A stretch of DNA of 55,004 nucleotides, taken from the NCBI GenBank assembly GCA_017634975.1, contig JAGBMJ010000057.1, forward strand, positions 1 through 55,004. The letters run 5' to 3'. The position numbers and the translations under genes were made by a program. The notes below the pieces were generated by a model that was given only the letters and a program-made list of their open reading frames with translations, had not been told where the DNA came from and did no database searches. The stretch is from Lachnospiraceae bacterium. GTDB taxonomy: Bacteria; Bacillota; Clostridia; Lachnospirales; Lachnospiraceae. This document shows, one piece after another, positions 1-55,004 of the stretch (position 1 is the first letter of the stretch; every line of letters begins with the position of its first letter).

Positions 1-2
1 CT

Positions 3-173
3 CCTCTTGATTGGGTTTGTACATCCGGCCAAAGATGCAACTCAATCGTAAAGGAAGATCCTTTTTTATGCAACTGTCAATGTGCTATGCCGCCTGATCA
101 GCGGTATGGGCATCACATAGAATTTGTGATTGACCCAAAAAAATTAAGGGGTGGAAGTAATAAATGTATTTGA
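3..173 (+). CDS. C-terminal end of an unknown Cys-rich protein (partial)
   Basis: Reading frame 3 is open from the window edge to a TGA, giving 56 residues with no start inside the window. The peptide carries five cysteines, including a CNCQC cluster, and ends in a basic stretch (IDPKKLRGGSNKCI). I do not recognise the family. Its end overlaps the beginning of the truncated toxin frame downstream. It could equally be non-coding sequence that happens to be open, because the stretch is short. Confidence 0.35.
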   Translation, partial: PLDWVCTSGQRCNSIVKEDPFLCNCQCAMPPDQRYGHHIEFVIDPKKLRGGSNKCI

Positions 174-342
174 AGTTACTATCACACCGCAGGCAGAATC
201 CCAGTTAGAAAACATCGCTCACTATATTGCATCAGAACTAAAAGATCCTGATGCTGCTGAAAACCTTGTTGATGATATCATCGATGCAGTGGAAGGATTG
301 TCCCATAACCCGGAAGAAATGGAAGGAGGAAATGAATTATGA
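151..342 (+). pseudogene. Truncated RelE/ParE-type toxin fragment
   Basis: The 63-residue frame begins like a ParE/RelE plasmid-stabilisation toxin (EVTITPQAESQLENIAHYIA, then the PDAAENLVDDI helix). It stops near residue 55, whereas the family is about 95-105 residues, so the beta-sheet core with the catalytic or target-binding residues is missing. The only in-frame start is a GTG with no spacer from the GGGG stretch. An ATG at 164 sits at a good distance from that purine-rich stretch but is one base out of frame, so an ancestral start may have been lost by a one-base deletion. Its last codons encode the ribosome binding site (AGGAGG) of the next gene. No antitoxin partner is present. A non-functional remnant is the best reading. 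Confidence 0.6.
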
Positions 343-590
343 TCACATTAGATAAGCCTATAACAGTAAATAAGTTTGATCTATATAGCCGTGGTATGCA
401 GGCTCTGTATAACATCTTAGGAACCGTTGATACTGAAGAATTCATTTTTTTAGTTAAAAGCGATCAATTCGATTACACCAAATGGCAGCGCCAGCATTTT
501 GACGCAAAAACTCCGGAACAAATAAGTGCGGAAGCAGAGGCATATGTTACAAAACACCCGTACACCGGCGACGCCTCTACCATCATTTAA
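339..590 (+). CDS. Small hypothetical protein
   Basis: This 83-aa protein starts at an ATG overlapping the stop of the preceding fragment (ATGA), with AGGAGG about 9 bases upstream, so translation is credible. It has no signal peptide or membrane segment and contains a motif with FDYTKWQRQHFD followed by a glutamate-rich helix. I do not recognise a named family. Its place beside a toxin remnant suggests a stray part of a toxin-antitoxin or mobile module, but this is inference only. Confidence 0.55.
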   Translation: MITLDKPITVNKFDLYSRGMQALYNILGTVDTEEFIFLVKSDQFDYTKWQRQHFDAKTPEQISAEAEAYVTKHPYTGDASTII

Positions 591-626
591 ATAGGATCTT
601 TCATTAACTGCATATACTTTTTTTGC

Positions 627-887
627 TCATATATCATTTTTCAAACATTCATAAATCCATCTCTGGGTATGTACTCTGTTCTTCTGCCCAATAAAGCATT
701 TACAGTATTCCGACCAGGATTCGTTCATAACCGTCATTTCGATCATATATGTCAGGCAGATTTTCTCGCAGCTTAAAACCGACTCGCGAACCCGGAAGTT
801 ATCATACAAGTACTCAAAACGGCTAGCCTTATCCGCTTCAAAAATGAAAGAGGCAAAACAAAAAAGAGCTCCCGTATCGTCAGGAGC
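627..887 (-). pseudogene. Possible remnant of an unknown gene
   Basis: The frame is open for about 86 codons up to a TGA at 888-890 and reads like coding sequence (EADKASRFEYLYDNFRVRES, then SWSEYCKCFIGQ). It has no ATG with a ribosome binding site near its beginning; the only start-like codon is a TTG at 809. Its 5' part runs through the terminator hairpin of the upstream antitoxin gene. I read it as the C-terminal end of a gene cut off when this region was rearranged. No family is recognised. Confidence 0.3.
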
Positions 888-889
888 TC
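860..889 (-). terminator. Intrinsic terminator of the higBA-like operon
   Basis: On the minus strand a GAGCTCC / GGAGCTC stem with a 10-base loop is followed by TTTTTT. It lies about 30 bases past the antitoxin stop codon. Confidence 0.8.
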
Positions 890-916
890 ACATTCTCACC
901 TTTAAGCAATTACACA

Positions 917-1249
917 TCAACCATCATTGATCTTTTCAAACCCCGGGTCGCTTATTACAAACCGATCCACAACAGTTCTGTCCTCTGACAAAAGATCCAA
1001 TACTCTTGATGCCGGTCCCATCGGAATATTTCTCCCTGACTCCCACGCTTCAACCGTTTTTTGCGACACTCCAAGCATACCTGCGAACATCGTCTGCGTC
1101 ATGTTCAACGACATGCGAAGTTTCCTGACACTCTCAGCATCATATTTCTTTACAGGCTTGATAAATATCTTCGCCTTTAATTCTTTTTTTCTTGCAGCTT
1201 CCCGAGTCTCATCTATGGAAGCCATAATCTCATCAAAGAATTCACTCAT
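917..1249 (-). CDS. HigA-like antitoxin (XRE/HTH)
   Basis: This 110-aa protein has a central helix-turn-helix of the XRE/HigA type (residues about 40-95: RKLRMSLNMTQTMFAGMLGVSQKTVEAWESGRNIP), which binds the operon's own operator. A charged N-terminal helix precedes it. It is expected to neutralise the RelE/HigB-like toxin encoded just upstream and to repress the operon with it. The start overlaps the toxin stop (ATGA), so the two are translationally coupled. The toxin-first gene order is the HigBA arrangement. Length and domain are complete. Confidence 0.85.
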   Translation of the reverse strand: MSEFFDEIMASIDETREAARKKELKAKIFIKPVKKYDAESVRKLRMSLNMTQTMFAGMLGVSQKTVEAWESGRNIPMGPASRVLDLLSEDRTVVDRFVISDPGFEKINDG

Positions 1250-1608
1250 TTCTTTTCTCCAAATAGATCTGTCTCTAATTGCTTCATCGCTTTCTTGATC
1301 CGGTTGCGTTCTTCCCTTGTCAAATTCTCCTTTTCATCTTTAGCAAACAGATTCAGGAGAAGAATACGTTCGTGCGCTTCAAAATCCACATACAGAATTC
1401 TCACGCTTCCGCTTTTTCCTCTTCCCTCAAATGCATATCGCATCTTGCGTAATCCACCCGTCTCCTGCATTACAGGTCCGATTTTCGGATTATCCAATAA
1501 CACCAGCTGTAATTCCAAAAGATCATCCTCAGTAAAGCCAAGTTCAAACCACCGTTTGTGAAATCTTGGTGATTCAATAAAGCCTCTTAAAATATCATAT
1601 TTTTCCAT
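1246..1608 (-). CDS. HigB/RelE-like toxin
   Basis: This 120-aa RelE-superfamily protein has family features: FTEDDLLELQLVLLDNPKIGPVMQETGGLRKMRY, then a basic GRGKSGSVRILYVDF strand and an ILLLNLFAKDEKENLT strand, ending in a helix rich in basic residues. Such toxins cleave mRNA at the ribosome. The gene is full length, first in a two-gene operon, and overlaps the antitoxin by 4 bases. A palindrome sits in its promoter. It should be a functional type II system, unlike the ParE fragment about 1 kb away. Confidence 0.85.
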   Translation of the reverse strand: MEKYDILRGFIESPRFHKRWFELGFTEDDLLELQLVLLDNPKIGPVMQETGGLRKMRYAFEGRGKSGSVRILYVDFEAHERILLLNLFAKDEKENLTREERNRIKKAMKQLETDLFGEKK

Positions 1609-1621
1609 CTCATCCTTTTAC

Positions 1622-1651
1622 ATTTTACCCTATTGAATAGGGTCTTGTCAA
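1622..1651 (-). promoter_or_regulatory. higBA-like promoter with operator palindrome
   Basis: On the minus strand TTGACA (1646-1651) and TAAAAT (1622-1627) are separated by 18 bases. The spacer contains a perfect inverted repeat, ACCCTATT-N-AATAGGGT (1627-1643). A HigA dimer bound there would occlude RNA polymerase, the usual autoregulation scheme for these operons. Confidence 0.8.
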
Positions 1652-1847
1652 CATTCCTATTGTTATTCTTTCCCATACAAATATTTCAAATTTATGCAAA
1701 TCATATCATAAAAACCCCAACGCTCCTCTCATTCTCTGTAACATGTTTTTTACCTTCACCATTTACCAATTCACTCAAAGAATTGCCGCTTTGAGGCAAA
1801 CTATGCCAACTCCAAAATCCCTGAAAGCACTGTAAATACTTTGTTCT

Positions 1848-1979
1848 CTACGTTTGGAAAATTCTCCGATTGGAGTATCGATGTGCTAATCCTGCATCTC
1901 TGGAAATTTTATTTTGCATGTCTTCCGGGGTAATGTCAAGGGAAATGGATAATTTGGAAACAAAGCGATACCCGAAATT
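1848..1979 (-). pseudogene. Fragment of an unknown gene
   Basis: A 43-codon open stretch reads like the C-terminus of a protein (FVSKLSISLDITPEDMQNK, then ISRDAGLAHRYSNRR) and ends in TAG. A TAG also interrupts it at 1980-1982, and there is no start codon with a ribosome binding site. The rest of 1652-2007 is A/T-rich and shows no other gene. It is probably a decayed gene end next to two other fragments. The family is unknown. Confidence 0.3.
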
Positions 1980-2007
1980 CTATCCACAGCGGGCGACCGT
2001 TTTTCGA

Positions 2008-2421
2008 TCACGCATGCATCGACAGATCATACCAATCTGCAATCTCGCTTACCACCCATTCCAGGCCACGGCGTCGCTCGATGACGATCGAGCCATCCAG
2101 ATCTCCGGTGGAAGCTTCCGGATTTACTTTTTCTTCATTGATCGCCCAGTTATATCGCACATACAGATCCAGCATATCCAGAATCTCTTCCTTGGATCGC
2201 AGCTTACTCTTTTGCACCAGATCCTCTACCGAATCACAGCTTTTCGCGATCTCGATTGCCTTCTCGCAGTCACATACATTGCCTGCATCACGGATATCAT
2301 CCACCAGACCAAGACACCAGCAAAGTGCCCAGTATGCCTCATAGGCCCAATCCATATCGATGGCATCCTGCATGGAATAAGTACCATGGGCAGAACAGAT
2401 CAACGAAGCCTGGCAGGACAC
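2008..2421 (-). pseudogene. DUF4272 protein, N-terminally truncated
   Basis: The C-terminal two thirds match the DUF4272 pattern: a Trp/Cys-rich segment (AYWALCWCLGLVDDI), then RSKEEILDMLDLYVRYNWAI, and the closing ERRRGLEWVV..DWYDLS. Family members are usually over 200 residues; here about 125 remain. The first 14 codons are not DUF4272: they are read antisense to the tail of another gene fragment that begins at about 2381. The breakpoint is therefore near 2385. No ribosome binding site precedes the first ATG. Confidence 0.6.
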
Positions 2422-2557
2422 AGGGTATGTCCTGATCGGATTTGATATTGACAGCGACAGCTATGTGACTTTTGTATGCACTAAGGAAGTATTCACCAGA
2501 CTATCCGAAGCCGCAAAGACGGTCTGGCACCGGGTCGCGCTGCTGCAGGATCTGTAA
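2381..2557 (+). pseudogene. DUF6630-like C-terminal fragment
   Basis: A + strand stretch of 58 codons ending in TAA encodes WAEQINEAWQDTGYVLIGFDI followed by DSDSYVTFV, a pattern typical of DUF6630 C-termini (a Gly/Met-Asp-Ile-Asp-Ser-Asp-Ser-Tyr strand). It has no start codon and is preceded by an in-frame TAA. It is joined head to head with the truncated DUF4272 gene. The family name is from memory of the motif and is moderately certain. Confidence 0.5.
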
Positions 2558-2570
2558 ACCGCAAAAACGA

Positions 2571-2614
2571 GCCTGGGGTACGATTCCTGCTGCAACAAGA
2601 ACCGTACCCCAGGC
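2571..2614. terminator. Bidirectional terminator
   Basis: A perfect 12-bp stem, GCCTGGGGTACG / CGTACCCCAGGC with a 20-base loop, is flanked by TTTT on the + side and by TCGTTTTTG on the minus side. It ends the sigma/VWA operon and closes the gene-fragment region. Confidence 0.85.
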
Positions 2615-2638
2615 TTTTCATGCTCTGTTTTTCCCGAC

Positions 2639-4381
2639 TCAATCTGTCACTTTTTCAACCAGTTCCTTGAACTCCCGGCGGTATTCATCATCCAATTGGA
2701 GATCATTCAAAGTTTCCAGTACGTGATCATAGCTTGCGTCGCCTTTATACTCGCTATCGTTAAGAAGCATCGAAAACTCAGCCACTGCAGCAGCGAAGCG
2801 GAAATCATTCCCTGTTCCGTCGGTCAAATACTCTGCTCCGATCGGATACTCCAGCAGCTTGGAATCCCCTTCCCCCGGATCTTTGTAACGGATCGCCAGT
2901 GTCATCCACTCATTGCTGCCCATTGCTTCCGCTGTCAGCCCTGTCGTCTGATACCGAAGTCCGACGTCCGCGTCGTCCTCCTCTCCGGCCGGTACCAGTT
3001 CATACAAAACCGTCACACTGTGACCTGCGCCAACCTCACCGGCATCCTTCGTATCATCTTCAAAATCTTCCGTATTTAACCGACGATTATCGTAACCGAT
3101 CAAACGATACTCCGATACATAAACCGGATTGAACTCCATCTGCAGCTTTACATCATCCGCTACCGTAACCATATTGGCGCCCAGTTCCTCAACCAGCACT
3201 TTTTTGGCTTCCTGCAGGGAATCGATGTATGCGTAATTACCATTTCCATCATCTGCCAGAGTCTCCATACGGGCATCGCTGTAATTACCCATTCCAAACC
3301 CTAATACCGACAGATAGATGCCGCTTTCCTTTTTCTCCTGAATCAGTTCACTCAGGGCACTCTCGCTGGTAATTCCCACATTCCAATCTCCGTCAGACGC
3401 CAGGATCACACGATTGTTGCCGTTTACAATGAAATTCTTCTCGGCTGCCTGATATGCCATTTCGATCGCAGAACTGCCATTGGTAGATCCGCCCGCCTGA
3501 AGATTATCCAGAGCATCCAGGATCTTTTCTTTATCATCGCCGGATACCCCATCCAGTATGGTGGCCGTTCCGCCCGCATACGTCACGATGGAAACTCGGT
3601 CCTTCTGTCCCAGCTCATCCACCAGCAAGCCGAAGGACTGCTTTAACAGCGGCAGCTTGTTCTCTTCAGCCATGGATCCGCTGATATCAATCAGAAACAC
3701 GATATTGCTGTCTCCTGCCTCGGAAAAATCCACCTCTTCCGTCTGCAGTCCAAGCTGCAGCAACAAATGTTCCTCATTCCACGGACAATCAGCGATCACA
3801 GCATTCACCCCAAACGGTTCCCCCTCTTTCGGGCCATCATAACTGTAACGGAAATAGTTGACCATTTCCTCGGTGCGCACTGCGCCATCCGGTATATATG
3901 CTGGGCTGTAGCCCTCGTTGATCATCCGACGTACATTAGCATAGGATGCAGTATCTACATCCGCCGAGAAAGTGGATAGCGGACTCCTGATCACGTTTGC
4001 AAATCCGCTTTCCTTAACAGCGTTATATTCTTCTGTATTATAGTCCGCTGCCACAGAGTTCATTACAGATGGTCCTGCATAGAAATTTGCCGCCCCGGTG
4101 TTCGCTACAATCTCCGGATCCATCATTGTCAACAAAGTCGAAGTGTGCATTCCATCAACCGCCTGCGTATCCGAAGATACCCGGGATCTTTCCATCCACC
4201 GGATACCGTAATGTCCGCAAAGACCACCTCCGGCGATCAGAAAGGCCGCCAATACCCCTGCCCTCCGGATAGCAACCTCCCGGGTATGCTTGCGTGCTCT
4301 GCACTTTTTGTAAAGTTCCTCTTCCAGCCCTTCCGGCTTGGCAATCCCGGAAAGCAGTTTTTCGTTTAATTCATTCTTCAT
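2639..4381 (-). CDS. VWA-domain protein, YfbK type, with sigma-linked N-terminus
   Basis: This 580-aa protein has a short cytoplasmic N-terminus, one membrane segment (about residues 40-60) and a YfbK-like extracellular part: a VWA_N-like region (TEEMVNYFRYSYDGP), a von Willebrand A domain with an intact metal site (DISGSMAEENK, then Thr and DGDWNVG), and a DUF3520-type C-terminus. The gene overlaps the end of an ECF sigma factor by 11 bases. Together these suggest that the N-terminus acts as, or replaced, an anti-sigma factor and that the VWA part senses a surface ligand. That role is inferred from layout; the domain calls are firm. Confidence 0.8.
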   Translation of the reverse strand: MKNELNEKLLSGIAKPEGLEEELYKKCRARKHTREVAIRRAGVLAAFLIAGGGLCGHYGIRWMERSRVSSDTQAVDGMHTSTLLTMMDPEIVANTGAANFYAGPSVMNSVAADYNTEEYNAVKESGFANVIRSPLSTFSADVDTASYANVRRMINEGYSPAYIPDGAVRTEEMVNYFRYSYDGPKEGEPFGVNAVIADCPWNEEHLLLQLGLQTEEVDFSEAGDSNIVFLIDISGSMAEENKLPLLKQSFGLLVDELGQKDRVSIVTYAGGTATILDGVSGDDKEKILDALDNLQAGGSTNGSSAIEMAYQAAEKNFIVNGNNRVILASDGDWNVGITSESALSELIQEKKESGIYLSVLGFGMGNYSDARMETLADDGNGNYAYIDSLQEAKKVLVEELGANMVTVADDVKLQMEFNPVYVSEYRLIGYDNRRLNTEDFEDDTKDAGEVGAGHSVTVLYELVPAGEEDDADVGLRYQTTGLTAEAMGSNEWMTLAIRYKDPGEGDSKLLEYPIGAEYLTDGTGNDFRFAAAVAEFSMLLNDSEYKGDASYDHVLETLNDLQLDDEYRREFKELVEKVTD

Positions 4382-4871
4382 ATGTCACCTCTCCTATGTA
4401 CCCGATTTTCAGTTCCTGACGTGCCCTTTGCATCCTTTTCTTTACGGCAGCCTGCGTGATCTTCAGGATCACGGCGATCTCCTCCACGGAATATCCTTCA
4501 ATATAATAGAGGATCACCACCGATTTCATCTTGTAATCCAGGTTCCAGATCAGCGCCAGCAGATCCGCTTCATCATTGCGTAATCCGCTTGTAAGAAGAT
4601 GCGTCTCTTCCATCTCTTCCCAGGATACATTTGCGTGCTTTTTATGGAACCGCAGAAACTCCCTGCACTTATTCTGTGATACCTTGATCAGCCACGCTTT
4701 CCTGTGTTCATCGCTGTAAAAGGTCGGTTTTTTGATATAGAATGTCAGAAACGTTTCCTGCAGTACGTCTTTGGTATCCTGTTCATTTTTCAGGATCAGG
4801 AAACAGATCTTGTACAGCATGCTGCTGTATTGTCCGATCACTTTTTCCAGTTCATCATTTTTTCCACTCAT
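4371..4871 (-). CDS. ECF-family RNA polymerase sigma factor
   Basis: This 166-aa protein has sigma region 2 (residues about 10-80: IGQYSSMLYKICFLILKNEQDTKDVLQETFLTFY) and region 4 (about 105-160: YYIEGYSVEEIAVILKITQAAVKKRMQRAR). It recruits RNA polymerase to a small stress- or surface-signal regulon. It is the first gene of a two-gene operon with a VWA membrane protein, the usual place of a cognate anti-sigma gene. GGAGAACGG precedes the ATG. Confidence 0.9.
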   Translation of the reverse strand: MSGKNDELEKVIGQYSSMLYKICFLILKNEQDTKDVLQETFLTFYIKKPTFYSDEHRKAWLIKVSQNKCREFLRFHKKHANVSWEEMEETHLLTSGLRNDEADLLALIWNLDYKMKSVVILYYIEGYSVEEIAVILKITQAAVKKRMQRARQELKIGYIGEVTYEE

Positions 4872-4993
4872 TCCGTTCTCCTTACCCGCTTATATAAAAA
4901 CCCGATATTCGCAAGCTCACCCTCGCGCTGTTCTCTAAAAGGCCTTTCACTATATATATGCACGGGTATCCCAAAAGGTGACATTGATATTGA

Positions 4994-5035
4994 TAAAAAA
5001 CTGCATCCTTTGAGAAATCTCCTAAAAGATGCAGT
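4994..5035 (-). terminator. Terminator of the radical SAM gene
   Basis: The minus strand forms ACTGCATC / GATGCAGT with extra pairing in the loop, followed by TTTTTTAT, about 12 bases past the stop codon. Confidence 0.8.
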
Positions 5036-5046
5036 CTCGTCTTCAT

Positions 5047-5889
5047 TCAACAATTTCCTGTATAAACATACTTCAGATGCTTCGCTGCCGTCTCCGCCAA
5101 AGCATAAACACGATCCACATCCGTAGGCGGCCTGTCCTGCATATGATACCGCGGAAAAAAGCGGGATACATGAAGCGGGATCTCTTTTCCCTCCGGAAGC
5201 GAAGCAATCCAGGCAGCCATAGCATCCATTTCCTCCGGATCGTCATTTTCTCCCGGGATGATCAGACATGTAAGTTCGATATGCGCAAAGCTGTGGGCGC
5301 ATTCGATAAAGTCCATAACCATCCTGCGATCCCCGCCGATCAGTTCTTTATAGAAGCGGTCCGAAAATGCCTTCAGGTCGATGTTCATCGCATCGATCTT
5401 TCCGCGCAGCCGCTCGCATATCTCTGCCGTTGCCAGCCCTCCGGTTACCAGCACTGTCTTTAAACCGTGCCGGTGCAGATCCTCCGCGCAATCCAGAACA
5501 TATTCCAGGCCCACCAGAGGTTCATTATAGGTAAATGCCACGCCGATGTTGCCTTCCGGGACAAATCGCTCTGCCAGTGCGGTCAGTTCCGCAGGCCTGA
5601 TATACCTTGCCATCTGCTGTAATCCCTGCAGATCTTCCGGGTGGGAGATCTCGTGATTTTGGCAGAACGGGCAGGACAGATTGCAGCCATAGCTGCCGAC
5701 AGATAAAATACGGCTCCCCGGATGAAACCGCTGCAACGGCTTTTTTTCGATGGGATCCAGGGCAATGGAGGTCACCCAGCCGTAGTTGTCCGCAACGACC
5801 GCTCCGTCCCTGCATACCCTTGCCAGGCAGCGTCCTCTTTGTCCCTCTTTCAGTTCACAACGGTGAATACACAGCCCGCATCCTGCCAT
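5047..5889 (-). CDS. AmmeMemoRadiSam-type radical SAM enzyme
   Basis: This 280-aa radical SAM protein resembles AmrS and PflA-like activases. An N-terminal Cys set (C4, C7, C11, C21) precedes DPIEKKPLQRFHPGS and the CxxxCxxC cluster motif (C69, C73, C76 in YGCNLSCPFCQ) that binds the 4Fe-4S cluster and SAM. The C-terminal LTCLIIPGENDDPEEM and RFFPRYHMQDRPPT blocks match AmrS. The family is usually about 330 aa, so this is a short form. The AMMECR1 and Memo partners are not in the window. The substrate is unknown. AAAGGAAATAACGG precedes the ATG. A 3' fragment of a second copy lies at about 8.05 kb. Confidence 0.8.
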   Translation of the reverse strand: MAGCGLCIHRCELKEGQRGRCLARVCRDGAVVADNYGWVTSIALDPIEKKPLQRFHPGSRILSVGSYGCNLSCPFCQNHEISHPEDLQGLQQMARYIRPAELTALAERFVPEGNIGVAFTYNEPLVGLEYVLDCAEDLHRHGLKTVLVTGGLATAEICERLRGKIDAMNIDLKAFSDRFYKELIGGDRRMVMDFIECAHSFAHIELTCLIIPGENDDPEEMDAMAAWIASLPEGKEIPLHVSRFFPRYHMQDRPPTDVDRVYALAETAAKHLKYVYTGNC

Positions 5890-5962
5890 CCGTTATTTCC
5901 TTTCTTTTGCTCCCGGGTTCCGACTTCCGCTTAGCCTTCCTCTTTTCCGTTACCAAAAGCCA

Positions 5963-6529
5963 TCACAGGAACGAGAGCTGTTCATTCTCGATCTTCACAT
6001 CCAGCGCCGGTGGCTCTGCTTTCAGCAGCGCTCTGTAGTCCTCCGAAAACCAGCCTTCGATCTCCCCATCCGGAATGATCAGGGGCATACGATCGTGGAT
6101 CCTGCACATCTCACCTTCCGCCAGTCTGGTAATGATCACAAAGCGCTCTGTTCCGGACCGCAGGCTGTAGATTCCCGCAAAATAGATCACATCCCGTTCC
6201 GGCACGCAGATTTCCGCCTTTTGTTTTCTCCGGTCCCATTCGTAGAATCCGCTGGCCGGGATCAGGCAGCGACGGTGCAGAGTATCCTCACAGAACATGG
6301 GCTTTTCCAGCAGTGTCTCCGCTCTGGCGTTGATCACAAGACCTCCCTGCTCCTTCGCAGGATACCCCCAATTGCAGAAGCTTGACTCGATCCTATCCCT
6401 GCCTCTGCGGAGGATCAATGCCTGCTCCGAAGGATGGACATCCCCGATCAGCCGCCAACTGTCCGCCGCGATCATAAAGGCCGGAAGCCCCTCATACATC
6501 TTATGTTTTATGTAATATCTGCCACACAT
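5963..6529 (-). CDS. SRAP (HMCES/YedK) abasic-site shielding protein
   Basis: This is an SOS-response-associated peptidase family protein. It forms a thiazolidine link through its N-terminal Cys to abasic sites in single-stranded DNA. All the key residues are visible: Cys2 (MCGRYY), Asn/Arg/Glu in INARAET, Glu in SGFYEW and His in IHDRMPLI. The start is set at the ATG that makes Cys residue 2; a GTG two codons upstream would bury this Cys and is rejected. The protein is 188 aa, slightly short for the family. It sits between a small membrane protein gene and the radical SAM gene on the same strand. Confidence 0.9.
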   Translation of the reverse strand: MCGRYYIKHKMYEGLPAFMIAADSWRLIGDVHPSEQALILRRGRDRIESSFCNWGYPAKEQGGLVINARAETLLEKPMFCEDTLHRRCLIPASGFYEWDRRKQKAEICVPERDVIYFAGIYSLRSGTERFVIITRLAEGEMCRIHDRMPLIIPDGEIEGWFSEDYRALLKAEPPALDVKIENEQLSFL

Positions 6530-6568
6530 GATCACTTATCTGCTTACTGCGTATGCACGGTAAAAATC

Positions 6569-6706
6569 TTACCGGTTCTGATTCTCGCCAACGCTTTCAT
6601 CTTTCTGCCGGAAGTACTCCTTCATTTTTTCCCGGTTTCTGCGTTTCAGTTTTATCGTGCCCACACCGATGGCAATCACAACAATGATAAAGAGTAAAAA
6701 TCCCAT
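6569..6706 (-). CDS. 45-aa single-pass membrane protein
   Basis: A short frame with a good ribosome binding site (CGGAGATGATC before ATG) encodes a hydrophobic segment (LLFIIVVIAIGVGTI) followed by a very basic, then acidic tail (KLKRRNREKMKEYFRQK). It is probably a small inner-membrane protein with a cytoplasmic tail. It is the first of three genes on this strand with the SRAP and radical SAM genes. The basic segment recurs, fused to the radical SAM tail, in a relic at about 8.1 kb, which supports its being a real gene of this cluster. Confidence 0.6.
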   Translation of the reverse strand: MGFLLFIIVVIAIGVGTIKLKRRNREKMKEYFRQKDESVGENQNR

Positions 6707-6790
6707 CTGATCATCTCCGTTTTCTTAATATTTTCACATCTATCCTACCATGAACACTGCTGATTTTCAATGAAACAGGAGATTCAAAAA

Positions 6791-6838
6791 ACCACGAGGT
6801 CCGTCCCCGTGGTTCTATATCATTATTATTTGATATAG
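6791..6838 (-). terminator. Tandem hairpins, distal terminator
   Basis: ACCACG..CGTGGT (6791-6813) is followed on the minus strand by TTTTTTGAA. Next to it CTATATCA / TGATATAG (6815-6838) forms a perfect 8-bp stem. It is a second barrier downstream of the dehydrogenase gene. Confidence 0.6.
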
Positions 6839-6877
6839 CAGATATCAAATCTTGTTATGTCCGAAAATAAAGCAAAA

Positions 6878-6901
6878 GAGGATTCCGCGAACGGAACCCT
6901 C
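6878..6901 (-). terminator. Terminator of the 3-hydroxyacyl-CoA dehydrogenase gene
   Basis: The minus-strand stem GAGGGTTCCG / CGGAATCCTC has a tight TTCG tetraloop and is followed by TTTTGCTTT. Confidence 0.8.
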
Positions 6902-6943
6902 TTATGCATCCCCGGAGGGGTGCCTTGCATTGCCTTTTCTCTA

Positions 6944-7909
6944 TCACTTCTTGTAATCGTAGAAGCCCTTCCCGGCATTGACTCCGGTCTCTCCCTTGTC
7001 GATCTTTTCTTTCAACATTGTGCAGATCCGGTTCTCCAGCGAGCCTTCCACCTTGGCTTCCGGCTTCATAATGTGAATATTGTATGCCGTTTCCAGACCT
7101 ACGATATCCAGGATCTGGAACGGCCCCGCAGGCGCTCCCGTCGCCAGTTTCCAGGTCAGATCGATCGTCGCCGGATCCGATACTTCATTTGCCCAGAGCG
7201 CCTGTGCCGCGCTTAAGAAAGGAACCAGCATTGAATTCAGGATGTATCCGGGCTGTTCTTTATGCAGTTTCAGCGGAACCATATTGATCTCTGTAGCAAA
7301 AGCGACCACTTTCTCGTAGATCGCCGGATCGGTACCGGGATGCCCCATGACTTCTGCCGTGTTGTTTTTCCAGATCGTATTGGCAAAATGAAGCGCCAGA
7401 TATTTTTCCGGTCTTCCGGTATGCTCTGCAAATCTGCTGGGAAGCATCGTGGAAGAATTGGTAACGAGTATCGTCTTTTCCGGCAGGAGATCCTTCATCT
7501 GCTCGTACACAGCGATCTTCGCATCCGGATCTTCCGACATGGACTCGATCACGATATCGGCATCCGCAACTGCCTTTGCCATATCCAGTTCAATGCTGAT
7601 ATTATTTTTAAGATTCTCACTGCCGGTCTTCAGCAGTTCATCAATCTTCTCTTCCGTGATCCCGTCCCAGCTGCGGATCATACCTCTTGGGTACAACATC
7701 TTCCCCACCGGATTCGGGATCAAAGCCTTGGCCCCTTCCAGATCCTGCAGCATCAGTTTTGAATATCTCTCGATCTTGGGCGTTGTTCTACCGATCGATC
7801 CCTCACTTCTCAACCAGAAGGTCACTTTGTGTCCTGTGTACGCACACATCAGACCGATCTGCGTTCCGAGTACGCCGCCACCTGCTACCACTACATTTTT
7901 CAATTCCAT
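6944..7909 (-). CDS. 3-hydroxyacyl-CoA dehydrogenase family protein
   Basis: This 321-aa protein has an N-terminal Rossmann fold (GGGVLGTQIG, residues about 10-19) that binds NAD(H), the central LVTNSSTMLPS block, a His in ALHFANTIWKN, and the C-terminal 3HCDH domain ending AGKGFYDYKK. It oxidises a 3-hydroxyacyl-CoA or a related hydroxyacid. It is diverged from the butyrate-operon Hbd in this window: the usual HFFNPV motif is HFANTIW and the fold carries a roughly 30-aa insertion after beta-2. A different substrate, possibly not a CoA ester, is likely. It has its own promoter and terminator and is monocistronic. Confidence 0.8.
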   Translation of the reverse strand: MELKNVVVAGGGVLGTQIGLMCAYTGHKVTFWLRSEGSIGRTTPKIERYSKLMLQDLEGAKALIPNPVGKMLYPRGMIRSWDGITEEKIDELLKTGSENLKNNISIELDMAKAVADADIVIESMSEDPDAKIAVYEQMKDLLPEKTILVTNSSTMLPSRFAEHTGRPEKYLALHFANTIWKNNTAEVMGHPGTDPAIYEKVVAFATEINMVPLKLHKEQPGYILNSMLVPFLSAAQALWANEVSDPATIDLTWKLATGAPAGPFQILDIVGLETAYNIHIMKPEAKVEGSLENRICTMLKEKIDKGETGVNAGKGFYDYKK

Positions 7910-7971
7910 TTTTGAACCTCCAATACGTGATTTGATTTTGACCCGAAGAATTCTCCTCTGATCCGCTCAAT

Positions 7972-8000
7972 ATTTTAACATATCTGTCCCCTCACGACAA
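7972..8000 (-). promoter_or_regulatory. Promoter of the dehydrogenase gene
   Basis: TTGTCG (7995-8000) and TAAAAT (7972-7977), 17-base spacer, read on the minus strand. It lies just downstream of the chimeric relic. Confidence 0.6.
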
Positions 8001-8048
8001 TCGGTAAAACGCAGCACAACGTACCGGCAGGATTCTTCTCATCTCCGT

Positions 8049-8150
8049 TCAGCAATTTCCCGTATGGACATGGTTTAAATACTTTGCCGCGGTCTCCGCC
8101 AGATCCCGGAATACCTGTTTCATGTTTTCCCGGTTTCTTCGTTTCAGTAT
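8049..8150 (-). pseudogene. Chimeric relic: small membrane protein joined to radical SAM tail
   Basis: Directly after the TAA of the DUF4003 gene and in the same frame, the minus strand encodes LKRRNREN, then MKQVFRD, then LAETAAKYLNHVHTGNC and a stop. The first part matches the basic segment of the 45-aa protein at 6.6 kb (LKRRNREKMKEYFR). The second matches the last residues of the radical SAM enzyme at 5.05 kb (LAETAAKHLKYVYTGNC, stop). The SRAP gene and most of the radical SAM gene that should lie between are absent. This is the scar of a duplicated three-gene cluster that suffered an internal deletion. Confidence 0.75.
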
Positions 8151-9137
8151 TTAATTATTCGCCGCGCTTGCTGCGGTTGTGGATGCGATCAGGATCAGCA
8201 TAACGATCTCTTCCGCGATGATCAGCGCCAGAGCGCTTCCGATCGAAGTTGCATCGGTAGATACCACCTGCGCCGAATATTCCTGCGCTACCAAAAGTGC
8301 CGCAAACATCGCTCGGTATTCTTTTCCCAGTGCAATATTTCCAAATCCTTTGTGCTTCTTGAGCAGTTCGGAAACCTCCTGTATCTCTTCTGCGATCTCC
8401 GCCGCATCCAAGTTCACATCGACCAGAGCCCCCAGTGCTGCCAGTTCCGTCGACTTGCCGTATTTTACGCCCTTCTTTTTCAAAGCATCGAAGATATCCG
8501 CTGCCTTTGCGCACTTCTCTTCTGTTCCGCTGCCGCTCAGACAGAGTACCTGGCAAAGCCCCTGTACCGCATCTTTATGAAACGGAAACTTTTTCTTCAG
8601 GATGTCATAGCAGGCTTCCATCTCATCGATCAGCTTGTCCGAATCCTCCGGCATCAGCGCCATGACCGTTGCCAGCGGCATATCCTCGCTGCCGGTCAGG
8701 AGCGGATGCTCCTTTCTCATCTTCTTCATGATCTCCTGCATCTTATCGATCACTTCATCCGCCTGCCCCACTTTGTGCTGTTCGCAGATGAGCAATGCAC
8801 ACAGTACCATATAAGACGTCGTGAACACCTTCCCGCCCCGGATCTTATCATATACCCCGATCACTTCATCGAGAAAAGCTTCCGGATTACGGTCGATCGC
8901 CATCTTGGACAGCAGCACCAGTTCCGAGATACCACGCAGATCCGAAAAAATCCCCTGCTTATTCTTAAGGATCTCCCTGCATTCCTTCATCTTTGCAGGA
9001 TCGGCCTGCAGCCCGGCATTTGTGTAGGCACTGGCAGCAACGATCGTCATGATCTCAAACTCCCACTTGAAATCTTTATTGATCACCGTATAGTTTTCAG
9101 CCAGTAATTCACATTTTTCCCTTAAAGACTGTTTCAT
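8151..9137 (-). CDS. DUF4003 family protein
   Basis: This 328-aa protein is mostly alpha-helical and matches the DUF4003 pattern (WEFEIMTIVAASAYT, then VYDKIRGGKVFTTSYM, and HPLLTGSEDMPLATVMAL). No function is established. The C-terminus ends in a hydrophobic stretch (ALALIIAEEIVMLILIAST) that could lie in a membrane. The gene is monocistronic with its own promoter. Its stop is followed in frame by relic sequence of another gene cluster, so the 3' flank is a rearrangement junction. Confidence 0.8.
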   Translation of the reverse strand: MKQSLREKCELLAENYTVINKDFKWEFEIMTIVAASAYTNAGLQADPAKMKECREILKNKQGIFSDLRGISELVLLSKMAIDRNPEAFLDEVIGVYDKIRGGKVFTTSYMVLCALLICEQHKVGQADEVIDKMQEIMKKMRKEHPLLTGSEDMPLATVMALMPEDSDKLIDEMEACYDILKKKFPFHKDAVQGLCQVLCLSGSGTEEKCAKAADIFDALKKKGVKYGKSTELAALGALVDVNLDAAEIAEEIQEVSELLKKHKGFGNIALGKEYRAMFAALLVAQEYSAQVVSTDATSIGSALALIIAEEIVMLILIASTTAASAANN

Positions 9138-9188
9138 ATCCCCGCTCCTTCATTGTTAGTTTTAACAGCATATATCCGCTAATAAATG

Positions 9189-9217
9189 ATTATACTATAG
9201 ATGAAACCTTGATACAA
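9189..9217 (-). promoter_or_regulatory. Promoter of the DUF4003 gene
   Basis: TTGTAT (9212-9217), 17-base spacer, consensus TATAAT (9189-9194) on the minus strand. Confidence 0.65.
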
Positions 9218-9255
9218 GCACGCCTTATTTCGGCAGGGACACGTCATACTGGGTG

Positions 9256-10431
9256 TTATTTTTTCTGTTTTTCGTTTTCGCCATCCGGCCAGTGGAATCC
9301 GGACTGCTCCTTCTGATCAGCTGCATCCTTCTTCTCCGGAGCCTGTTTCTCCTCAAACCACTGATAGCGTTTGTCCAAACCATTTTGTACGTTTGCATCC
9401 GCCAGATTTGCATCTGCCATTGCCGTTCGGAGCTTCTTCGGCCTATTCAGCCCCGGGATCACTTTCTTCACGATCTTTACAGTGATGAAAATAATGACTG
9501 CCCATACTACCAGCCCCGGCAGGTTGCTTAAGAACCAAACCAGCAGATCCGTAAATGTGGTGATCACGCGATTCAGATTATCAGTAAATCCTTCTGCAAT
9601 GCGATCCCAGGTCGTCGGGTCCGGTTCCGGCTCCGGCTCCACGATCTCCGTCAGTTCCTGCACCTCGGTCACGTGAAGATTCACGGTCGTATAATCCACT
9701 TTATTATCATAGGTGCGCAGCTGGGATTCCATACTTTCGATCTGGTAGCGCAGATTGGAGATCCGGTTCTCGATGGTGATCATATCGTTGATATCCGTCG
9801 TTGCTTCCAGCAGTTCCATCATATTGTCCATCTCTGCCTGCAGCACCCTCTTGTGGCTGTCCAGATCCACGTAATCCAGTGTTACATCATTTACATTTTC
9901 ATTCTGCTGGGTGATATTGGACTGATCCGCCACCTCGGTCAGAAATGTATCTGCCTGCGCCGAAGGGATACGCAGTGTCATGGTCGCATAGCGCTGTACT
10001 TCGCCCGAATAATTGCTGCCGTTATAGACATTACTGTCCTCGATATAACCGCCCAGAGCTTTCACCCGACCGGTCACCGTCGAGATCAGCGTCTGAAAAT
10101 CCTGCGTTTCCACTTCCAGACTGATACTGCGGATCAGCTTGCGGTTTGTGACCGTCGGTGTGTTCACTTCGATCCCCTCTGCTGCATTATCAAAACTGCC
10201 GTTGCTTTGATAGATATCTGCGGTATCGTAGTACTCTGCTTCTGCCACTTCCTCTGCAGCATAACTCTGGTTTTCCATTGCCACATAATTATCCGTCGCC
10301 ATTGCCGGTGCCGTAGCAGCTTTTGTTGACCCGGCAGAACTTCCACACCCACCAAGCAGCAAAGCTGCCGTTAATCCTCCCGTGATCGCCCATCTGCGCA
10401 AACCGTTTCGAATGTTCTTTGTGTTCTCCAT
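9256..10431 (-). CDS. DUF4349 lipoprotein
   Basis: This 391-aa protein has a lipoprotein signal (LTAALLLGGC, lipidated Cys at about residue 29), a Ser/Ala/Tyr-rich linker, and a DUF4349 domain (RKLIRSISLEVETQDFQTL to VDYTTVNLHV) with a coiled-coil insertion (HKRVLQAEMDNMMELLEAT). A C-terminal membrane helix (SNLPGLVVWAVIIFITVKI) and a charged cytoplasmic tail follow. It is surface-located with both a lipid and a transmembrane anchor. Function is not known; DUF4349 proteins are common envelope proteins. Confidence 0.85.
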   Translation of the reverse strand: MENTKNIRNGLRRWAITGGLTAALLLGGCGSSAGSTKAATAPAMATDNYVAMENQSYAAEEVAEAEYYDTADIYQSNGSFDNAAEGIEVNTPTVTNRKLIRSISLEVETQDFQTLISTVTGRVKALGGYIEDSNVYNGSNYSGEVQRYATMTLRIPSAQADTFLTEVADQSNITQQNENVNDVTLDYVDLDSHKRVLQAEMDNMMELLEATTDINDMITIENRISNLRYQIESMESQLRTYDNKVDYTTVNLHVTEVQELTEIVEPEPEPDPTTWDRIAEGFTDNLNRVITTFTDLLVWFLSNLPGLVVWAVIIFITVKIVKKVIPGLNRPKKLRTAMADANLADANVQNGLDKRYQWFEEKQAPEKKDAADQKEQSGFHWPDGENEKQKK

Positions 10432-10611
10432 AATACTACTCCTCCCTTTTTTGTATGCGACCGTTTCATCTTAATCTTTCCGGCCGTTTTCCTGTATCTG
10501 AATAGGATACGGTCAGTATTCTTTCTCTTTATGGGTTATTTCAGCAATTTATATTTTTTTGTTGATTATGTATGTACAAAATATGAACAAATTGTGAATA
10601 TTGAACAGTTA

Positions 10612-10640
10612 TTGCGCAAACATGAGGAAAAAGGTATAAT
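10612..10640 (+). promoter_or_regulatory. Promoter of the LURP-like gene
   Basis: TTGCGC (10612-10617), 17-base spacer, perfect TATAAT (10635-10640). It starts transcription about 40 bases before the ATG at 10687. The rest of 10432-10611 shows no gene. Confidence 0.7.
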
Positions 10641-10686
10641 AGGGATAGTTTTATCGACATACATACCATTGCAAAGGGGGCCGCCG

Positions 10687-11334
10687 ATGATCAAAGAACT
10701 GGTGCTTATTGCCGGAGGAGCAGCGATCCATGGTGCCGGAAAAGTCGTAAAGATGACCGGCGAAAAAATCAATGAGATCCAAAAAGACCGCTTCGAAAAA
10801 GTAGTGGAACAGAACAGGAATTCCGAGACCGATCATGAACAGATCTGGGTGGAAGAAGAGATCATCAAGAAGCGGAAACTGCTGGAAGAAAAAGTTTATC
10901 ATCAATATAATATTTATACGGTGGATAACCAGCCTCTCTATCGCGCCAGAGCCGGTATCATCAAAGGTGTAAAACGTATGGAGATCCACAACGGTACGCA
11001 GGATAAGATCGCGTTTATCGAAGCTACCGGTGACATCTTATCTGAAAAAAAACGTTATCCGGAATACAGCATCTTTATCGGCGGAGCCAGAGCGGATATG
11101 GCGAAGATCGCTTATGACGGCAACACACCTTTCCTGGAACTGAACCATAAAAAATGGAAAGTACTCTATGACAAAAACGATATTGAGAAGATCATCGATG
11201 CAGACGGTTTCACGCTGCTGGATGTCGAAAAAAAGATTGCCAAACGGCAGCTGTTAAATATATATACCGATGATCAAAAACTGTGTGTGCTGCTGTTTCT
11301 GGCGGGAATGCTGAATGAACTGAAAGAAAAATAA
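10687..11334 (+). CDS. LURP-one-related / tubby-fold-like protein
   Basis: This 215-aa protein starts at the ATG preceded by AAAGGGGG; a longer upstream frame exists but lies in the promoter and is rejected. Residues about 65-210 show the alternating strands of LURP-one-related (tubby-like) proteins: YNIYTVDNQPLYRA, KRMEIHNGTQDKIAFIEA, YSIFIGGARADMAKI, ELNHKKWKVLYD, GFTLLDVEKK and LNIYTDDQKLCVLLFLAGML. A short N-terminal segment (IKELVLIAGGAAIHGAGK) could contact a membrane. Bacterial members have no assigned function. It is one of few + strand genes here, monocistronic, and converges on the racemase gene. The family call is from pattern only. Confidence 0.6.
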   Translation: MIKELVLIAGGAAIHGAGKVVKMTGEKINEIQKDRFEKVVEQNRNSETDHEQIWVEEEIIKKRKLLEEKVYHQYNIYTVDNQPLYRARAGIIKGVKRMEIHNGTQDKIAFIEATGDILSEKKRYPEYSIFIGGARADMAKIAYDGNTPFLELNHKKWKVLYDKNDIEKIIDADGFTLLDVEKKIAKRQLLNIYTDDQKLCVLLFLAGMLNELKEK

Positions 11335-11342
11335 AGGACTTA

Positions 11343-11378
11343 AAAAGGAACCGTTCTCCGAAACGATTCCTTTTTTTT
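11343..11378. terminator. Bidirectional terminator
   Basis: AAAAAGGAA(C)CGTT - CTCCG - AACG(A)TTCCTTTTTTTT serves both the + strand LURP-like gene and the convergent racemase gene. Confidence 0.8.
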
Positions 11379-11379
11379 A

Positions 11380-12822
11380 TTATTGATAAAACTCATATTC
11401 ATAAATCTCGTTTGCCAGCAGATCATCGCCCTGATAACGCGTACTCTTGATCAGGCGATCATTTCCGTCATAGAAATTCTTACGCCACTCCGGAACCTCT
11501 GCGCCGGCCCGCAGGTTCTTTTCGATCACGACACGCCCCTGCTCATCATATTCATACCAGGTCTGGATCGTGATCATCGCACCGTCACCGCTGTGATACA
11601 GCATCTGCTTATAGGCAACACGCCCGTTGACATCATAAGTATATTTGATCCCCTGCGTCGTACGGATCACATTATCCCCGGTAGACAGCGTCACCCGGAT
11701 CGGATTGTCATGACTGTCATAATCATAACTCAGCACCCCGGTCTCCATACTGTCTTCAAACCGGTGTTCCAGGGATACCTTTTTTCTGGAATTGTAGGTG
11801 AACCGACTGGTCGTAACGGTTCCGAACGGATTGTCACCGCTGGTCGTCTGTTCTGCGATCGTGCCGTCCTCGTTGTATTTATATTTGCGCCGGATCACCA
11901 GTCCCGACGGCGTATTCGGATTGCGTTCCAACTGTGACGTTTCTACCAGACAGACCGGATTGTCATGACTGTCATAGAAGAAATCTTTTCGGGTCTCCAC
12001 ACCAAAGCTGTCACTGGAATGTGTCGTTCTCCGGTATGCAACATGTTCTTCCCCGTCTACCGGGATCTTCTGACCGGCGATCACGATCTCGGATAGCCCC
12101 GGATCCTGCCGGTTCGCTTCTTTCCGCTCCTCCGTCATCACCCGTTTGATCAGCTCATTGATATGGATCTCCACACTGTCCAGACAGGGTACCGGACAAT
12201 TATCCGTATGCAGGATCAGCGGCAGCTCCGTACATCCCAGCACCACCGCTTCAATGCCCTGACTGTCGATCATCTTCTGAATGATCCACTGAAACTCCCG
12301 CAGCGTGGATTCCTTTACGATACCGAATTCCAGTTCTTCAAAGATCCTCCTGGCGATCAGGATCCGATCTGCCGGATCGGGAATGCACACCTCGATCCCG
12401 GCTTCCAGGAAATCTTTCTTCATATAATCCTTTTCCATCGTAAAGATCGTTCCGAGCAGACCGATCCTGCGATATTGACGCCGTTTGACCTCTTCGCAGA
12501 CGACTCTGGGGATACTGACCATCGGCACCCGTGTCCGTTCTGTGATCTCGTCATAGACGACATGCATCGTCGCGGCGGTCAGGGAGATCACCTCTGCCCC
12601 GCTCCGCTTCAGACGGTTCACCTTTTCCGTCAGATAATCTGCCAGCAGATCATAGCGTCCGGAGGAAACATATTCCCACGCCCTACGGAAATCGACACTT
12701 TCAATGACGATTTCCGGCATCTGTTTGCCTCCCGTCATCCGGTCGATCCTTGTATTCAGTTCTCTATAGTACATGAGGGTGGATTCCGGTCCGGTTCCGC
12801 CCACCAAGCCTATTTTTTTCAT
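11380..12822 (-). CDS. Aspartate/glutamate-racemase domain fused to YD-like repeats
   Basis: Residues 1-235 are an Asp/Glu/hydantoin racemase-type domain (KKIGLVGGTGPESTLMYYRELN, then ESVDFRRAW, and the second catalytic motif VVLGCTELPLIL). The first catalytic motif, normally CNT(A/M)H or TNTMH as in E. coli YgeA, reads TAATMH, so positions equivalent to YgeA Thr83/Asn84 are Ala83/Ala84. Residues about 260-480 hold six or so repeats of the RHS/YD kind (FFYDSHDNPV, YKYNEDGTI, YDYDSHDNPI, YTYDVNGRV, YEYDEQGRV, NFYDGNDRL), predicted as a beta-sheet layer. No signal peptide is present, so the fusion is cytoplasmic. Substrate is unknown. Monocistronic. Confidence 0.8.
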   Translation of the reverse strand: MKKIGLVGGTGPESTLMYYRELNTRIDRMTGGKQMPEIVIESVDFRRAWEYVSSGRYDLLADYLTEKVNRLKRSGAEVISLTAATMHVVYDEITERTRVPMVSIPRVVCEEVKRRQYRRIGLLGTIFTMEKDYMKKDFLEAGIEVCIPDPADRILIARRIFEELEFGIVKESTLREFQWIIQKMIDSQGIEAVVLGCTELPLILHTDNCPVPCLDSVEIHINELIKRVMTEERKEANRQDPGLSEIVIAGQKIPVDGEEHVAYRRTTHSSDSFGVETRKDFFYDSHDNPVCLVETSQLERNPNTPSGLVIRRKYKYNEDGTIAEQTTSGDNPFGTVTTSRFTYNSRKKVSLEHRFEDSMETGVLSYDYDSHDNPIRVTLSTGDNVIRTTQGIKYTYDVNGRVAYKQMLYHSGDGAMITIQTWYEYDEQGRVVIEKNLRAGAEVPEWRKNFYDGNDRLIKSTRYQGDDLLANEIYEYEFYQ

Positions 12823-12894
12823 CCCTGCATCCTCCGGTAAGAATTCTCACAAGGACAGCCGACTGTGCCTGCATGTCTGAAAGAACCCTATAAT

Positions 12895-12922
12895 ATTATA
12901 CCCTAATCCGGACAAAATGCAA
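12895..12922 (-). promoter_or_regulatory. Promoter of the racemase-YD gene
   Basis: TTGCAT (12917-12922), 16-base spacer, TATAAT (12895-12900) on the minus strand, about 70 bases before the ATG. Confidence 0.65.
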
Positions 12923-12970
12923 AGGTTAAGGTGCTTGATTCATCACCGATTTTTGCTGATTTATAAAAAA

Positions 12971-13013
12971 ATGTCTTTTGGCGTTCCGTTCCTTCCCGGA
13001 CTACCAAAAGACA
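12971..13013 (-). terminator. Terminator of the small membrane protein gene
   Basis: An 11-bp stem ATGTCTTTTGG / CCAAAAGACAT with a T-run (ATTTTTTTA) on the minus strand, just after the stop at 13030. Confidence 0.8.
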
Positions 13014-13029
13014 TCTCCGGCTCCTCTTC

Positions 13030-13368
13030 TCAGAGCTGTTTTTTCCTGATCGAATATACCCGAAACAGCACCAGGCTCACCACCAGCAGAACCACCGCTA
13101 CGATCACCAGCACAATGCCGATAACAGAAAATGTATTCCCTAATTTACAGGCTGCCTCGATTGCTTCCTCGCCTTCCAGTACCCGACCATTGACCGTCAT
13201 CGTTCCCCCCTCCGGATTGGCTACAAATATCCTTCCAACCACGAAGAATACCACGCCTACGATCCCCGAAATGAATGATATACCTCCCCATACGATACCA
13301 TTGACGAAAACTACGATTGTCATAAAGTCTTTCGATACACCCCGGTTAGTAAGAACGTTCGTCTGCAT
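13030..13368 (-). CDS. Small membrane protein, unknown
   Basis: This 112-aa protein starts at the ATG preceded by GGGAGGTAATAAAA; an open extension upstream runs into a neighbouring gene and is rejected. Two hydrophobic regions (residues about 16-50 and 80-104) flank a short acidic loop (NPEGGTMTVNGRVLEGEEAIEAA), so it is a two- or three-pass membrane protein with a basic C-terminal tail (RVYSIRKKQL). No family is recognised. Confidence 0.65.
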   Translation of the reverse strand: MQTNVLTNRGVSKDFMTIVVFVNGIVWGGISFISGIVGVVFFVVGRIFVANPEGGTMTVNGRVLEGEEAIEAACKLGNTFSVIGIVLVIVAVVLLVVSLVLFRVYSIRKKQL

Positions 13369-13514
13369 TTTTATTACCTCCCTGCTCCTATATAGGATAC
13401 CACCATCTGTACATAGTACTATACCTTTTCTTTCATCCTTTTTCCACTCTGTCCGGGTTGCACTTTTGCACCGGATGGTTGCTGTAGATCTTCCCCCAAT
13501 CCGGTAGTATGTTT

Positions 13515-14408
13515 TCAGAATAGATCCAGCATACTGTCGAGGTAGATCTCTTCCCGGACTTTGAGCTGATACTCCGGCCTGGTCATATAGTAGAGCAGGA
13601 ATTCCAGGATGACGGCGCTGCCGAGACTGCGGCCTTCGATCTTGAAATTGGAAAAGCCCTGCGGGGCGTAGACGTTTTGGATATCCGCAATGCTGATAAA
13701 TCCCGGATTGCTCATGGCATCTGAAAACCGATAGCCCCGCTCCGCCGTGGGCGATGCACAGATATGATCCGCGCAATCCTCGCCCAGACTCTTACGGCTG
13801 ACATTTTCATAGCAGCACTTCCGCTCCTTGCAGATAAAGCTGCAACACTCGTTACAGAGGAATTCCACTTTCTGCTTCTGCGTCTCTGTCAGGGAATTCA
13901 GCTGACGAAATTCTTTGTTCAGGCGGAAATCCGGAACCACATACTGAAACTCTTCCCGGTTCAGTTCCTGGACAAACTGTGAGAACTCCCGCAATACCTT
14001 GGTCGTGGAAGAGACAAAGTAAAAGCCGGGGTAGTTTTGTTTCAGATAGTCCAGCAGAAGATCCGAGGTCAGGATCACGCCGTTCTGCGTCCTGCCGTTC
14101 TTCTCAAACAAGGCGCACAGACGGTTGCATTTCTTATCGTCAAGGTGTTCTTCCCGCAGCAGGGAATTACTGAAGGTCAGCCGCGATGAGATCCTATACT
14201 CTGCCATCAGGGCTGCTGCATTGCCCGGCGTGGCTTCGCCAAAGCCCACACGTCCGCCGCCCCAGAGGCAGTCCGCCGGCGCCCCGTAGATCGAACCGAT
14301 CTCACACCAGTCGTAGAAGTACTCTCTGTGCTCATAAAAGAGCGGCAGGAAGACTTTATACAATTCATAGAATTCAAACAGCCCCGGCAGGTGATAGCAG
14401 ATATTCAT
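13515..14408 (-). CDS. Peptidase-U32-like protein
   Basis: This 297-aa soluble protein has features of the U32 (collagenase-like/UbiV-like) superfamily: an ordered alpha/beta N-terminus (NICYHLPGLFEFYELYKVFLPL), SRLTFSNSLLREEHLDDKKCN, a Cys-rich segment around residues 190-205 (CNECC..C..CC) that could hold an iron-sulfur cluster, and the closing GFSNFKIEGRSLG. The start is the second ATG, which has GGAGAG 5 bases upstream; the first ATG would sit inside that site. Family assignment is tentative and the substrate unknown. Confidence 0.5.
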   Translation of the reverse strand: MNICYHLPGLFEFYELYKVFLPLFYEHREYFYDWCEIGSIYGAPADCLWGGGRVGFGEATPGNAAALMAEYRISSRLTFSNSLLREEHLDDKKCNRLCALFEKNGRTQNGVILTSDLLLDYLKQNYPGFYFVSSTTKVLREFSQFVQELNREEFQYVVPDFRLNKEFRQLNSLTETQKQKVEFLCNECCSFICKERKCCYENVSRKSLGEDCADHICASPTAERGYRFSDAMSNPGFISIADIQNVYAPQGFSNFKIEGRSLGSAVILEFLLYYMTRPEYQLKVREEIYLDSMLDLF

Positions 14409-14469
14409 CGTTCTCTCCATTTCCTGTTTACGTACTTCATCGGATCTTGCCCTGGCGCCGACAAAGCCA

Positions 14470-16119
14470 TCAGATCCCTCCTATAAATACATCATGTTTC
14501 TTTTGCCATGCAATGTAACGCGATACATTGAAGGTACGGATGCCCGGGTGCATCTTCTCCTCATCAAGTTTGCCCAGATATCTTTGTCCGAATGATTTCG
14601 GCGCTGTCCACTCCGGAGAATCTTCCGCAGCCGTATAACTGAGACGTCCGGCCTCATCATGGCTCACGATCATCGTACCACTCTTCTGAATGTAGGGGAG
14701 CAATACCGGTGCCGCATCCGCGCTCAGGCTTTCCAGATAATTATAATCCACCGTCTGCTTGCGCACATTCACAGAAGCAATGATGTAGTCCGGATGGCTG
14801 AAGGAAAGGCCCAGGTACAGGATCGTTACAACCACGATACTATAACGGAAAAGCGGGAACTTTTCTCTGAAGATACTGAGCAGTACACCGATAAACAGCA
14901 AGGTCAGCAGGCCCAATGTCCACAGCACCAGGATACGAAGAAAGGTCAGATCATAGGTATTGATATACATGATCATACGCATTGCACTGGAAGCGATCAT
15001 GATGAAGGTACAGAGGGACATCAATGTAAGCACTACTTTGAGCACTTTGCTGTCACGGAAGAAACTCATACATACCAGCACCAGTATAAGGTTCAGAATA
15101 CTTACTGCCAGCAGCTGGAAGAAACCTTCCCTTGCATACTGTGCATAGGTATAACCCTGCGGCAGCTGCAGCCTGCCCAGAAACAGACCAAAGATCTGGA
15201 TCCCGGAGAACAGCAGATATACCGCAGTTAACATACCGGTTACTGTGATCGCCAGCACCGGTTCACCGTGTCGATGATCGGTTACCGTCTCACTCAGTGA
15301 GTGGCGGCACAGATAAGCTACCATCAGATAAGTTCCAAAGAATGCGATCAGTGTTCTCGCCACAACCCCCACTACCGTTTCCGCATTAATGGCATTCAGC
15401 AGCGTATTCGTCATCTGTCCAAAGAAAACATCCGCACTGGAAAGCAGTCCTACGACAACCAGCAGAAACGGTACGGCAACCAGCACACCAAGCAGTGCAT
15501 ACCACAGGTTTTTCTTTTCTTTTCCTTCCGTTCTGATGTAATTGGAAGCATCGCTAAACGGCCGGTCCAGTTCATCCAAAGAACCAAACACCTGGAAAAA
15601 AATGCTTTGCAGATACTTACCGAGCCCCCATTCCGAGGTTTGGTAGAAGGTGCGCAGCATCAGACTTACTGCCAGAAGAAAGATCCCGCACTTGTTAAAG
15701 AAAATGATACGTGCATCGTCCGTGCAGAAGGTCGAAACCGCCAGCAGTACCATCGCTGCCAGATAGAACCTGCTGCCTTTTTTCAGTTTCCTGTCCACTT
15801 TCTTCAACACCGCAGTCAGATATGCGATCGTTGCCAGGATGAAGAAAAGGAACGCAATCCCCGCATCGTTCTTATACGTACAGAAGGTATAAAATACGGC
15901 GTACAGAAACGTGACCGGTCCAAAAAACGAAAACTGCTCCCGCATCCGCTTAAGTGCTTCCGTATCCTTCCTGCGGCTCTTCCACGACGTGGATGCCGGT
16001 GCCACATACACGGGTGCTGCCCCCGTGTTCATCGCAAACGCCTGCTTCCATGCCTCGTCCTGCGGCATCGCCACGCTGTTGCCTCCGCTTCCTTTCATTT
16101 CGTTTTGATTGGTATCCAT
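14470..16119 (-). CDS. DUF4173/DUF4153 polytopic membrane protein
   Basis: This 549-aa protein has a hydrophilic N-terminus (about 60 residues), then about a dozen membrane segments, and a soluble C-terminal tail of about 100 residues (SVNVRKQTVDYNYLESLSADAAP). The pattern DELDRPFSDASNYI in a cytoplasmic loop and the LSFSHPDYIIASVNV segment are typical of DUF4173. Function is unknown. It is the last gene of a three-gene run with an XRE regulator and a DUF2975 protein, so the regulator probably controls it. Confidence 0.75.
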   Translation of the reverse strand: MDTNQNEMKGSGGNSVAMPQDEAWKQAFAMNTGAAPVYVAPASTSWKSRRKDTEALKRMREQFSFFGPVTFLYAVFYTFCTYKNDAGIAFLFFILATIAYLTAVLKKVDRKLKKGSRFYLAAMVLLAVSTFCTDDARIIFFNKCGIFLLAVSLMLRTFYQTSEWGLGKYLQSIFFQVFGSLDELDRPFSDASNYIRTEGKEKKNLWYALLGVLVAVPFLLVVVGLLSSADVFFGQMTNTLLNAINAETVVGVVARTLIAFFGTYLMVAYLCRHSLSETVTDHRHGEPVLAITVTGMLTAVYLLFSGIQIFGLFLGRLQLPQGYTYAQYAREGFFQLLAVSILNLILVLVCMSFFRDSKVLKVVLTLMSLCTFIMIASSAMRMIMYINTYDLTFLRILVLWTLGLLTLLFIGVLLSIFREKFPLFRYSIVVVTILYLGLSFSHPDYIIASVNVRKQTVDYNYLESLSADAAPVLLPYIQKSGTMIVSHDEAGRLSYTAAEDSPEWTAPKSFGQRYLGKLDEEKMHPGIRTFNVSRYIAWQKKHDVFIGGI

Positions 16120-16173
16120 TGTTCTCTCCTTTCAAAAATGCCAATTTCATTTGCAGCTGCCTATAGGGCTTTT

Positions 16174-16389
16174 TTATTCTTCCTTATCCGGAACATATTC
16201 CAGGATATCCCCCGGCTGACAGTCCAATGCTTTGCAGATCGCCTCCAGGGTGGAAAAACGCACTGCCTTTGCCTTGTTGTTTTTGAGGATCGACAGATTT
16301 GCCAGCGTGATATCCACTTCGCCCGCCAGCTCCGTTAGTCCTTTCTTTCTCTTTGCCATCATTACATCCAGATTGATCACGATCGCCAT
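16174..16389 (-). CDS. XRE-family transcriptional regulator (YozG type)
   Basis: This 71-aa protein is little more than a helix-turn-helix (MMAKRKKGLTELAGEVDITLANLSILKNNKAKAVRF, then TLEAICKALDCQPGDILEY). Such short Cro/C1-like proteins are usually found beside DUF2975 membrane proteins, as here. The start at MAIVINLDVMM gives the usual N-terminus of the family. It lies between the DUF2975 and DUF4173 genes on the same strand and probably autoregulates the operon. Confidence 0.85.
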   Translation of the reverse strand: MAIVINLDVMMAKRKKGLTELAGEVDITLANLSILKNNKAKAVRFSTLEAICKALDCQPGDILEYVPDKEE

Positions 16390-16474
16390 TTTCTTTTCTC
16401 CGTATTTCTATGCTCACCAGATCTGTATCTTTCGATGCAGAACGTATCTTTTTCCGTAACTGTCCGAACCCACG

Positions 16475-16936
16475 CTAGATCGTCAGATCATTTTCTTCCT
16501 TGTAACGCACTGCCTCTTCAAAGACCATGGACAGCACTTTGCTGAACAGGCCGGCAATGATGAATACCAGGATCACGACCAGGATGGCTGTGGTCATATA
16601 TACGGCAAATCGTACGATCGACATCAGGACAATAAAGAAGCTCACACTTCCCATCTTCCGCAGACTCGCGACATTGGCATCCACGAAACAGTCTTCCGCA
16701 AGTACCGTTTTGAAGATCCGCCGCAGTTCATTCAGCAGGATGGATGCTGCTACACCCAGGATCATATAGATCACTACCGCCGGCCAATAATGCTCTGCCC
16801 AGGGTTCATAAAAACGTGATCCGAATCTGAGCGAAAACGGAAGACTCAGTGTCAGCAGAATCCCGGAATAAAACATAAAGTCCAGCAGATACTTTACTCT
16901 TCTTGTTAATTGCATTTTCTTTTCTTTTGCATCCAT
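16475..16936 (-). CDS. DUF2975 membrane protein
   Basis: This 153-aa protein has four membrane segments (residues about 14-36, 49-68, 92-114 and 118-138) and the DUF2975 landmark DCFVDANVASLRKMG. It almost always sits upstream of a YozG-type XRE regulator; that pairing is seen here. Function is unknown; a role as membrane partner of the regulator has been suggested by layout only. AAAGGAGAACGATTTCTA precedes the ATG. Confidence 0.85.
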   Translation of the reverse strand: MDAKEKKMQLTRRVKYLLDFMFYSGILLTLSLPFSLRFGSRFYEPWAEHYWPAVVIYMILGVAASILLNELRRIFKTVLAEDCFVDANVASLRKMGSVSFFIVLMSIVRFAVYMTTAILVVILVFIIAGLFSKVLSMVFEEAVRYKEENDLTI

Positions 16937-16978
16937 TAGAAATCGTTCTCCTTTAGTATTATTGTGAATTAAATGATA

Positions 16979-17500
16979 TCAACCCGACCATAGATCCGAG
17001 GACCACGCGCGCCAATTACCGTAAAAAGTTTTTCTTTCCAGTTCCGGTATACCACCACCAAAGCTGGGATCAACATACACAAGGTTGTAACATCTTATAT
17101 CCGGAAGTTCCTTTCCGTCCCTATTCCGCAATCTTTCCTTCTTTGCCTGAATCGAAATATACATGTTATCCTTATCATCCCGTCTTATCCGGAGCGCTGT
17201 AAATACCGGGTAATCGCTGTCGCCCTGATATTGCCTGTTTAGATTTTCCATTATATCCCTGATCTCTCGCGGCATGCTGTTGTCATCACTGCGGATATTC
17301 CCCGTAAGATTATTCTCCCTCACGTACCTTACGAGATCATCAAATTTCTCCGTATTGGCATATAAACATTCTTCACAATAGCGGTAAGGGAGCATTTGTT
17401 CCAACAGGATAACTGCACCTATCAGGAATAGCATTATTATTCCTACAGCCACCGCAGAAAAAATGTTTTTTCTATTCGTTTTCCTGTTATCACCATTCAT
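16979..17500 (-). CDS. Membrane-anchored hypothetical protein
   Basis: This 173-aa protein has one N-terminal membrane helix (IFSAVAVGIIMLFLIGAVILL) and a soluble outside domain with a conserved-looking CEECLY motif and a TALRIRRDDKDNMYISIQ strand. The start is the ATG preceded by GGGAG; a GTG four codons upstream is less likely. It is the last of four genes in a run of envelope proteins. No family is recognised. Confidence 0.6.
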   Translation of the reverse strand: MNGDNRKTNRKNIFSAVAVGIIMLFLIGAVILLEQMLPYRYCEECLYANTEKFDDLVRYVRENNLTGNIRSDDNSMPREIRDIMENLNRQYQGDSDYPVFTALRIRRDDKDNMYISIQAKKERLRNRDGKELPDIRCYNLVYVDPSFGGGIPELERKTFYGNWRAWSSDLWSG

Positions 17501-17555
17501 ATTAACTCCCACATTATTCTGTAATGCCTTTTTTATCTTGCAATCTTACCTTCTG

Positions 17556-17870
17556 TCAGCCGCCTGGTCTTACGCCATAATCGCATTTATTAGCAATTCC
17601 GTTTTCATCAAAATATATGAAAAAGAACTCTTCTTCTGATGTGCCCAGAAATCCGGTTTGCTTTTCTCTGTATATATACCCGCCTTTGGTACTTCTATAC
17701 AGACCGTCTGTTTCCATATCTCCAACCACATAATCAAACTCTCCGTATTCTTCAATTATTTCGGCTGAAGTCTTTCCAATATAGTCATCCGGATCAAACT
17801 TCTTACCACATCCCGATAACATAAAGATTAACAGAAACCATAAAAAAAGTAATCTCTTCGTACCTTTCAT
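17556..17870 (-). CDS. Small lipoprotein
   Basis: This 104-aa protein has a lipoprotein signal peptide (FLWFLLIFMLSGC; lipidated Cys at about residue 21). The mature part begins GKKFDPDDYIGKTSAEIIEEYGEF, a layout like SmpA/BamE-type outer-envelope lipoproteins, in which an early helix precedes a two-strand sheet. This resemblance is weak. It lies in the envelope-protein run. Confidence 0.65.
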   Translation of the reverse strand: MKGTKRLLFLWFLLIFMLSGCGKKFDPDDYIGKTSAEIIEEYGEFDYVVGDMETDGLYRSTKGGYIYREKQTGFLGTSEEEFFFIYFDENGIANKCDYGVRPGG

Positions 17871-17887
17871 AACCCATCTCTCCTTAC

Positions 17888-18340
17888 TCAGTGTGTCTTC
17901 AGACTATATACCAGTTCCTTTCCGTTAAATACAACATAATCAAACGGCTCATAATCGGATTTCGCCAACTCTTCCGAAAATTTTTCTGATGAATACCAGG
18001 GTCCTTCAAGCCCGCTCACATCTACCTTTATAAAATCAAACTCCACATCTGTTTCTTCCCACTCATAATCCTCTGATATTTCCTGCGCATACTGCTCATC
18101 CAAATATATGATCCCTCGATACAAAGGTTCATGCGGACCCATACTCATTACACCGGCTCCTGCATACTCTTCATAAGATGTGTTTTCATAATCAAGAATG
18201 CCGCTTGTATGGTTTTTGATAAAGGTATCACCATTGTGAAGATATGCCTGCTCACCGTTCCCGGTATTACAAGCCGTTGTACCGATCATAAAAACGAACA
18301 ATATACCTGCTGATAATCTTTTATAGTTCCGTATTTTCAT
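17888..18340 (-). CDS. Lipoprotein, unknown
   Basis: This 150-aa protein has a lipobox (FVFMIGTTAC) after a basic N-terminus, then an acidic mature domain rich in Tyr and Glu. The start codon overlaps the stop of the upstream DUF6688 gene (ATGA), so translation is coupled; a longer frame running back into that gene is rejected. No family is recognised. Confidence 0.65.
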   Translation of the reverse strand: MKIRNYKRLSAGILFVFMIGTTACNTGNGEQAYLHNGDTFIKNHTSGILDYENTSYEEYAGAGVMSMGPHEPLYRGIIYLDEQYAQEISEDYEWEETDVEFDFIKVDVSGLEGPWYSSEKFSEELAKSDYEPFDYVVFNGKELVYSLKTH

Positions 18341-19521
18341 AACTGCTCCCTCTTTATTCTTTCTGTCCTGTCCAGGATATCCCGGTAGCCCGGCAGGTAC
18401 TGTACCGCAATGACGTTTTCCGGATGTGCCAGAGTCAGATACAATACTGTAACGAAGATCCACTCCAACGGTTTCATCAGGATATACACCACATCACATG
18501 CTGTTTTCGTACGGATGCAACTCGCAATGGGGAATCCGTATTTATCGTAGAAATTGCGGATCACACGGTGCAGCCGGGGCGTCTTCCATTCCAGCACCAG
18601 TTCAAACGCGTTGGCGATCTCCAGCTGCCGGTTGACTACCACACGGTGTCCGTGGCGTTCACCCATACGGAGCGGTTTCACCACTTTCTCATGGCCACCG
18701 GCTGCCACGGTGCACAGATAATGCTCATCTACAATCACGTTTGGCGGCGGCAGCATCTTTGACAGGTTCCAGTCTGCCGTCTCCGTCCAGGTGGCGATCA
18801 GAGCATCCGGCCGCTGCCCCAGCAGAACGGCGATTCCAAGAACAATCCCTAACAGCGGAAGTGCCAGAAGCAGCGCCACTAACGGCCAGCGCTTTGCCCG
18901 CCCAAGAAATCCTTCGTGCCAGGCATCTTTCGTGGTTTTTATATCACTCTCCGCACTCGCTTCCGTATACCCTTCATTCCATTCGATGATCTTCTCACGG
19001 ATCAGGGCGCACATCATAATGATCAGATCGATCGGGAGCACCATCAGCGGAAAAGTAAACTTATCCCTCTGGTCTAACGGAAAAATCTGAATGCACCAGA
19101 TCACACAGCTGATCGCCGCCGGATACATCGCCGCGATCGAAAGTACCGAGACTAGTGGCGGCGTATCCTCCATCCTCCTGGTGGACAGTACCAGAAATCC
19201 GGCTGCTCCGATCAGCATAAGCACGATATAGATCCCTCTGGTTTCCGAATTCAGGATCTGATGTACCTGCGTGTTTATGAGCTGCTCATCCCAGTGTTTG
19301 TCAGTCACATCCTCCAGGATTCCCAAAAACAAAGCGCTGAAGAATAATCCTAACAGAACCGTCAGCCCCCAGCACAGCCTCTTCCATTTCATTTTGGGAA
19401 CAACCAGACCATAAATATTTCCGATGCTCAGAATGATCGGTGCTGCCAATGCTGTAATAACTACGGAAATGCCGAGAATACCTTCAAAAACGTTTCCTAT
19501 CATTCTCGCCGGATTATTCAT
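18337..19521 (-). CDS. DUF6688 membrane protein
   Basis: This 394-aa protein has seven or so membrane segments and a conserved soluble block (VDEHYLCTVAAGGHEKVVK, then GERHGHRVVVNRQLEIANAFE, and YDKYGFPIA) that matches DUF6688. The family has no assigned function. It is the first gene of a run that continues with two lipoproteins and a membrane-anchored protein. A TTGACA/TATACT promoter lies upstream. Confidence 0.8.
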   Translation of the reverse strand: MNNPARMIGNVFEGILGISVVITALAAPIILSIGNIYGLVVPKMKWKRLCWGLTVLLGLFFSALFLGILEDVTDKHWDEQLINTQVHQILNSETRGIYIVLMLIGAAGFLVLSTRRMEDTPPLVSVLSIAAMYPAAISCVIWCIQIFPLDQRDKFTFPLMVLPIDLIIMMCALIREKIIEWNEGYTEASAESDIKTTKDAWHEGFLGRAKRWPLVALLLALPLLGIVLGIAVLLGQRPDALIATWTETADWNLSKMLPPPNVIVDEHYLCTVAAGGHEKVVKPLRMGERHGHRVVVNRQLEIANAFELVLEWKTPRLHRVIRNFYDKYGFPIASCIRTKTACDVVYILMKPLEWIFVTVLYLTLAHPENVIAVQYLPGYRDILDRTERIKREQL

Positions 19522-19576
19522 TTATCCTGTACTCCTTTTTTCCTGTTTAAAATTCGAACTCCGCCAGTCGAGATAT

Positions 19577-19604
19577 AGTATATCATGCACAATTCGATTG
19601 TCAA
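19577..19604 (-). promoter_or_regulatory. Promoter of the DUF6688-lipoprotein run
   Basis: TTGACA (19599-19604), 16-base spacer, TATACT (19577-19582) on the minus strand. Confidence 0.7.
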
Positions 19605-19674
19605 TAATATTTTATTGTTTTTCGATATGTTTATATTATTTAACAGTAAATAATTATTGTTTATGGATTTCCTA

Positions 19675-19703
19675 TTGAAGAGTCTTTGGTTTGGCGGTAT
19701 AAT
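19675..19703 (+). promoter_or_regulatory. Promoter of the type I antitoxin RNA
   Basis: TTGAAG (19675-19680), 17-base spacer, TATAAT (19698-19703) on the + strand, facing the toxin gene. Confidence 0.7.
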
Positions 19704-19709
19704 GAAAAA

Positions 19710-19802
19710 CATAAAAAAGGGTGTTATCAGTCAGTGACGGTTAGCCCTGAACTACAGCAAAAAAATAGCCGCTAGTTTGCTAGGCTGGGCGGCTATTTTC
19801 TT
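19710..19802 (+). ncRNA. Putative type I antitoxin RNA
   Basis: A transcript from the + strand promoter would be about 90 nt and would end at the hairpin that also terminates the toxin mRNA. It overlaps the last bases and 3' untranslated part of the toxin mRNA in antisense. Its 5' part carries GGGTGTTATCA and, 10 bases later, CGGTTAGCCCT, which resemble the toxin-mRNA leader read in its own direction. Contains no credible reading frame. Extent is inferred from promoter and terminator only. Confidence 0.65.
19762..19799. terminator. Shared bidirectional terminator of the toxin-antitoxin pair
   Basis: A perfect 11-bp stem AAAATAGCCGC / GCGGCTATTTT ends in TTTT-type tails on both strands. The toxin stop codon (TAG) lies inside the stem. 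A shared terminator is the layout of par/fst-like type I loci. Confidence 0.8.
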
Positions 19803-19879
19803 TTGCAGATCCCATAAACCAGACCTACTAATGCAACTAACAGTATCAACAGCTGAATAAGATCAGACCATGAAACCAT
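19793..19879 (-). CDS. Holin-like type I toxin peptide
   Basis: This 28-aa peptide (MVSWSDLIQLLILLVALVG, then LVYGICKRK) has a single hydrophobic helix and a basic C-terminus, the pattern of the holin-like toxin family (Hol_Tox) and Fst-type peptides that depolarise the membrane. AAAGGGGG lies 8 bases before the ATG; an ATG two codons upstream is also possible but has too short a spacing. The leader has two hairpins (GAGGGC/GCCCTC at 19905-19922 and CTCAT/ATGAG) that could mask the ribosome binding site. A convergent RNA gene lies opposite its 3' end. Confidence 0.8.
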   Translation of the reverse strand: MVSWSDLIQLLILLVALVGLVYGICKRK

Positions 19880-19971
19880 TGGCATCGCCCCCTTTCTTTC
19901 GATTGAGGGCAGGAACGCCCTCATAATGAGAGCCAACCGCCACCGTATAATTGATAACACCCTTATCTATC

Positions 19972-20000
19972 ATTATAGCACAATCAAAAAGGAAACGCAA
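19972..20000 (-). promoter_or_regulatory. Promoter of the toxin mRNA
   Basis: TTGCGT (19995-20000), 17-base spacer, TATAAT (19972-19977) on the minus strand, giving a leader of about 85 nt. Confidence 0.7.
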
Positions 20001-20034
20001 ACATTTGTTCGAGTTTCCTTTTTTTCATATTTAT

Positions 20035-20322
20035 TTAATTTTCTTCTGCCTGCGGCGCTTCGGCGTTCTTATCATCGCCTTTCTTATCGCCCTGGCCGGC
20101 CATCTCGCGGATCAGGCGGATCAGTTCCAGGTCACTTTCCGATAAGCGGAGGTTGGTCTCCATCTTGGTACCTTCCGGTGTGGTCACGGTCATCTCAACG
20201 ATCGTGCCTTCCTTTGCTCCTGCCTGCGCTACTGCCTGCAGGAACGGGAAAAACTTGGGGTGATTGGTCCCGAATTCGCCAAGCAGCCCCTTTACTTTAA
20301 ATAAGTCCATCGGGTTGATCAT
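20035..20322 (-). CDS. Small conserved hypothetical protein
   Basis: This 95-aa soluble protein starts after GGAGAGACAGAC. It has a hydrophobic N-terminal half (MDLFKVKGLLGEFGTNHPKFFPFLQAV), a strand pair (GTIVEMTVTTPEGTKMETNLRL), a helix (SESDLELIRLIREMAGQ) and a disordered acidic tail. The layout suggests a compact alpha/beta domain. No family name is known to me. It lies just past the EAL gene with an 80-base gap and could be co-transcribed. Confidence 0.65.
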   Translation of the reverse strand: MINPMDLFKVKGLLGEFGTNHPKFFPFLQAVAQAGAKEGTIVEMTVTTPEGTKMETNLRLSESDLELIRLIREMAGQGDKKGDDKNAEAPQAEEN

Positions 20323-20402
20323 GTCTGTCTCTCCATTCGTTTATTTTTTTATCAAAAACATCTCTGTTTGATACCTATAAATTTTAATCAGTTTCGCACA
20401 TT

Positions 20403-22103
20403 TTAGCAATCCTTTTTCGGCCAAAAGGAATCGTTCTTATGTGCCAGACGCTGTTCAAAGTCCGCTACCGGCATCGGCCGGTCAAAGAAAAAGCCCTGTG
20501 CCATAAAGCAGTCGCAATCCTGCAGCAGTTTTACATGTTCTTCAGTTTCCACGCCTTCCACGATACATTCGAGCCCCATGTCCTGCGCCATCGCGATCAC
20601 ATGGCGAAGCATGGTGCTGTCGTAGTCCTGATCCTCTTTCACCTTGGGAAGAAAACACTTATCCAGTTTCAGTACATTCCATGGTACCTCACGGATCAGA
20701 TTGATGGAAGAGTATCCTGTTCCAAAGTCGTCCACCGAGGTGGCGATCCCGGCTTCTTGCAGCTGTTTCACGATCTTTTTCAGATTGTCAAATTCCACTT
20801 CCGTAGTGGTCTCGGTCAGTTCTACTTCAATGCACTCGTGCGGAACCTGATATTTGTCGATGATCTCCAGGATATGCTTCACCAGATCCAGATCTCCCAG
20901 ATGTCTTCTCGACAGATTAAACGAGATCCGTACCGGCTCCTTCCCCTGATCCATCCATCTGCGGATATCCATACATACATTTTCCAGCATATAGAAATCC
21001 AGCTGACAAATACCTGCACCACGCTCCAGCACCGGAATAAATGCCCCCGGAGAGATGACCTTTCCGTCGGATACCCAACGGCACAGTGCCTCCGCCCCAA
21101 CCAGATGATAATCATGCAGTTCGATCTTGGGCTGATAATATACCTGAAACTCCTTCTTCCGGATCGCCTCCGGAAAACTGCTCTCAATCCTTTTGTCCTC
21201 GATCCGCTGTTTTTCCATCGCCTCAGAGAATACGATCTCCGAGAGACTTTTTCGCTTCGCGATCATCAGCGCACTGCTGATCCGATCCATGATATCTTCC
21301 GGCCGATAGATCGCATCCTCTTCCGCCGGCAGATAATACCCTGCCACCGCAGAAAGGTTCAACCGTTCTCCGGTCTCCCGGTTAAAAACAAGCGGCTGCC
21401 CATGCAGGTGCTCGGAAACAATTTCTTTATCCTTCCGGAGGAACATGACTACAAAATTATCTCCGCCAATGCGTCCGATCACAGAAGGCTCAGTCAGCTT
21501 ATCCCGCAGTCTGTGCACATATTCCTTCATCAGTTCCGTTGCCTGATTACGTCCCACGCGCGCATTGACCAGCGAAAAGTTTTTCAGATTAAAATAGCAA
21601 TAGCCGTAATCCTGCACCGTTTTTTGTGCGATCGCCTTTCCCATTGTCTTCATAACATATGGCATATTACGGATCTTGAGCTGCATGTCGTTATACGTAA
21701 ACATATCGATCAGATCCAGAAGACGCATTCTGCCGGTAAATCCATAGAAGGTTTTCTGCAGGACGCGGATCTTCTCCAGATCCTCTGCATCCCACGGTTC
21801 CATATCGGCCCGCCGGCTTATGGTGCAGATCGTAGTGGTACCACCATCCGTAACCTCTCTCGCAACAAAAGGCTGCGTCGTATCTACCGGCCCGTTCTCA
21901 TAAAAAACATCAACCGTACCGTTATGATCTGCCTCATCCTTTGGCGTGAGAAAATAATCCACCTGCACTTTTGCCACACGCACCACCGGACAGACCGGTT
22001 CGATCGCACTGCAGATCTTGTCTTTTTGAAAAGTCTTGATCTGCTCCAGTTTCAGAAGACAGGCCCCCAGGGCCTCCGCATATTCTCTGTTATCGATCGC
22101 CAT
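20403..22103 (-). CDS. c-di-GMP phosphodiesterase, degenerate GGDEF plus EAL
   Basis: This 566-aa cytoplasmic protein has an N-terminal sensor-like region (1-150), a GGDEF domain whose signature is GGDNF (213-217), so cyclase activity is probably lost, and an EAL domain. The EAL domain keeps the catalytic set: E338 in EAL, N396, E428, D458-D459 in DDFGTG, K479, E516 and Q536. It should hydrolyse c-di-GMP to pGpG, perhaps with GTP binding to GGDNF as an activator. No membrane segments are seen. An inverted repeat (TAACTATTC / GAATAGTTA, 22125-22160) lies in its leader. Confidence 0.88.
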   Translation of the reverse strand: MAIDNREYAEALGACLLKLEQIKTFQKDKICSAIEPVCPVVRVAKVQVDYFLTPKDEADHNGTVDVFYENGPVDTTQPFVAREVTDGGTTTICTISRRADMEPWDAEDLEKIRVLQKTFYGFTGRMRLLDLIDMFTYNDMQLKIRNMPYVMKTMGKAIAQKTVQDYGYCYFNLKNFSLVNARVGRNQATELMKEYVHRLRDKLTEPSVIGRIGGDNFVVMFLRKDKEIVSEHLHGQPLVFNRETGERLNLSAVAGYYLPAEEDAIYRPEDIMDRISSALMIAKRKSLSEIVFSEAMEKQRIEDKRIESSFPEAIRKKEFQVYYQPKIELHDYHLVGAEALCRWVSDGKVISPGAFIPVLERGAGICQLDFYMLENVCMDIRRWMDQGKEPVRISFNLSRRHLGDLDLVKHILEIIDKYQVPHECIEVELTETTTEVEFDNLKKIVKQLQEAGIATSVDDFGTGYSSINLIREVPWNVLKLDKCFLPKVKEDQDYDSTMLRHVIAMAQDMGLECIVEGVETEEHVKLLQDCDCFMAQGFFFDRPMPVADFEQRLAHKNDSFWPKKDC

Positions 22104-22345
22104 CTGTTTTTACCTTCCTAATGGTAACTATTCAAACCGTCTTGTATATTGGAATAGTTATACGAGGCTTATACGCAATAACAGAAATGATTTCCGTTAC
22201 CGCGTATACTTCCAATTCACTGAACAGTGTATCAAGCAAAAACAAGTTATATATAGTTTAAATATACCATTTTTGCCATGTATACGCAAGTTAAACCAAT
22301 GAAACAAAGTATTCTATTTGCACAGAGTGCGATCTCCCGGACATG

Positions 22346-22383
22346 AAAAAACCGCCCGATGTTTCGGACACCGGACGGCTTTT
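22346..22383 (-). terminator. Terminator of the PPi-PFK gene
   Basis: Minus-strand stem CCGTCCGGTG / CATCGGGCGG (one mismatch, one G-U) with a 7-base loop, followed by TTTTTTC. The remaining part of 22104-22407 holds only the leader of the EAL gene. Confidence 0.8.
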
Positions 22384-22407
22384 ACAGTGCTCTTTTAAGT
22401 TGTTAGA

Positions 22408-24072
22408 TTAGTTTGCACCCTTTTCCAGAGCCAGCGTTCTGGTAGTCAGATCGCATACCTCAGACGGTCCATAGTACTGGATCGCACCCGGATAGGTAAA
22501 GCAGGTCTTTACTGCCCACTCGTCTCTGTGTGCCTCGAAGAACTTGAACGGTGCACCGTCCAGCTCTACCAGTGCCTTACGGATCACCGGCTTATCTTCG
22601 CCGTTTCTGCGCTCCATGTTCATCATCTTGGTGATCGGCATACCGCCTGCTACCCACTCTTCTGCCGGCTTGGACAGGTTGGATACCTTGGAAAGATACC
22701 CGGTGTATCCGTACTGGATCAGCATGAATGCATTGTAGCCCAGGGAGTAGCAGTAATCTGCATCAAAGTTAGACGGGAATGCACATCTGCCTTCGTAACC
22801 GAAGAAGTGATGCTGGGTTCCGAATTTGCCCTTGTAGGTACCTGCTGCTTTTCTTGCAGCCAGTTTTTCTTTTACCATCTCGGAGAAAAGTTTCTCGGAC
22901 TCGATCAGGGAAACCTGTACGTTACCGTGCGGATCTCTCTCCAGGAACAGCTGCTGCTGTACGAACTGCGGCAGAATATCAAATACCTTGAAGGATTCTG
23001 CGGACAGACCGTTCTTGATGAAATCATACTTTGCATCCCAGCTCGGCAGTGCGTTGAACTCTTCGGTCTTCTTGCCTGCCAGCAGCTCGTTGATCTCTGC
23101 GATCAGTTTGGAGAATTCCGGTACGAACTCTACGATACCTTCCGGAATGATCGCCACACCGAAGTTGTCGCCGTTTGCCGCACGCTTCTCTACGGAATCT
23201 GCGATGTAATCAGCGATTGCGGACAGAGACATCTTCTTAGCCGCTACTTCCTCACCGATAAGGCAGATATTCGGCTGTGTCTCCAGTGCGCACTCCAGTG
23301 CTACGTGGGAAGCACTGCGGCCCATTACCTTGATGAAGTGCCAGTACTTCTTTGCGGAGTTTGCGTCACGCTCGATATTACCGATCAGCTCGGAATAGGT
23401 CTTGGTTGCGGTATCGAAACCGAAAGATGCTTCGATGTCTTCATTCTTTAAGTCACCGTCGATGGTCTTCGGGCATCCGATTACCTGTACGCCGGTGTTG
23501 TGTGCTGCCATATACTCAGCCAGTACTGCTGCATTGGTGTTGGAATCGTCACCACCGATGATCACGATTGCGGTGAGGCCGTGCTTCTTAGCTACCTCGG
23601 TAACGATCTTGAACTGCTCCTCGGTCTCCAGTTTGGTACGGCCGGAACCGATGATATCAAAACCGCCGGTGTTTCTGTATGCGTTGATATACTCGTCATC
23701 AAACTCGATATAGTCGTCTTCGATCAGACCGCTCGGACCGCCTTTGAAGCCCAGCAGTACATTGTTCTTGTCCGTTGCCTTGATGGCATCGTACAGACCG
23801 CAGACAACGTTGTGTCCGCCCGGAGCCTGGCCGCCGGAAAGGATCACGCCGACTACCTGCTTCTTTGCTACGGAGGTGTTCGCCCCCTTCTGGAAGGTGA
23901 TCTCGTTCTTGCCGTAGGTATTCGGGAACAGAGCCTTGATCTTGTCCTGATCCGCTACGCTCTGGGTAGCTGCGCCGTCTTTTACGCAGATCTCAGAGAT
24001 ACCGCCGCGGAGCATGCCGGGCAGCTTCGGTGTGTACTCATATCTTGCTTTCTGAAGCGGTGAAAGATTCAT
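22408..24072 (-). CDS. pfp: PPi-dependent 6-phosphofructokinase
   Basis: This 554-aa enzyme is a long-form (plant/TP0108-like) diphosphate--fructose-6-phosphate 1-phosphotransferase. It phosphorylates fructose 6-phosphate with PPi instead of ATP, saving ATP in glycolysis. Visible motifs: GGQAPGGHN near the N-terminus, [16 protein letters not shown] (the GGDDS signature of the PPi type, with Asp instead of the Gly used by ATP-type enzymes), PKTIDGDL with the catalytic Asp, and [11 protein letters not shown]. The start at MNLSPLQ is set by AAAGGAGAAATCATC. The length is normal for this class. Monocistronic. Confidence 0.92.
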
Positions 24073-24146
24073 GATGATTTCTCCTTTTTGTTGAAATTTG
24101 TTTTGAAACAGACGAACCAACTCCTGGCCGCCCGCATAACGCTCAT

Positions 24147-24155
24147 ATTATATCA
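24147..24155 (-). promoter_or_regulatory. Extended -10 promoter of pfp
   Basis: TGATATAAT on the minus strand is an extended -10 (TGnTATAAT) with no clear -35. It lies about 75 bases before the ATG. Confidence 0.5.
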
Positions 24156-24237
24156 CATATCCCTGTTTTTCACTATCCCAAAATCTGGAATAGTTGCCGA
24201 AAAAAGTATAATGTTTCTGTGAAAAATATGCAGTAGC

Positions 24238-25842
24238 TTATTGTCGCTCTATTTTACAGTTATATTTACCGGTCCTCTTACTATAATTGATGCCGACAAG
24301 CAGCAATTCTCCCTTATAATCCGCCAGTGCTCCCGCATATTCCTTATCGCGGATCTGTTTAATCGCCGCCTTTGCGCTGCGGTTCCACTTTAATTCCACG
24401 ATCATTGCCGGATGTTCTCCTTCTTTTCTCGGAAGAAAAGCTATATCCGCAAATCCCCTGCCCGCAGGCAGTTCACGCTTCACATAATAGTATTTTCGCG
24501 CCGTGAAATAGCTCATCATCACAGCACAGGCCAGCGCATTTTCATCGTGAAAATTGATTATGGAAGCATAATCCTGCTGTGATTGTGCGATTGTGTCTGC
24601 TACCGCCTTCATATTCCCTGCCCAGGTAGCCTTTAACAGTTCATCAGAGTGTTCCAATGCGTCCTGCACATCCGTCCAGTCGCCGACACGAATGGCGCTC
24701 TCAAACACTTCGCGCACCTCTTCATTCGGTACAAACGCCTCTTCCGTAGCCGCATCATATCCCAGATATCCCATATGAATCAGCGCTGTCAGCACATCAT
24801 CTTTCGTTTTGTAGTGTGTCAGATCGTTTCGAAACGTATTTACATTTACTTTGCGGCGTTCTCCGGCGATCATCGCGATCACATCATCTTTCAGCCCAGC
24901 CTCATTTCTCTCAATGTAATCATTCACTCCTTCAAAGGCACTTGTATTTTTCCAATAACTGCCGGGAGTATTCTTCTGTATAGAGAGCACAAGAGAATTC
25001 GGATTGTAGATATGAATGGCATCCGGTATCTCCCCATAACTCTTTGGTTCCGGATACATCAAATATCCATCGTACCAACGGCGTACAATATCAATGTCGA
25101 TTTTTCTTTCCGCACACAGTTTTTCTACTTCTTCCTCAGTAAAACCAAAATAAGTCGCCAATCTGTCCGGATGGATCATCGTATATTCATCAAAGTTGTT
25201 TAGCGCCGACTCATCTTTTACCTTTTTTATCGGCAGGATCCCGGTAATATACCCCAATGCCAGAAACTGCTTCGACTCTTCTGTCTTAAAAAAACCTCGC
25301 AGATATTTCAGGTAATCACTGATCAGTTTCTCATCATCCTTTGCGTTCCGAATGATACATTCCCATTCATCAATTACAACAACAAACGGTATTCCATCGT
25401 GTTCATAGACCAGCTTCATCGCTGCTGCCGTATTTACGCATTTTCTCCCTGCCAGGTACGGAAATTCCTCCTGCATCGCTGTCAAAAGTGTTTCATCCAT
25501 CAGCGGGATCAATTCTTTACTGCTTTTGGCGCTGCAGAAAAAACTGTTCACATCAAAATGCAATACATTATACCGGTTCAGATGCTTCTCAAAATTCTCC
25601 GTCTTTGCGATCTTATACGGTGCAAAAAGCGCTCTCGAATCACAGCCCCGGCTGTAATATGCATCAATCATCCCGGCCGCCATGGACTTACCAAATCGTC
25701 TCGCACGGCTCACCGCAAAAAAATGCTGCGGACCTGCTATTGATTCGTTCAGGATATCCAAAAGTCCCGTTTTATCAATATAAATCTTTCCACCCGTGTC
25801 ATTTCGGAAACTCTCATTTCCCGGATTCACATAGATTCCCAT
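24238..25842 (-). CDS. AAA-ATPase-like / PD-(D/E)XK protein
   Basis: This 534-aa protein joins an AAA-ATPase-like domain to a C-terminal nuclease-fold domain. The N-terminal YIDKTGLLDILNE, SRARRFGKSMAAGMI (Walker A-like) and VVVIDEWECI (Walker B) are typical. The C-terminal FADIAFLPRKEGEHPAMIVELKWN is the D..(E)xK core of the PD-(D/E)XK superfamily (DUF1703 type). The family is common, often in many copies, in gut Firmicutes and Bacteroidetes. Its function is not settled; a mobile or defence role has been suggested. Monocistronic. Confidence 0.85.
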   Translation of the reverse strand: MGIYVNPGNESFRNDTGGKIYIDKTGLLDILNESIAGPQHFFAVSRARRFGKSMAAGMIDAYYSRGCDSRALFAPYKIAKTENFEKHLNRYNVLHFDVNSFFCSAKSSKELIPLMDETLLTAMQEEFPYLAGRKCVNTAAAMKLVYEHDGIPFVVVIDEWECIIRNAKDDEKLISDYLKYLRGFFKTEESKQFLALGYITGILPIKKVKDESALNNFDEYTMIHPDRLATYFGFTEEEVEKLCAERKIDIDIVRRWYDGYLMYPEPKSYGEIPDAIHIYNPNSLVLSIQKNTPGSYWKNTSAFEGVNDYIERNEAGLKDDVIAMIAGERRKVNVNTFRNDLTHYKTKDDVLTALIHMGYLGYDAATEEAFVPNEEVREVFESAIRVGDWTDVQDALEHSDELLKATWAGNMKAVADTIAQSQQDYASIINFHDENALACAVMMSYFTARKYYYVKRELPAGRGFADIAFLPRKEGEHPAMIVELKWNRSAKAAIKQIRDKEYAGALADYKGELLLVGINYSKRTGKYNCKIERQ

Positions 25843-25889
25843 GACTCCTCCTAAACGGTCTCTAACCTAACACCAAAAATGATAGCATA

Positions 25890-25917
25890 AAAAAAGCCCC
25901 GCCGCAAGGCGGGGGGG
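25890..25917 (-). terminator. Terminator of the secreted repeat protein gene
   Basis: Minus-strand stem CCCCGCC / GGCGGGG with loop TTGC, followed by CTTTTTTT. Confidence 0.85.
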
Positions 25918-25953
25918 TATACATCTATCCACGTTCCAGGCAATCTCATATGT

Positions 25954-27054
25954 TTAATTCTGCTTCAATCTTGCGAGCAACGGTGACAATTCGGGATGTT
26001 TAGTCAACAGTTCCGCTTCTCTTTGTGCAATTTCACTTTCATACCCCAGAAAGTAATCTGTATTTCGATAATCATAACAGATCTCCACGCCAACTCCAAT
26101 GTTCTCATTAAACCAATCAAATTCCCCAAACCAAGGGGCATGATTCAAAACATCTGACATACAAATATCTATATAATCAATATATCCCTCTTTCATCAAA
26201 TCGATTTCCAGATTATCCAGCATATTTTCAAAGCTATCAAGACTGGGATAATAAGAACTTGGCTTAAATACGGTGCTCAACGATGTATGATTTACTTTAT
26301 TACTCGTTCGGTTTGCTATTATCGATACCAGTTCACTCCGCAAAGTCTGATATAGAGGATCTCCGCTATAATCCCTTCTTTCAAACGTTATAGCCGGATC
26401 TGCATACAGAATACAAGTGCCCGGTTCTCTTCCATATTGCTGATTAATCGTATAAACCCCCAGTGCCGCCTTTTCTTCATCGTATCTCTTGTACTCCGTA
26501 TCTATACGTGTCGTATCAACAGTACGTCCCACTTCATAATCATCATAGCCACCCGTGCTAAGACATTTTTCAATATAAAACTGGAATCTGGCATATTCTG
26601 CATCCGACCCTTTCAACTCTGAGCCCACCTCTGTATTTAGTGTGTCCTGACTGACCGCCGGCTTTCTCCCCTCTGCTTTTCCAAAATGAACATAATGCTG
26701 TGCCAACGCATTTGCATCCATACCAACAGCAGCCACCACATCAGCATTGTTCCGGGCATAATATGCCGGATCGAATAACGTTCCGTCTGTCAGTGTTATT
26801 GTTGTTCCGGGAGTATTTAATGTCCCGGCTTGTTCATATGGCAATCTTCCCTCACTTTTCCCATAAATAATGTAATGCTGATACAAAAGCTCTGCATCAG
26901 TTCCGAGCGTAGCCACCACGTCAGGATTTTGTTGTGCGTAATACTCTGCATCAAAAGCATCCTTATCCGGCATAGTCGTAGAATCAGCGAACGCTGTCAA
27001 GGTGCATGCCGCTGATACAACAGTCATAGTAAAGAGTGCTAAAGCTTTTTTCAT
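25954..27054 (-). CDS. Secreted protein with two FDxxYYAxxNPDV repeats
   Basis: This 366-aa protein has a signal peptide (ALFTMTVVSAACTLTAFA, cleavage near residue 23). Two repeats of about 45 residues follow (around 33-75 and 93-135): FDAEYYAQQNPDVV..LGTD..HYIIYGKSEGR, and FDPAYYARNNADVV..VGMD..HYVHFGKAEGR. The rest (about 145-366) is an unrecognised domain rich in Tyr and Asp. The same repeats occur in the CAP-domain protein at 41.8 kb, and resemble a repeat known from surface and glycan-related proteins of other phyla. The gene is divergent from an XRE regulator, which probably represses it. Confidence 0.75.
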   Translation of the reverse strand: MKKALALFTMTVVSAACTLTAFADSTTMPDKDAFDAEYYAQQNPDVVATLGTDAELLYQHYIIYGKSEGRLPYEQAGTLNTPGTTITLTDGTLFDPAYYARNNADVVAAVGMDANALAQHYVHFGKAEGRKPAVSQDTLNTEVGSELKGSDAEYARFQFYIEKCLSTGGYDDYEVGRTVDTTRIDTEYKRYDEEKAALGVYTINQQYGREPGTCILYADPAITFERRDYSGDPLYQTLRSELVSIIANRTSNKVNHTSLSTVFKPSSYYPSLDSFENMLDNLEIDLMKEGYIDYIDICMSDVLNHAPWFGEFDWFNENIGVGVEICYDYRNTDYFLGYESEIAQREAELLTKHPELSPLLARLKQN

Positions 27055-27151
27055 TTTCCAAACCTCCTGTACTTATCTTTATATGATCAAAAACAGAATC
27101 CACACATAATGACAGCAATATCCCCCATCAAGTGCATTATTTCAATTGAAT

Positions 27152-27180
27152 TATAGCACTTTACTTCCATTTTGGAAACA
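27152..27180 (-). promoter_or_regulatory. Promoter of the secreted repeat protein
   Basis: TTTCCA (27175-27180), 17-base spacer, TATAAT (27152-27157). Its -35 overlaps the first operator copy. Confidence 0.65.
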
Positions 27181-27200
27181 ATATTCTTCCATTTTGGATA
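27166..27200. promoter_or_regulatory. Twin operator of the XRE regulator
   Basis: CTTCCATTTTGGA occurs twice (27166-27178 and 27188-27200), 22 bases apart, so both lie on one face of the helix. The core TTCCA-TTT-TGGAA is a palindrome. It lies between the divergent repeat-protein and regulator genes. Confidence 0.75.
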
Positions 27201-27225
27201 GAATTTATATTGAGAGGATATATAA

Positions 27226-27492
27226 GTGGCAGAGCGTATCAACCAACATCGCAATCACATAGTAGGTGCAAATATACGACGCTTGCGAAAAGAGCGCAAT
27301 TTGAAAGCAACGGAAGTTATTGCAAAACTCCAGCTTTCGGATGTTTATGTCACAACAGGTATTTTTTCAAAAGTAGAGAACGGATATAATAACCCTACTG
27401 TTGATATGTTGATTGCTCTAACAGATATTTTTCAATGTGATTTCAATGAATTCTTCAGATCTCAGTCGGATCCTACGCATCCCCTCTTATAA
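27226..27492 (+). CDS. XRE-family regulator
   Basis: This 88-aa protein has a full helix-turn-helix (residues about 13-68: IVGANIRRLRKERNLKATEVI, then SKVENGYNNPTVDMLIALTDIF). The start is GTG, preceded by GAGAGGATATATAA. It is one of few + strand genes. The twin palindromes immediately upstream overlap the promoter of the divergent secreted protein gene, so a local repressor role is likely. Confidence 0.85.
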   Translation: MAERINQHRNHIVGANIRRLRKERNLKATEVIAKLQLSDVYVTTGIFSKVENGYNNPTVDMLIALTDIFQCDFNEFFRSQSDPTHPLL

Positions 27493-27547
27493 CCCAAATA
27501 CCATTTCTCAATCAGAATTAAAGAACAAAGACACTTCTTCAAAAAAA

Positions 27548-27569
27548 CCGCGGTGGAGATTCACCGCGG
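27548..27569. terminator. Bidirectional terminator between XRE regulator and etfA
   Basis: CCGCGGTG / CACCGCGG with a 6-base loop; A-run on the + 5' side gives the U-tail for the minus (etfA) transcript. Confidence 0.8.
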
Positions 27570-27602
27570 TTTCAAATCATTTGTATTGGATCAATTCTAT
27601 GC

Positions 27603-28655
27603 TCAGCCTGCTGCTTTCTTAGCCTTCTCAGCCTTGATTGCTGCGGTCAGCTGCGGAACGATCTTGTTCAGATCGCCTACGATACCGTAGTCTGCTACAT
27701 CAAAGATCGGAGCGTCCTCATCCTTGTTGATTGCAACGATGATATCGGACTCTTCCATACCTGCAACGTGCTGGATCGCACCGGAGATACCGATTGCGAA
27801 GTACAGGTTCGGGCGAACCGTCTTACCGGTCTGACCTACCTGCAGATCCTTCGGCTTCCAGCCTGCATCTACAACTGCACGGGAGCAGGAAACTGTACCG
27901 CCCAGAGCCTCTGCCAGATCCTCAAGGATCTTGAAGTTCTCCGGAGAGCCAACGCCACGACCGCCGGATACCAGAATCTTAGCGTCCATGATATCAACGG
28001 TATCGGAAACAGCCTTAACCACTTCCTTGATGGTGACATATCTGTTGTCCGGTGTGAAGCCCGGATTGAACTCGATCACTTCTGCCTTAGCTCCTGCGAT
28101 CGGGTCGATCTTCTGCATAACGCCGGGACGAACGGTTGCCATCTGCGGACGGTTGTCCGGGCAGGCGATGGTAGCAATGGTATTGCCGCCGAATGCCGGA
28201 CGGGTCATCAGCAGCTGGTTGTGCTTCTGCTCCTGGCCCGGGATCGGGTTCAGAGGGAAGTCACCGATATCCAGCTGTGTACAGTCAGCGGTCAGACCGG
28301 TAGCAACACGAGCGGATACGGTAGGACCAAGGTCACGGCCGATTGCGGTAGCACCTACCAGCATGATCTCCGGCTTGTACTCGTTGATCACGGATGCCAG
28401 TGCGTGTGCATACGGCTCGGTTCTGTAATCCTTCAGCTCCGGATCATCTACAACGATGACACGGTCAGCGCCGTACTCAGCAAGACGGTCTGCCAGACCC
28501 TTTACGCCGGAACCGATCAGCACTGCGGTTACCTGTGTAGCCAGCGGTGCAGCCAGATCTTTTGCTTTACCCAGCAGTTCAAATGCAATGGGGCTGATCT
28601 CATTGTCTACCTGCTGTGCGTAGACATATACGCCCTTGTAATCTTCTAATGCCAT
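27603..28655 (-). CDS. etfA: Electron transfer flavoprotein alpha subunit
   Basis: This 350-aa protein binds FAD with EtfB and pairs with butyryl-CoA dehydrogenase. In clostridia the Bcd-EtfAB complex couples crotonyl-CoA reduction by NADH to ferredoxin reduction (flavin-based bifurcation). The N-terminal domain shows [22 protein letters not shown]. The C-terminal FAD domain shows [51 protein letters not shown] and the [23 protein letters not shown] block. The ATG is preceded by AAGGAGATTTTTGAAA. It is the last gene of the operon, followed by a strong terminator. Confidence 0.95.
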
Positions 28656-28682
28656 TTTCAAAAATCTCCTTCCGAAATGATT

Positions 28683-29474
28683 TTACAGCGCGTGCTTCTC
28701 GTTCAGCTTGCCAACGATATAGGATACTGCTTCTTCCGGAGAGTCCGGAGTAACCTTCTCGCCTTTGCCTTTACGAACCTTATCGGATGCCTTTGCGATC
28801 TTGGTCGGGGATCCCTTCAGACCCAGGTTGCAATCCTCAACATCCTTCAGATCAGCACGGCCCCAGGTAGTGATCTCTGCCTTTACAGCATCGAAGATAC
28901 CGCCAACGGACATGTATCTCGGCTCGTTCAGTTCTGCCAGAGCTGTTACCAGACACGGCATCTGAGCCTCTACGATATGATATCTGTCATCATACTGACG
29001 CTTTACAGTTACTTTCTTTGCTGCTTCGTCAACCTGAATATCCATTGCGTAGGAGATTACAGGAAGCTTTAAGTGCTCCGCGATCTGCGGACCAACCTGC
29101 GCGGTATCACCATCGATAGCCTGACGGCCGGTGATGATCAGGTCATACTCCAGATTGCGGATCGCACCTGCGATCGTGGTGGAAGTAGCCCAGGTATCTG
29201 CACCACCCAGTACACGGTCGGTAACCAGGATTGCCTTGTCAGCGCCCATAGCCAGTGCTTCCTGCAGCACATCTGCTGCCTTCGGAAGACCCATGGTCAG
29301 TACGGTTACTTCTGCGCCGTACTTATCTTTCAAACGCAGTGCTGCTTCAAGACCTGCCTTATCATCCGGGTTCATGATAGTCAGCATTGCTGCTCTGTTT
29401 AATGTTCCGTCCGGATTGAACTCTACGCCGCCCTTGGTATCCGGAACCTGTTTGATACATACGATAATTTTCAC
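28683..29474 (-). CDS. etfB: Electron transfer flavoprotein beta subunit
   Basis: This 263-aa protein is the partner of EtfA. In bifurcating enzymes its second flavin accepts hydride from NADH. Motifs: MKIIVCIKQVPDTKGGVEF at the start, NPDDKAGLEAALRLKD, the flavin-binding TGRQAIDGDTAQVGPQIAEHL, and the C-terminal KASDKVRKGKGEKVTPDSP. The protein has the length of clostridial bifurcating EtfB. AAGGAGGAACGGATAAAGTG precedes the ATG. A 137-base gap without visible features separates it from bcd. Confidence 0.95.
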   Translation of the reverse strand: MKIIVCIKQVPDTKGGVEFNPDGTLNRAAMLTIMNPDDKAGLEAALRLKDKYGAEVTVLTMGLPKAADVLQEALAMGADKAILVTDRVLGGADTWATSTTIAGAIRNLEYDLIITGRQAIDGDTAQVGPQIAEHLKLPVISYAMDIQVDEAAKKVTVKRQYDDRYHIVEAQMPCLVTALAELNEPRYMSVGGIFDAVKAEITTWGRADLKDVEDCNLGLKGSPTKIAKASDKVRKGKGEKVTPDSPEEAVSYIVGKLNEKHAL

Positions 29475-29611
29475 TTTATCCGTTCCTCCTTACAAATCGT
29501 AATGTTATATGTGATTTGCATTTCACGGATGCGGATCTGTAATCTCGTTTGCTCTCAGCAATATCCTCGATATTTACAACTCTTTTCGCAAACAAGAACA
29601 GCTCCGAATCC

Positions 29612-30778
29612 TTACTTCAGAATATTCGCAGAGATGACCATACGCTGTACTTCGGAAGTACCTTCGTAGATCTCTGTGATCTTAGCGTCACGCATCATAC
29701 GCTCTACATCGTACTCACGGATGTAACCGTAACCACCGTGGAGCTGAACTGCCTTGGTTGTTACTTCCATAGCAACCTCTGCTGCGTACAGCTTAGCCAT
29801 AGCAGCTTCTACGGAATAGGAAACCTTCGGGTTCTTCTGATACTCTGCTTTCTTCATTGCAGCTGCGTATACCAGATACTGTGCAGCCTTTACCTTGGTT
29901 GCCATATCTGCCAGCTGGAACTGTGTGTTCTGGAATGCGCCGATGGCACGTCCGAACTGCTTACGCTCTTTTACATAGTTGATGGTGGTCTCCAGAGCAC
30001 CTTCTGCCAGACCCAATGCCTGTGCAGCGATACCGATACGGCCGCCATCCAGGGTGTGCATTGCGATGTTGAAGCCCTTGCCCTGCTGGCCCAGAAGGTT
30101 TTCCTTCGGGATACGGCAATCCGTGAAGATAAGCTCGTAAGTGGAGGATCCGCGGATACCCATCTTGTTTTCCTTGGTACCGAAAGTGAATCCCGGAGTA
30201 CCTTTTTCTACGATGAATGCGGAGATCTCTTTCATCATCTTGCCGCGCTTCTCAATCTTGCCGGTTACAGCGAAGATCACGTATACATCAGCTTCCTTAC
30301 CGTTGGTGATGAAGCACTTGGATCCGTTGAGCACCCACTCGTCACCATCCAGAACAGCCTTGGTCTGCTGTCCCTGAGCATCGGTACCTGCGCCCGGCTC
30401 AGTCAGACCGAACGCACCAAGCTTCTCACCTTTTGCAAGGGGAACCAGGTATTTCTGCTTCTGCTCTTCGGTACCGAATGTCATGATCGGGTCTACACAC
30501 AGAGAGGTGTGTGCGGAAACGATAACACCTGTGGTACCGCAAACCTTGGAAAGTTCCTCTACACACATGGTATATGCCAGAGGATCTGCGCCCTGTCCGC
30601 CGTACTCCTTCGGAACGGGAATGCCCAGAAATCCGTATCTGGCCATCTTCTCAACCGTCTCACGCGGGAAGCGTTCTTCTTCGTCTACTTCCTGTGCAAG
30701 AGGCTTTACTTCGTTCTCGGCGAACTCTCTGAACAGCTGTCTCGCCATCTCATGTTCTTTGTTCAATGTGAAATCCAT
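29612..30778 (-). CDS. bcd: Butyryl-CoA dehydrogenase
   Basis: This 388-aa acyl-CoA dehydrogenase reduces crotonyl-CoA to butyryl-CoA. Motifs: FGLTEPGAGTDAQGQQT (FAD/substrate region), CFITNGKEADVYVIF, and the C-terminal AVQLHGGYGYIREYDVERMMRDAKI with the catalytic base Glu at 372 in EIYEGTSE. The protein is complete. GGAGG lies 12 bases before the ATG, a longer spacing than usual in this operon. In the complex with EtfAB it makes the energy-conserving step of butyrate formation. Confidence 0.95.
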   Translation of the reverse strand: MDFTLNKEHEMARQLFREFAENEVKPLAQEVDEEERFPRETVEKMARYGFLGIPVPKEYGGQGADPLAYTMCVEELSKVCGTTGVIVSAHTSLCVDPIMTFGTEEQKQKYLVPLAKGEKLGAFGLTEPGAGTDAQGQQTKAVLDGDEWVLNGSKCFITNGKEADVYVIFAVTGKIEKRGKMMKEISAFIVEKGTPGFTFGTKENKMGIRGSSTYELIFTDCRIPKENLLGQQGKGFNIAMHTLDGGRIGIAAQALGLAEGALETTINYVKERKQFGRAIGAFQNTQFQLADMATKVKAAQYLVYAAAMKKAEYQKNPKVSYSVEAAMAKLYAAEVAMEVTTKAVQLHGGYGYIREYDVERMMRDAKITEIYEGTSEVQRMVISANILK

Positions 30779-30812
30779 GATTTATATTAAACCTCCTTAA
30801 AATTTTTCCTGA

Positions 30813-31685
30813 TCAGATTGCATCAACGGGAGTCTTGGTACGATCCTCATTGTATACATAGAAGCCCTTGCCGGACTTTACGCCAAGGTTGCCGCCGCGA
30901 ACCATCTTGCGGATCAGCGGGCAAGCACGATACTTGCTGTCCTTGGTCTCGTTGTACAGTACATCCATGATCGCCAGGCAGATGTCCAGACCTACGTAGT
31001 CGCCCAGCTCCAGGGGACCCATCGGATGATTTGCGCCCAGCTTCATAGCTGCATCGATACCTGCGATATCGGAAACACCTTCCATCTTGATGAAAGCAGC
31101 TTCGTTGATCATCGGGATCAGGATACGGTTTACAACAAAGCCTGCTGCCTCGTTTACCTGAACCGGTGTCTTGCCGATCTCTTCGGAGATCTTCTTGATC
31201 TTCTCAACGATCTCTGCCGGAGTGTTCACACCTGCGATCACCTCGATCAGCTTCATTCTGTCTGCCGGATTGAAGAAGTGCATACCTACAACCGGACGGT
31301 TTACGCCCTTACCGATCTCGGTAATGGACAGAGAAGATGTGTTGGAAGCGAATACGCAGTCTGCCTTGCAGATTGCATCCAGCTCCTTGAACGTGGTCTG
31401 CTTTACGTTCATATCCTCGAAAGCAGCTTCTACGATCAGATCGCAGTCTGCACAGATATCCTCTTTCAGACCCGGAGTGATGGAAGAAGTGATCTTATCC
31501 ACCTGCTCCTGTGTCATTTTTCCTTTTTCTACCAGCTTTGCGTAGCCCTTAACGATCTTGTCCTTGCCGCCCTGAGCCCACTCCTGCTTGATATCGCAGA
31601 GAGCCACTTCATAGCCGTCAACTTGAGCAAATGCTTTTGCAATGCCCTGTCCCATGGTGCCTGCACCGATAACTCCTACCTTCAT
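30813..31685 (-). CDS. hbd: 3-hydroxybutyryl-CoA dehydrogenase
   Basis: This 290-aa enzyme reduces acetoacetyl-CoA to 3-hydroxybutyryl-CoA. It has the NAD(P)-binding GAGTMGQGIA at the N-terminus, SNTSSLSITEIG, the catalytic His in GMHFFNPADRMKLIEVI, and the C-terminal domain ending SGKGFYVYNEDRTK. TAAGGAGGAAGTATAC precedes the ATG. It lies between crt and bcd with short gaps. It is distinct from the diverged paralog at 6.9 kb. Confidence 0.95.
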   Translation of the reverse strand: MKVGVIGAGTMGQGIAKAFAQVDGYEVALCDIKQEWAQGGKDKIVKGYAKLVEKGKMTQEQVDKITSSITPGLKEDICADCDLIVEAAFEDMNVKQTTFKELDAICKADCVFASNTSSLSITEIGKGVNRPVVGMHFFNPADRMKLIEVIAGVNTPAEIVEKIKKISEEIGKTPVQVNEAAGFVVNRILIPMINEAAFIKMEGVSDIAGIDAAMKLGANHPMGPLELGDYVGLDICLAIMDVLYNETKDSKYRACPLIRKMVRGGNLGVKSGKGFYVYNEDRTKTPVDAI

Positions 31686-31711
31686 GTATACTTCCTCCTT
31701 AATTATTTTTG

Positions 31712-32506
31712 TTATTTATTCTGGAATGCTACAACCTTCACCTTGGTCGGATCGTCCTTCTTCTTTAAGAAGTTGCCCATACCTGCTCTCTGATCTTCGG
31801 TCTCGAAGCAGTCGCCAAAGAGTTTTTCTTCGATCGCAACACCTTCATCGATGGAAACCTGCAGACCTTCGTTGATCGCCTTCTTGCAGTTGCGTACAGC
31901 GATCGGCGCCTGCTTTGCGATGCCTGCAGCCATCTTCTCGGCTGCTGCCATCAGTTCCTCCTGCGGATATACCGCGTTTACCAGGCCGATGCGGAAAGCT
32001 TCGTTTGCATCGATATTTCTTGCGGTGTAGATCATCTGCTTTGCCATACCTGCGCCAACCAGCCGAGCCAGTCTCTGGGTACCGCCAAAGCCCGGCGTGA
32101 TGCCAAGGCCTACTTCCGGCTGTCCGAACAGTGCATTGTCGGAGCAGATGCGGATATCGCAGCTCATGGAGATCTCGCAGCCGCCGCCCAGTGCAAAGCC
32201 GTTTACTGCAGCGATCACAGGGATCGGGAACTTCTCGATCTTTAAGAACACATCGTTACCCTTCTTGCCGAAAGCTTCGCCCTCTGCCTTGGACAGAGTG
32301 CTCATCTCACCGATATCAGCGCCTGCCACGAAGGACTTCTGGCCTGCACCGGTCAGGATCAGGCAGCGGATGGTGTTCAGATCAACTGCATCCAAGGTAG
32401 CGTTCAGCTCATCCAGCACCTGGGAATTCAACGCGTTCAGCGCCTTCTCACGGTTGATGGTGATGATACCTACGGCATCTTTTACTTCATATAAAACAAA
32501 TTCCAT
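31712..32506 (-). CDS. crt: 3-hydroxybutyryl-CoA dehydratase (crotonase)
   Basis: This 264-aa enoyl-CoA hydratase-family protein dehydrates 3-hydroxybutyryl-CoA to crotonyl-CoA. It shows the oxyanion-hole segments (GAGQKSFVAGADIGEM and NGFALGGGCEISMSCDIRI) and both catalytic glutamates (in GGGCEIS and FGQPEVGLG). The gene is separated from thl by 144 bases that hold a hairpin terminator and a second hairpin next to the ribosome binding site (CGCTCCCG / CGGGATCG, 32522-32543), so its expression may be set separately. Confidence 0.95.
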   Translation of the reverse strand: MEFVLYEVKDAVGIITINREKALNALNSQVLDELNATLDAVDLNTIRCLILTGAGQKSFVAGADIGEMSTLSKAEGEAFGKKGNDVFLKIEKFPIPVIAAVNGFALGGGCEISMSCDIRICSDNALFGQPEVGLGITPGFGGTQRLARLVGAGMAKQMIYTARNIDANEAFRIGLVNAVYPQEELMAAAEKMAAGIAKQAPIAVRNCKKAINEGLQVSIDEGVAIEEKLFGDCFETEDQRAGMGNFLKKKDDPTKVKVVAFQNK

Positions 32507-32612
32507 TTTATCCTCTTTCCGCGCTCCCGAAAAAACGGGATCGCATTTTTATTGTTGATAGGGCTTTGCCTTACAGAGATTGCTTTTTAATTTCTATAAG
32601 ACAACGAAAAGC

Positions 32613-32635
32613 GGGGAACCGTCAGCCGGCTCCCC
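32613..32635 (-). terminator. Intercistronic hairpin between thl and crt
   Basis: GGGGAGCCG / CGGTTCCCC pairs fully (one G-U) around a 5-base loop, followed by GCTTTTCGTTG. It begins 15 bases past the thl stop. The tail is a weak U-tract, so partial termination is expected. Confidence 0.6.
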
Positions 32636-32650
32636 ACCATTTAGCTATAG

Positions 32651-33853
32651 TTATCCTTCGTATGCTTCTACGATGGTAGCGCAGCCCATACCGCCGCCGA
32701 TGCACAGGGTAGCCAGACCCTTCTTGGCGCCCTTTGCTTCCATCTCGTGAAGCAGGGTAACCAGAATACGTGCGCCGGATGCTCCTACCGGATGACCAAG
32801 TGCGATCGCACCGCCGTTCGGATTCAGCTGCTTATCTACATCAATACCCAGATCCTTGCCTACTGCTACGGACTGTGCTGCAAATGCTTCATTTGCCTCG
32901 ATGATATCGAAGTCTTCGATCTTGTAACCGCATTTTGCCATTGCCTTGCGGGTAGCTGCAACAGGGCCGATACCCATCACTTCCGGACGAACGCCAGCCA
33001 GTGCGCCTGCTACGAAGGTAGCCATCGGCTTAACGCCCAATTCCTTTGCCTTCTCTTCGGTCATAACAACGATTGCAGCTGCACCGTCATTGATACCGGA
33101 AGCGTTACCTGCGGTAACCACACCGTCCGGATTGAGCGGTTTTAACTTAGCCAGTCCTTCAATGGTGCTGCCTGCACGAGGTCCTTCATCCTTGTTGAAT
33201 ACGATAGTCTCTTTCTTCTTCTTGATCTCTACCGGAACGATCTCCTTATCGAATGCACCGTTCTCCTGTGCTGCACAAGCCTTCAGCTGGCTCTTGAGTG
33301 CGAACTCATCCAGTTCTTCTCTGGTCAGATTCCACTCTTTTGCTACATTGTCAGCCGTTGTGATCATGTGGTAATCGTTGAATGCATCCCACAGAGCATC
33401 CTTTACCATGGTGTCTACCAGACCGCCCTTGGACTGGCTCGGCCACATCATACGATATCCGTAACGTCCATTCGGGATAGCAAAAGGCGCCATAGACATG
33501 TTTTCCATACCGCCGGCAACTACAATGTCTGCATCGCCTGCTGCGATCATCTGGGCTGCCATGTTGACACAGTTCAGACCGGAACCGCAAACTACGTTTA
33601 CCGTCACAGCCGGAACCTCGATCGGCAGGCCAGCCTTGATGGATGCCTGACGTGCTACGTTCTGTCCCAGACCTGCCTGGATAACGCAGCCCATGTATAC
33701 CTGATCCACCTTCTCCGGTGCAACACCGGCACGATTCAGTGCCTCTTTGATCACGATTGCGCCAAGTTCCGCTGCCGGAGTGGTTGAAAGTGCGCCGCCC
33801 ATAGTACCGATGGCAGTACGGCAAGCACCTGCCAAAACGATTTTCTTTGCCAT
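32651..33853 (-). CDS. thlA: Acetyl-CoA acetyltransferase (thiolase)
   Basis: This 400-aa thiolase condenses two acetyl-CoA to acetoacetyl-CoA. Active-site residues are in place: Cys89 ([10 protein letters not shown]), His354 ([12 protein letters not shown]) and Cys384 (CIGGGMGCA). [12 protein letters not shown] is also typical. The start at [10 protein letters not shown] is set by GGAGGAAGCAAA; a 30-codon upstream extension is rejected because it crosses the promoter region. It is the first gene of the butyrate operon. Confidence 0.95.
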
Positions 33854-33914
33854 TTTGCTTCCTCCATAAATGAATGATAATGATTGATAGAAATGTCTAC
33901 TTACGACAAGCACG

Positions 33915-33943
33915 ATTTTAACATAAGAAAAAACGTTTGGCAA
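33915..33943 (-). promoter_or_regulatory. Promoter of the butyrate operon
   Basis: TTGCCA (33938-33943), 17-base spacer, TAAAAT (33915-33920) on the minus strand, about 60 bases before thl. Confidence 0.75.
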
Positions 33944-33986
33944 ATGATTTTTGCCCCTGAAATGCCCGAATTACAGGCTTTTTGCT

Positions 33987-34000
33987 TGTAAGCGCTTTCA
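33987..34000. promoter_or_regulatory. CcpA cre site
   Basis: TGTAAGCGCTTTCA matches the cre consensus (TGWAANCGNTNWCA) at every fixed position. Its centre is about 85 bases upstream of the expected transcription start, a place typical of CcpA activation rather than blockage. Confidence 0.8.
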
Positions 34001-34017
34001 GTGATTTACATAAAGAA

Positions 34018-34037
34018 ACCCCCACAATCTGTGGGGG
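34018..34037 (-). terminator. Terminator of hpf
   Basis: Minus-strand stem CCCCCACA / TGTGGGGG followed by TTTCTTT, about 16 bases past the hpf stop. The cre site lies between it and the thl promoter. Confidence 0.85.
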
Positions 34038-34053
34038 CTCAGGATATGATTTT

Positions 34054-34581
34054 TTATACTTCCGGCTCGATGAGTCCGTAGGTGTTTCCTTTACGCTTGT
34101 AAACTACATTTACCTGATCGGTCTCTGCGTTGCAGAATACGAAGAAGCTGTGTCCTAACAGTTCCATCTGTACGCAGGCATCTTCCGGATACATCGGCTT
34201 GATATCAAATTTCTTGGTACGGATGATCTTTACTTCCTCTTCATCCATAAAGTCCTTATCAAGGTATTCCTGCTTGAAAGAACCATTTCCCTGCTCACGA
34301 TCCGTCAACTTGGTCTTATATTTCTTCAGCTGACGCTCTATGATCTCTTCTACCAGATCGATGGATACATACATATCGTTGCTGACCTGCTCGGAACGAA
34401 TGATGCTGCCCTTTACCGGGATCGTTACTTCGATCTTCTGACGGTCTTTCTCAACAGACAGCGTTACGTGTACTTCCGTATCTTCGGTAAAATACTTTTC
34501 CAGTTTGCCGATCTTGTCTTCGACGGCACTCTTCAACCCCTCCGTTACTTCGATATTTTTCCCCAGAATGATAAATTTCAT
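34054..34581 (-). CDS. hpf: Ribosome hibernation promoting factor, long form
   Basis: This 175-aa protein has the N-terminal HPF/YfiA domain (residues 1-95: MKFIILGKNIEVTEGLKSA, HVTLSVEKDRQKIEVTIPV) that blocks the decoding centre, and the C-terminal dimerisation domain (about 120-175: IIRTKKFDIKPMYPEDACVQM, LGHSFFVFCNAETDQVNVVYKRKGNTYGLIEP) that pairs two 70S ribosomes into 100S dimers. The start at MKFIILG has GGAGGAAAAGCGT; five upstream codons are excluded. Monocistronic. Confidence 0.95.
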   Translation of the reverse strand: MKFIILGKNIEVTEGLKSAVEDKIGKLEKYFTEDTEVHVTLSVEKDRQKIEVTIPVKGSIIRSEQVSNDMYVSIDLVEEIIERQLKKYKTKLTDREQGNGSFKQEYLDKDFMDEEEVKIIRTKKFDIKPMYPEDACVQMELLGHSFFVFCNAETDQVNVVYKRKGNTYGLIEPEV

Positions 34582-34678
34582 ACGCTTTTCCTCCATTTCC
34601 CCGCTTCCGCAGAGTTATGTATTCTTGAATCCCTGGCATCCTCATTTTGCAGAGCAGTCGTGGTTTTCAAGTAAATAC

Positions 34679-34707
34679 AGTATACCACAGAACTTCCGAA
34701 AAGACAA
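34679..34707 (-). promoter_or_regulatory. Promoter of hpf
   Basis: TTGTCT (34702-34707), 17-base spacer, TATACT (34679-34684). Confidence 0.7.
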
Positions 34708-34765
34708 GGAGACGATTTTCCCACTTCGAATATGTCCAAAGCCTCCTCATATCGAACATAAAAAA

Positions 34766-34789
34766 GTGTCCGGCGGTATCGCCGGACAC
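34766..34789 (-). terminator. Terminator of the NlpC/P60 gene
   Basis: Perfect 10-bp stem GTGTCCGGCG / CGCCGGACAC with a 4-base loop, followed on the minus strand by TTTTTTATG. Confidence 0.9.
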
Positions 34790-34818
34790 TTTAGGGATCA
34801 GATCGTTTATGATGTTTT

Positions 34819-36303
34819 TTAGAAGATACGTCTGACTGCCAGGACGTCCTTGTAGCTGGCGTTGGAGATGATGATACCGGTCTTGGATGTACTTGCGTGT
34901 ACGATCTGGCCGTTGCCGATGTAGAGTGCAACGTGACCGGAGTAGCATACGATATCGCCCGGCTGTGCGTTTGCAAGTCCGCCTTCCACCTCTGCGCCGA
35001 CACTGCGGTCTGCTCTGGAGGAGTGCGGCAGGGATACGCCGTATGCCCCGTAAACACTCATTACAAAACCGGAGCAGTCGGTACCGTTGGTCAGACTGGA
35101 TCCGCCGTATACATACGGATTGCCGACAAACTGGCAGGCATACTTGGCTACATCTGCACCAAGACCGCTGCCGCTGATGGACGGTGCCGCATAGGTGTCG
35201 TTTCTGGTCGATCCGCCACCGTTATTGTTATTCGTATTACGATTGTTCGACTGTCTTGCCGCTGCGGTACGCTGTGCCATCGCACGCTCTGCAGCCGCTC
35301 TTGCCGCTTTACGCTCTTCTTCCTCTTTTGCCAGACGTGCCAGCTCTTCCGCTCTGGATTCCGCCTTTACAAATTCGGTGTGCAGATCCACATATTCCGC
35401 AGATACATAACCGTCACCGTCTTCGCAGGTGACCTTTACCCAGCCGTCCAGCTCTTCCAGTACCAAAAGGTCTTCTTCGATGGGAACCAGTGTCAGAACC
35501 GACGCATCCGTTCCCGGCTCGGTACGTACCTTCAAGGTCGTGGTATTTACAACTGCAAGTCTTGTACCGACCTTCTTTGCCAGCTCGATGGCATCTTCCC
35601 CGGTCACACAGTACTCGGCATTGACATAACCGGTAACATTTCCGGATGAGATCTTGTACCAGCCGTCTTCTTCCTCGATAAAGGTACCGACGGATTTGTC
35701 ATACAGCTTACCGACCACTTCACCGTCGGTGCTGGGAATGTCTCTTACGTTCACGGCGCCCGAACACTTCGCGATCACCAGATTTGCAAAATGCTCCGGA
35801 TCTCTCGCTTCCGCTTCTGCGATCGCTGCGGCTTCCTCATCTTTGATCTCACTGGATACCTGTGAACCGATCGCTACTGCCGCCGTGGAAACATCGGCCG
35901 CTTCACGGATATGTGCCGCTTCCAGCTCCTCTTCCGAGATCTCTTCGATCCCGACCGCAGCCCCTGCCGCAAAGCTGTCAAACTCGATCACTTCTTCACC
36001 GCCGGCCGTCGCCAGGATATCATCCAGAGTGCTGTCATCCCCGCCGAAAAGTTCCTCGGAAGAAACACTGCCGGATCCGCTCTCTGCTACACCCGGGCGA
36101 TCTGTGTTTTCTTCCTTTGTTTCTTCTACGTATATCTCCTCAACCGCAGTACCTTCTTCCAATGTAAGAGCAGCGCCGCTGGCCGGAAGGATCTCCGCCA
36201 TCGCCACGCCTGCCGCTTCGACACCTGTATTGTCCAAAAGGGAACCTGCAAGAAATACTGCTGTTGTGGAAAACAAGACCATAGCTGATCTTACTTTATG
36301 CAT
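34819..36303 (-). CDS. Secreted NlpC/P60 cell-wall endopeptidase with SH3 domains
   Basis: This 494-aa protein has a signal peptide (AMVLFSTTAVFLAGSLLDN), an acidic Ala/Glu-rich region (about 35-170), two bacterial SH3 domains (about 180-225: AVNVRDIPSTDGEVVGKLYDKSV; about 250-300: TLKVRTEPGTDASVLTLVPIEE), an Ala/Arg-rich helix, an Asn-rich linker, and a C-terminal NlpC/P60 domain (about 378-494). The catalytic residues are Cys410 (TDCSGFV), His457 (SGHVALYIG) and His469 (QIVHAST). It cleaves peptidoglycan stem peptides (gamma-D-Glu-diamino acid bond in the family). Two WalR-like boxes lie upstream. Confidence 0.92.
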   Translation of the reverse strand: MHKVRSAMVLFSTTAVFLAGSLLDNTGVEAAGVAMAEILPASGAALTLEEGTAVEEIYVEETKEENTDRPGVAESGSGSVSSEELFGGDDSTLDDILATAGGEEVIEFDSFAAGAAVGIEEISEEELEAAHIREAADVSTAAVAIGSQVSSEIKDEEAAAIAEAEARDPEHFANLVIAKCSGAVNVRDIPSTDGEVVGKLYDKSVGTFIEEEDGWYKISSGNVTGYVNAEYCVTGEDAIELAKKVGTRLAVVNTTTLKVRTEPGTDASVLTLVPIEEDLLVLEELDGWVKVTCEDGDGYVSAEYVDLHTEFVKAESRAEELARLAKEEEERKAARAAAERAMAQRTAAARQSNNRNTNNNNGGGSTRNDTYAAPSISGSGLGADVAKYACQFVGNPYVYGGSSLTNGTDCSGFVMSVYGAYGVSLPHSSRADRSVGAEVEGGLANAQPGDIVCYSGHVALYIGNGQIVHASTSKTGIIISNASYKDVLAVRRIF

Positions 36304-36370
36304 AAAACCTCCGAAATCGATAACCCCTGAAATACTTTACTTGCTATACTTCATCATATTATGTCAACTT

Positions 36371-36407
36371 GTTACATTTCAATTACAAATGTTACAAATT
36401 TGTTACG
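36371..36407 (-). promoter_or_regulatory. Two tandem WalR (YycF)-like boxes
   Basis: On the minus strand the hexamers CGTAAC-N5-TGTAAC (36402-36407, 36391-36396) and TGTAAT-N5-TGTAAC (36382-36387, 36371-36376) fit the WalR direct repeat TGTWAH-N5-TGTWAH (one mismatch in the first). WalRK controls peptidoglycan hydrolases in low-GC Firmicutes, and the gene downstream is one. Confidence 0.75.
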
Positions 36408-36477
36408 CTCTTGAAAAATATACCATTGAAGACTTCGATTGTCAAGTATAGGATTGTGACGATACTGTGAAATATCA

Positions 36478-36506
36478 TTGAATTGTATGATCAAATCTGC
36501 TATTAT
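36478..36506 (+). promoter_or_regulatory. Promoter of the SDR gene
   Basis: TTGAAT (36478-36483), 17-base spacer, TATTAT (36501-36506). The expected start of transcription falls at or next to the ATG at 36514. Confidence 0.65.
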
Positions 36507-36513
36507 TGCATCT

Positions 36514-37245
36514 ATGAATACTAAACATCAACCTATTGCAATCGTTACGGGAGCCTCCCGCGGGATCGGCGCCGCCATCGCAGGACAACTTGCCCGGGAT
36601 GGCTATGACCTGCTGCTCTGCTGCCACAGAAATACGGAACTGCTTGAAAAAACAGCCGTTTCGCTGCAGCGCGAGCATAAGGTATCCGTCACCACATTCT
36701 GCGGCGATCTGGGGGATCCCGCATTTGTTTCCGACATATTCCGCAGCATTTCCCGTCTGGATCTGCTGGTAAATAATGCCGGCATCTCCAAGGTGGGCCT
36801 TTTGCAGGATATGACCGATGCCGAGTGGCTGGAGCAGATGAATGCCAATGTGAACAGTGTCTTTTATCTCTGCCGTGCCGCGATCCCTCTTATGTTAAAG
36901 GAACATGCCGGCCGCATCATCAACCTCTCTTCGGTCTGGGGCAGTGTCGGCGCATCCATGGAGTGTGCCTATTCCGCGAGCAAGGGCAGCATCGATGCGC
37001 TCACACGCAGTCTGGCCAAAGAACTGGCGCCCAGCGGGATCGCCGTCAATGCTGTAGCTCCCGGTTTCATCGACACCGAGATGAACGCCCATCTGTCCGA
37101 GGAAGAAAAAGAGATGCTCTTCGCGGAGATCCCGGCCGGACGTGCCGGTACCCCCGAAGAAGTCGCATCTCTTGTATCCTTACTTGCCAAAGCGCCGCTC
37201 TATCTGACCGGTCAGATCCTCCGCATCGACGGCGGATGGATCTAA
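36514..37245 (+). CDS. Short-chain dehydrogenase/reductase, FabG-like
   Basis: This 243-aa SDR has the cofactor motif TGASRGIGAAIAG, the NNAGIS structural motif, and the catalytic Ser-Tyr-Lys (NLSSVWGS and AYSASKGS), followed by PGFIDTEMN and a C-terminal IDGGWI. It is an NAD(P)-dependent oxidoreductase closest in look to 3-oxoacyl-ACP reductase, but there are no fatty-acid genes nearby, so the substrate is open. The ATG has no ribosome binding site, and a promoter -10 ends 7 bases before it: a leaderless mRNA is likely. Its stop overlaps the stop of the convergent gene by 2 bases. Confidence 0.85.
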   Translation: MNTKHQPIAIVTGASRGIGAAIAGQLARDGYDLLLCCHRNTELLEKTAVSLQREHKVSVTTFCGDLGDPAFVSDIFRSISRLDLLVNNAGISKVGLLQDMTDAEWLEQMNANVNSVFYLCRAAIPLMLKEHAGRIINLSSVWGSVGASMECAYSASKGSIDALTRSLAKELAPSGIAVNAVAPGFIDTEMNAHLSEEEKEMLFAEIPAGRAGTPEEVASLVSLLAKAPLYLTGQILRIDGGWI

Positions 37246-40200
37246 TTCACATAGCCGAGCAGCTCCGCTTCATGCTCATTGACCATAAGCTTTCTCGTGC
37301 CGCCTTCCATAAGCAGTTTGCGTTCGGTCACGCCTGCCACGATCGGATCGCCGACGCGCATATTCACTTCCAGCCGGCAGTGGACCAGTTCCACGATCCC
37401 GGCCTTGTCCACGGTTCCCACAGCGATCGCCATGGAACCCTCCATCTGCATCACCAGTGCTGCCCGTTCCAGAGCAACGGATAATGCCCCTCCTCTGGCA
37501 GCCAGTCCGAAGATCTTCCGTCCGTTAAACCGCATATGCATACCGCTATCATGGATCCGTATGCTGCCGGAACTGTTTGCATAGGTTCCGATGCCGGCGA
37601 TACAGTTTCCGGCACCCAGGATATCTACACCACTGTCCCGGATCAGGATATCCTGCTTCCCCTGAAGCGCACCGATCATCGTTCCGTTGGAGATCCTGGC
37701 CTGGATCTTCAGATTGCATTTCAGGAGCCGGATACTTACATCGCCTTCAAAGCAGCCTACACCGATGCAATCCATGCCGGACACATTGATATCCAGTTTT
37801 CCGCACAAAACACTGATCCCTTCCAGACTGCGGCTCCGGCCGCCGCCGATCGCGATACAATGGTTTCCTTCCGGACGCAGGATCAGATTGCCGTTCATCG
37901 CACAGGTGATGGTGCCGAACGCACTGTTGTAACCGGCCCCGATACAATAGGCGTCGGACAGAGCCGGAACGATGGCAAGCGTTCCTTCCCCTTCGATCCG
38001 CAGAATGCTGTCTTCCGGCACGTGTATGCCGTTTCCGTCAAATTCGTTATGCCCCTCCACGACCAGTGTAAGGGATGCACCATGCCCGATCTCGATGCAT
38101 GGAAGGGAATCCATATCCCCGATATTTACATTTTTGATCGTCAGCCGGCATTCACAGCCGTCCTTGACCTTGATGCCGATCCCCGCCGTATAGTCCGGAT
38201 TGCCGTGCATCGTCAGCTCCGGCTGTGAGATCACGATACCGGTATAATGTTCCATCGCCAGCTGCATCAGGAACAGTTCCTTCTCACGGCTCACAATGTA
38301 GATCTTCTTCTTCAGCTCATGCCCGCCTTCCACATTGGCGCGTATGATCTCGTCCCGTACCGAAGATGCAATACTCCCTGTCAGCACAAAAGCCGGTTTC
38401 GCAGTGTAATATCCCTGTATCAGATCAATGCCCATCCGGATCACTGCCGAAAGCTCATACATGTTTTCCACACCCTCGGCCAGCGCCTGAAAGCCGTTGT
38501 CATGAGCAAACTCGATGATTGTCTTTACGAAATGCTGCTTCTTGGGATCCTCATGCACATTTTCGATCAGGGACCGGTCGATCTTTACATAGTTCGGAAG
38601 GCACTTGAGCAGGTTACTCATATTGGAATAGCCGTTGCCGAAGTCATCGACCGCCACCTCAAACCGGCCCTCCCCACTCCGCTTTCTCAGTACATCAAAA
38701 TTCCCGCCTTCAAACTCCGTCTCTTCCGTTACTTCCACCACAAGACGATCATAGAGATGCCCGTACTTCCGCCGCAGCATCATATAATCCGTCTCGTTCA
38801 GATAATGCCCGGGAATACTGTTGATAAAGATCTTGCGTGTCCCCAGTTCCGGGACAAGCTGATCCAGCTGTTTGAGCACATTACTGAAGGTCGCCAGTTC
38901 GACATCATACAGCCGGTTATCCATAGTCGCGTATTTCAGGATCGTAAGTGGTGACAGATTCGGTTCCTGCCGGGTACGCATCAGCGCCTCATACGCTACC
39001 ACTTCGCCGGTCTTGGCCGATACGATCGGCTGATACGCGTAGCGGAAATCGTTTTCATTTAAGAGTTTCAGTACAGCCTCGTGTTCTTCCGGCTTTTCCT
39101 CTTCCGGGTTCATCGCATGCATCGAGCGCCTGCTGCCGCGGCTTTCCTTTAAGGTACGCTTCTTGGCAAAAGACTCATCGAGAACCTCCTCCACACTGCT
39201 CTTCTCATCCGGATGCACGATCATCCCGCTGACATTAGCTTCCAGTGTATATTCCTTACCGGAGATGCGGTTATAGATCACCAGGCGGCCGTTCAGCATC
39301 CCGCAGAAGTTTTCCACCACATCTTCCCATTCGTTCTGCGGTACGGCGATGATAAACTCATCCGCACCGATCCGGCCGACACTTGCCCCTTCCGGAAGGC
39401 TGTCCTTAATGATCTGGGAAAGTGTCTGTATTGCAATATCCCCCTCTGCGTGACCGTATACATCATTGATATTGCCCAGGCGGTCCAGATCCACGCAGAT
39501 CGTTGCCAGATCCACCTTATCCAGACGGCAGTTTTCCAGCATATGTCCCAGATCGGACTTGAACCCTCTGCCATTCCGCAGACCGGTCAGCATATCCGTC
39601 TCCTGAAGTCTGCGCATATTTTCATTGATGTTAAACAGCTCGTTATTGGCATACATCAGCCGACGCTCGGCGATATAACGCCCGATCGTGGTATCCAGGA
39701 TCACGCTGCACAGCTCCAGTACGCAGGCATCGCCATCCATCGCTTCCGCCACATGCACCAGATAGCCGAAATAGGCCTCCCTGCAATGGATCGGGATCAG
39801 CGTGATCACCTTATGCTCGCTGAATACACGCTCGGCATCCGGAAACAGGCTGTCCAGAGTAAACGAAAACCAGGTCCGCGCATCCTCACGCGTATCCGCA
39901 AGCAGATAAAATTTTTCATACGGAAGAGGAACTCTGCCACCACCGGCATAGAGATCCTGCAGGAAAGAATCCCGCATACAGATAAACGTATTTTTCGGAA
40001 GCAGCTCTTCAACGACCTTGGAGATCTCTCCGACATCATTGCACTCAAGCAGCTTATCCGTAAACGAAAAGATATTGCCCGCCATGTTATGATAGCCATG
40101 CATCATTTCATACTGCCAGGCCTTTTCCACCTCGGGGTCATAATCCTTAAGCGGTTCCGCTTTCATTTCGGAATAGGGGATCCTGAGAGCCTGACATTTT

Positions 40201-40457
40201 TGCCGCAGACTGTTCAGAAAAACTGCGTCCATCGCCGGACTGGGCACAACGATCATCTCGTCCACCGGCACATTTCCAAGAAAGTACATGCACTCCGCAC
40301 CGCGGTCGGTTTCCTGGGAAAGGGCCCGCTTCGCCATGGCGATCGGGAGCAGCACCACATAGTCCCCCCGTGCGTGGATCTTACGGATCTCCCGATCCGT
40401 CTGTAAAAAACGATCCCTCTCAAATATACTTCCAACGCATAACGCAATACTCTTCAT
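37242..40457 (-). CDS. GGDEF-EAL protein with C-terminal beta-helix-like domain
   Basis: This 1071-aa protein has no signal peptide or membrane segment. Residues 1-265 are an unrecognised sensor region, with a GAF-like stretch (about 140-260). A GGDEF domain follows (about 285-440) with GADEF (364-368) in place of GGDEF. The EAL domain (about 460-705) keeps E490 in EAL, N546, E575, D604-D605, K625, E661 and Q681, so phosphodiesterase activity is plausible. Residues about 720-1065 are short repeated strands rich in Gly, Asn, Ile and Val (DCIGVGCFEGDVSI, NCIAGIGTYANSSGSIRI), as in a right-handed beta-helix. This C-terminal part is unusual for a cytoplasmic c-di-GMP protein. Confidence 0.82.
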   Translation of the reverse strand: MKSIALCVGSIFERDRFLQTDREIRKIHARGDYVVLLPIAMAKRALSQETDRGAECMYFLGNVPVDEMIVVPSPAMDAVFLNSLRQKCQALRIPYSEMKAEPLKDYDPEVEKAWQYEMMHGYHNMAGNIFSFTDKLLECNDVGEISKVVEELLPKNTFICMRDSFLQDLYAGGGRVPLPYEKFYLLADTREDARTWFSFTLDSLFPDAERVFSEHKVITLIPIHCREAYFGYLVHVAEAMDGDACVLELCSVILDTTIGRYIAERRLMYANNELFNINENMRRLQETDMLTGLRNGRGFKSDLGHMLENCRLDKVDLATICVDLDRLGNINDVYGHAEGDIAIQTLSQIIKDSLPEGASVGRIGADEFIIAVPQNEWEDVVENFCGMLNGRLVIYNRISGKEYTLEANVSGMIVHPDEKSSVEEVLDESFAKKRTLKESRGSRRSMHAMNPEEEKPEEHEAVLKLLNENDFRYAYQPIVSAKTGEVVAYEALMRTRQEPNLSPLTILKYATMDNRLYDVELATFSNVLKQLDQLVPELGTRKIFINSIPGHYLNETDYMMLRRKYGHLYDRLVVEVTEETEFEGGNFDVLRKRSGEGRFEVAVDDFGNGYSNMSNLLKCLPNYVKIDRSLIENVHEDPKKQHFVKTIIEFAHDNGFQALAEGVENMYELSAVIRMGIDLIQGYYTAKPAFVLTGSIASSVRDEIIRANVEGGHELKKKIYIVSREKELFLMQLAMEHYTGIVISQPELTMHGNPDYTAGIGIKVKDGCECRLTIKNVNIGDMDSLPCIEIGHGASLTLVVEGHNEFDGNGIHVPEDSILRIEGEGTLAIVPALSDAYCIGAGYNSAFGTITCAMNGNLILRPEGNHCIAIGGGRSRSLEGISVLCGKLDINVSGMDCIGVGCFEGDVSIRLLKCNLKIQARISNGTMIGALQGKQDILIRDSGVDILGAGNCIAGIGTYANSSGSIRIHDSGMHMRFNGRKIFGLAARGGALSVALERAALVMQMEGSMAIAVGTVDKAGIVELVHCRLEVNMRVGDPIVAGVTERKLLMEGGTRKLMVNEHEAELLGYVN

Positions 40458-40471
40458 GCCCCACCCCCAAA

Positions 40472-40488
40472 ATGTCTGTCACAGACAT
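40472..40488. promoter_or_regulatory. 17-bp palindrome in the leader of the EAL-beta-helix gene
   Basis: ATGTCTGT-C-ACAGACAT is a perfect inverted repeat 15 bases before the ATG, covering the region between the likely TATACT (-10) and the ribosome binding site. A half-site ACAGACAT recurs at 40527-40534. It may be an operator or an RNA hairpin limiting translation. Confidence 0.55.
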
Positions 40489-40535
40489 ATCACGATTAAG
40501 TATAGCATACCACGCTCCAAAATGCCACAGACATT

Positions 40536-41672
40536 TTATGCAGAAATCGGGTCATTCTTTATCTCTTTATCACCGCCCGGCAGACCGGCGATCATCAGAA
40601 GCCAGATCCCGTTCTTGTTAAAATACGGCAGGTAGGCTTCCGCCAGTGCATAAAAGGTAAAGGCCAGGACCAGCAGCATGCCCATCCGGTCTCTCTCCCG
40701 GTACAGTCTGCGGAATAGCCAGAAGAGGATCACCACATAGATGATCACAAAGAGGAGCCCCTCATGGAAAAACGCATTCACAAAACCGATCTCCGTCGCC
40801 TGCTCCACCTCACGATAGCCGAACAGCTTCACCGGCGTGGAAAGAAACGCTTCACGCGCATGAGCCAGCCGTCCGGTCGTCACGGTATTCATCACATCCC
40901 AGTAGGTATTCTCCGTCCCCATCGAATGTTCCGGATACGGAAAGATCCCCAGGGTATAGATCAAAAGAAGTTCCGCCGCCATCAGGATATTTCCGGCAAT
41001 GTAAAATATCTTTTCGGCTTTTTCATCCTTCCAAAAACGCAGAAACAATGCCGCCGCAAAGATCATCACAAAGGCCGCCAGCCCCATCTTGGATTCCACC
41101 AGGACGAACGGGACCGCTACGACCACCGCCACTGCGGCAAACATCCAGGCCTTCATCCGGCCGGCGTACAGATACAGCCCCATCACGAAGGCACGCATCC
41201 AGAAAAAGGAAAAACCATTCGGATGAAAGAACCCCAGGCTGATCCTTTTTTCGATCCCATGCCGGTACCAGTCCTCGGTCACCAGAGCGTTATGCAGCCC
41301 CAGTGCCGCCAATACGAAGGTCAGCAGGAGGATCCCCACAGTTCCGAAGAAAAAACAGGTCATCACCTTTTTCCGGTCCTGTCCCCGCCCGGCCAGCAGG
41401 ATCAATGCCAGCCGCAGGATCAGCGCCGAATGCTGGAAATGATAGCAGACCAGCCCATATACCCCCAGCAGCGCGCACAGCCACCAGTCCTTTTTCCAAT
41501 CCATCGAACACAGGATGGACGCCGAAAAACACAGCATCCCGGCGACGATGATCCACGGCTCGTGATAACCGCCAAATGCAAATCCGCTGGGTGATACCAG
41601 CAGCTCACAGCATAAGCCGATCCAGAATAACACCGTAGCCGCCTTTTCCCTGTAGGACATCAAATTCTGCAT
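40536..41672 (-). CDS. Wzy-like polysaccharide polymerase / O-antigen ligase-like protein
   Basis: This 378-aa protein has 10-11 membrane segments and one larger outside loop with SMGTENTYWDVMNTVTTGRLAHAREAF, an Arg-rich loop typical of Wzy polymerases (TGRxxxW/A type). The LGFFHPNGFSFFWMRAFVMGLYL segment also fits the O-antigen ligase/polymerase family. It probably polymerises or ligates a surface polysaccharide. The start is the ATG preceded by AAAGGGATCT; a TTG 11 codons upstream is less likely. No glycosyltransferases are adjacent. Confidence 0.75.
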   Translation of the reverse strand: MQNLMSYREKAATVLFWIGLCCELLVSPSGFAFGGYHEPWIIVAGMLCFSASILCSMDWKKDWWLCALLGVYGLVCYHFQHSALILRLALILLAGRGQDRKKVMTCFFFGTVGILLLTFVLAALGLHNALVTEDWYRHGIEKRISLGFFHPNGFSFFWMRAFVMGLYLYAGRMKAWMFAAVAVVVAVPFVLVESKMGLAAFVMIFAAALFLRFWKDEKAEKIFYIAGNILMAAELLLIYTLGIFPYPEHSMGTENTYWDVMNTVTTGRLAHAREAFLSTPVKLFGYREVEQATEIGFVNAFFHEGLLFVIIYVVILFWLFRRLYRERDRMGMLLVLAFTFYALAEAYLPYFNKNGIWLLMIAGLPGGDKEIKNDPISA

Positions 41673-41703
41673 AGATCCCTTTCCCGACTTTTTCCTGTCA
41701 GAC

Positions 41704-41735
41704 AAAAAGCCGGCAGGGGTACTACGATCCCTGCC
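41704..41735 (-). terminator. Terminator of the CAP-domain protein gene
   Basis: Minus-strand stem GGCAGGG / CCCTGCC with a 10-base loop, followed by GGCTTTTTG. It lies about 40 bases past the stop. Confidence 0.7.
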
Positions 41736-41775
41736 CGCTCACATTTTTTCTCAATTAACCGTCAAGCACCGATCC

Positions 41776-42645
41776 TCAGGAGTTCTGCCAGAGGAGTGCC
41801 ACCCAGTAGGTCGTACCGTTTGCGCTATAATAACCGACACCGATCTTGTAGAAATGCTCATTCATCAGATTGTTCCTGTTGCCGTTATCCTTCATCCAGT
41901 ATTCTACGATTGCCTGCGGTGTCGCCTGTCCCTGACCGAAGATCTCCGTCAGCTTCTGTGCATTTGCACCGTCTACCACGGTATAATACTTGCTGCCGTC
42001 CAGGCGTTCATGGGACATATAGGAAGCGATCTCTTTGACACGGATATCTGCCGCAGCTTCCAGCCCTTCGCTCCACTGCATCTTCTTGTCAATGCCTTCC
42101 TTCTTGCGTTCGCTGTTGATCAGATCGTATACATCGCGGATATACAGGTTCCTGACCGCAGTCTGCTGCTGGGTCTGCGCCTGTGTCTTCTGTTGCTGTG
42201 CAGCCTGCTTTTCTGCCTGAGACTGTGCCTGTACAAACTGACTCTCCGCTGCGACATTCGCAAAGCGTCCCTCTGCCTTGCCCCAGCATTCATAATGCCA
42301 CTCCAGGATACGCGCATCACTGCCGAACGTAGCCGCTACATCCGGATATCTTGACGCATAATAGGTTGCATCAAAAGCATTCGGGTCGATCGTCGCGATA
42401 ACATCCTGCGGCGCAACTGCTGCACGGCCTTCTTTACGGCCATAACGTACATAATGATCGTACAGTGCCATCGGATCCAGACCTACCGTGATCACCACGT
42501 CCGGATTCCTCTGTGCATAATAGTCCGGATCAAATACCGTACCATCCGGCATCGTCACCGGTGCCGCCTGGGCTTCCAGCGCCCCTCCAAAACCAAGACC
42601 GGCTGCGATACATGCTGCCGCAAAAACCAATTTCATCTTTGCCAT
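41776..42645 (-). CDS. Secreted CAP/SCP-domain protein with FDxxYYAxxNPDV repeats
   Basis: This 289-aa protein has a signal peptide (LVFAAACIAAGLGFGGALEAQA), two repeats (FDPDYYAQRNPDVVITVGLD..HYVRYGRKEGR and FDATYYASRYPDVAATFGSD..HYECWGKAEGR), a Gln/Ala-rich linker (about 145-180), and a C-terminal CAP (SCP-like, PR-1) domain (IRDVYDLINSERKKEG, SYMSHERLDGSKYY, HFYKIGVGYY, YWVALLWQNS). Function of bacterial CAP domains is mostly unknown. The start is the ATG with GGAGG 9 bases upstream. The repeats are shared with the protein at 26 kb. Confidence 0.88.
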   Translation of the reverse strand: MAKMKLVFAAACIAAGLGFGGALEAQAAPVTMPDGTVFDPDYYAQRNPDVVITVGLDPMALYDHYVRYGRKEGRAAVAPQDVIATIDPNAFDATYYASRYPDVAATFGSDARILEWHYECWGKAEGRFANVAAESQFVQAQSQAEKQAAQQQKTQAQTQQQTAVRNLYIRDVYDLINSERKKEGIDKKMQWSEGLEAAADIRVKEIASYMSHERLDGSKYYTVVDGANAQKLTEIFGQGQATPQAIVEYWMKDNGNRNNLMNEHFYKIGVGYYSANGTTYWVALLWQNS

Positions 42646-42685
42646 TAACCTCATCCTCCCTTCCGGTAAATAAAAGATACTATAC

Positions 42686-42714
42686 AGTATAAACGCATCT
42701 TCTGCCAAAAACAA
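42686..42714 (-). promoter_or_regulatory. Promoter of the CAP-domain protein gene
   Basis: TTGTTT (42709-42714), 17-base spacer, TATACT (42686-42691). Confidence 0.6.
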
Positions 42715-42761
42715 GCCTGTAATTTTTTGTTACGATTCACAGTCGAAGGGCCGGGAATCAA

Positions 42762-44183
42762 CTATTGTTTCTCGCAGCGATTCCCGCGAAACAGTCTCGC
42801 TCCGAGGATCAGTATCGTTACGGCCAGCCCCACGCTGATCAGGAGCAGTACGGTACGTACGGGCACCGGGGATACTGCGCTCTGATCATCTCCGTCCGGC
42901 AGTACCGCTCCGCCCTCCGGCACCGGTTCTGTTTCCGTGACTTCCTCTAGCATCACGCTCTCGGATGACTGCAGCGTGATATCATCCGGCTCCCCGGCAA
43001 ATGGTGCCGCTGCCTGCTGTTCTTCCGCAGCATCATGTTCCTGTTCCCATTCCAGGGCCGCCGCACGCATCTCATCCTGATAAGCAAAATGGATCGTCTG
43101 TTTTTCGCTCTCTGTTTTCTGGTCATATCCATTATAGACACGGGCCACAAATTCCGTATCCACTTCCCTGGGCAGGGTCACAGAAAACGTCACACTGTCG
43201 GTATTGACCGTTTTGTACAGCTGGTATCCCGGCCACATTTCAATCCCACTGTACGTTGCGCCGCCATCCAGACTGTAATCGTAATACTGCAGCGCCTCTT
43301 CACTGTCTTCGGCATCGATGCGGAAGGTCACCTCTCCGGTATCTTCATCCTTGGACACGATACTGAGATCACATTTTTCCGGCACAGTACTGTTATTGAG
43401 CGGGTAAATTGCCAGCTCATAGGTATTGACCGGCACCAGCTGCGTCGCACTGTAATCCACGCCGAGTGCGGTACTCTTCAGCCCGTAATACTGCGCCACT
43501 GCTGTCGCATCCGCCACACCAAACGCCCGCATCTTTTCTTCCGTATCCGCAAACTTCAGATCCCTGTCCGTATCCAGATGGCAATGCTCCAGGATCACCG
43601 CAGGAATTCCGAAGGCTGCCGATTCACGGATGATCCCGTAGTAATCACCGCTCTGTCCGATCCTGGATTTGATCCCGCGCAGATGCACGCCCATCGCCCC
43701 CATCTGATCGATCCAGAGCCGTCCGAACTGATACATCGGCGCATTCAGCGGGATCGCCGACGGGATCCAGATCTCCGCCCCGTATACCTCGTGCTCCAGC
43801 GAGGCATTATAATGAATGCTCAGGACCATATCCGCATTCACGCTGTTCGCAAACTGTGCCCGCTCCTTGAGGGACATATCCACATCTTCCGTACGCGTCA
43901 GATACACCTGCACCCCCTCGTACTTGGAGAGTTCTTCATACATTGCCAGTGCCGTCACCATCGTCCGGTATTTTTCAAACGTCGGGGTACTCTCGTCACC
44001 GTTATTCTCTCCCCCGTGTCCGGGATCGATCACCACGACACGTATCCCCACGGTATCGGCGGCCCCGGAAGTTGCAAAAACCTGCCGTGTTCCCGCCCCT
44101 GCCCAGAGCAGCAGCGCCGCAAACAGCAGAGCGGCAAGCCGGCGGATTGGGTTCCCTTTTCTTTTTGCAGATGTATTCTTCAT
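42762..44183 (-). CDS. N-acetylmuramoyl-L-alanine amidase, membrane-anchored
   Basis: This 473-aa protein has an N-terminal signal sequence (LAALLFAALLLWAGAG), an Amidase_3 domain (about 45-235) with the zinc ligands in VIDPGHGG, the following Glu region, MVLSIHYNAS and VILEHCHLD, a beta-sandwich-like domain (about 255-365: YDYSLDGGATYSG), an acidic linker and a C-terminal membrane helix (TVLLLISVGLAVTILILGA). It cuts the bond between MurNAc and the stem peptide while tethered to the membrane. TM anchoring at the C-terminus is uncommon for this class. Confidence 0.9.
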   Translation of the reverse strand: MKNTSAKRKGNPIRRLAALLFAALLLWAGAGTRQVFATSGAADTVGIRVVVIDPGHGGENNGDESTPTFEKYRTMVTALAMYEELSKYEGVQVYLTRTEDVDMSLKERAQFANSVNADMVLSIHYNASLEHEVYGAEIWIPSAIPLNAPMYQFGRLWIDQMGAMGVHLRGIKSRIGQSGDYYGIIRESAAFGIPAVILEHCHLDTDRDLKFADTEEKMRAFGVADATAVAQYYGLKSTALGVDYSATQLVPVNTYELAIYPLNNSTVPEKCDLSIVSKDEDTGEVTFRIDAEDSEEALQYYDYSLDGGATYSGIEMWPGYQLYKTVNTDSVTFSVTLPREVDTEFVARVYNGYDQKTESEKQTIHFAYQDEMRAAALEWEQEHDAAEEQQAAAPFAGEPDDITLQSSESVMLEEVTETEPVPEGGAVLPDGDDQSAVSPVPVRTVLLLISVGLAVTILILGARLFRGNRCEKQ

Positions 44184-44258
44184 TCCTTTATCTGTTCCCT
44201 GCTTCTGATTTACATAACATCGTCATTATAAATCATTTTTCCGGACAAGAAAAGAAGT

Positions 44259-44462
44259 TTATAGAATACCCGCATACTCATAACCCGCATCGGCAATTGC
44301 CGCCCGGATCGCAGCCTCGTCCACCTCTTTCGATGCCGTGATCGTAACCGTGTTCTCCTCGTGGGAGGCCACTGCGCTGTCAATGCCCTCGATCGCTTCC
44401 AGCGCCTTCTTTACATGCGCCTCACAGTGCGCACACATCATTCCGTTTACCTTGATCTTCAT
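44259..44462 (-). other. Internal copZ-like start within copA (possible separate product)
   Basis: The in-frame ATG at 44462 has AAAGGAG (44472-44478) 9 bases upstream. From there a 67-aa protein with HMA fold (KIKVNGMMCAHCEAHVKKAL) would be made, the size of a stand-alone CopZ. Either the fused form alone is made or both forms are. Confidence 0.55.
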
Positions 44463-46808
44463 ACCTTTGTTCTCCTTTCGTGTTATGGTTTCTTTATCGG
44501 ATACTTCCGGGAGCAGATTGCCGCTCACCGCATTCCGTATCGCTTTATCCCCGGATCCATCATAAGGGCGGATCCAGTTGAGACGCAGTGCATTGGATAC
44601 CACGCAGAAACTCGACAGCCCCATGGCAGCTGCCCCGAAGATGGGATTGAGTTCCCAGCCGAATGCTGTCACATAGCAGCCGGCCGCCAGCGGTATTCCC
44701 AATATATTATAGAAGAAAGCCCAAAACAGATTCTGATGGATATTCCGTAACGTACTTCGGGAAATACGGATCGCAGCTGCCACATCACGGATACTGCCCT
44801 TCATCAGCACCACATCCGCAGCATCGATGGCCACATCGGTTCCGGCTCCGATCGCGATCCCCAGGTCTGCCGATGTCAGTGCCGGTGCATCGTTGATCCC
44901 GTCTCCCACCATCGTCACACTGCCTGCTTCCTTCAGTCTGCGGATGACTGCTTCCTTCCCGTCCGGCTTGACCGAAGCCACCACTTCGTCCACACCGCTC
45001 TGCCCGGCGATCGCCTGCGCCGTCACCGGATTGTCCCCGGTCAGCATCACGACATGGATCCCCAGCTGCTTCAGTTCTGCAACAGCCTCTGCCGAATCTT
45101 CTTTGATGACATCCGCTACACCGATCACACCGAGCAGCCGGTCTGACTTTGCAAACAGGACCGGTGTCTTTCCATCCCGCGCCAGACGTTCCACCGTTTG
45201 GGCACTGTTCCCCATCTCTTTGCCGATCACACGGCCGATATATTCTGCATTTCCGCCGCAGATCGGCGTACCATCCAGCTCGGCTCTCAGGCCGTTTCCG
45301 GATACTGCCGCAAAACCGGTCGTTGCTTTCCGTGCGATCTTCCGCTCCCGCGCATACTCTGCGACTGCCCGGGCGATCGGATGCTCGCTCTTAACTTCCA
45401 GTGCATAGGCGGTCGAGAGCAGCTCCTCCTCCGTAACGCCGGGCTGCGGAAGAAGATCCGTCACCCGCATCTCGCCGGTCGTGATCGTTCCGGTTTTGTC
45501 CAGTGCTACGATCTGCGTCCTGCCGGCCTGTTCCAGAGAGGCCGCTGTTTTGAACAGAATACCGTTCTTTGCCGCCACGCCGTTTCCAACCATAATGGCT
45601 ACCGGTGTTGCCAGTCCCAGTGCACATGGGCAGCTGATCACCAATACTGATACCGCTCTGGCCATTGCATAACCGATGCTCTGCCCCGTGAGCAGCCAGA
45701 CGGTAAATGTAAGCAGTGCGATCCCGATGACGACCGGCACAAACACTCCGGATACCTTATCCGCGATCTTTGCGATCGGTGCCTTGGTAGCCGCAGCATC
45801 ACTCACCATACGGATGATCGCAGACAGGGTCGTATCCTCTCCCACTGCAGTCGCCTCACATACCAGATACCCGGACGTATTGATGGTTGCTGCCGATACC
45901 GGATCCCCCGCTTTCTTTTCCACCGGCACACTCTCACCGGTCAGCGCCGATTCGTTCACGGCACTTTCCCCTTCCGAGACGATACCGTCCACAGGGATAT
46001 TGTCCCCCGGTTTTACCAGGAAACGGTCCCCCGTCTTTACTTCTTCCACCGGTACGGTCTGTTCTGCCCCGTCCCGCACGACTACTGCGGTTTTGGGCGA
46101 AAGATCCATCAGGCTCCTGAGCGCATTTGTGGTCTTTCCCTTGGATCCTGCTTCCAGCATTTTTCCGACAGTGATGAGTGTCAGGATCGTTGCCGCCGCT
46201 TCAAAATAGAACTGATCCATATAGTAAAGAACCTGCTTCGTATCGTTCTCCAGAACGGCTCCCGTCATTGCAAACAGAGCAACGACACTGTAGCCAAACG
46301 ATGCTGCCGCCCCCAGTGCCACCAGGGTATCCATATTGGGTGCACGATGCAGCAGGCCCTTAAATCCGTTGATGAAAAATTTCTGATTGATCACCAGGAC
46401 CAGTCCCGACAGCAGCATCTGGTACAGCCCCATCGCCACGTGATTACCGTTCAGGAATCCCGGCAGCGGCCAGTTCCAGAGCATATGTCCCATGGATACA
46501 TATAGAAGCGGCAGCAGAAAGATCAGAGAAGCGATCAGGCGCTTTTTCATTACCGGCGTCTCGGTATCCTTCAGATCCTCCTTCGGGCGCGCCGTCTTCT
46601 CTCCTTTGGTATTTTTGATCTCTGCGCCATATCCGGCTGCCTCTACCGCCGCTACGATCTCTTCCGGACTCGCCGTCCCTTCCACCCCCATAGAATTGGT
46701 GAGCAGGCTGACCGCACAGCTCTCCACCCCCGGCACAGCACGGACCGCCTTTTCCACTCTGGTCTGGCAGGCCGCGCAGCTCATTCCGCTTACTCTGTAT
46801 TGTTCCAT
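44259..46808 (-). CDS. copA: Copper P1B-ATPase CopA fused to C-terminal CopZ-like domain
   Basis: This 849-aa copper exporter has an N-terminal heavy-metal domain (CAAC, 11-14), eight membrane segments, the actuator TGES (290-293), the ion-binding CPC (393-395) in SCPCALGLATP, the phosphorylated Asp437 in DKTGT, the SEHPIA motif and GDGINDAPAL. Residues 783-849 form a second heavy-metal domain with CAHC (792-795) at the C-terminus, where a separate copZ would normally be. The join holds AAAGGAG 9 bases before an in-frame ATG (44460-44462). It lies 68 bases past csoR in one operon. Confidence 0.93.
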   Translation of the reverse strand: MEQYRVSGMSCAACQTRVEKAVRAVPGVESCAVSLLTNSMGVEGTASPEEIVAAVEAAGYGAEIKNTKGEKTARPKEDLKDTETPVMKKRLIASLIFLLPLLYVSMGHMLWNWPLPGFLNGNHVAMGLYQMLLSGLVLVINQKFFINGFKGLLHRAPNMDTLVALGAAASFGYSVVALFAMTGAVLENDTKQVLYYMDQFYFEAAATILTLITVGKMLEAGSKGKTTNALRSLMDLSPKTAVVVRDGAEQTVPVEEVKTGDRFLVKPGDNIPVDGIVSEGESAVNESALTGESVPVEKKAGDPVSAATINTSGYLVCEATAVGEDTTLSAIIRMVSDAAATKAPIAKIADKVSGVFVPVVIGIALLTFTVWLLTGQSIGYAMARAVSVLVISCPCALGLATPVAIMVGNGVAAKNGILFKTAASLEQAGRTQIVALDKTGTITTGEMRVTDLLPQPGVTEEELLSTAYALEVKSEHPIARAVAEYARERKIARKATTGFAAVSGNGLRAELDGTPICGGNAEYIGRVIGKEMGNSAQTVERLARDGKTPVLFAKSDRLLGVIGVADVIKEDSAEAVAELKQLGIHVVMLTGDNPVTAQAIAGQSGVDEVVASVKPDGKEAVIRRLKEAGSVTMVGDGINDAPALTSADLGIAIGAGTDVAIDAADVVLMKGSIRDVAAAIRISRSTLRNIHQNLFWAFFYNILGIPLAAGCYVTAFGWELNPIFGAAAMGLSSFCVVSNALRLNWIRPYDGSGDKAIRNAVSGNLLPEVSDKETITRKENKGMKIKVNGMMCAHCEAHVKKALEAIEGIDSAVASHEENTVTITASKEVDEAAIRAAIADAGYEYAGIL

Positions 46809-46876
46809 CTCGTCTCCTGTTTCGTATCGGTTCCGGATCTCCCTGTATTTCCGGATCGATGCTTTGAATCCTTCCC

Positions 46877-47212
46877 CTACTTCATCATCTTCTGCAATGC
46901 CGTCACCAGTTCATCGATCACGTCATCCTTGCCTTCGCGGATATTTTCAACCACGCAGGTATGCATATGATTGGCAAGCAATGCCTTATTGAAACTATTC
47001 AAGGCACTGTTGATCGCAGAAACCTGTGTCAGGATATCGATACAATAAGCATCGTTTTCCAGCATGCCCTCTACGCCCCGCACCTGTCCCTCGATCCGCT
47101 TTAAGCGGTTCATCAGGTCTTTGTATTCCTTCTCGTCCCGCTTCTTGGTCTTGCCGGAGCAGCAAGGGCAAACTTCCTTTTCTTCTTCCGCCGTTTTGGA
47201 TTTTCCCGCCAT
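46877..47212 (-). CDS. csoR: CsoR-family copper-sensing repressor
   Basis: This 111-aa helical repressor has the CsoR Cu(I) ligands in the order Cys-His-Cys: Cys in DAYCIDIL, then His and Cys in ANHMHTCV, with RIEGQVRGVEGML as the DNA-binding helix. An N-terminal extension with CPCC may add another metal site and is longer than usual. When Cu(I) binds it leaves the operator and frees copA expression. It is the first gene of the operon, with two operators in its promoter. Confidence 0.92.
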   Translation of the reverse strand: MAGKSKTAEEEKEVCPCCSGKTKKRDEKEYKDLMNRLKRIEGQVRGVEGMLENDAYCIDILTQVSAINSALNSFNKALLANHMHTCVVENIREGKDDVIDELVTALQKMMK

Positions 47213-47231
47213 CGTATCTCTCCTCTTCGCT

Positions 47232-47248
47232 ATACCCCATAGGGGTAT
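47232..47248. promoter_or_regulatory. CsoR operator 1
   Basis: ATACCCC-ATA-GGGGTAT is a 17-bp inverted repeat downstream of the promoter, before the csoR ATG. Confidence 0.8.
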
Positions 47249-47262
47249 CCGTTTGTTTTCGT

Positions 47263-47292
47263 ATTATATACCCCCATGGGGTATACTGTCAA
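47263..47292 (-). promoter_or_regulatory. csoR-copA promoter with CsoR operator 2
   Basis: Minus-strand TTGACA (47287-47292), 18-base spacer, TATAAT (47263-47268). The spacer carries the inverted repeat TATACCCC / GGGGTATA (47267-47285). GC-flanked C/G runs of this kind are typical CsoR sites. Confidence 0.88.
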
Positions 47293-47301
47293 TCAAAAAA
47301 A

Positions 47302-47323
47302 GTCAGAGAGATCTCTCTCTGAC
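47302..47323. terminator. Bidirectional terminator
   Basis: GTCAGAGAGA / TCTCTCTGAC with a 2-base centre; followed on the minus strand by TTTTTTTGATT. It ends the coiled-coil gene 9 bases before the csoR -35. Confidence 0.8.
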
Positions 47324-47335
47324 ATATTTTACAAC

Positions 47336-48424
47336 TTATACCTGCACATCGATCGATGGTGCTGCCGGTGCAGATACGAGCGCTCCGCCTCCCGGGCTGC
47401 TCATTGCGGCAGGCGCGGCTCCCACAGGTGTGCTGCTACCGCTCATACCAGGCAGCGTTTTCCCGACTTCCAGCTGATGTTTGATCATCGCTTTCAGATA
47501 ATCCGTATCGGCCTTGACGATCGCCTTGCCCTCTGCTGCCCGGTGTTTTTGTTTGACCTCTTTTAACTCTTCTTCACTCATATGGGGATCCAGAAATTCC
47601 AGGTCTTCCAGCATCTCCATCGCTTCTTCCAGTTCTTTCAGCTGCTCTTCTCCCAGATCCGCCAGCATCTCATTCAGCTCCGAAAGCATTTCATCGGCAT
47701 TTCCGGCACCGCTTTCCCGCAGTTCCTTTGCCGTATCTTCCATAATTTCGCTTCGGTTTTGGAGGATCTCATCTTCCCGCTTGCCCAGCGCTTCCTCTTC
47801 TGCACTGATCAGCGTCCCCTGCAGGCGGTCTGCTGCCTCTTCCGTCTTCTCCTCCGCTTCGTCCCGGCGCTGCGTATGCTCCACCATCTCTTCCAGTTCC
47901 AGATGATTTTTCTTTTTTCGTGCAACCAGTTCCATGCTTTTCGCATGGTTTAAGGCGATCTGAAGTTCCTCCGGATCCCCTTCCTTCGCCGCGATCTTAC
48001 GCCGAATCTCCAGCGTCTTTCGTTTCGCCGCCAGAAAGGCCTGTCCTGCGCTGACCGAAGTCTTTGCCCGCTGTATCTTATTGGATACCTCTTTGTAATT
48101 ATAATTGACCGGCTTTTCGACCTTTTCTTCTTTTTCTTCTTCGGTGGCCAGAGATTGCTCGATCAGGCTTTTCGGTTCTGTCTCCCCTGTTTTCTGCCCG
48201 GCGCTTCGATGCAGTTCCCGCACCTTCTGCCGCATCTCCCGATAATCTCGAATGCTCTGATTCTTGGTTTCCAAAGCCGTAGCCGCGGTGGGCAGAGTCG
48301 TTTTTTCTGCAGTGGTCGCTTTCGCCAGCTGCAGCCCCTTCCCATTCCGTACGGAACCGGTATTCTTATTTTTCCATGATGAATTGATCTGCGGATACGC
48401 AAATATTCCGGATATACCAGACAT
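47336..48424 (-). CDS. Coiled-coil hypothetical protein
   Basis: This 362-aa soluble protein is dominated by Glu/Lys/Arg-rich helices (about 105-300) predicted as coiled coil, with a short N-terminus (SGISGIFAYPQIN) and a low-complexity Ala/Pro/Gly C-terminus. Helix-rich proteins that start SGISG occur in Lachnospiraceae; I know no function. No signal peptide is seen. It lies between the copper operon and an immunity-like gene group. Confidence 0.6.
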   Translation of the reverse strand: MSGISGIFAYPQINSSWKNKNTGSVRNGKGLQLAKATTAEKTTLPTAATALETKNQSIRDYREMRQKVRELHRSAGQKTGETEPKSLIEQSLATEEEKEEKVEKPVNYNYKEVSNKIQRAKTSVSAGQAFLAAKRKTLEIRRKIAAKEGDPEELQIALNHAKSMELVARKKKNHLELEEMVEHTQRRDEAEEKTEEAADRLQGTLISAEEEALGKREDEILQNRSEIMEDTAKELRESGAGNADEMLSELNEMLADLGEEQLKELEEAMEMLEDLEFLDPHMSEEELKEVKQKHRAAEGKAIVKADTDYLKAMIKHQLEVGKTLPGMSGSSTPVGAAPAAMSSPGGGALVSAPAAPSIDVQV

Positions 48425-48538
48425 AACCGATCACCTCCATGTAATCGCCGTCACTGAAATCCTTTTCAGTATATACTTCAAAGATATTATCGGCAGCATG
48501 CCCCGCTTTCTTACCCCCCAAAAATCTACACTCTTTTG

Positions 48539-48727
48539 CTATAGAACACAAAGTCTTTTTCGCGTTAGGACTATCGAAAAATAGCCTTCCCCATCCGCAT
48601 ATATTTCCCTTCCATCGATCGAGGTTTCTATTCTAAAACCTTCCTCCGTTTCAGATGCATAAAGCTCTATATTCTTTTGCTTCTCCCTATCTTCCAGGCG
48701 AACCGCGACGCATTGATATTTATCCAT
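48539..48727 (-). CDS. Small hypothetical protein, possibly truncated
   Basis: This 62-aa protein begins with GGGAAGTGTT before ATG and MDKYQCVAVRLEDREKQKNIELYASE, a strand pattern that looks like an immunity-type beta fold. It stops abruptly in TRKRLCVL. It starts 16 bases after the SUKH-LRR gene and may be the broken end of a longer immunity gene. Open frames further downstream do not extend it convincingly. Confidence 0.4.
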   Translation of the reverse strand: MDKYQCVAVRLEDREKQKNIELYASETEEGFRIETSIDGREIYADGEGYFSIVLTRKRLCVL

Positions 48728-48742
48728 AACACTTCCCTACTC

Positions 48743-50221
48743 TCATTTCATCTCCGTAAGCATCTGACATATCCTCCGGTTATTGTACTGCTCGGCGAGT
48801 TTGATCAGCTCCTTTAATCTGTTTTTGGCAGAGAATTCGCTGTGGCTTGCGAGGTATACAAGATTTTCCGCACAATCGTTTTCAATAAAATATGTCGCCA
48901 TTTTCTTGTATTTTTTCGTGATGTATGCAAGTGCCTCACTGTTGCCATTTTCACGGTACATTCCGATGATCATCGGATACTTAACCTCTTCATCAACGGA
49001 ATCATCCAGTCTCCTGTTGTTCAGCGCCCAGAGCGCCATCGACATAACATAATTGTTGTTTATCTTAAGCTCAACGGCATCAACGCGTCCCTCCCAACGA
49101 AACTTCGTGATCCGATCACTATCATGAAAGGCACTTCGCTCAACGCAGGTAACCGTGTCCGAGATAAAGACAGACCTGAGCTCTTCGCAATGTGCAAAAG
49201 CACTCGAATTGATGCTCTCTACACTGCGTGGTATCACGATTTCGGTAAGTCCGTTACAGTATTCATAACAATTCTTGCTTATCTCCCGGATACCTTCCGG
49301 TATACAGATCTCGTCCAGAGCATAGCACTCGTAAAAGCATTCGTCGCCAAAAGTCGTGACGCCGGCAGGTATTGTGAAATCCTTAAGGCTCATACACATG
49401 AAAAACATTCTTTCGGGAAACCCGGTAATGTTCCCCGGCAGCCTTACACTGTGAAGTGCTGTACAATATTCAAAGGCACGGCTGCCGATCCCGGTAACGC
49501 TGTCAGGAATATAAACCTCTCTCACTCCCAGACCGGAAAAAGCGCCTTCGCCTATGGTCGTTACCCCCTCGGGAACTCTGACCGTGTTTACAAGTTTTGA
49601 TACCTTGCACTTTTTCAGCACACCGTCTTCGATCTCAAAGCGAATGCCACCCGGAAGTTGTCTGAGTTCCAGCTCCTCTTTGACTTTTTTCTGAATATAG
49701 GTGACTGACACGGGATCACGCCCTATCCCTTCGCACGAATGTTCAATATACCATCCAAAGTCCGATGCATAACGATAAGACGCCAGCAGGATATTTTCCC
49801 GGTTCAAAGGAAAGCTTTGCAGTTTTTCGTCCACCCACATAGTGATCGTATCGCCGTCATTGACAAGCTCAACCGGGATATGATAGACGGGATGATAAAC
49901 ATCCTCCAGATCCACACAGATCGCATCACCGTTTATATAGGACGCAACACAGAAAAATCCATACGGAAGCACCGTACAGGCAGGCACCGCATCTGTATTT
50001 TCTTTGATCATCCACTCGGCACCTAAAAACTGTATATTGCCGAGAAGCACGCGCTCATTTCTGCTCATGCCGAGCATTCGGAAATATGCCAGCATTTCAT
50101 CGGTGAGCCTGCCTCCGGCCAACGCATTCAACTGCTCCACCACATCCTCTGCCGCATCCGGGAATGTTGATTCCTCACTTAATATCTCCTTCAGTTTCGC
50201 CAATTTCTCATCAAATCGCAT
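48743..50221 (-). CDS. SUKH-like domain fused to BspA-type leucine-rich repeats
   Basis: This 492-aa protein has an N-terminal region (about 1-155) resembling SMI1/KNR4 (SUKH) folds (LPYGFFCVASYINGDAICVDL, VYHPVYHIPVEL), a central LRR_5 array of the BspA type (about 200-370; repeats such as VTTIGEGAFSGLGVREVYIPDSV and GSRAFEYCTALHSVRLP), and an ankyrin-like C-terminus (about 400-492). No signal peptide is seen, unlike most BspA proteins. SUKH proteins are often immunity proteins for polymorphic toxins; that role here is inference. Confidence 0.75.
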   Translation of the reverse strand: MRFDEKLAKLKEILSEESTFPDAAEDVVEQLNALAGGRLTDEMLAYFRMLGMSRNERVLLGNIQFLGAEWMIKENTDAVPACTVLPYGFFCVASYINGDAICVDLEDVYHPVYHIPVELVNDGDTITMWVDEKLQSFPLNRENILLASYRYASDFGWYIEHSCEGIGRDPVSVTYIQKKVKEELELRQLPGGIRFEIEDGVLKKCKVSKLVNTVRVPEGVTTIGEGAFSGLGVREVYIPDSVTGIGSRAFEYCTALHSVRLPGNITGFPERMFFMCMSLKDFTIPAGVTTFGDECFYECYALDEICIPEGIREISKNCYEYCNGLTEIVIPRSVESINSSAFAHCEELRSVFISDTVTCVERSAFHDSDRITKFRWEGRVDAVELKINNNYVMSMALWALNNRRLDDSVDEEVKYPMIIGMYRENGNSEALAYITKKYKKMATYFIENDCAENLVYLASHSEFSAKNRLKELIKLAEQYNNRRICQMLTEMK

Positions 50222-50256
50222 AGATCAATTTCTCCGTAAGTCTTTTGTTATTTTTC

Positions 50257-51648
50257 CTAATCGTTAAAGAGATCTTCCAGTCCAAGTAAGATAGCTCCCT
50301 CTTCTGCCGCATGCCTGATCACTGAGTCTTCATACCCGGACTTGCTGACAAAATACATGTGCTTCTCCTCAATGTGCGGAAATGCCAACATTGCTTCCTT
50401 CAGGTCCTCATACTCTTTGTGAGGCATTTTCGAATTCCTGAACTTGCATTCCACAAACATCCCCTTCTTCCCGGTTTTATCTATCATAAGAATATCAACA
50501 TCATCCTCGGCCTTAATGCAGGGATTGTTCCCCCACCACTTTCCGATCCTATACGGAACAAAAGGCAATTGTCCCTTCTTAGCCTGTCGGATAAAATATT
50601 CCTGACAGATTCCCTCAAATGCATCACCCATATAATCGGAAATACCGCTCATGATCTCTTCTGACGCAACATCTGCCCCCAGCATTTCGTAATATGCATT
50701 GTTTGTAAATTCATATCGAAACCAAAACCGAAAGAAGTTGTCCGTCAACCTGTAGATTCCCTTGCGGCTTCCCGCCTCTTCCCCACACGGAACAGTTTTC
50801 TCAATGAGTCGCATCGTTTGGAGAACTACAAGATATTTTGACACTTTGCTTTTTTCCTCATGCAGATAATCCGATATTTCCGACACCTTATTTCGTCCGT
50901 TGGCAATGGCGCTCAGAATGCTATTATACACATTAGGCTCCCGAAGCTCCGCCTTTAACAGATTGGACGGTTCCTCGTTCAGATAAGCCCCCTTACGAAT
51001 GATTGCCTTCGCTATGTTTTCCTCTATCGACATCTGATCATCGAACGCCTCCAGATACCTGGGAACTCCGCCCAAAATTCCATAGGCGATCAGTTTCTGC
51101 GTTGGTGAGTATTTCGGAAAAAAAAGGCTGCTCTCATAATAATCAAAGGGCCGCACTTCCATACTTGATGTCTGCCTGTCATGTAGCGGACTCTTATTTC
51201 CCATTATGTCAGATTCCATAAAACTTACTGATGATCCGCAAAGTATCAGAAAAATATTTTTATTATTTTTCCACAAATGGTCTATTGCATGCTGTAGTAT
51301 GGATTTTATAGTCGGATTCTCTTCTGCAATAAACGGAAACTCATCAATGATCAGCACCATCCTTGTTTCTACTTTCCGGTTCACATATTCAAATGCATCT
51401 TTCCAACCTTCAAATGAAGAAATGTATGCACCGTCAAGTCCGATCTGCACCATTTGAGAAAAGTCTTGAAGATTCAACGAATCGTTTTTCTCCTGCGCAG
51501 GAAAAAAAATGGCATTTTTCTCCTTTGCAAATTCCTGCAAAAGCGTGGTTTTTCCAACCCTGCGCCTGCCATACATAACAAGGTATTCAAACTTATTACT
51601 GTCATATAGCGAATTCAATATACTTAACTCACTTTTTCGTCCAATCAT
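50257..51648 (-). CDS. AAA ATPase with DUF234 domain
   Basis: This 463-aa protein has Walker A (YGRRRVGKTTLLQEF, near residue 25), Walker B (MVLIIDEFPFI), a winged-helix middle part (GRNKVSEISDYLHEEKSKVSKYL) and a C-terminal DUF234 domain with a nuclease-like core (VDILMIDKTGKKGMFVECKF). The family is widespread in archaea and anaerobes, with no settled role. The start is the ATG after GGGGCGAAA; the 46-codon upstream extension crosses the promoter and is rejected. The promoter carries a nested inverted repeat. Confidence 0.85.
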   Translation of the reverse strand: MIGRKSELSILNSLYDSNKFEYLVMYGRRRVGKTTLLQEFAKEKNAIFFPAQEKNDSLNLQDFSQMVQIGLDGAYISSFEGWKDAFEYVNRKVETRMVLIIDEFPFIAEENPTIKSILQHAIDHLWKNNKNIFLILCGSSVSFMESDIMGNKSPLHDRQTSSMEVRPFDYYESSLFFPKYSPTQKLIAYGILGGVPRYLEAFDDQMSIEENIAKAIIRKGAYLNEEPSNLLKAELREPNVYNSILSAIANGRNKVSEISDYLHEEKSKVSKYLVVLQTMRLIEKTVPCGEEAGSRKGIYRLTDNFFRFWFRYEFTNNAYYEMLGADVASEEIMSGISDYMGDAFEGICQEYFIRQAKKGQLPFVPYRIGKWWGNNPCIKAEDDVDILMIDKTGKKGMFVECKFRNSKMPHKEYEDLKEAMLAFPHIEEKHMYFVSKSGYEDSVIRHAAEEGAILLGLEDLFND

Positions 51649-51663
51649 TTTCGCCCCTCGCCT

Positions 51664-51723
51664 TATACTACTCATAAGTAGACTACTTGTAAGTAGTATA
51701 GTATCATTTTTATGAAAAGTCAA
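51664..51723 (-). promoter_or_regulatory. Promoter and nested inverted repeats of the DUF234 ATPase gene
   Basis: TTGACT (51718-51723), 17-base spacer, TATACT (51695-51700) on the minus strand. TATACTACT (51664-51672) and AGTAGTATA (51692-51700) are inverted copies, and AGTAG-A-CTACT lies between them. The outer arm overlaps the -10, so a dimeric repressor, perhaps the ATPase's own winged-helix part, could act here. Confidence 0.7.
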
Positions 51724-51749
51724 TGTATAACCCGATTGGTTCGTCATCC

Positions 51750-52637
51750 TTAACTTTTCCCCGCTTTTCCCCGCTTTTCTCTGCATAATAGCAGCATCAC
51801 TGCTGCTACGATCACCATAGCGATGATTCCGCCTTCTTTGGCAATCACAGCGCGCATCCCGTCCGCCCTGTCCGGGTTGACGTACCCCACCAGAATCCCG
51901 GGGTGCATGTTAACGACGGCATGCATAATCGCCGCTGGCCAGACGGAGCCGCTCTTTTCGGTGAGGATCGTGAGCAGAATCCCAAACAGTATACACATCA
52001 GACACATCTTAAGAATTCCCACATACGGATACCCCGCGTAGTCTGTTCCGAAATTGTGCCCGATGCAGGTGAGCGGCGCATGCCACAGGCCCCAGACGAT
52101 ACCGCCGACAATAAACGCTTTTGTCCGGCCAAAAATCCGTATCATCTTGGGCATCATGTACCCCCGCCAGCCCCCTTCTTCTCCAAACGCCGCAACGGAT
52201 CCGATGGTTCCGCAAACCATGGCATTTACGGGCAGCAGGTACAGCATTTTCTGCTCGATGTCGAAAGTGCGGTAATATTCCGGGTCAAATAAATCCGGAC
52301 AGATCAGCAGCCTGATCGCATCCCCCATTTCATTCATGATCCAGGGAAGAAACAGAGCCAGTACAAACCAGATCCATTTGCGGTTCCGAAACGAGATCCC
52401 AAGCATCATAGATCCTTCCCCCGTCATGGCAAAGCCTTCTTTTGTCAAATACCGTACCAGGATATGGGAGATGGCCGGAAAGAGCATGCCCAGTGCAAGA
52501 AAACTCTGCCTTTCATCCGGCATCTCCGTCCATAAAGTCCCCTTTGGATTGGCGATCAGAAACCAGGCCCATGTGATAGTAAAGGAAAACCACAGGTACA
52601 GCCACAACCGTTTCATTTCCGTTTTCATCTCACTCAT
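51750..52637 (-). CDS. CPBP-family intramembrane protease
   Basis: This 295-aa protein has eight membrane segments and the CPBP (Abi/Rce1) motifs: EEGGWRG (motif 1, EExxxR), VWGLWHAPL (motif 2), and MHAVVN (motif 3 with His and Asn). Members cleave prenyl or peptide substrates within the membrane. It is the last gene of an operon with an ABC-2 exporter; its start overlaps the upstream gene by 8 bases, so it may be linked to peptide or bacteriocin processing. Confidence 0.88.
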   Translation of the reverse strand: MSEMKTEMKRLWLYLWFSFTITWAWFLIANPKGTLWTEMPDERQSFLALGMLFPAISHILVRYLTKEGFAMTGEGSMMLGISFRNRKWIWFVLALFLPWIMNEMGDAIRLLICPDLFDPEYYRTFDIEQKMLYLLPVNAMVCGTIGSVAAFGEEGGWRGYMMPKMIRIFGRTKAFIVGGIVWGLWHAPLTCIGHNFGTDYAGYPYVGILKMCLMCILFGILLTILTEKSGSVWPAAIMHAVVNMHPGILVGYVNPDRADGMRAVIAKEGGIIAMVIVAAVMLLLCREKRGKAGKS

Positions 52638-53412
52638 CTGCTGCCACCTCCTTTCGGATCCACAGGGATACCGTGATCCGATAGGACAGGTAGTACAATC
52701 CCAGGGTGATCACCGGTGATACGACTGTAAAGAGCAGCAGGTCAAACTCGTGTGCTTTTACCCATGTCATAAATGCATCCACATCCCAGTTTGCCAGTGC
52801 TTGCACATTTCCAAACAAAACAAATCCCAGAAGGCACATACATATTGCCATTACGATCCCCGTCAGGATCAGCTTTGTCTTTTCTCTGCCGATCAGCAGC
52901 AACATAGGTATATTGACCGCCGCCTGCAACAGTGCAAAACAAAACAACGGCATCGCCATTCCTGCTATCAGGGAAAACAAATTCATCCCCCGGAAACTTT
53001 CCGCGGTAAATGCGGAAAACACAATATGCCATATCATATAGACCGAGTAGCAGACATACGCCGTGATTGCTGTAAAAATATACTTTTCTGCCACATAGGT
53101 CTGCTTACACAGTGGCAGTGCCGAAAGATAATTCCGTACACGTTTCTTTTCATCCGGCTCCGAGGATCTGTACCAGGATGCATTGACCTGCCCACACCCG
53201 GCGAACAATACAATAAACTCTCCGTACCAGAAAAGCACATCGAACATGCTTACCACTTCACCGTTGTCATTCGTTGCCGTAAACCCGGGAATCACCAGGG
53301 ATCCCGGAAAGATCACCCGCAGCAACGTATAGATAACCAATGCGATCCCTGTGATCATGATCAGTTTTTTTCCGCGGATCGCTACAAAATCTTTATACAG
53401 CAGTCCCCCCAT
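52630..53412 (-). CDS. ABC-2 type permease
   Basis: This 260-aa protein has six membrane segments and opens with MGGLLYKDFVAIRGKK, the usual N-terminus of an ABC-2 transporter subunit. The start at the ATG overlapping the preceding stop (TGATG) is preferred to a longer frame into the upstream gene. It is the second permease of the exporter and is translationally coupled. Confidence 0.82.
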   Translation of the reverse strand: MGGLLYKDFVAIRGKKLIMITGIALVIYTLLRVIFPGSLVIPGFTATNDNGEVVSMFDVLFWYGEFIVLFAGCGQVNASWYRSSEPDEKKRVRNYLSALPLCKQTYVAEKYIFTAITAYVCYSVYMIWHIVFSAFTAESFRGMNLFSLIAGMAMPLFCFALLQAAVNIPMLLLIGREKTKLILTGIVMAICMCLLGFVLFGNVQALANWDVDAFMTWVKAHEFDLLLFTVVSPVITLGLYYLSYRITVSLWIRKEVAADE

Positions 53413-54185
53413 CAGATGACACCTCTCTTTCTGTCCGCGATCCGATAAGCCAGGCAATATGCCAGAACACTGACTGCCGCAGCGATCAGAAACAGTACAT
53501 ATCCCTTCTCCCGTATAAAATCCAACGGTGCCCAAAAATCCGCACTTTCCGCCTTGTTCTCCCGGATCAGGGTTTCCACCACAAATCGCTTCACCTTATC
53601 AAAATTAACCAGCACGACCGCTGTCAGCATAGTGAGCAATGCCGCACACTGCGCATACTGCTCTTTTCCGTAACCGAATACCACGCAGAATAAGATCACC
53701 AGCGCACTATAGATGCTCATCACGGATGCACCGGAGATAATGATCCCGAAGAACTCCCTGAATTTCAGCATATCCGTTAAGCACGATAACAGAAATGCCA
53801 GCAGCAGGTCCACCGCCACACCGATGCCAAACATCGCATAGATGGTCAGAAAACGCGCCAGCACTCTTTTCTTAAGCGGAAGTGGTAAGGATGCGGAAAC
53901 TTTACCGAAACCGGCCTTGCCATCTGCCAGAAAAACGTAGAGCATATCCCCGACACTGGCGATAGGCAGCAGCATAAACATCACCAATACCATACTGCCG
54001 ATATTACGCACATCCACCTGCGATGCGCTTTCTTTCAGCATCTCCTGACCAACCTTTGCCATAGTGCCAAACCGCGCACTCAGCACATACATGACCGACG
54101 CCACCAATACACCGACCATCACAAAACAGAAGGAGGTCAGCTGTTTTCTTAAGCACATCAGATCTTTGAGGATCAATCCTTTCAC
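53412..54185 (-). CDS. ABC-2 type permease
   Basis: This 257-aa protein has six membrane segments and opens with MKGLILKDLMCLRKQL, like the permease next to it (LYKDF). It overlaps the ATP-binding gene by 4 bases. The two permeases probably form a heterodimer with two ATPase subunits. A bacitracin- or lantibiotic-type exporter is plausible by layout, not proven. Confidence 0.82.
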   Translation of the reverse strand: MKGLILKDLMCLRKQLTSFCFVMVGVLVASVMYVLSARFGTMAKVGQEMLKESASQVDVRNIGSMVLVMFMLLPIASVGDMLYVFLADGKAGFGKVSASLPLPLKKRVLARFLTIYAMFGIGVAVDLLLAFLLSCLTDMLKFREFFGIIISGASVMSIYSALVILFCVVFGYGKEQYAQCAALLTMLTAVVLVNFDKVKRFVVETLIRENKAESADFWAPLDFIREKGYVLFLIAAAVSVLAYCLAYRIADRKRGVI

Positions 54186-55004
54186 GATCGCACCTCCCTC
54201 CTGTTTACATAGAAGATCATGATCTGTTCCAGAGCCGCCGGTTCGATCACCAGATCGGGGTATAGCTTCTGCGCCGCCTTTCGGTCATTGACCATGATCT
54301 CTGTGCCAAAGCTTCCCACCTCAGCACTGACAATAAGGGACTTGCTGATCTTTTCCACGTCATCCCTTTTACATTTCAATATACCGTGTTTCTCCAGCAG
54401 CTCGTCTTTATTCCCGGTCAGCACGATCCGCCCGCCATCAATAAAGACCACCTCATCCGCCAGTTTCTCCAGATCACCGGTGATGTGTGAAGACAGCAAT
54501 ATCGTATGATCTTCCTCTACCACAAAATCCCGGAAGATATTGATCATCTCATTTCGCACAATCGGATCCAGTCCGCTGGTGGGTTCGTCCATGACCAGCA
54601 GTTTGGCCTGATGTGAGAGGGCTACGGCGATCTGCAGTTTCATCCGCATACCGCGGGAAAATGCGCCGCATTTTTTCTTTACCGGCAGAGAGAACTGTTT
54701 CAGATATCCAAAGAAGGCTTCTTCATCCCAGTTCTTATAGATATGCTTCATCATGATGTTGATATCCTTCCCGGTCATAAACTCGTGAAAGCCCATCTCG
54801 TCAAAGACCACGCCGATATTTTCCCGCAGTGCGGCACTGTTTTCATCCACGTTCTCGCCAAATACCCGTACTTCTCCGCTGTCCCTGCGGATCACATCAA
54901 GGATCAGGTTGATGGTCGTTGTCTTCCCGGCTCCGTTCTGTCCGATAAAACCACACACCGATCCCTCCGGTACAGCGAACGAAACATCATCCAGCTTGAA
55001 GTCC
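54182..55004 (-). CDS. ABC transporter ATP-binding protein (partial, 5' end beyond window)
   Basis: This ATPase runs off the right edge, with at least 274 residues present. Walker A is GQNGAGKTTT, the signature is FSRGMRMKLQIAVAL in place of the canonical LSGGQ, Walker B is LLVMDEPTSGLD and the switch His is in LLSSHI. The FSRGM form is typical of ATPases with ABC-2 permeases such as YtrB/YhcH types. First visible gene of a four-gene operon with two permeases and a CPBP protease. Confidence 0.93.
   Translation of the reverse strand, partial: DFKLDDVSFAVPEGSVCGFIGQNGAGKTTTINLILDVIRRDSGEVRVFGENVDENSAALRENIGVVFDEMGFHEFMTGKDINIMMKHIYKNWDEEAFFGYLKQFSLPVKKKCGAFSRGMRMKLQIAVALSHQAKLLVMDEPTSGLDPIVRNEMINIFRDFVVEEDHTILLSSHITGDLEKLADEVVFIDGGRIVLTGNKDELLEKHGILKCKRDDVEKISKSLIVSAEVGSFGTEIMVNDRKAAQKLYPDLVIEPAALEQIMIFYVNRREVRS

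Follow-up and report, generated by a model that had tools for sequence, protein, structure and literature searches.

A Lachnospiraceae family of predicted EAL-type c-di-GMP phosphodiesterases with a C-terminal beta-helix

The window, the whole stretch of 55,004 nucleotides that was analysed, carries on its minus strand a gene encoding a protein in which an N-terminal region, a GAF-like region, a GGDEF domain, an EAL domain, a connector and a beta-helix follow one another (Table 1). The initial annotation had described a GGDEF-EAL protein with a beta-helix-like C-terminus at this place; its coordinates were correct, the gene lies on the minus strand, and the observation as a whole was confirmed, while its interpretation was supported in part. 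The plus-strand frame at 37242-40457 is interrupted by stops. Twelve full-length orthologues of 49-93% identity were found in congeneric genomes, and dN/dS between the window gene and four orthologues was 0.005-0.25 over all domains, so that a gene artefact or a false fusion could be ruled out. The upstream membrane protein has no Pfam match at 0.01 and, judged from its sequence, looks like an O-antigen polymerase or ligase. On the other side, the short-chain dehydrogenase (SDR) gene is convergent and no operon follows from its proximity; it adjoins the orthologue in 11 of the 12 loci, and an NlpC/P60-type gene lies near the orthologue in all 12. In the wider family, the ten neighbours identified in ten loci, including two upstream ones, are all of different kinds: CotH kinase, GGDEF, clostripain, DHH, Y-family polymerase, symporter, LytR, HD with response regulator, TPP enzyme and beta-CASP.

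Table 1. Position of the gene, its parts and its neighbours in the window.
Feature	Residues	Position	Strand	Remarks
Whole ORF	1-1071	37242..40457	-	ATG start; from ORF list and translation
N-terminal region	1-115	40113..40457	-	no Pfam match; possibly a reduced periplasmic-binding-protein lobe
GAF-like region	116-286	39600..40112	-	common to paralogues; no Pfam match; 'GAF-like' is our reading
GGDEF domain	287-429	39171..39599	-	PF00990, E 3.7e-22; degenerate motif GADEF
GADEF motif	364-368	39354..39368	-	position counted on the orthologue alignment
EAL domain	461-688	38394..39077	-	PF00563, E 5.3e-48; catalytic residues kept
Connector	689-720	38298..38393	-	predicted helix at ~698-712 in the model; E703-I704 conserved
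Beta-helix	721-1071	37245..38297	-	AlphaFold2 model, alignment to solved beta-helices, coil register
Upstream membrane-protein gene		40536..41705	-	ORF, 78 bp away; same place in the closest orthologues L099, L100 and L103
Short-chain dehydrogenase gene		36478..37245	+	adh_short, E 1e-56; convergent, 4-base overlap with the 3' end

The EAL domain scored 163.9 bits in Pfam against a curated cut-off of 31.3. The residues E490, N546, E575, D604/D605, E661 and Q681, placed at these numbers by the initial annotation, are invariant in the 60 aligned family members, as are E578 and E664, and K625 is kept in 59 of the 60. These positions belong to the metal- and substrate-binding set which we take to be required for an active EAL domain, and the window protein is most likely, on the evidence of its sequence, an EAL-type c-di-GMP phosphodiesterase. 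The GGDEF domain presents another picture. The GADEF signature reported earlier was recovered on the orthologue alignment, where the motif is degenerate in every one of the 13 orthologues, the window protein among them (GADEF in seven, GSDEF in six), and the diguanylate cyclase active-site motif GG[DE]EF is absent from all of them.

The C-terminal part was modelled by AlphaFold2 with a mean pLDDT of 93.7 and a pTM of 0.88. The model aligns with many solved right-handed beta-helices, with stacked coils over most of the domain. From about residue 837, seven coils of 28-31 residues are in register, and shorter ones precede them. The beta-helix that had been proposed from the letters is therefore borne out by structure prediction. 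No database entry offers another explanation of this region: Pfam at E up to 10 has no family matching the window C-terminus, and nothing of the kind was found among the best 25 of 27 NCBIfam matches. A sequence search of the PDB with a 36-row profile returned two chains, with a best E of 0.23.

Across the family, the geometry of this part is strongly kept. The span 681-724, from EAL to helix, is 44 residues long in 53 of 60 members and 39-46 in the other seven, and in the 53 rows for which the span 740-1014 of the helix was counted, it measures 271-279 residues, which rules out a freely expanding repeat. The C-termini of L039 and L048 are longer, with 428 and 433 residues versus 365-394 in the other complete ones compared. 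In three congeneric genomes (G004, G1047 and G1050) the sole match is a shorter helix of about 145-178 residues; the full helix is thus not always needed. Conservation was counted over 54 complete C-termini after six short or cut helices had been dropped. Columns conserved at 70% or more are mainly glycine and aliphatic. Asp, Lys, Arg and His are missing from them, and the only residues other than Gly, Pro and aliphatics are E703, two Tyr, three Asn and one Cys. The coil positions vary, apart from the rung glycine and its neighbours. Within subgroups, polar positions are kept: the 13 orthologues share 23 conserved polar columns, of which 17 lie no later than residue 781, and several are conserved within the ten-row set with LacI-type N-termini, so that subgroup-specific ligands are possible. 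Helix dN/dS against the four closest orthologues was 0.095-0.220, rough values as dS there was 0.5-1.3, and the helix changes faster than EAL. As the role of the helix, the initial annotation had offered an oligomerising scaffold or a sensor of some intracellular polymer. With helix length and connector so well preserved, and with family-wide columns that are mainly glycine and aliphatic, these alignments lean towards a structural or docking role.

The fusion had been called unusual. No published description of it was found in the titles and abstracts of the literature searched, a scope outside which most subscription journals lie, and in that respect the word stands; an isolated oddity it is not, since it forms a family that has a match in 33 of the 35 congeneric genomes, at as many as three different loci in one genome, and that recurs in many related gut bacteria. 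In the fetched loci, which include 19 of the further congeneric ones, EAL directly precedes this C-terminus in 64 of the 67 ORFs that carry it; the three ORFs without EAL are L069, which is open at a contig edge, and the secreted-looking L082 and L083. The weak congeneric matches G1034 C152 and G1045 C13 were left out. Five duplicates of the 64 were removed ahead of the tree and the column counts. In the EAL tree, the 60 helix-linked EALs stand on one side of a branch and 19 others on the opposite side, with a support of 100/100. The window's own genome gave 25 EAL matches, 18 of which were fetched and four of which are helix loci; C137 and C102 (near-copies by score) and C58 (a fragment) were left out, and L136, an EAL of the same genome that the profile did not pick up, is absent from the analysis. 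Pairwise identities of EAL and C-terminus correlate over 54 rows (Spearman 0.74, for pairs that are not independent).

In contrast with this fixed pair, the N-termini are exchanged. Their length runs from 76 to 710 residues among the 60 members, and relatives carry a LacI-type periplasmic-binding-like domain (Peripla_BP_3 in 8 of 16 relatives scanned), a short leader or membrane helices; the N-terminal type, labelled by hand, needs at least 14 changes on the EAL tree. Residues 1-125 of the orthologues gave a weak colinear profile match with the LacI-type domain of the paralogues (probability 7%, E 0.005), and residues 116-286 matched the paralogues' middle region over 45 columns (probability 80%, E 1.4e-5). 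Taken together, alignments, tree and model show one EAL lineage with a predicted right-handed beta-helix of near-constant length at a fixed distance, a pair that has been kept while the N-terminal domains were exchanged. The enzyme is a known one and its architecture is new.

EAL and GGDEF are cytoplasmic domains. By hydropathy, used here in place of a dedicated signal-peptide prediction, neither a membrane segment nor a leader was seen in the window protein (highest 19-residue Kyte-Doolittle mean 1.35), as had been noted before; a secreted protein was ruled out on these two grounds and the protein is probably cytoplasmic. Hydrophobic N-termini occur in 4 of 60 relatives. In L039, L048 and L115, whose N-termini were judged by eye, two hydrophobic stretches lie ahead of EAL and helix, so that both would stay on one side of the membrane.

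The explanation that we tentatively favour, one that may well have to be given up, is a c-di-GMP phosphodiesterase whose N-terminal inputs are exchangeable and whose helix is fixed, as a docking, oligomerisation or allosteric platform. The protein would hydrolyse c-di-GMP in the cytoplasm. In the window subgroup, EAL may be tuned in a CC3396-like switch by GTP bound to the degenerate (GADEF-type) GGDEF domain, along with the GAF-like region and the N-terminal one. The beta-helix, placed after EAL, would set the oligomeric state or dock EAL on a partner or structure, and c-di-GMP removal might thereby be local, or might take place only within the right complex. The least secure step of this mechanism is the part played by the helix.

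A cytosolic oligo- or polysaccharide sensor, in which binding of a ligand to the helix alters the activity of EAL and links c-di-GMP to the glycan load, seems rather unlikely; its candidate ligands would be storage glycan, intermediates of the cell wall or of exopolysaccharide, and imported fragments of glycans. It is suggested by secreted-looking partial relatives in other families (L061, L082 and L083), by the polar columns conserved inside subgroups, by the frequency of Peripla_BP_3 among the relatives, and by the binding of cellulose and polygalacturonic acid reported in an excerpt on Cthe_2159 (PMC6712302), a family which two relatives match below threshold. However, the lack of Asp, Lys, Arg and His in the columns conserved over the complete C-termini and the variable coil positions argue against it. 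Glycan sensing is ranked below the platform since, across the family, length and spacing have been preserved and few polar residues have. Carried further, and unlikely as a whole, the glycan reading would have Lachnospiraceae take the helix from secreted glycan-binding surface proteins, keep it in the cytoplasm and fuse it once to one EAL lineage; the resulting phosphodiesterase class would read internal or imported glycans via the helix and a second signal via interchangeable N-terminal sensors, and c-di-GMP would be lowered only when both agree.

The fold of bactofilins is also a right-handed beta-helix. The helix could be a self-assembling cytoskeletal element, with EAL decorating a filament or cluster, which we consider improbable. 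The filaments that bactofilins are reported to form (PMC12448750) and a nearly constant helix length, which would suit a building block, are consistent with this proposal, but no bactofilin family in Pfam matches the window protein even at an E limit of 10, and no polymer interface is evident in its sequence. Bactofilins are not named among the 50 structural matches listed, which shows nothing by itself.

That the GADEF domain still produces c-di-GMP, making the enzyme bifunctional, is very doubtful. The surroundings of the metal site are conserved, with VDLDRLGNINDVYGHAEGD in the window and a similar stretch in each of the other 12 orthologues, and the dN/dS of GGDEF is low, as in the other domains, but the second glycine of the motif is Ala or Ser in every orthologue. 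Among 23 GGDEF matches from 22 family proteins, the canonical motif occurs once, in the first of the two in L118. Furthermore, with the window domain as query, no GGDEF match was obtained in 38 of 60 members, a search that divergent copies can escape; Pfam sees a weak GGDEF in L048 and L049. Finally, a helix acting as lyase, epimerase or glycosidase on a cytoplasmic glycan is scarcely credible, as the C-terminus matches no Pfam family even at an E limit of 10, the family-wide conserved helix columns lack Asp, Glu, Lys, Arg and His, and a shared fold shows no function.

Enzymes of c-di-GMP turnover are usually described with inputs ahead of the catalytic domain, and an EAL clade that keeps a beta-helix at its C-terminus is wired in a different way. 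The control of c-di-GMP in Lachnospiraceae looks little studied. The beta-helix fold is best known from proteins outside cells, such as surface proteins; the helix offers a clean test case for the role of this fold inside a cell, and the natural short-helix variants are a ready comparison.

Bactofilins resemble the window protein as cytoplasmic proteins with a beta-helix; they differ by assembling into filaments, as reported (PMC12448750). Secreted clostridial beta-helix proteins (Beta_helix_3 PF18889, InlB-like, S-layer domains) show partial profile matches to the family. Such matches, with E 6e-14 to 8e-7, occur in eight genomes from other families; L061, L082 and L083 were inspected, and G315, G362, G557, G562 and G567 were left out. 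The three inspected have leader-like N-termini, Beta_helix_3 is above cut-off in L061 and below it in L082, L082 has S-layer domains, and L082 and L083 are without EAL, unlike the window protein. The Cthe_2159 family (PF14262) is likewise a beta-helix of Clostridia; it is sub-threshold in L040 and L049 (12.9 and 13.5 bits versus a cut-off of 25.8; E 0.067 and 0.044) and, with E values of up to 10 admitted, without match in the window C-terminus. The excerpt presents Cthe_2159 as biomass-binding, whereas the window helix is placed after EAL (PMC6712302). Closest in catalytic layout are Caulobacter CC3396 (GEDEF) and XOC_2335 of Xanthomonas oryzae pv. oryzicola (GADEF), in which the second motif position is altered and EAL follows as in the window protein; the excerpted text makes no mention of a beta-helix in either (PMC4823724). 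In CC3396, shown to be a phosphodiesterase, the GTP-binding GEDEF domain activates its EAL, and in XOC_2335 GADEF stands with an intact EAL whose active-site residues are conserved; deletion of XOC_2335 raises c-di-GMP and its function in motility requires both motifs, as reported in the same excerpt (PMC4823724).

In the window protein, the initial annotation had correctly recognized a GGDEF-EAL protein with an additional C-terminal domain, as borne out by the ORF and the Pfam spans (see table), and no membrane segment was seen. Its guess of a beta-helix fold for the C-terminus was also right. The C-terminal 374 residues and the N-terminal 286 residues, each searched alone against Pfam with E up to 10, gave no match. 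Among the 25 NCBIfam rows listed (of 27), the best stretches were all located inside residues 269-697 and every equivalog stayed under its cut-off.

Features of the window protein, its surroundings and the loci of relatives
Locus	Feature	Position	Strand	Remark
Window	EAL-beta-helix ORF	37242-40457	minus	1071 aa
Window	GGDEF domain	residues 287-429		Pfam
Window	EAL domain	residues 461-688		Pfam
Window	Membrane protein without Pfam match, CAP protein, amidase		minus	upstream of the ORF
Window (L129)	Second EAL-match protein	20403-22103	minus	566 aa
L032	CotH-kinase gene	5568-7646	minus	
L105	Candidate sugar ABC transporter genes	9143-13722	minus	
L118	Tandem GGDEF protein	5518-8964	minus	genome G1044
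L051	ORF with half an acetyltransferase domain	3536-4858		genome G006

The C-terminal profile matched 67 ORFs in the fetched loci and, in 64 of them, the EAL profile also matched, directly before. The exceptions are L069, which is open at a contig edge, and L082 and L083, two partial matches with leader-like N-termini. A tree was built with 60 family EALs (five duplicates removed, window added) and 19 other EALs, of which 17 come from the window's genome and 2 from genes neighbouring relatives. All 60 helix-family EALs were found on one side of a branch with a support of 100/100; the same branch was recovered in 100% of 200 bootstrap trees and the quick tree agrees. The EAL of L129 groups with the other EALs, outside the helix family. 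The connector (span 681-724) counts 44 residues in 53 of the 60 members and 39-46 in the remaining ones, and, across the 53 rows measured, the helix span 740-1014 varies from 271 to 279 residues.

The N-terminal regions are varied. According to our own labels, 31 are LacI-type, 14 window-like or other with GGDEF, 9 short, 4 membrane and 2 other, and at least 14 label changes are required on the EAL tree. The LacI-type label rests on a home-made profile from 21 of the labelled proteins; of 16 relatives searched with Pfam, 8 showed Peripla_BP_3. The congeneric L118 protein displays a hydrophobic N-terminus and a tandem GGDEF pair before its EAL and beta-helix. In L051, the half acetyltransferase domain lies at the ORF start, directly before the EAL; this junction could be due to a frame or assembly error instead of a genuine fusion, and the ORF, counted among the short N-termini, may be incomplete.

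The upstream gene order is kept in the three closest orthologues; in four others the gene immediately upstream is amidase-like, and in L102 a GGDEF gene lies upstream. Upstream of another orthologue, the L105 genes look by eye like two permeases, an ATPase and a binding protein. In L032, the CotH-kinase gene and the end of the EAL-beta-helix gene share 4 bases on the same strand.

At the genus level, the C-terminal profile matched 33 of 35 genomes, including all 23 with a completeness of 90% or more and low contamination; the two unmatched genomes reach a completeness of 77% and 72%. Across the window's family, sampled at about one genome per genus, 18 of 299 genomes, own genome included, were matched by the protein query. 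At the order level, the profile matched 17 of 392 genomes: 8 with E < 1e-70, which all belong to the window's family, a congener with a short helix and 8 partial matches from other families. At the phylum level the profile matched 3 of 398, one (G965) belonging to another family of the class. The 16 loci from named records are labelled Lachnospiraceae (8), Oscillospiraceae (3), Ruminococcus (2) and Clostridiales/Clostridia (3); rumen is stated in four of their titles and five more carry RUG isolate names, which we take to be rumen genomes. Four loci matched in the window's genome. Two of its contigs (C42 and C106) gave equal scores and share the same EAL-beta-helix gene and identical neighbours, suggesting that the assembly may contain a mixture of strains (contamination 7.46%).

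Three congeneric genomes (loci L078, L116 and L117; genomes G004, G1047 and G1050) have only a shorter helix, of about 145-178 residues. As two of these proteins are equal in length (1060 aa), a random break is hardly the cause, and the variant seems stable; no obvious remainder of the helix was seen in three frames past the stops.

Compared with the four closest orthologues, dN/dS is 0.095-0.220 for the helix versus 0.041-0.089 for the EAL, which indicates that the helix is under constraint, though less than the EAL. In 54 complete C-termini, the columns conserved to at least 70% are Gly, Pro and aliphatics together with E703, Y720, Y738, N776, C787, N804 and N1060. Polar columns are more often kept inside subgroups: the 13 orthologues keep 23, of which 17 lie no further than residue 781, and ten LacI-type members keep several. 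The other coil positions are variable. The constant spacing and size, combined with a surface that is loosely conserved across the family, would be compatible with a structural or docking function, or with subgroup-specific ligands. The helix probably originates from a secreted beta-helix family, as its partial relatives L061, L082 and L083 have leader-like N-termini, L061 has a Beta_helix_3 match above cut-off and L082 combines S-layer domains with a sub-threshold one; the transfer would have proceeded from the secreted family to the EAL fusion.

Searches for EAL/GGDEF with beta-helix terms, and with Lachnospiraceae, found no title or abstract describing the fusion. In the portion consulted of a census of c-di-GMP sensory domains, the LacI-type domain is a possible solute sensor and no beta-helix domain is among those named (PMC8846402). 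The EAL-beta-helix family, of which these searches gave no description, combines a known enzyme with a new architecture.

Nine EAL catalytic residues are identical in all 60 members and the lysine in 59. The intact EAL is a candidate c-di-GMP phosphodiesterase, one of many since the window's genome holds 25 EAL matches over cut-off, besides 3 PilZ matches. The 23 GGDEF matches are distributed over 22 family proteins, with a canonical motif in one (the first of the two in L118). The 13 orthologues have GADEF (7) or GSDEF (6), and the metal-site stretch is kept. This degenerate motif with its kept metal site, together with two precedents, leads us to read the window GGDEF as a putative GTP-binding regulatory domain. 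According to the part of PMC4823724 consulted, CC3396 likewise has an altered motif before its EAL, a GEDEF domain which binds GTP and activates the EAL, and XOC_2335 likewise carries GADEF before an intact EAL, its deletion raising c-di-GMP and both motifs being needed.
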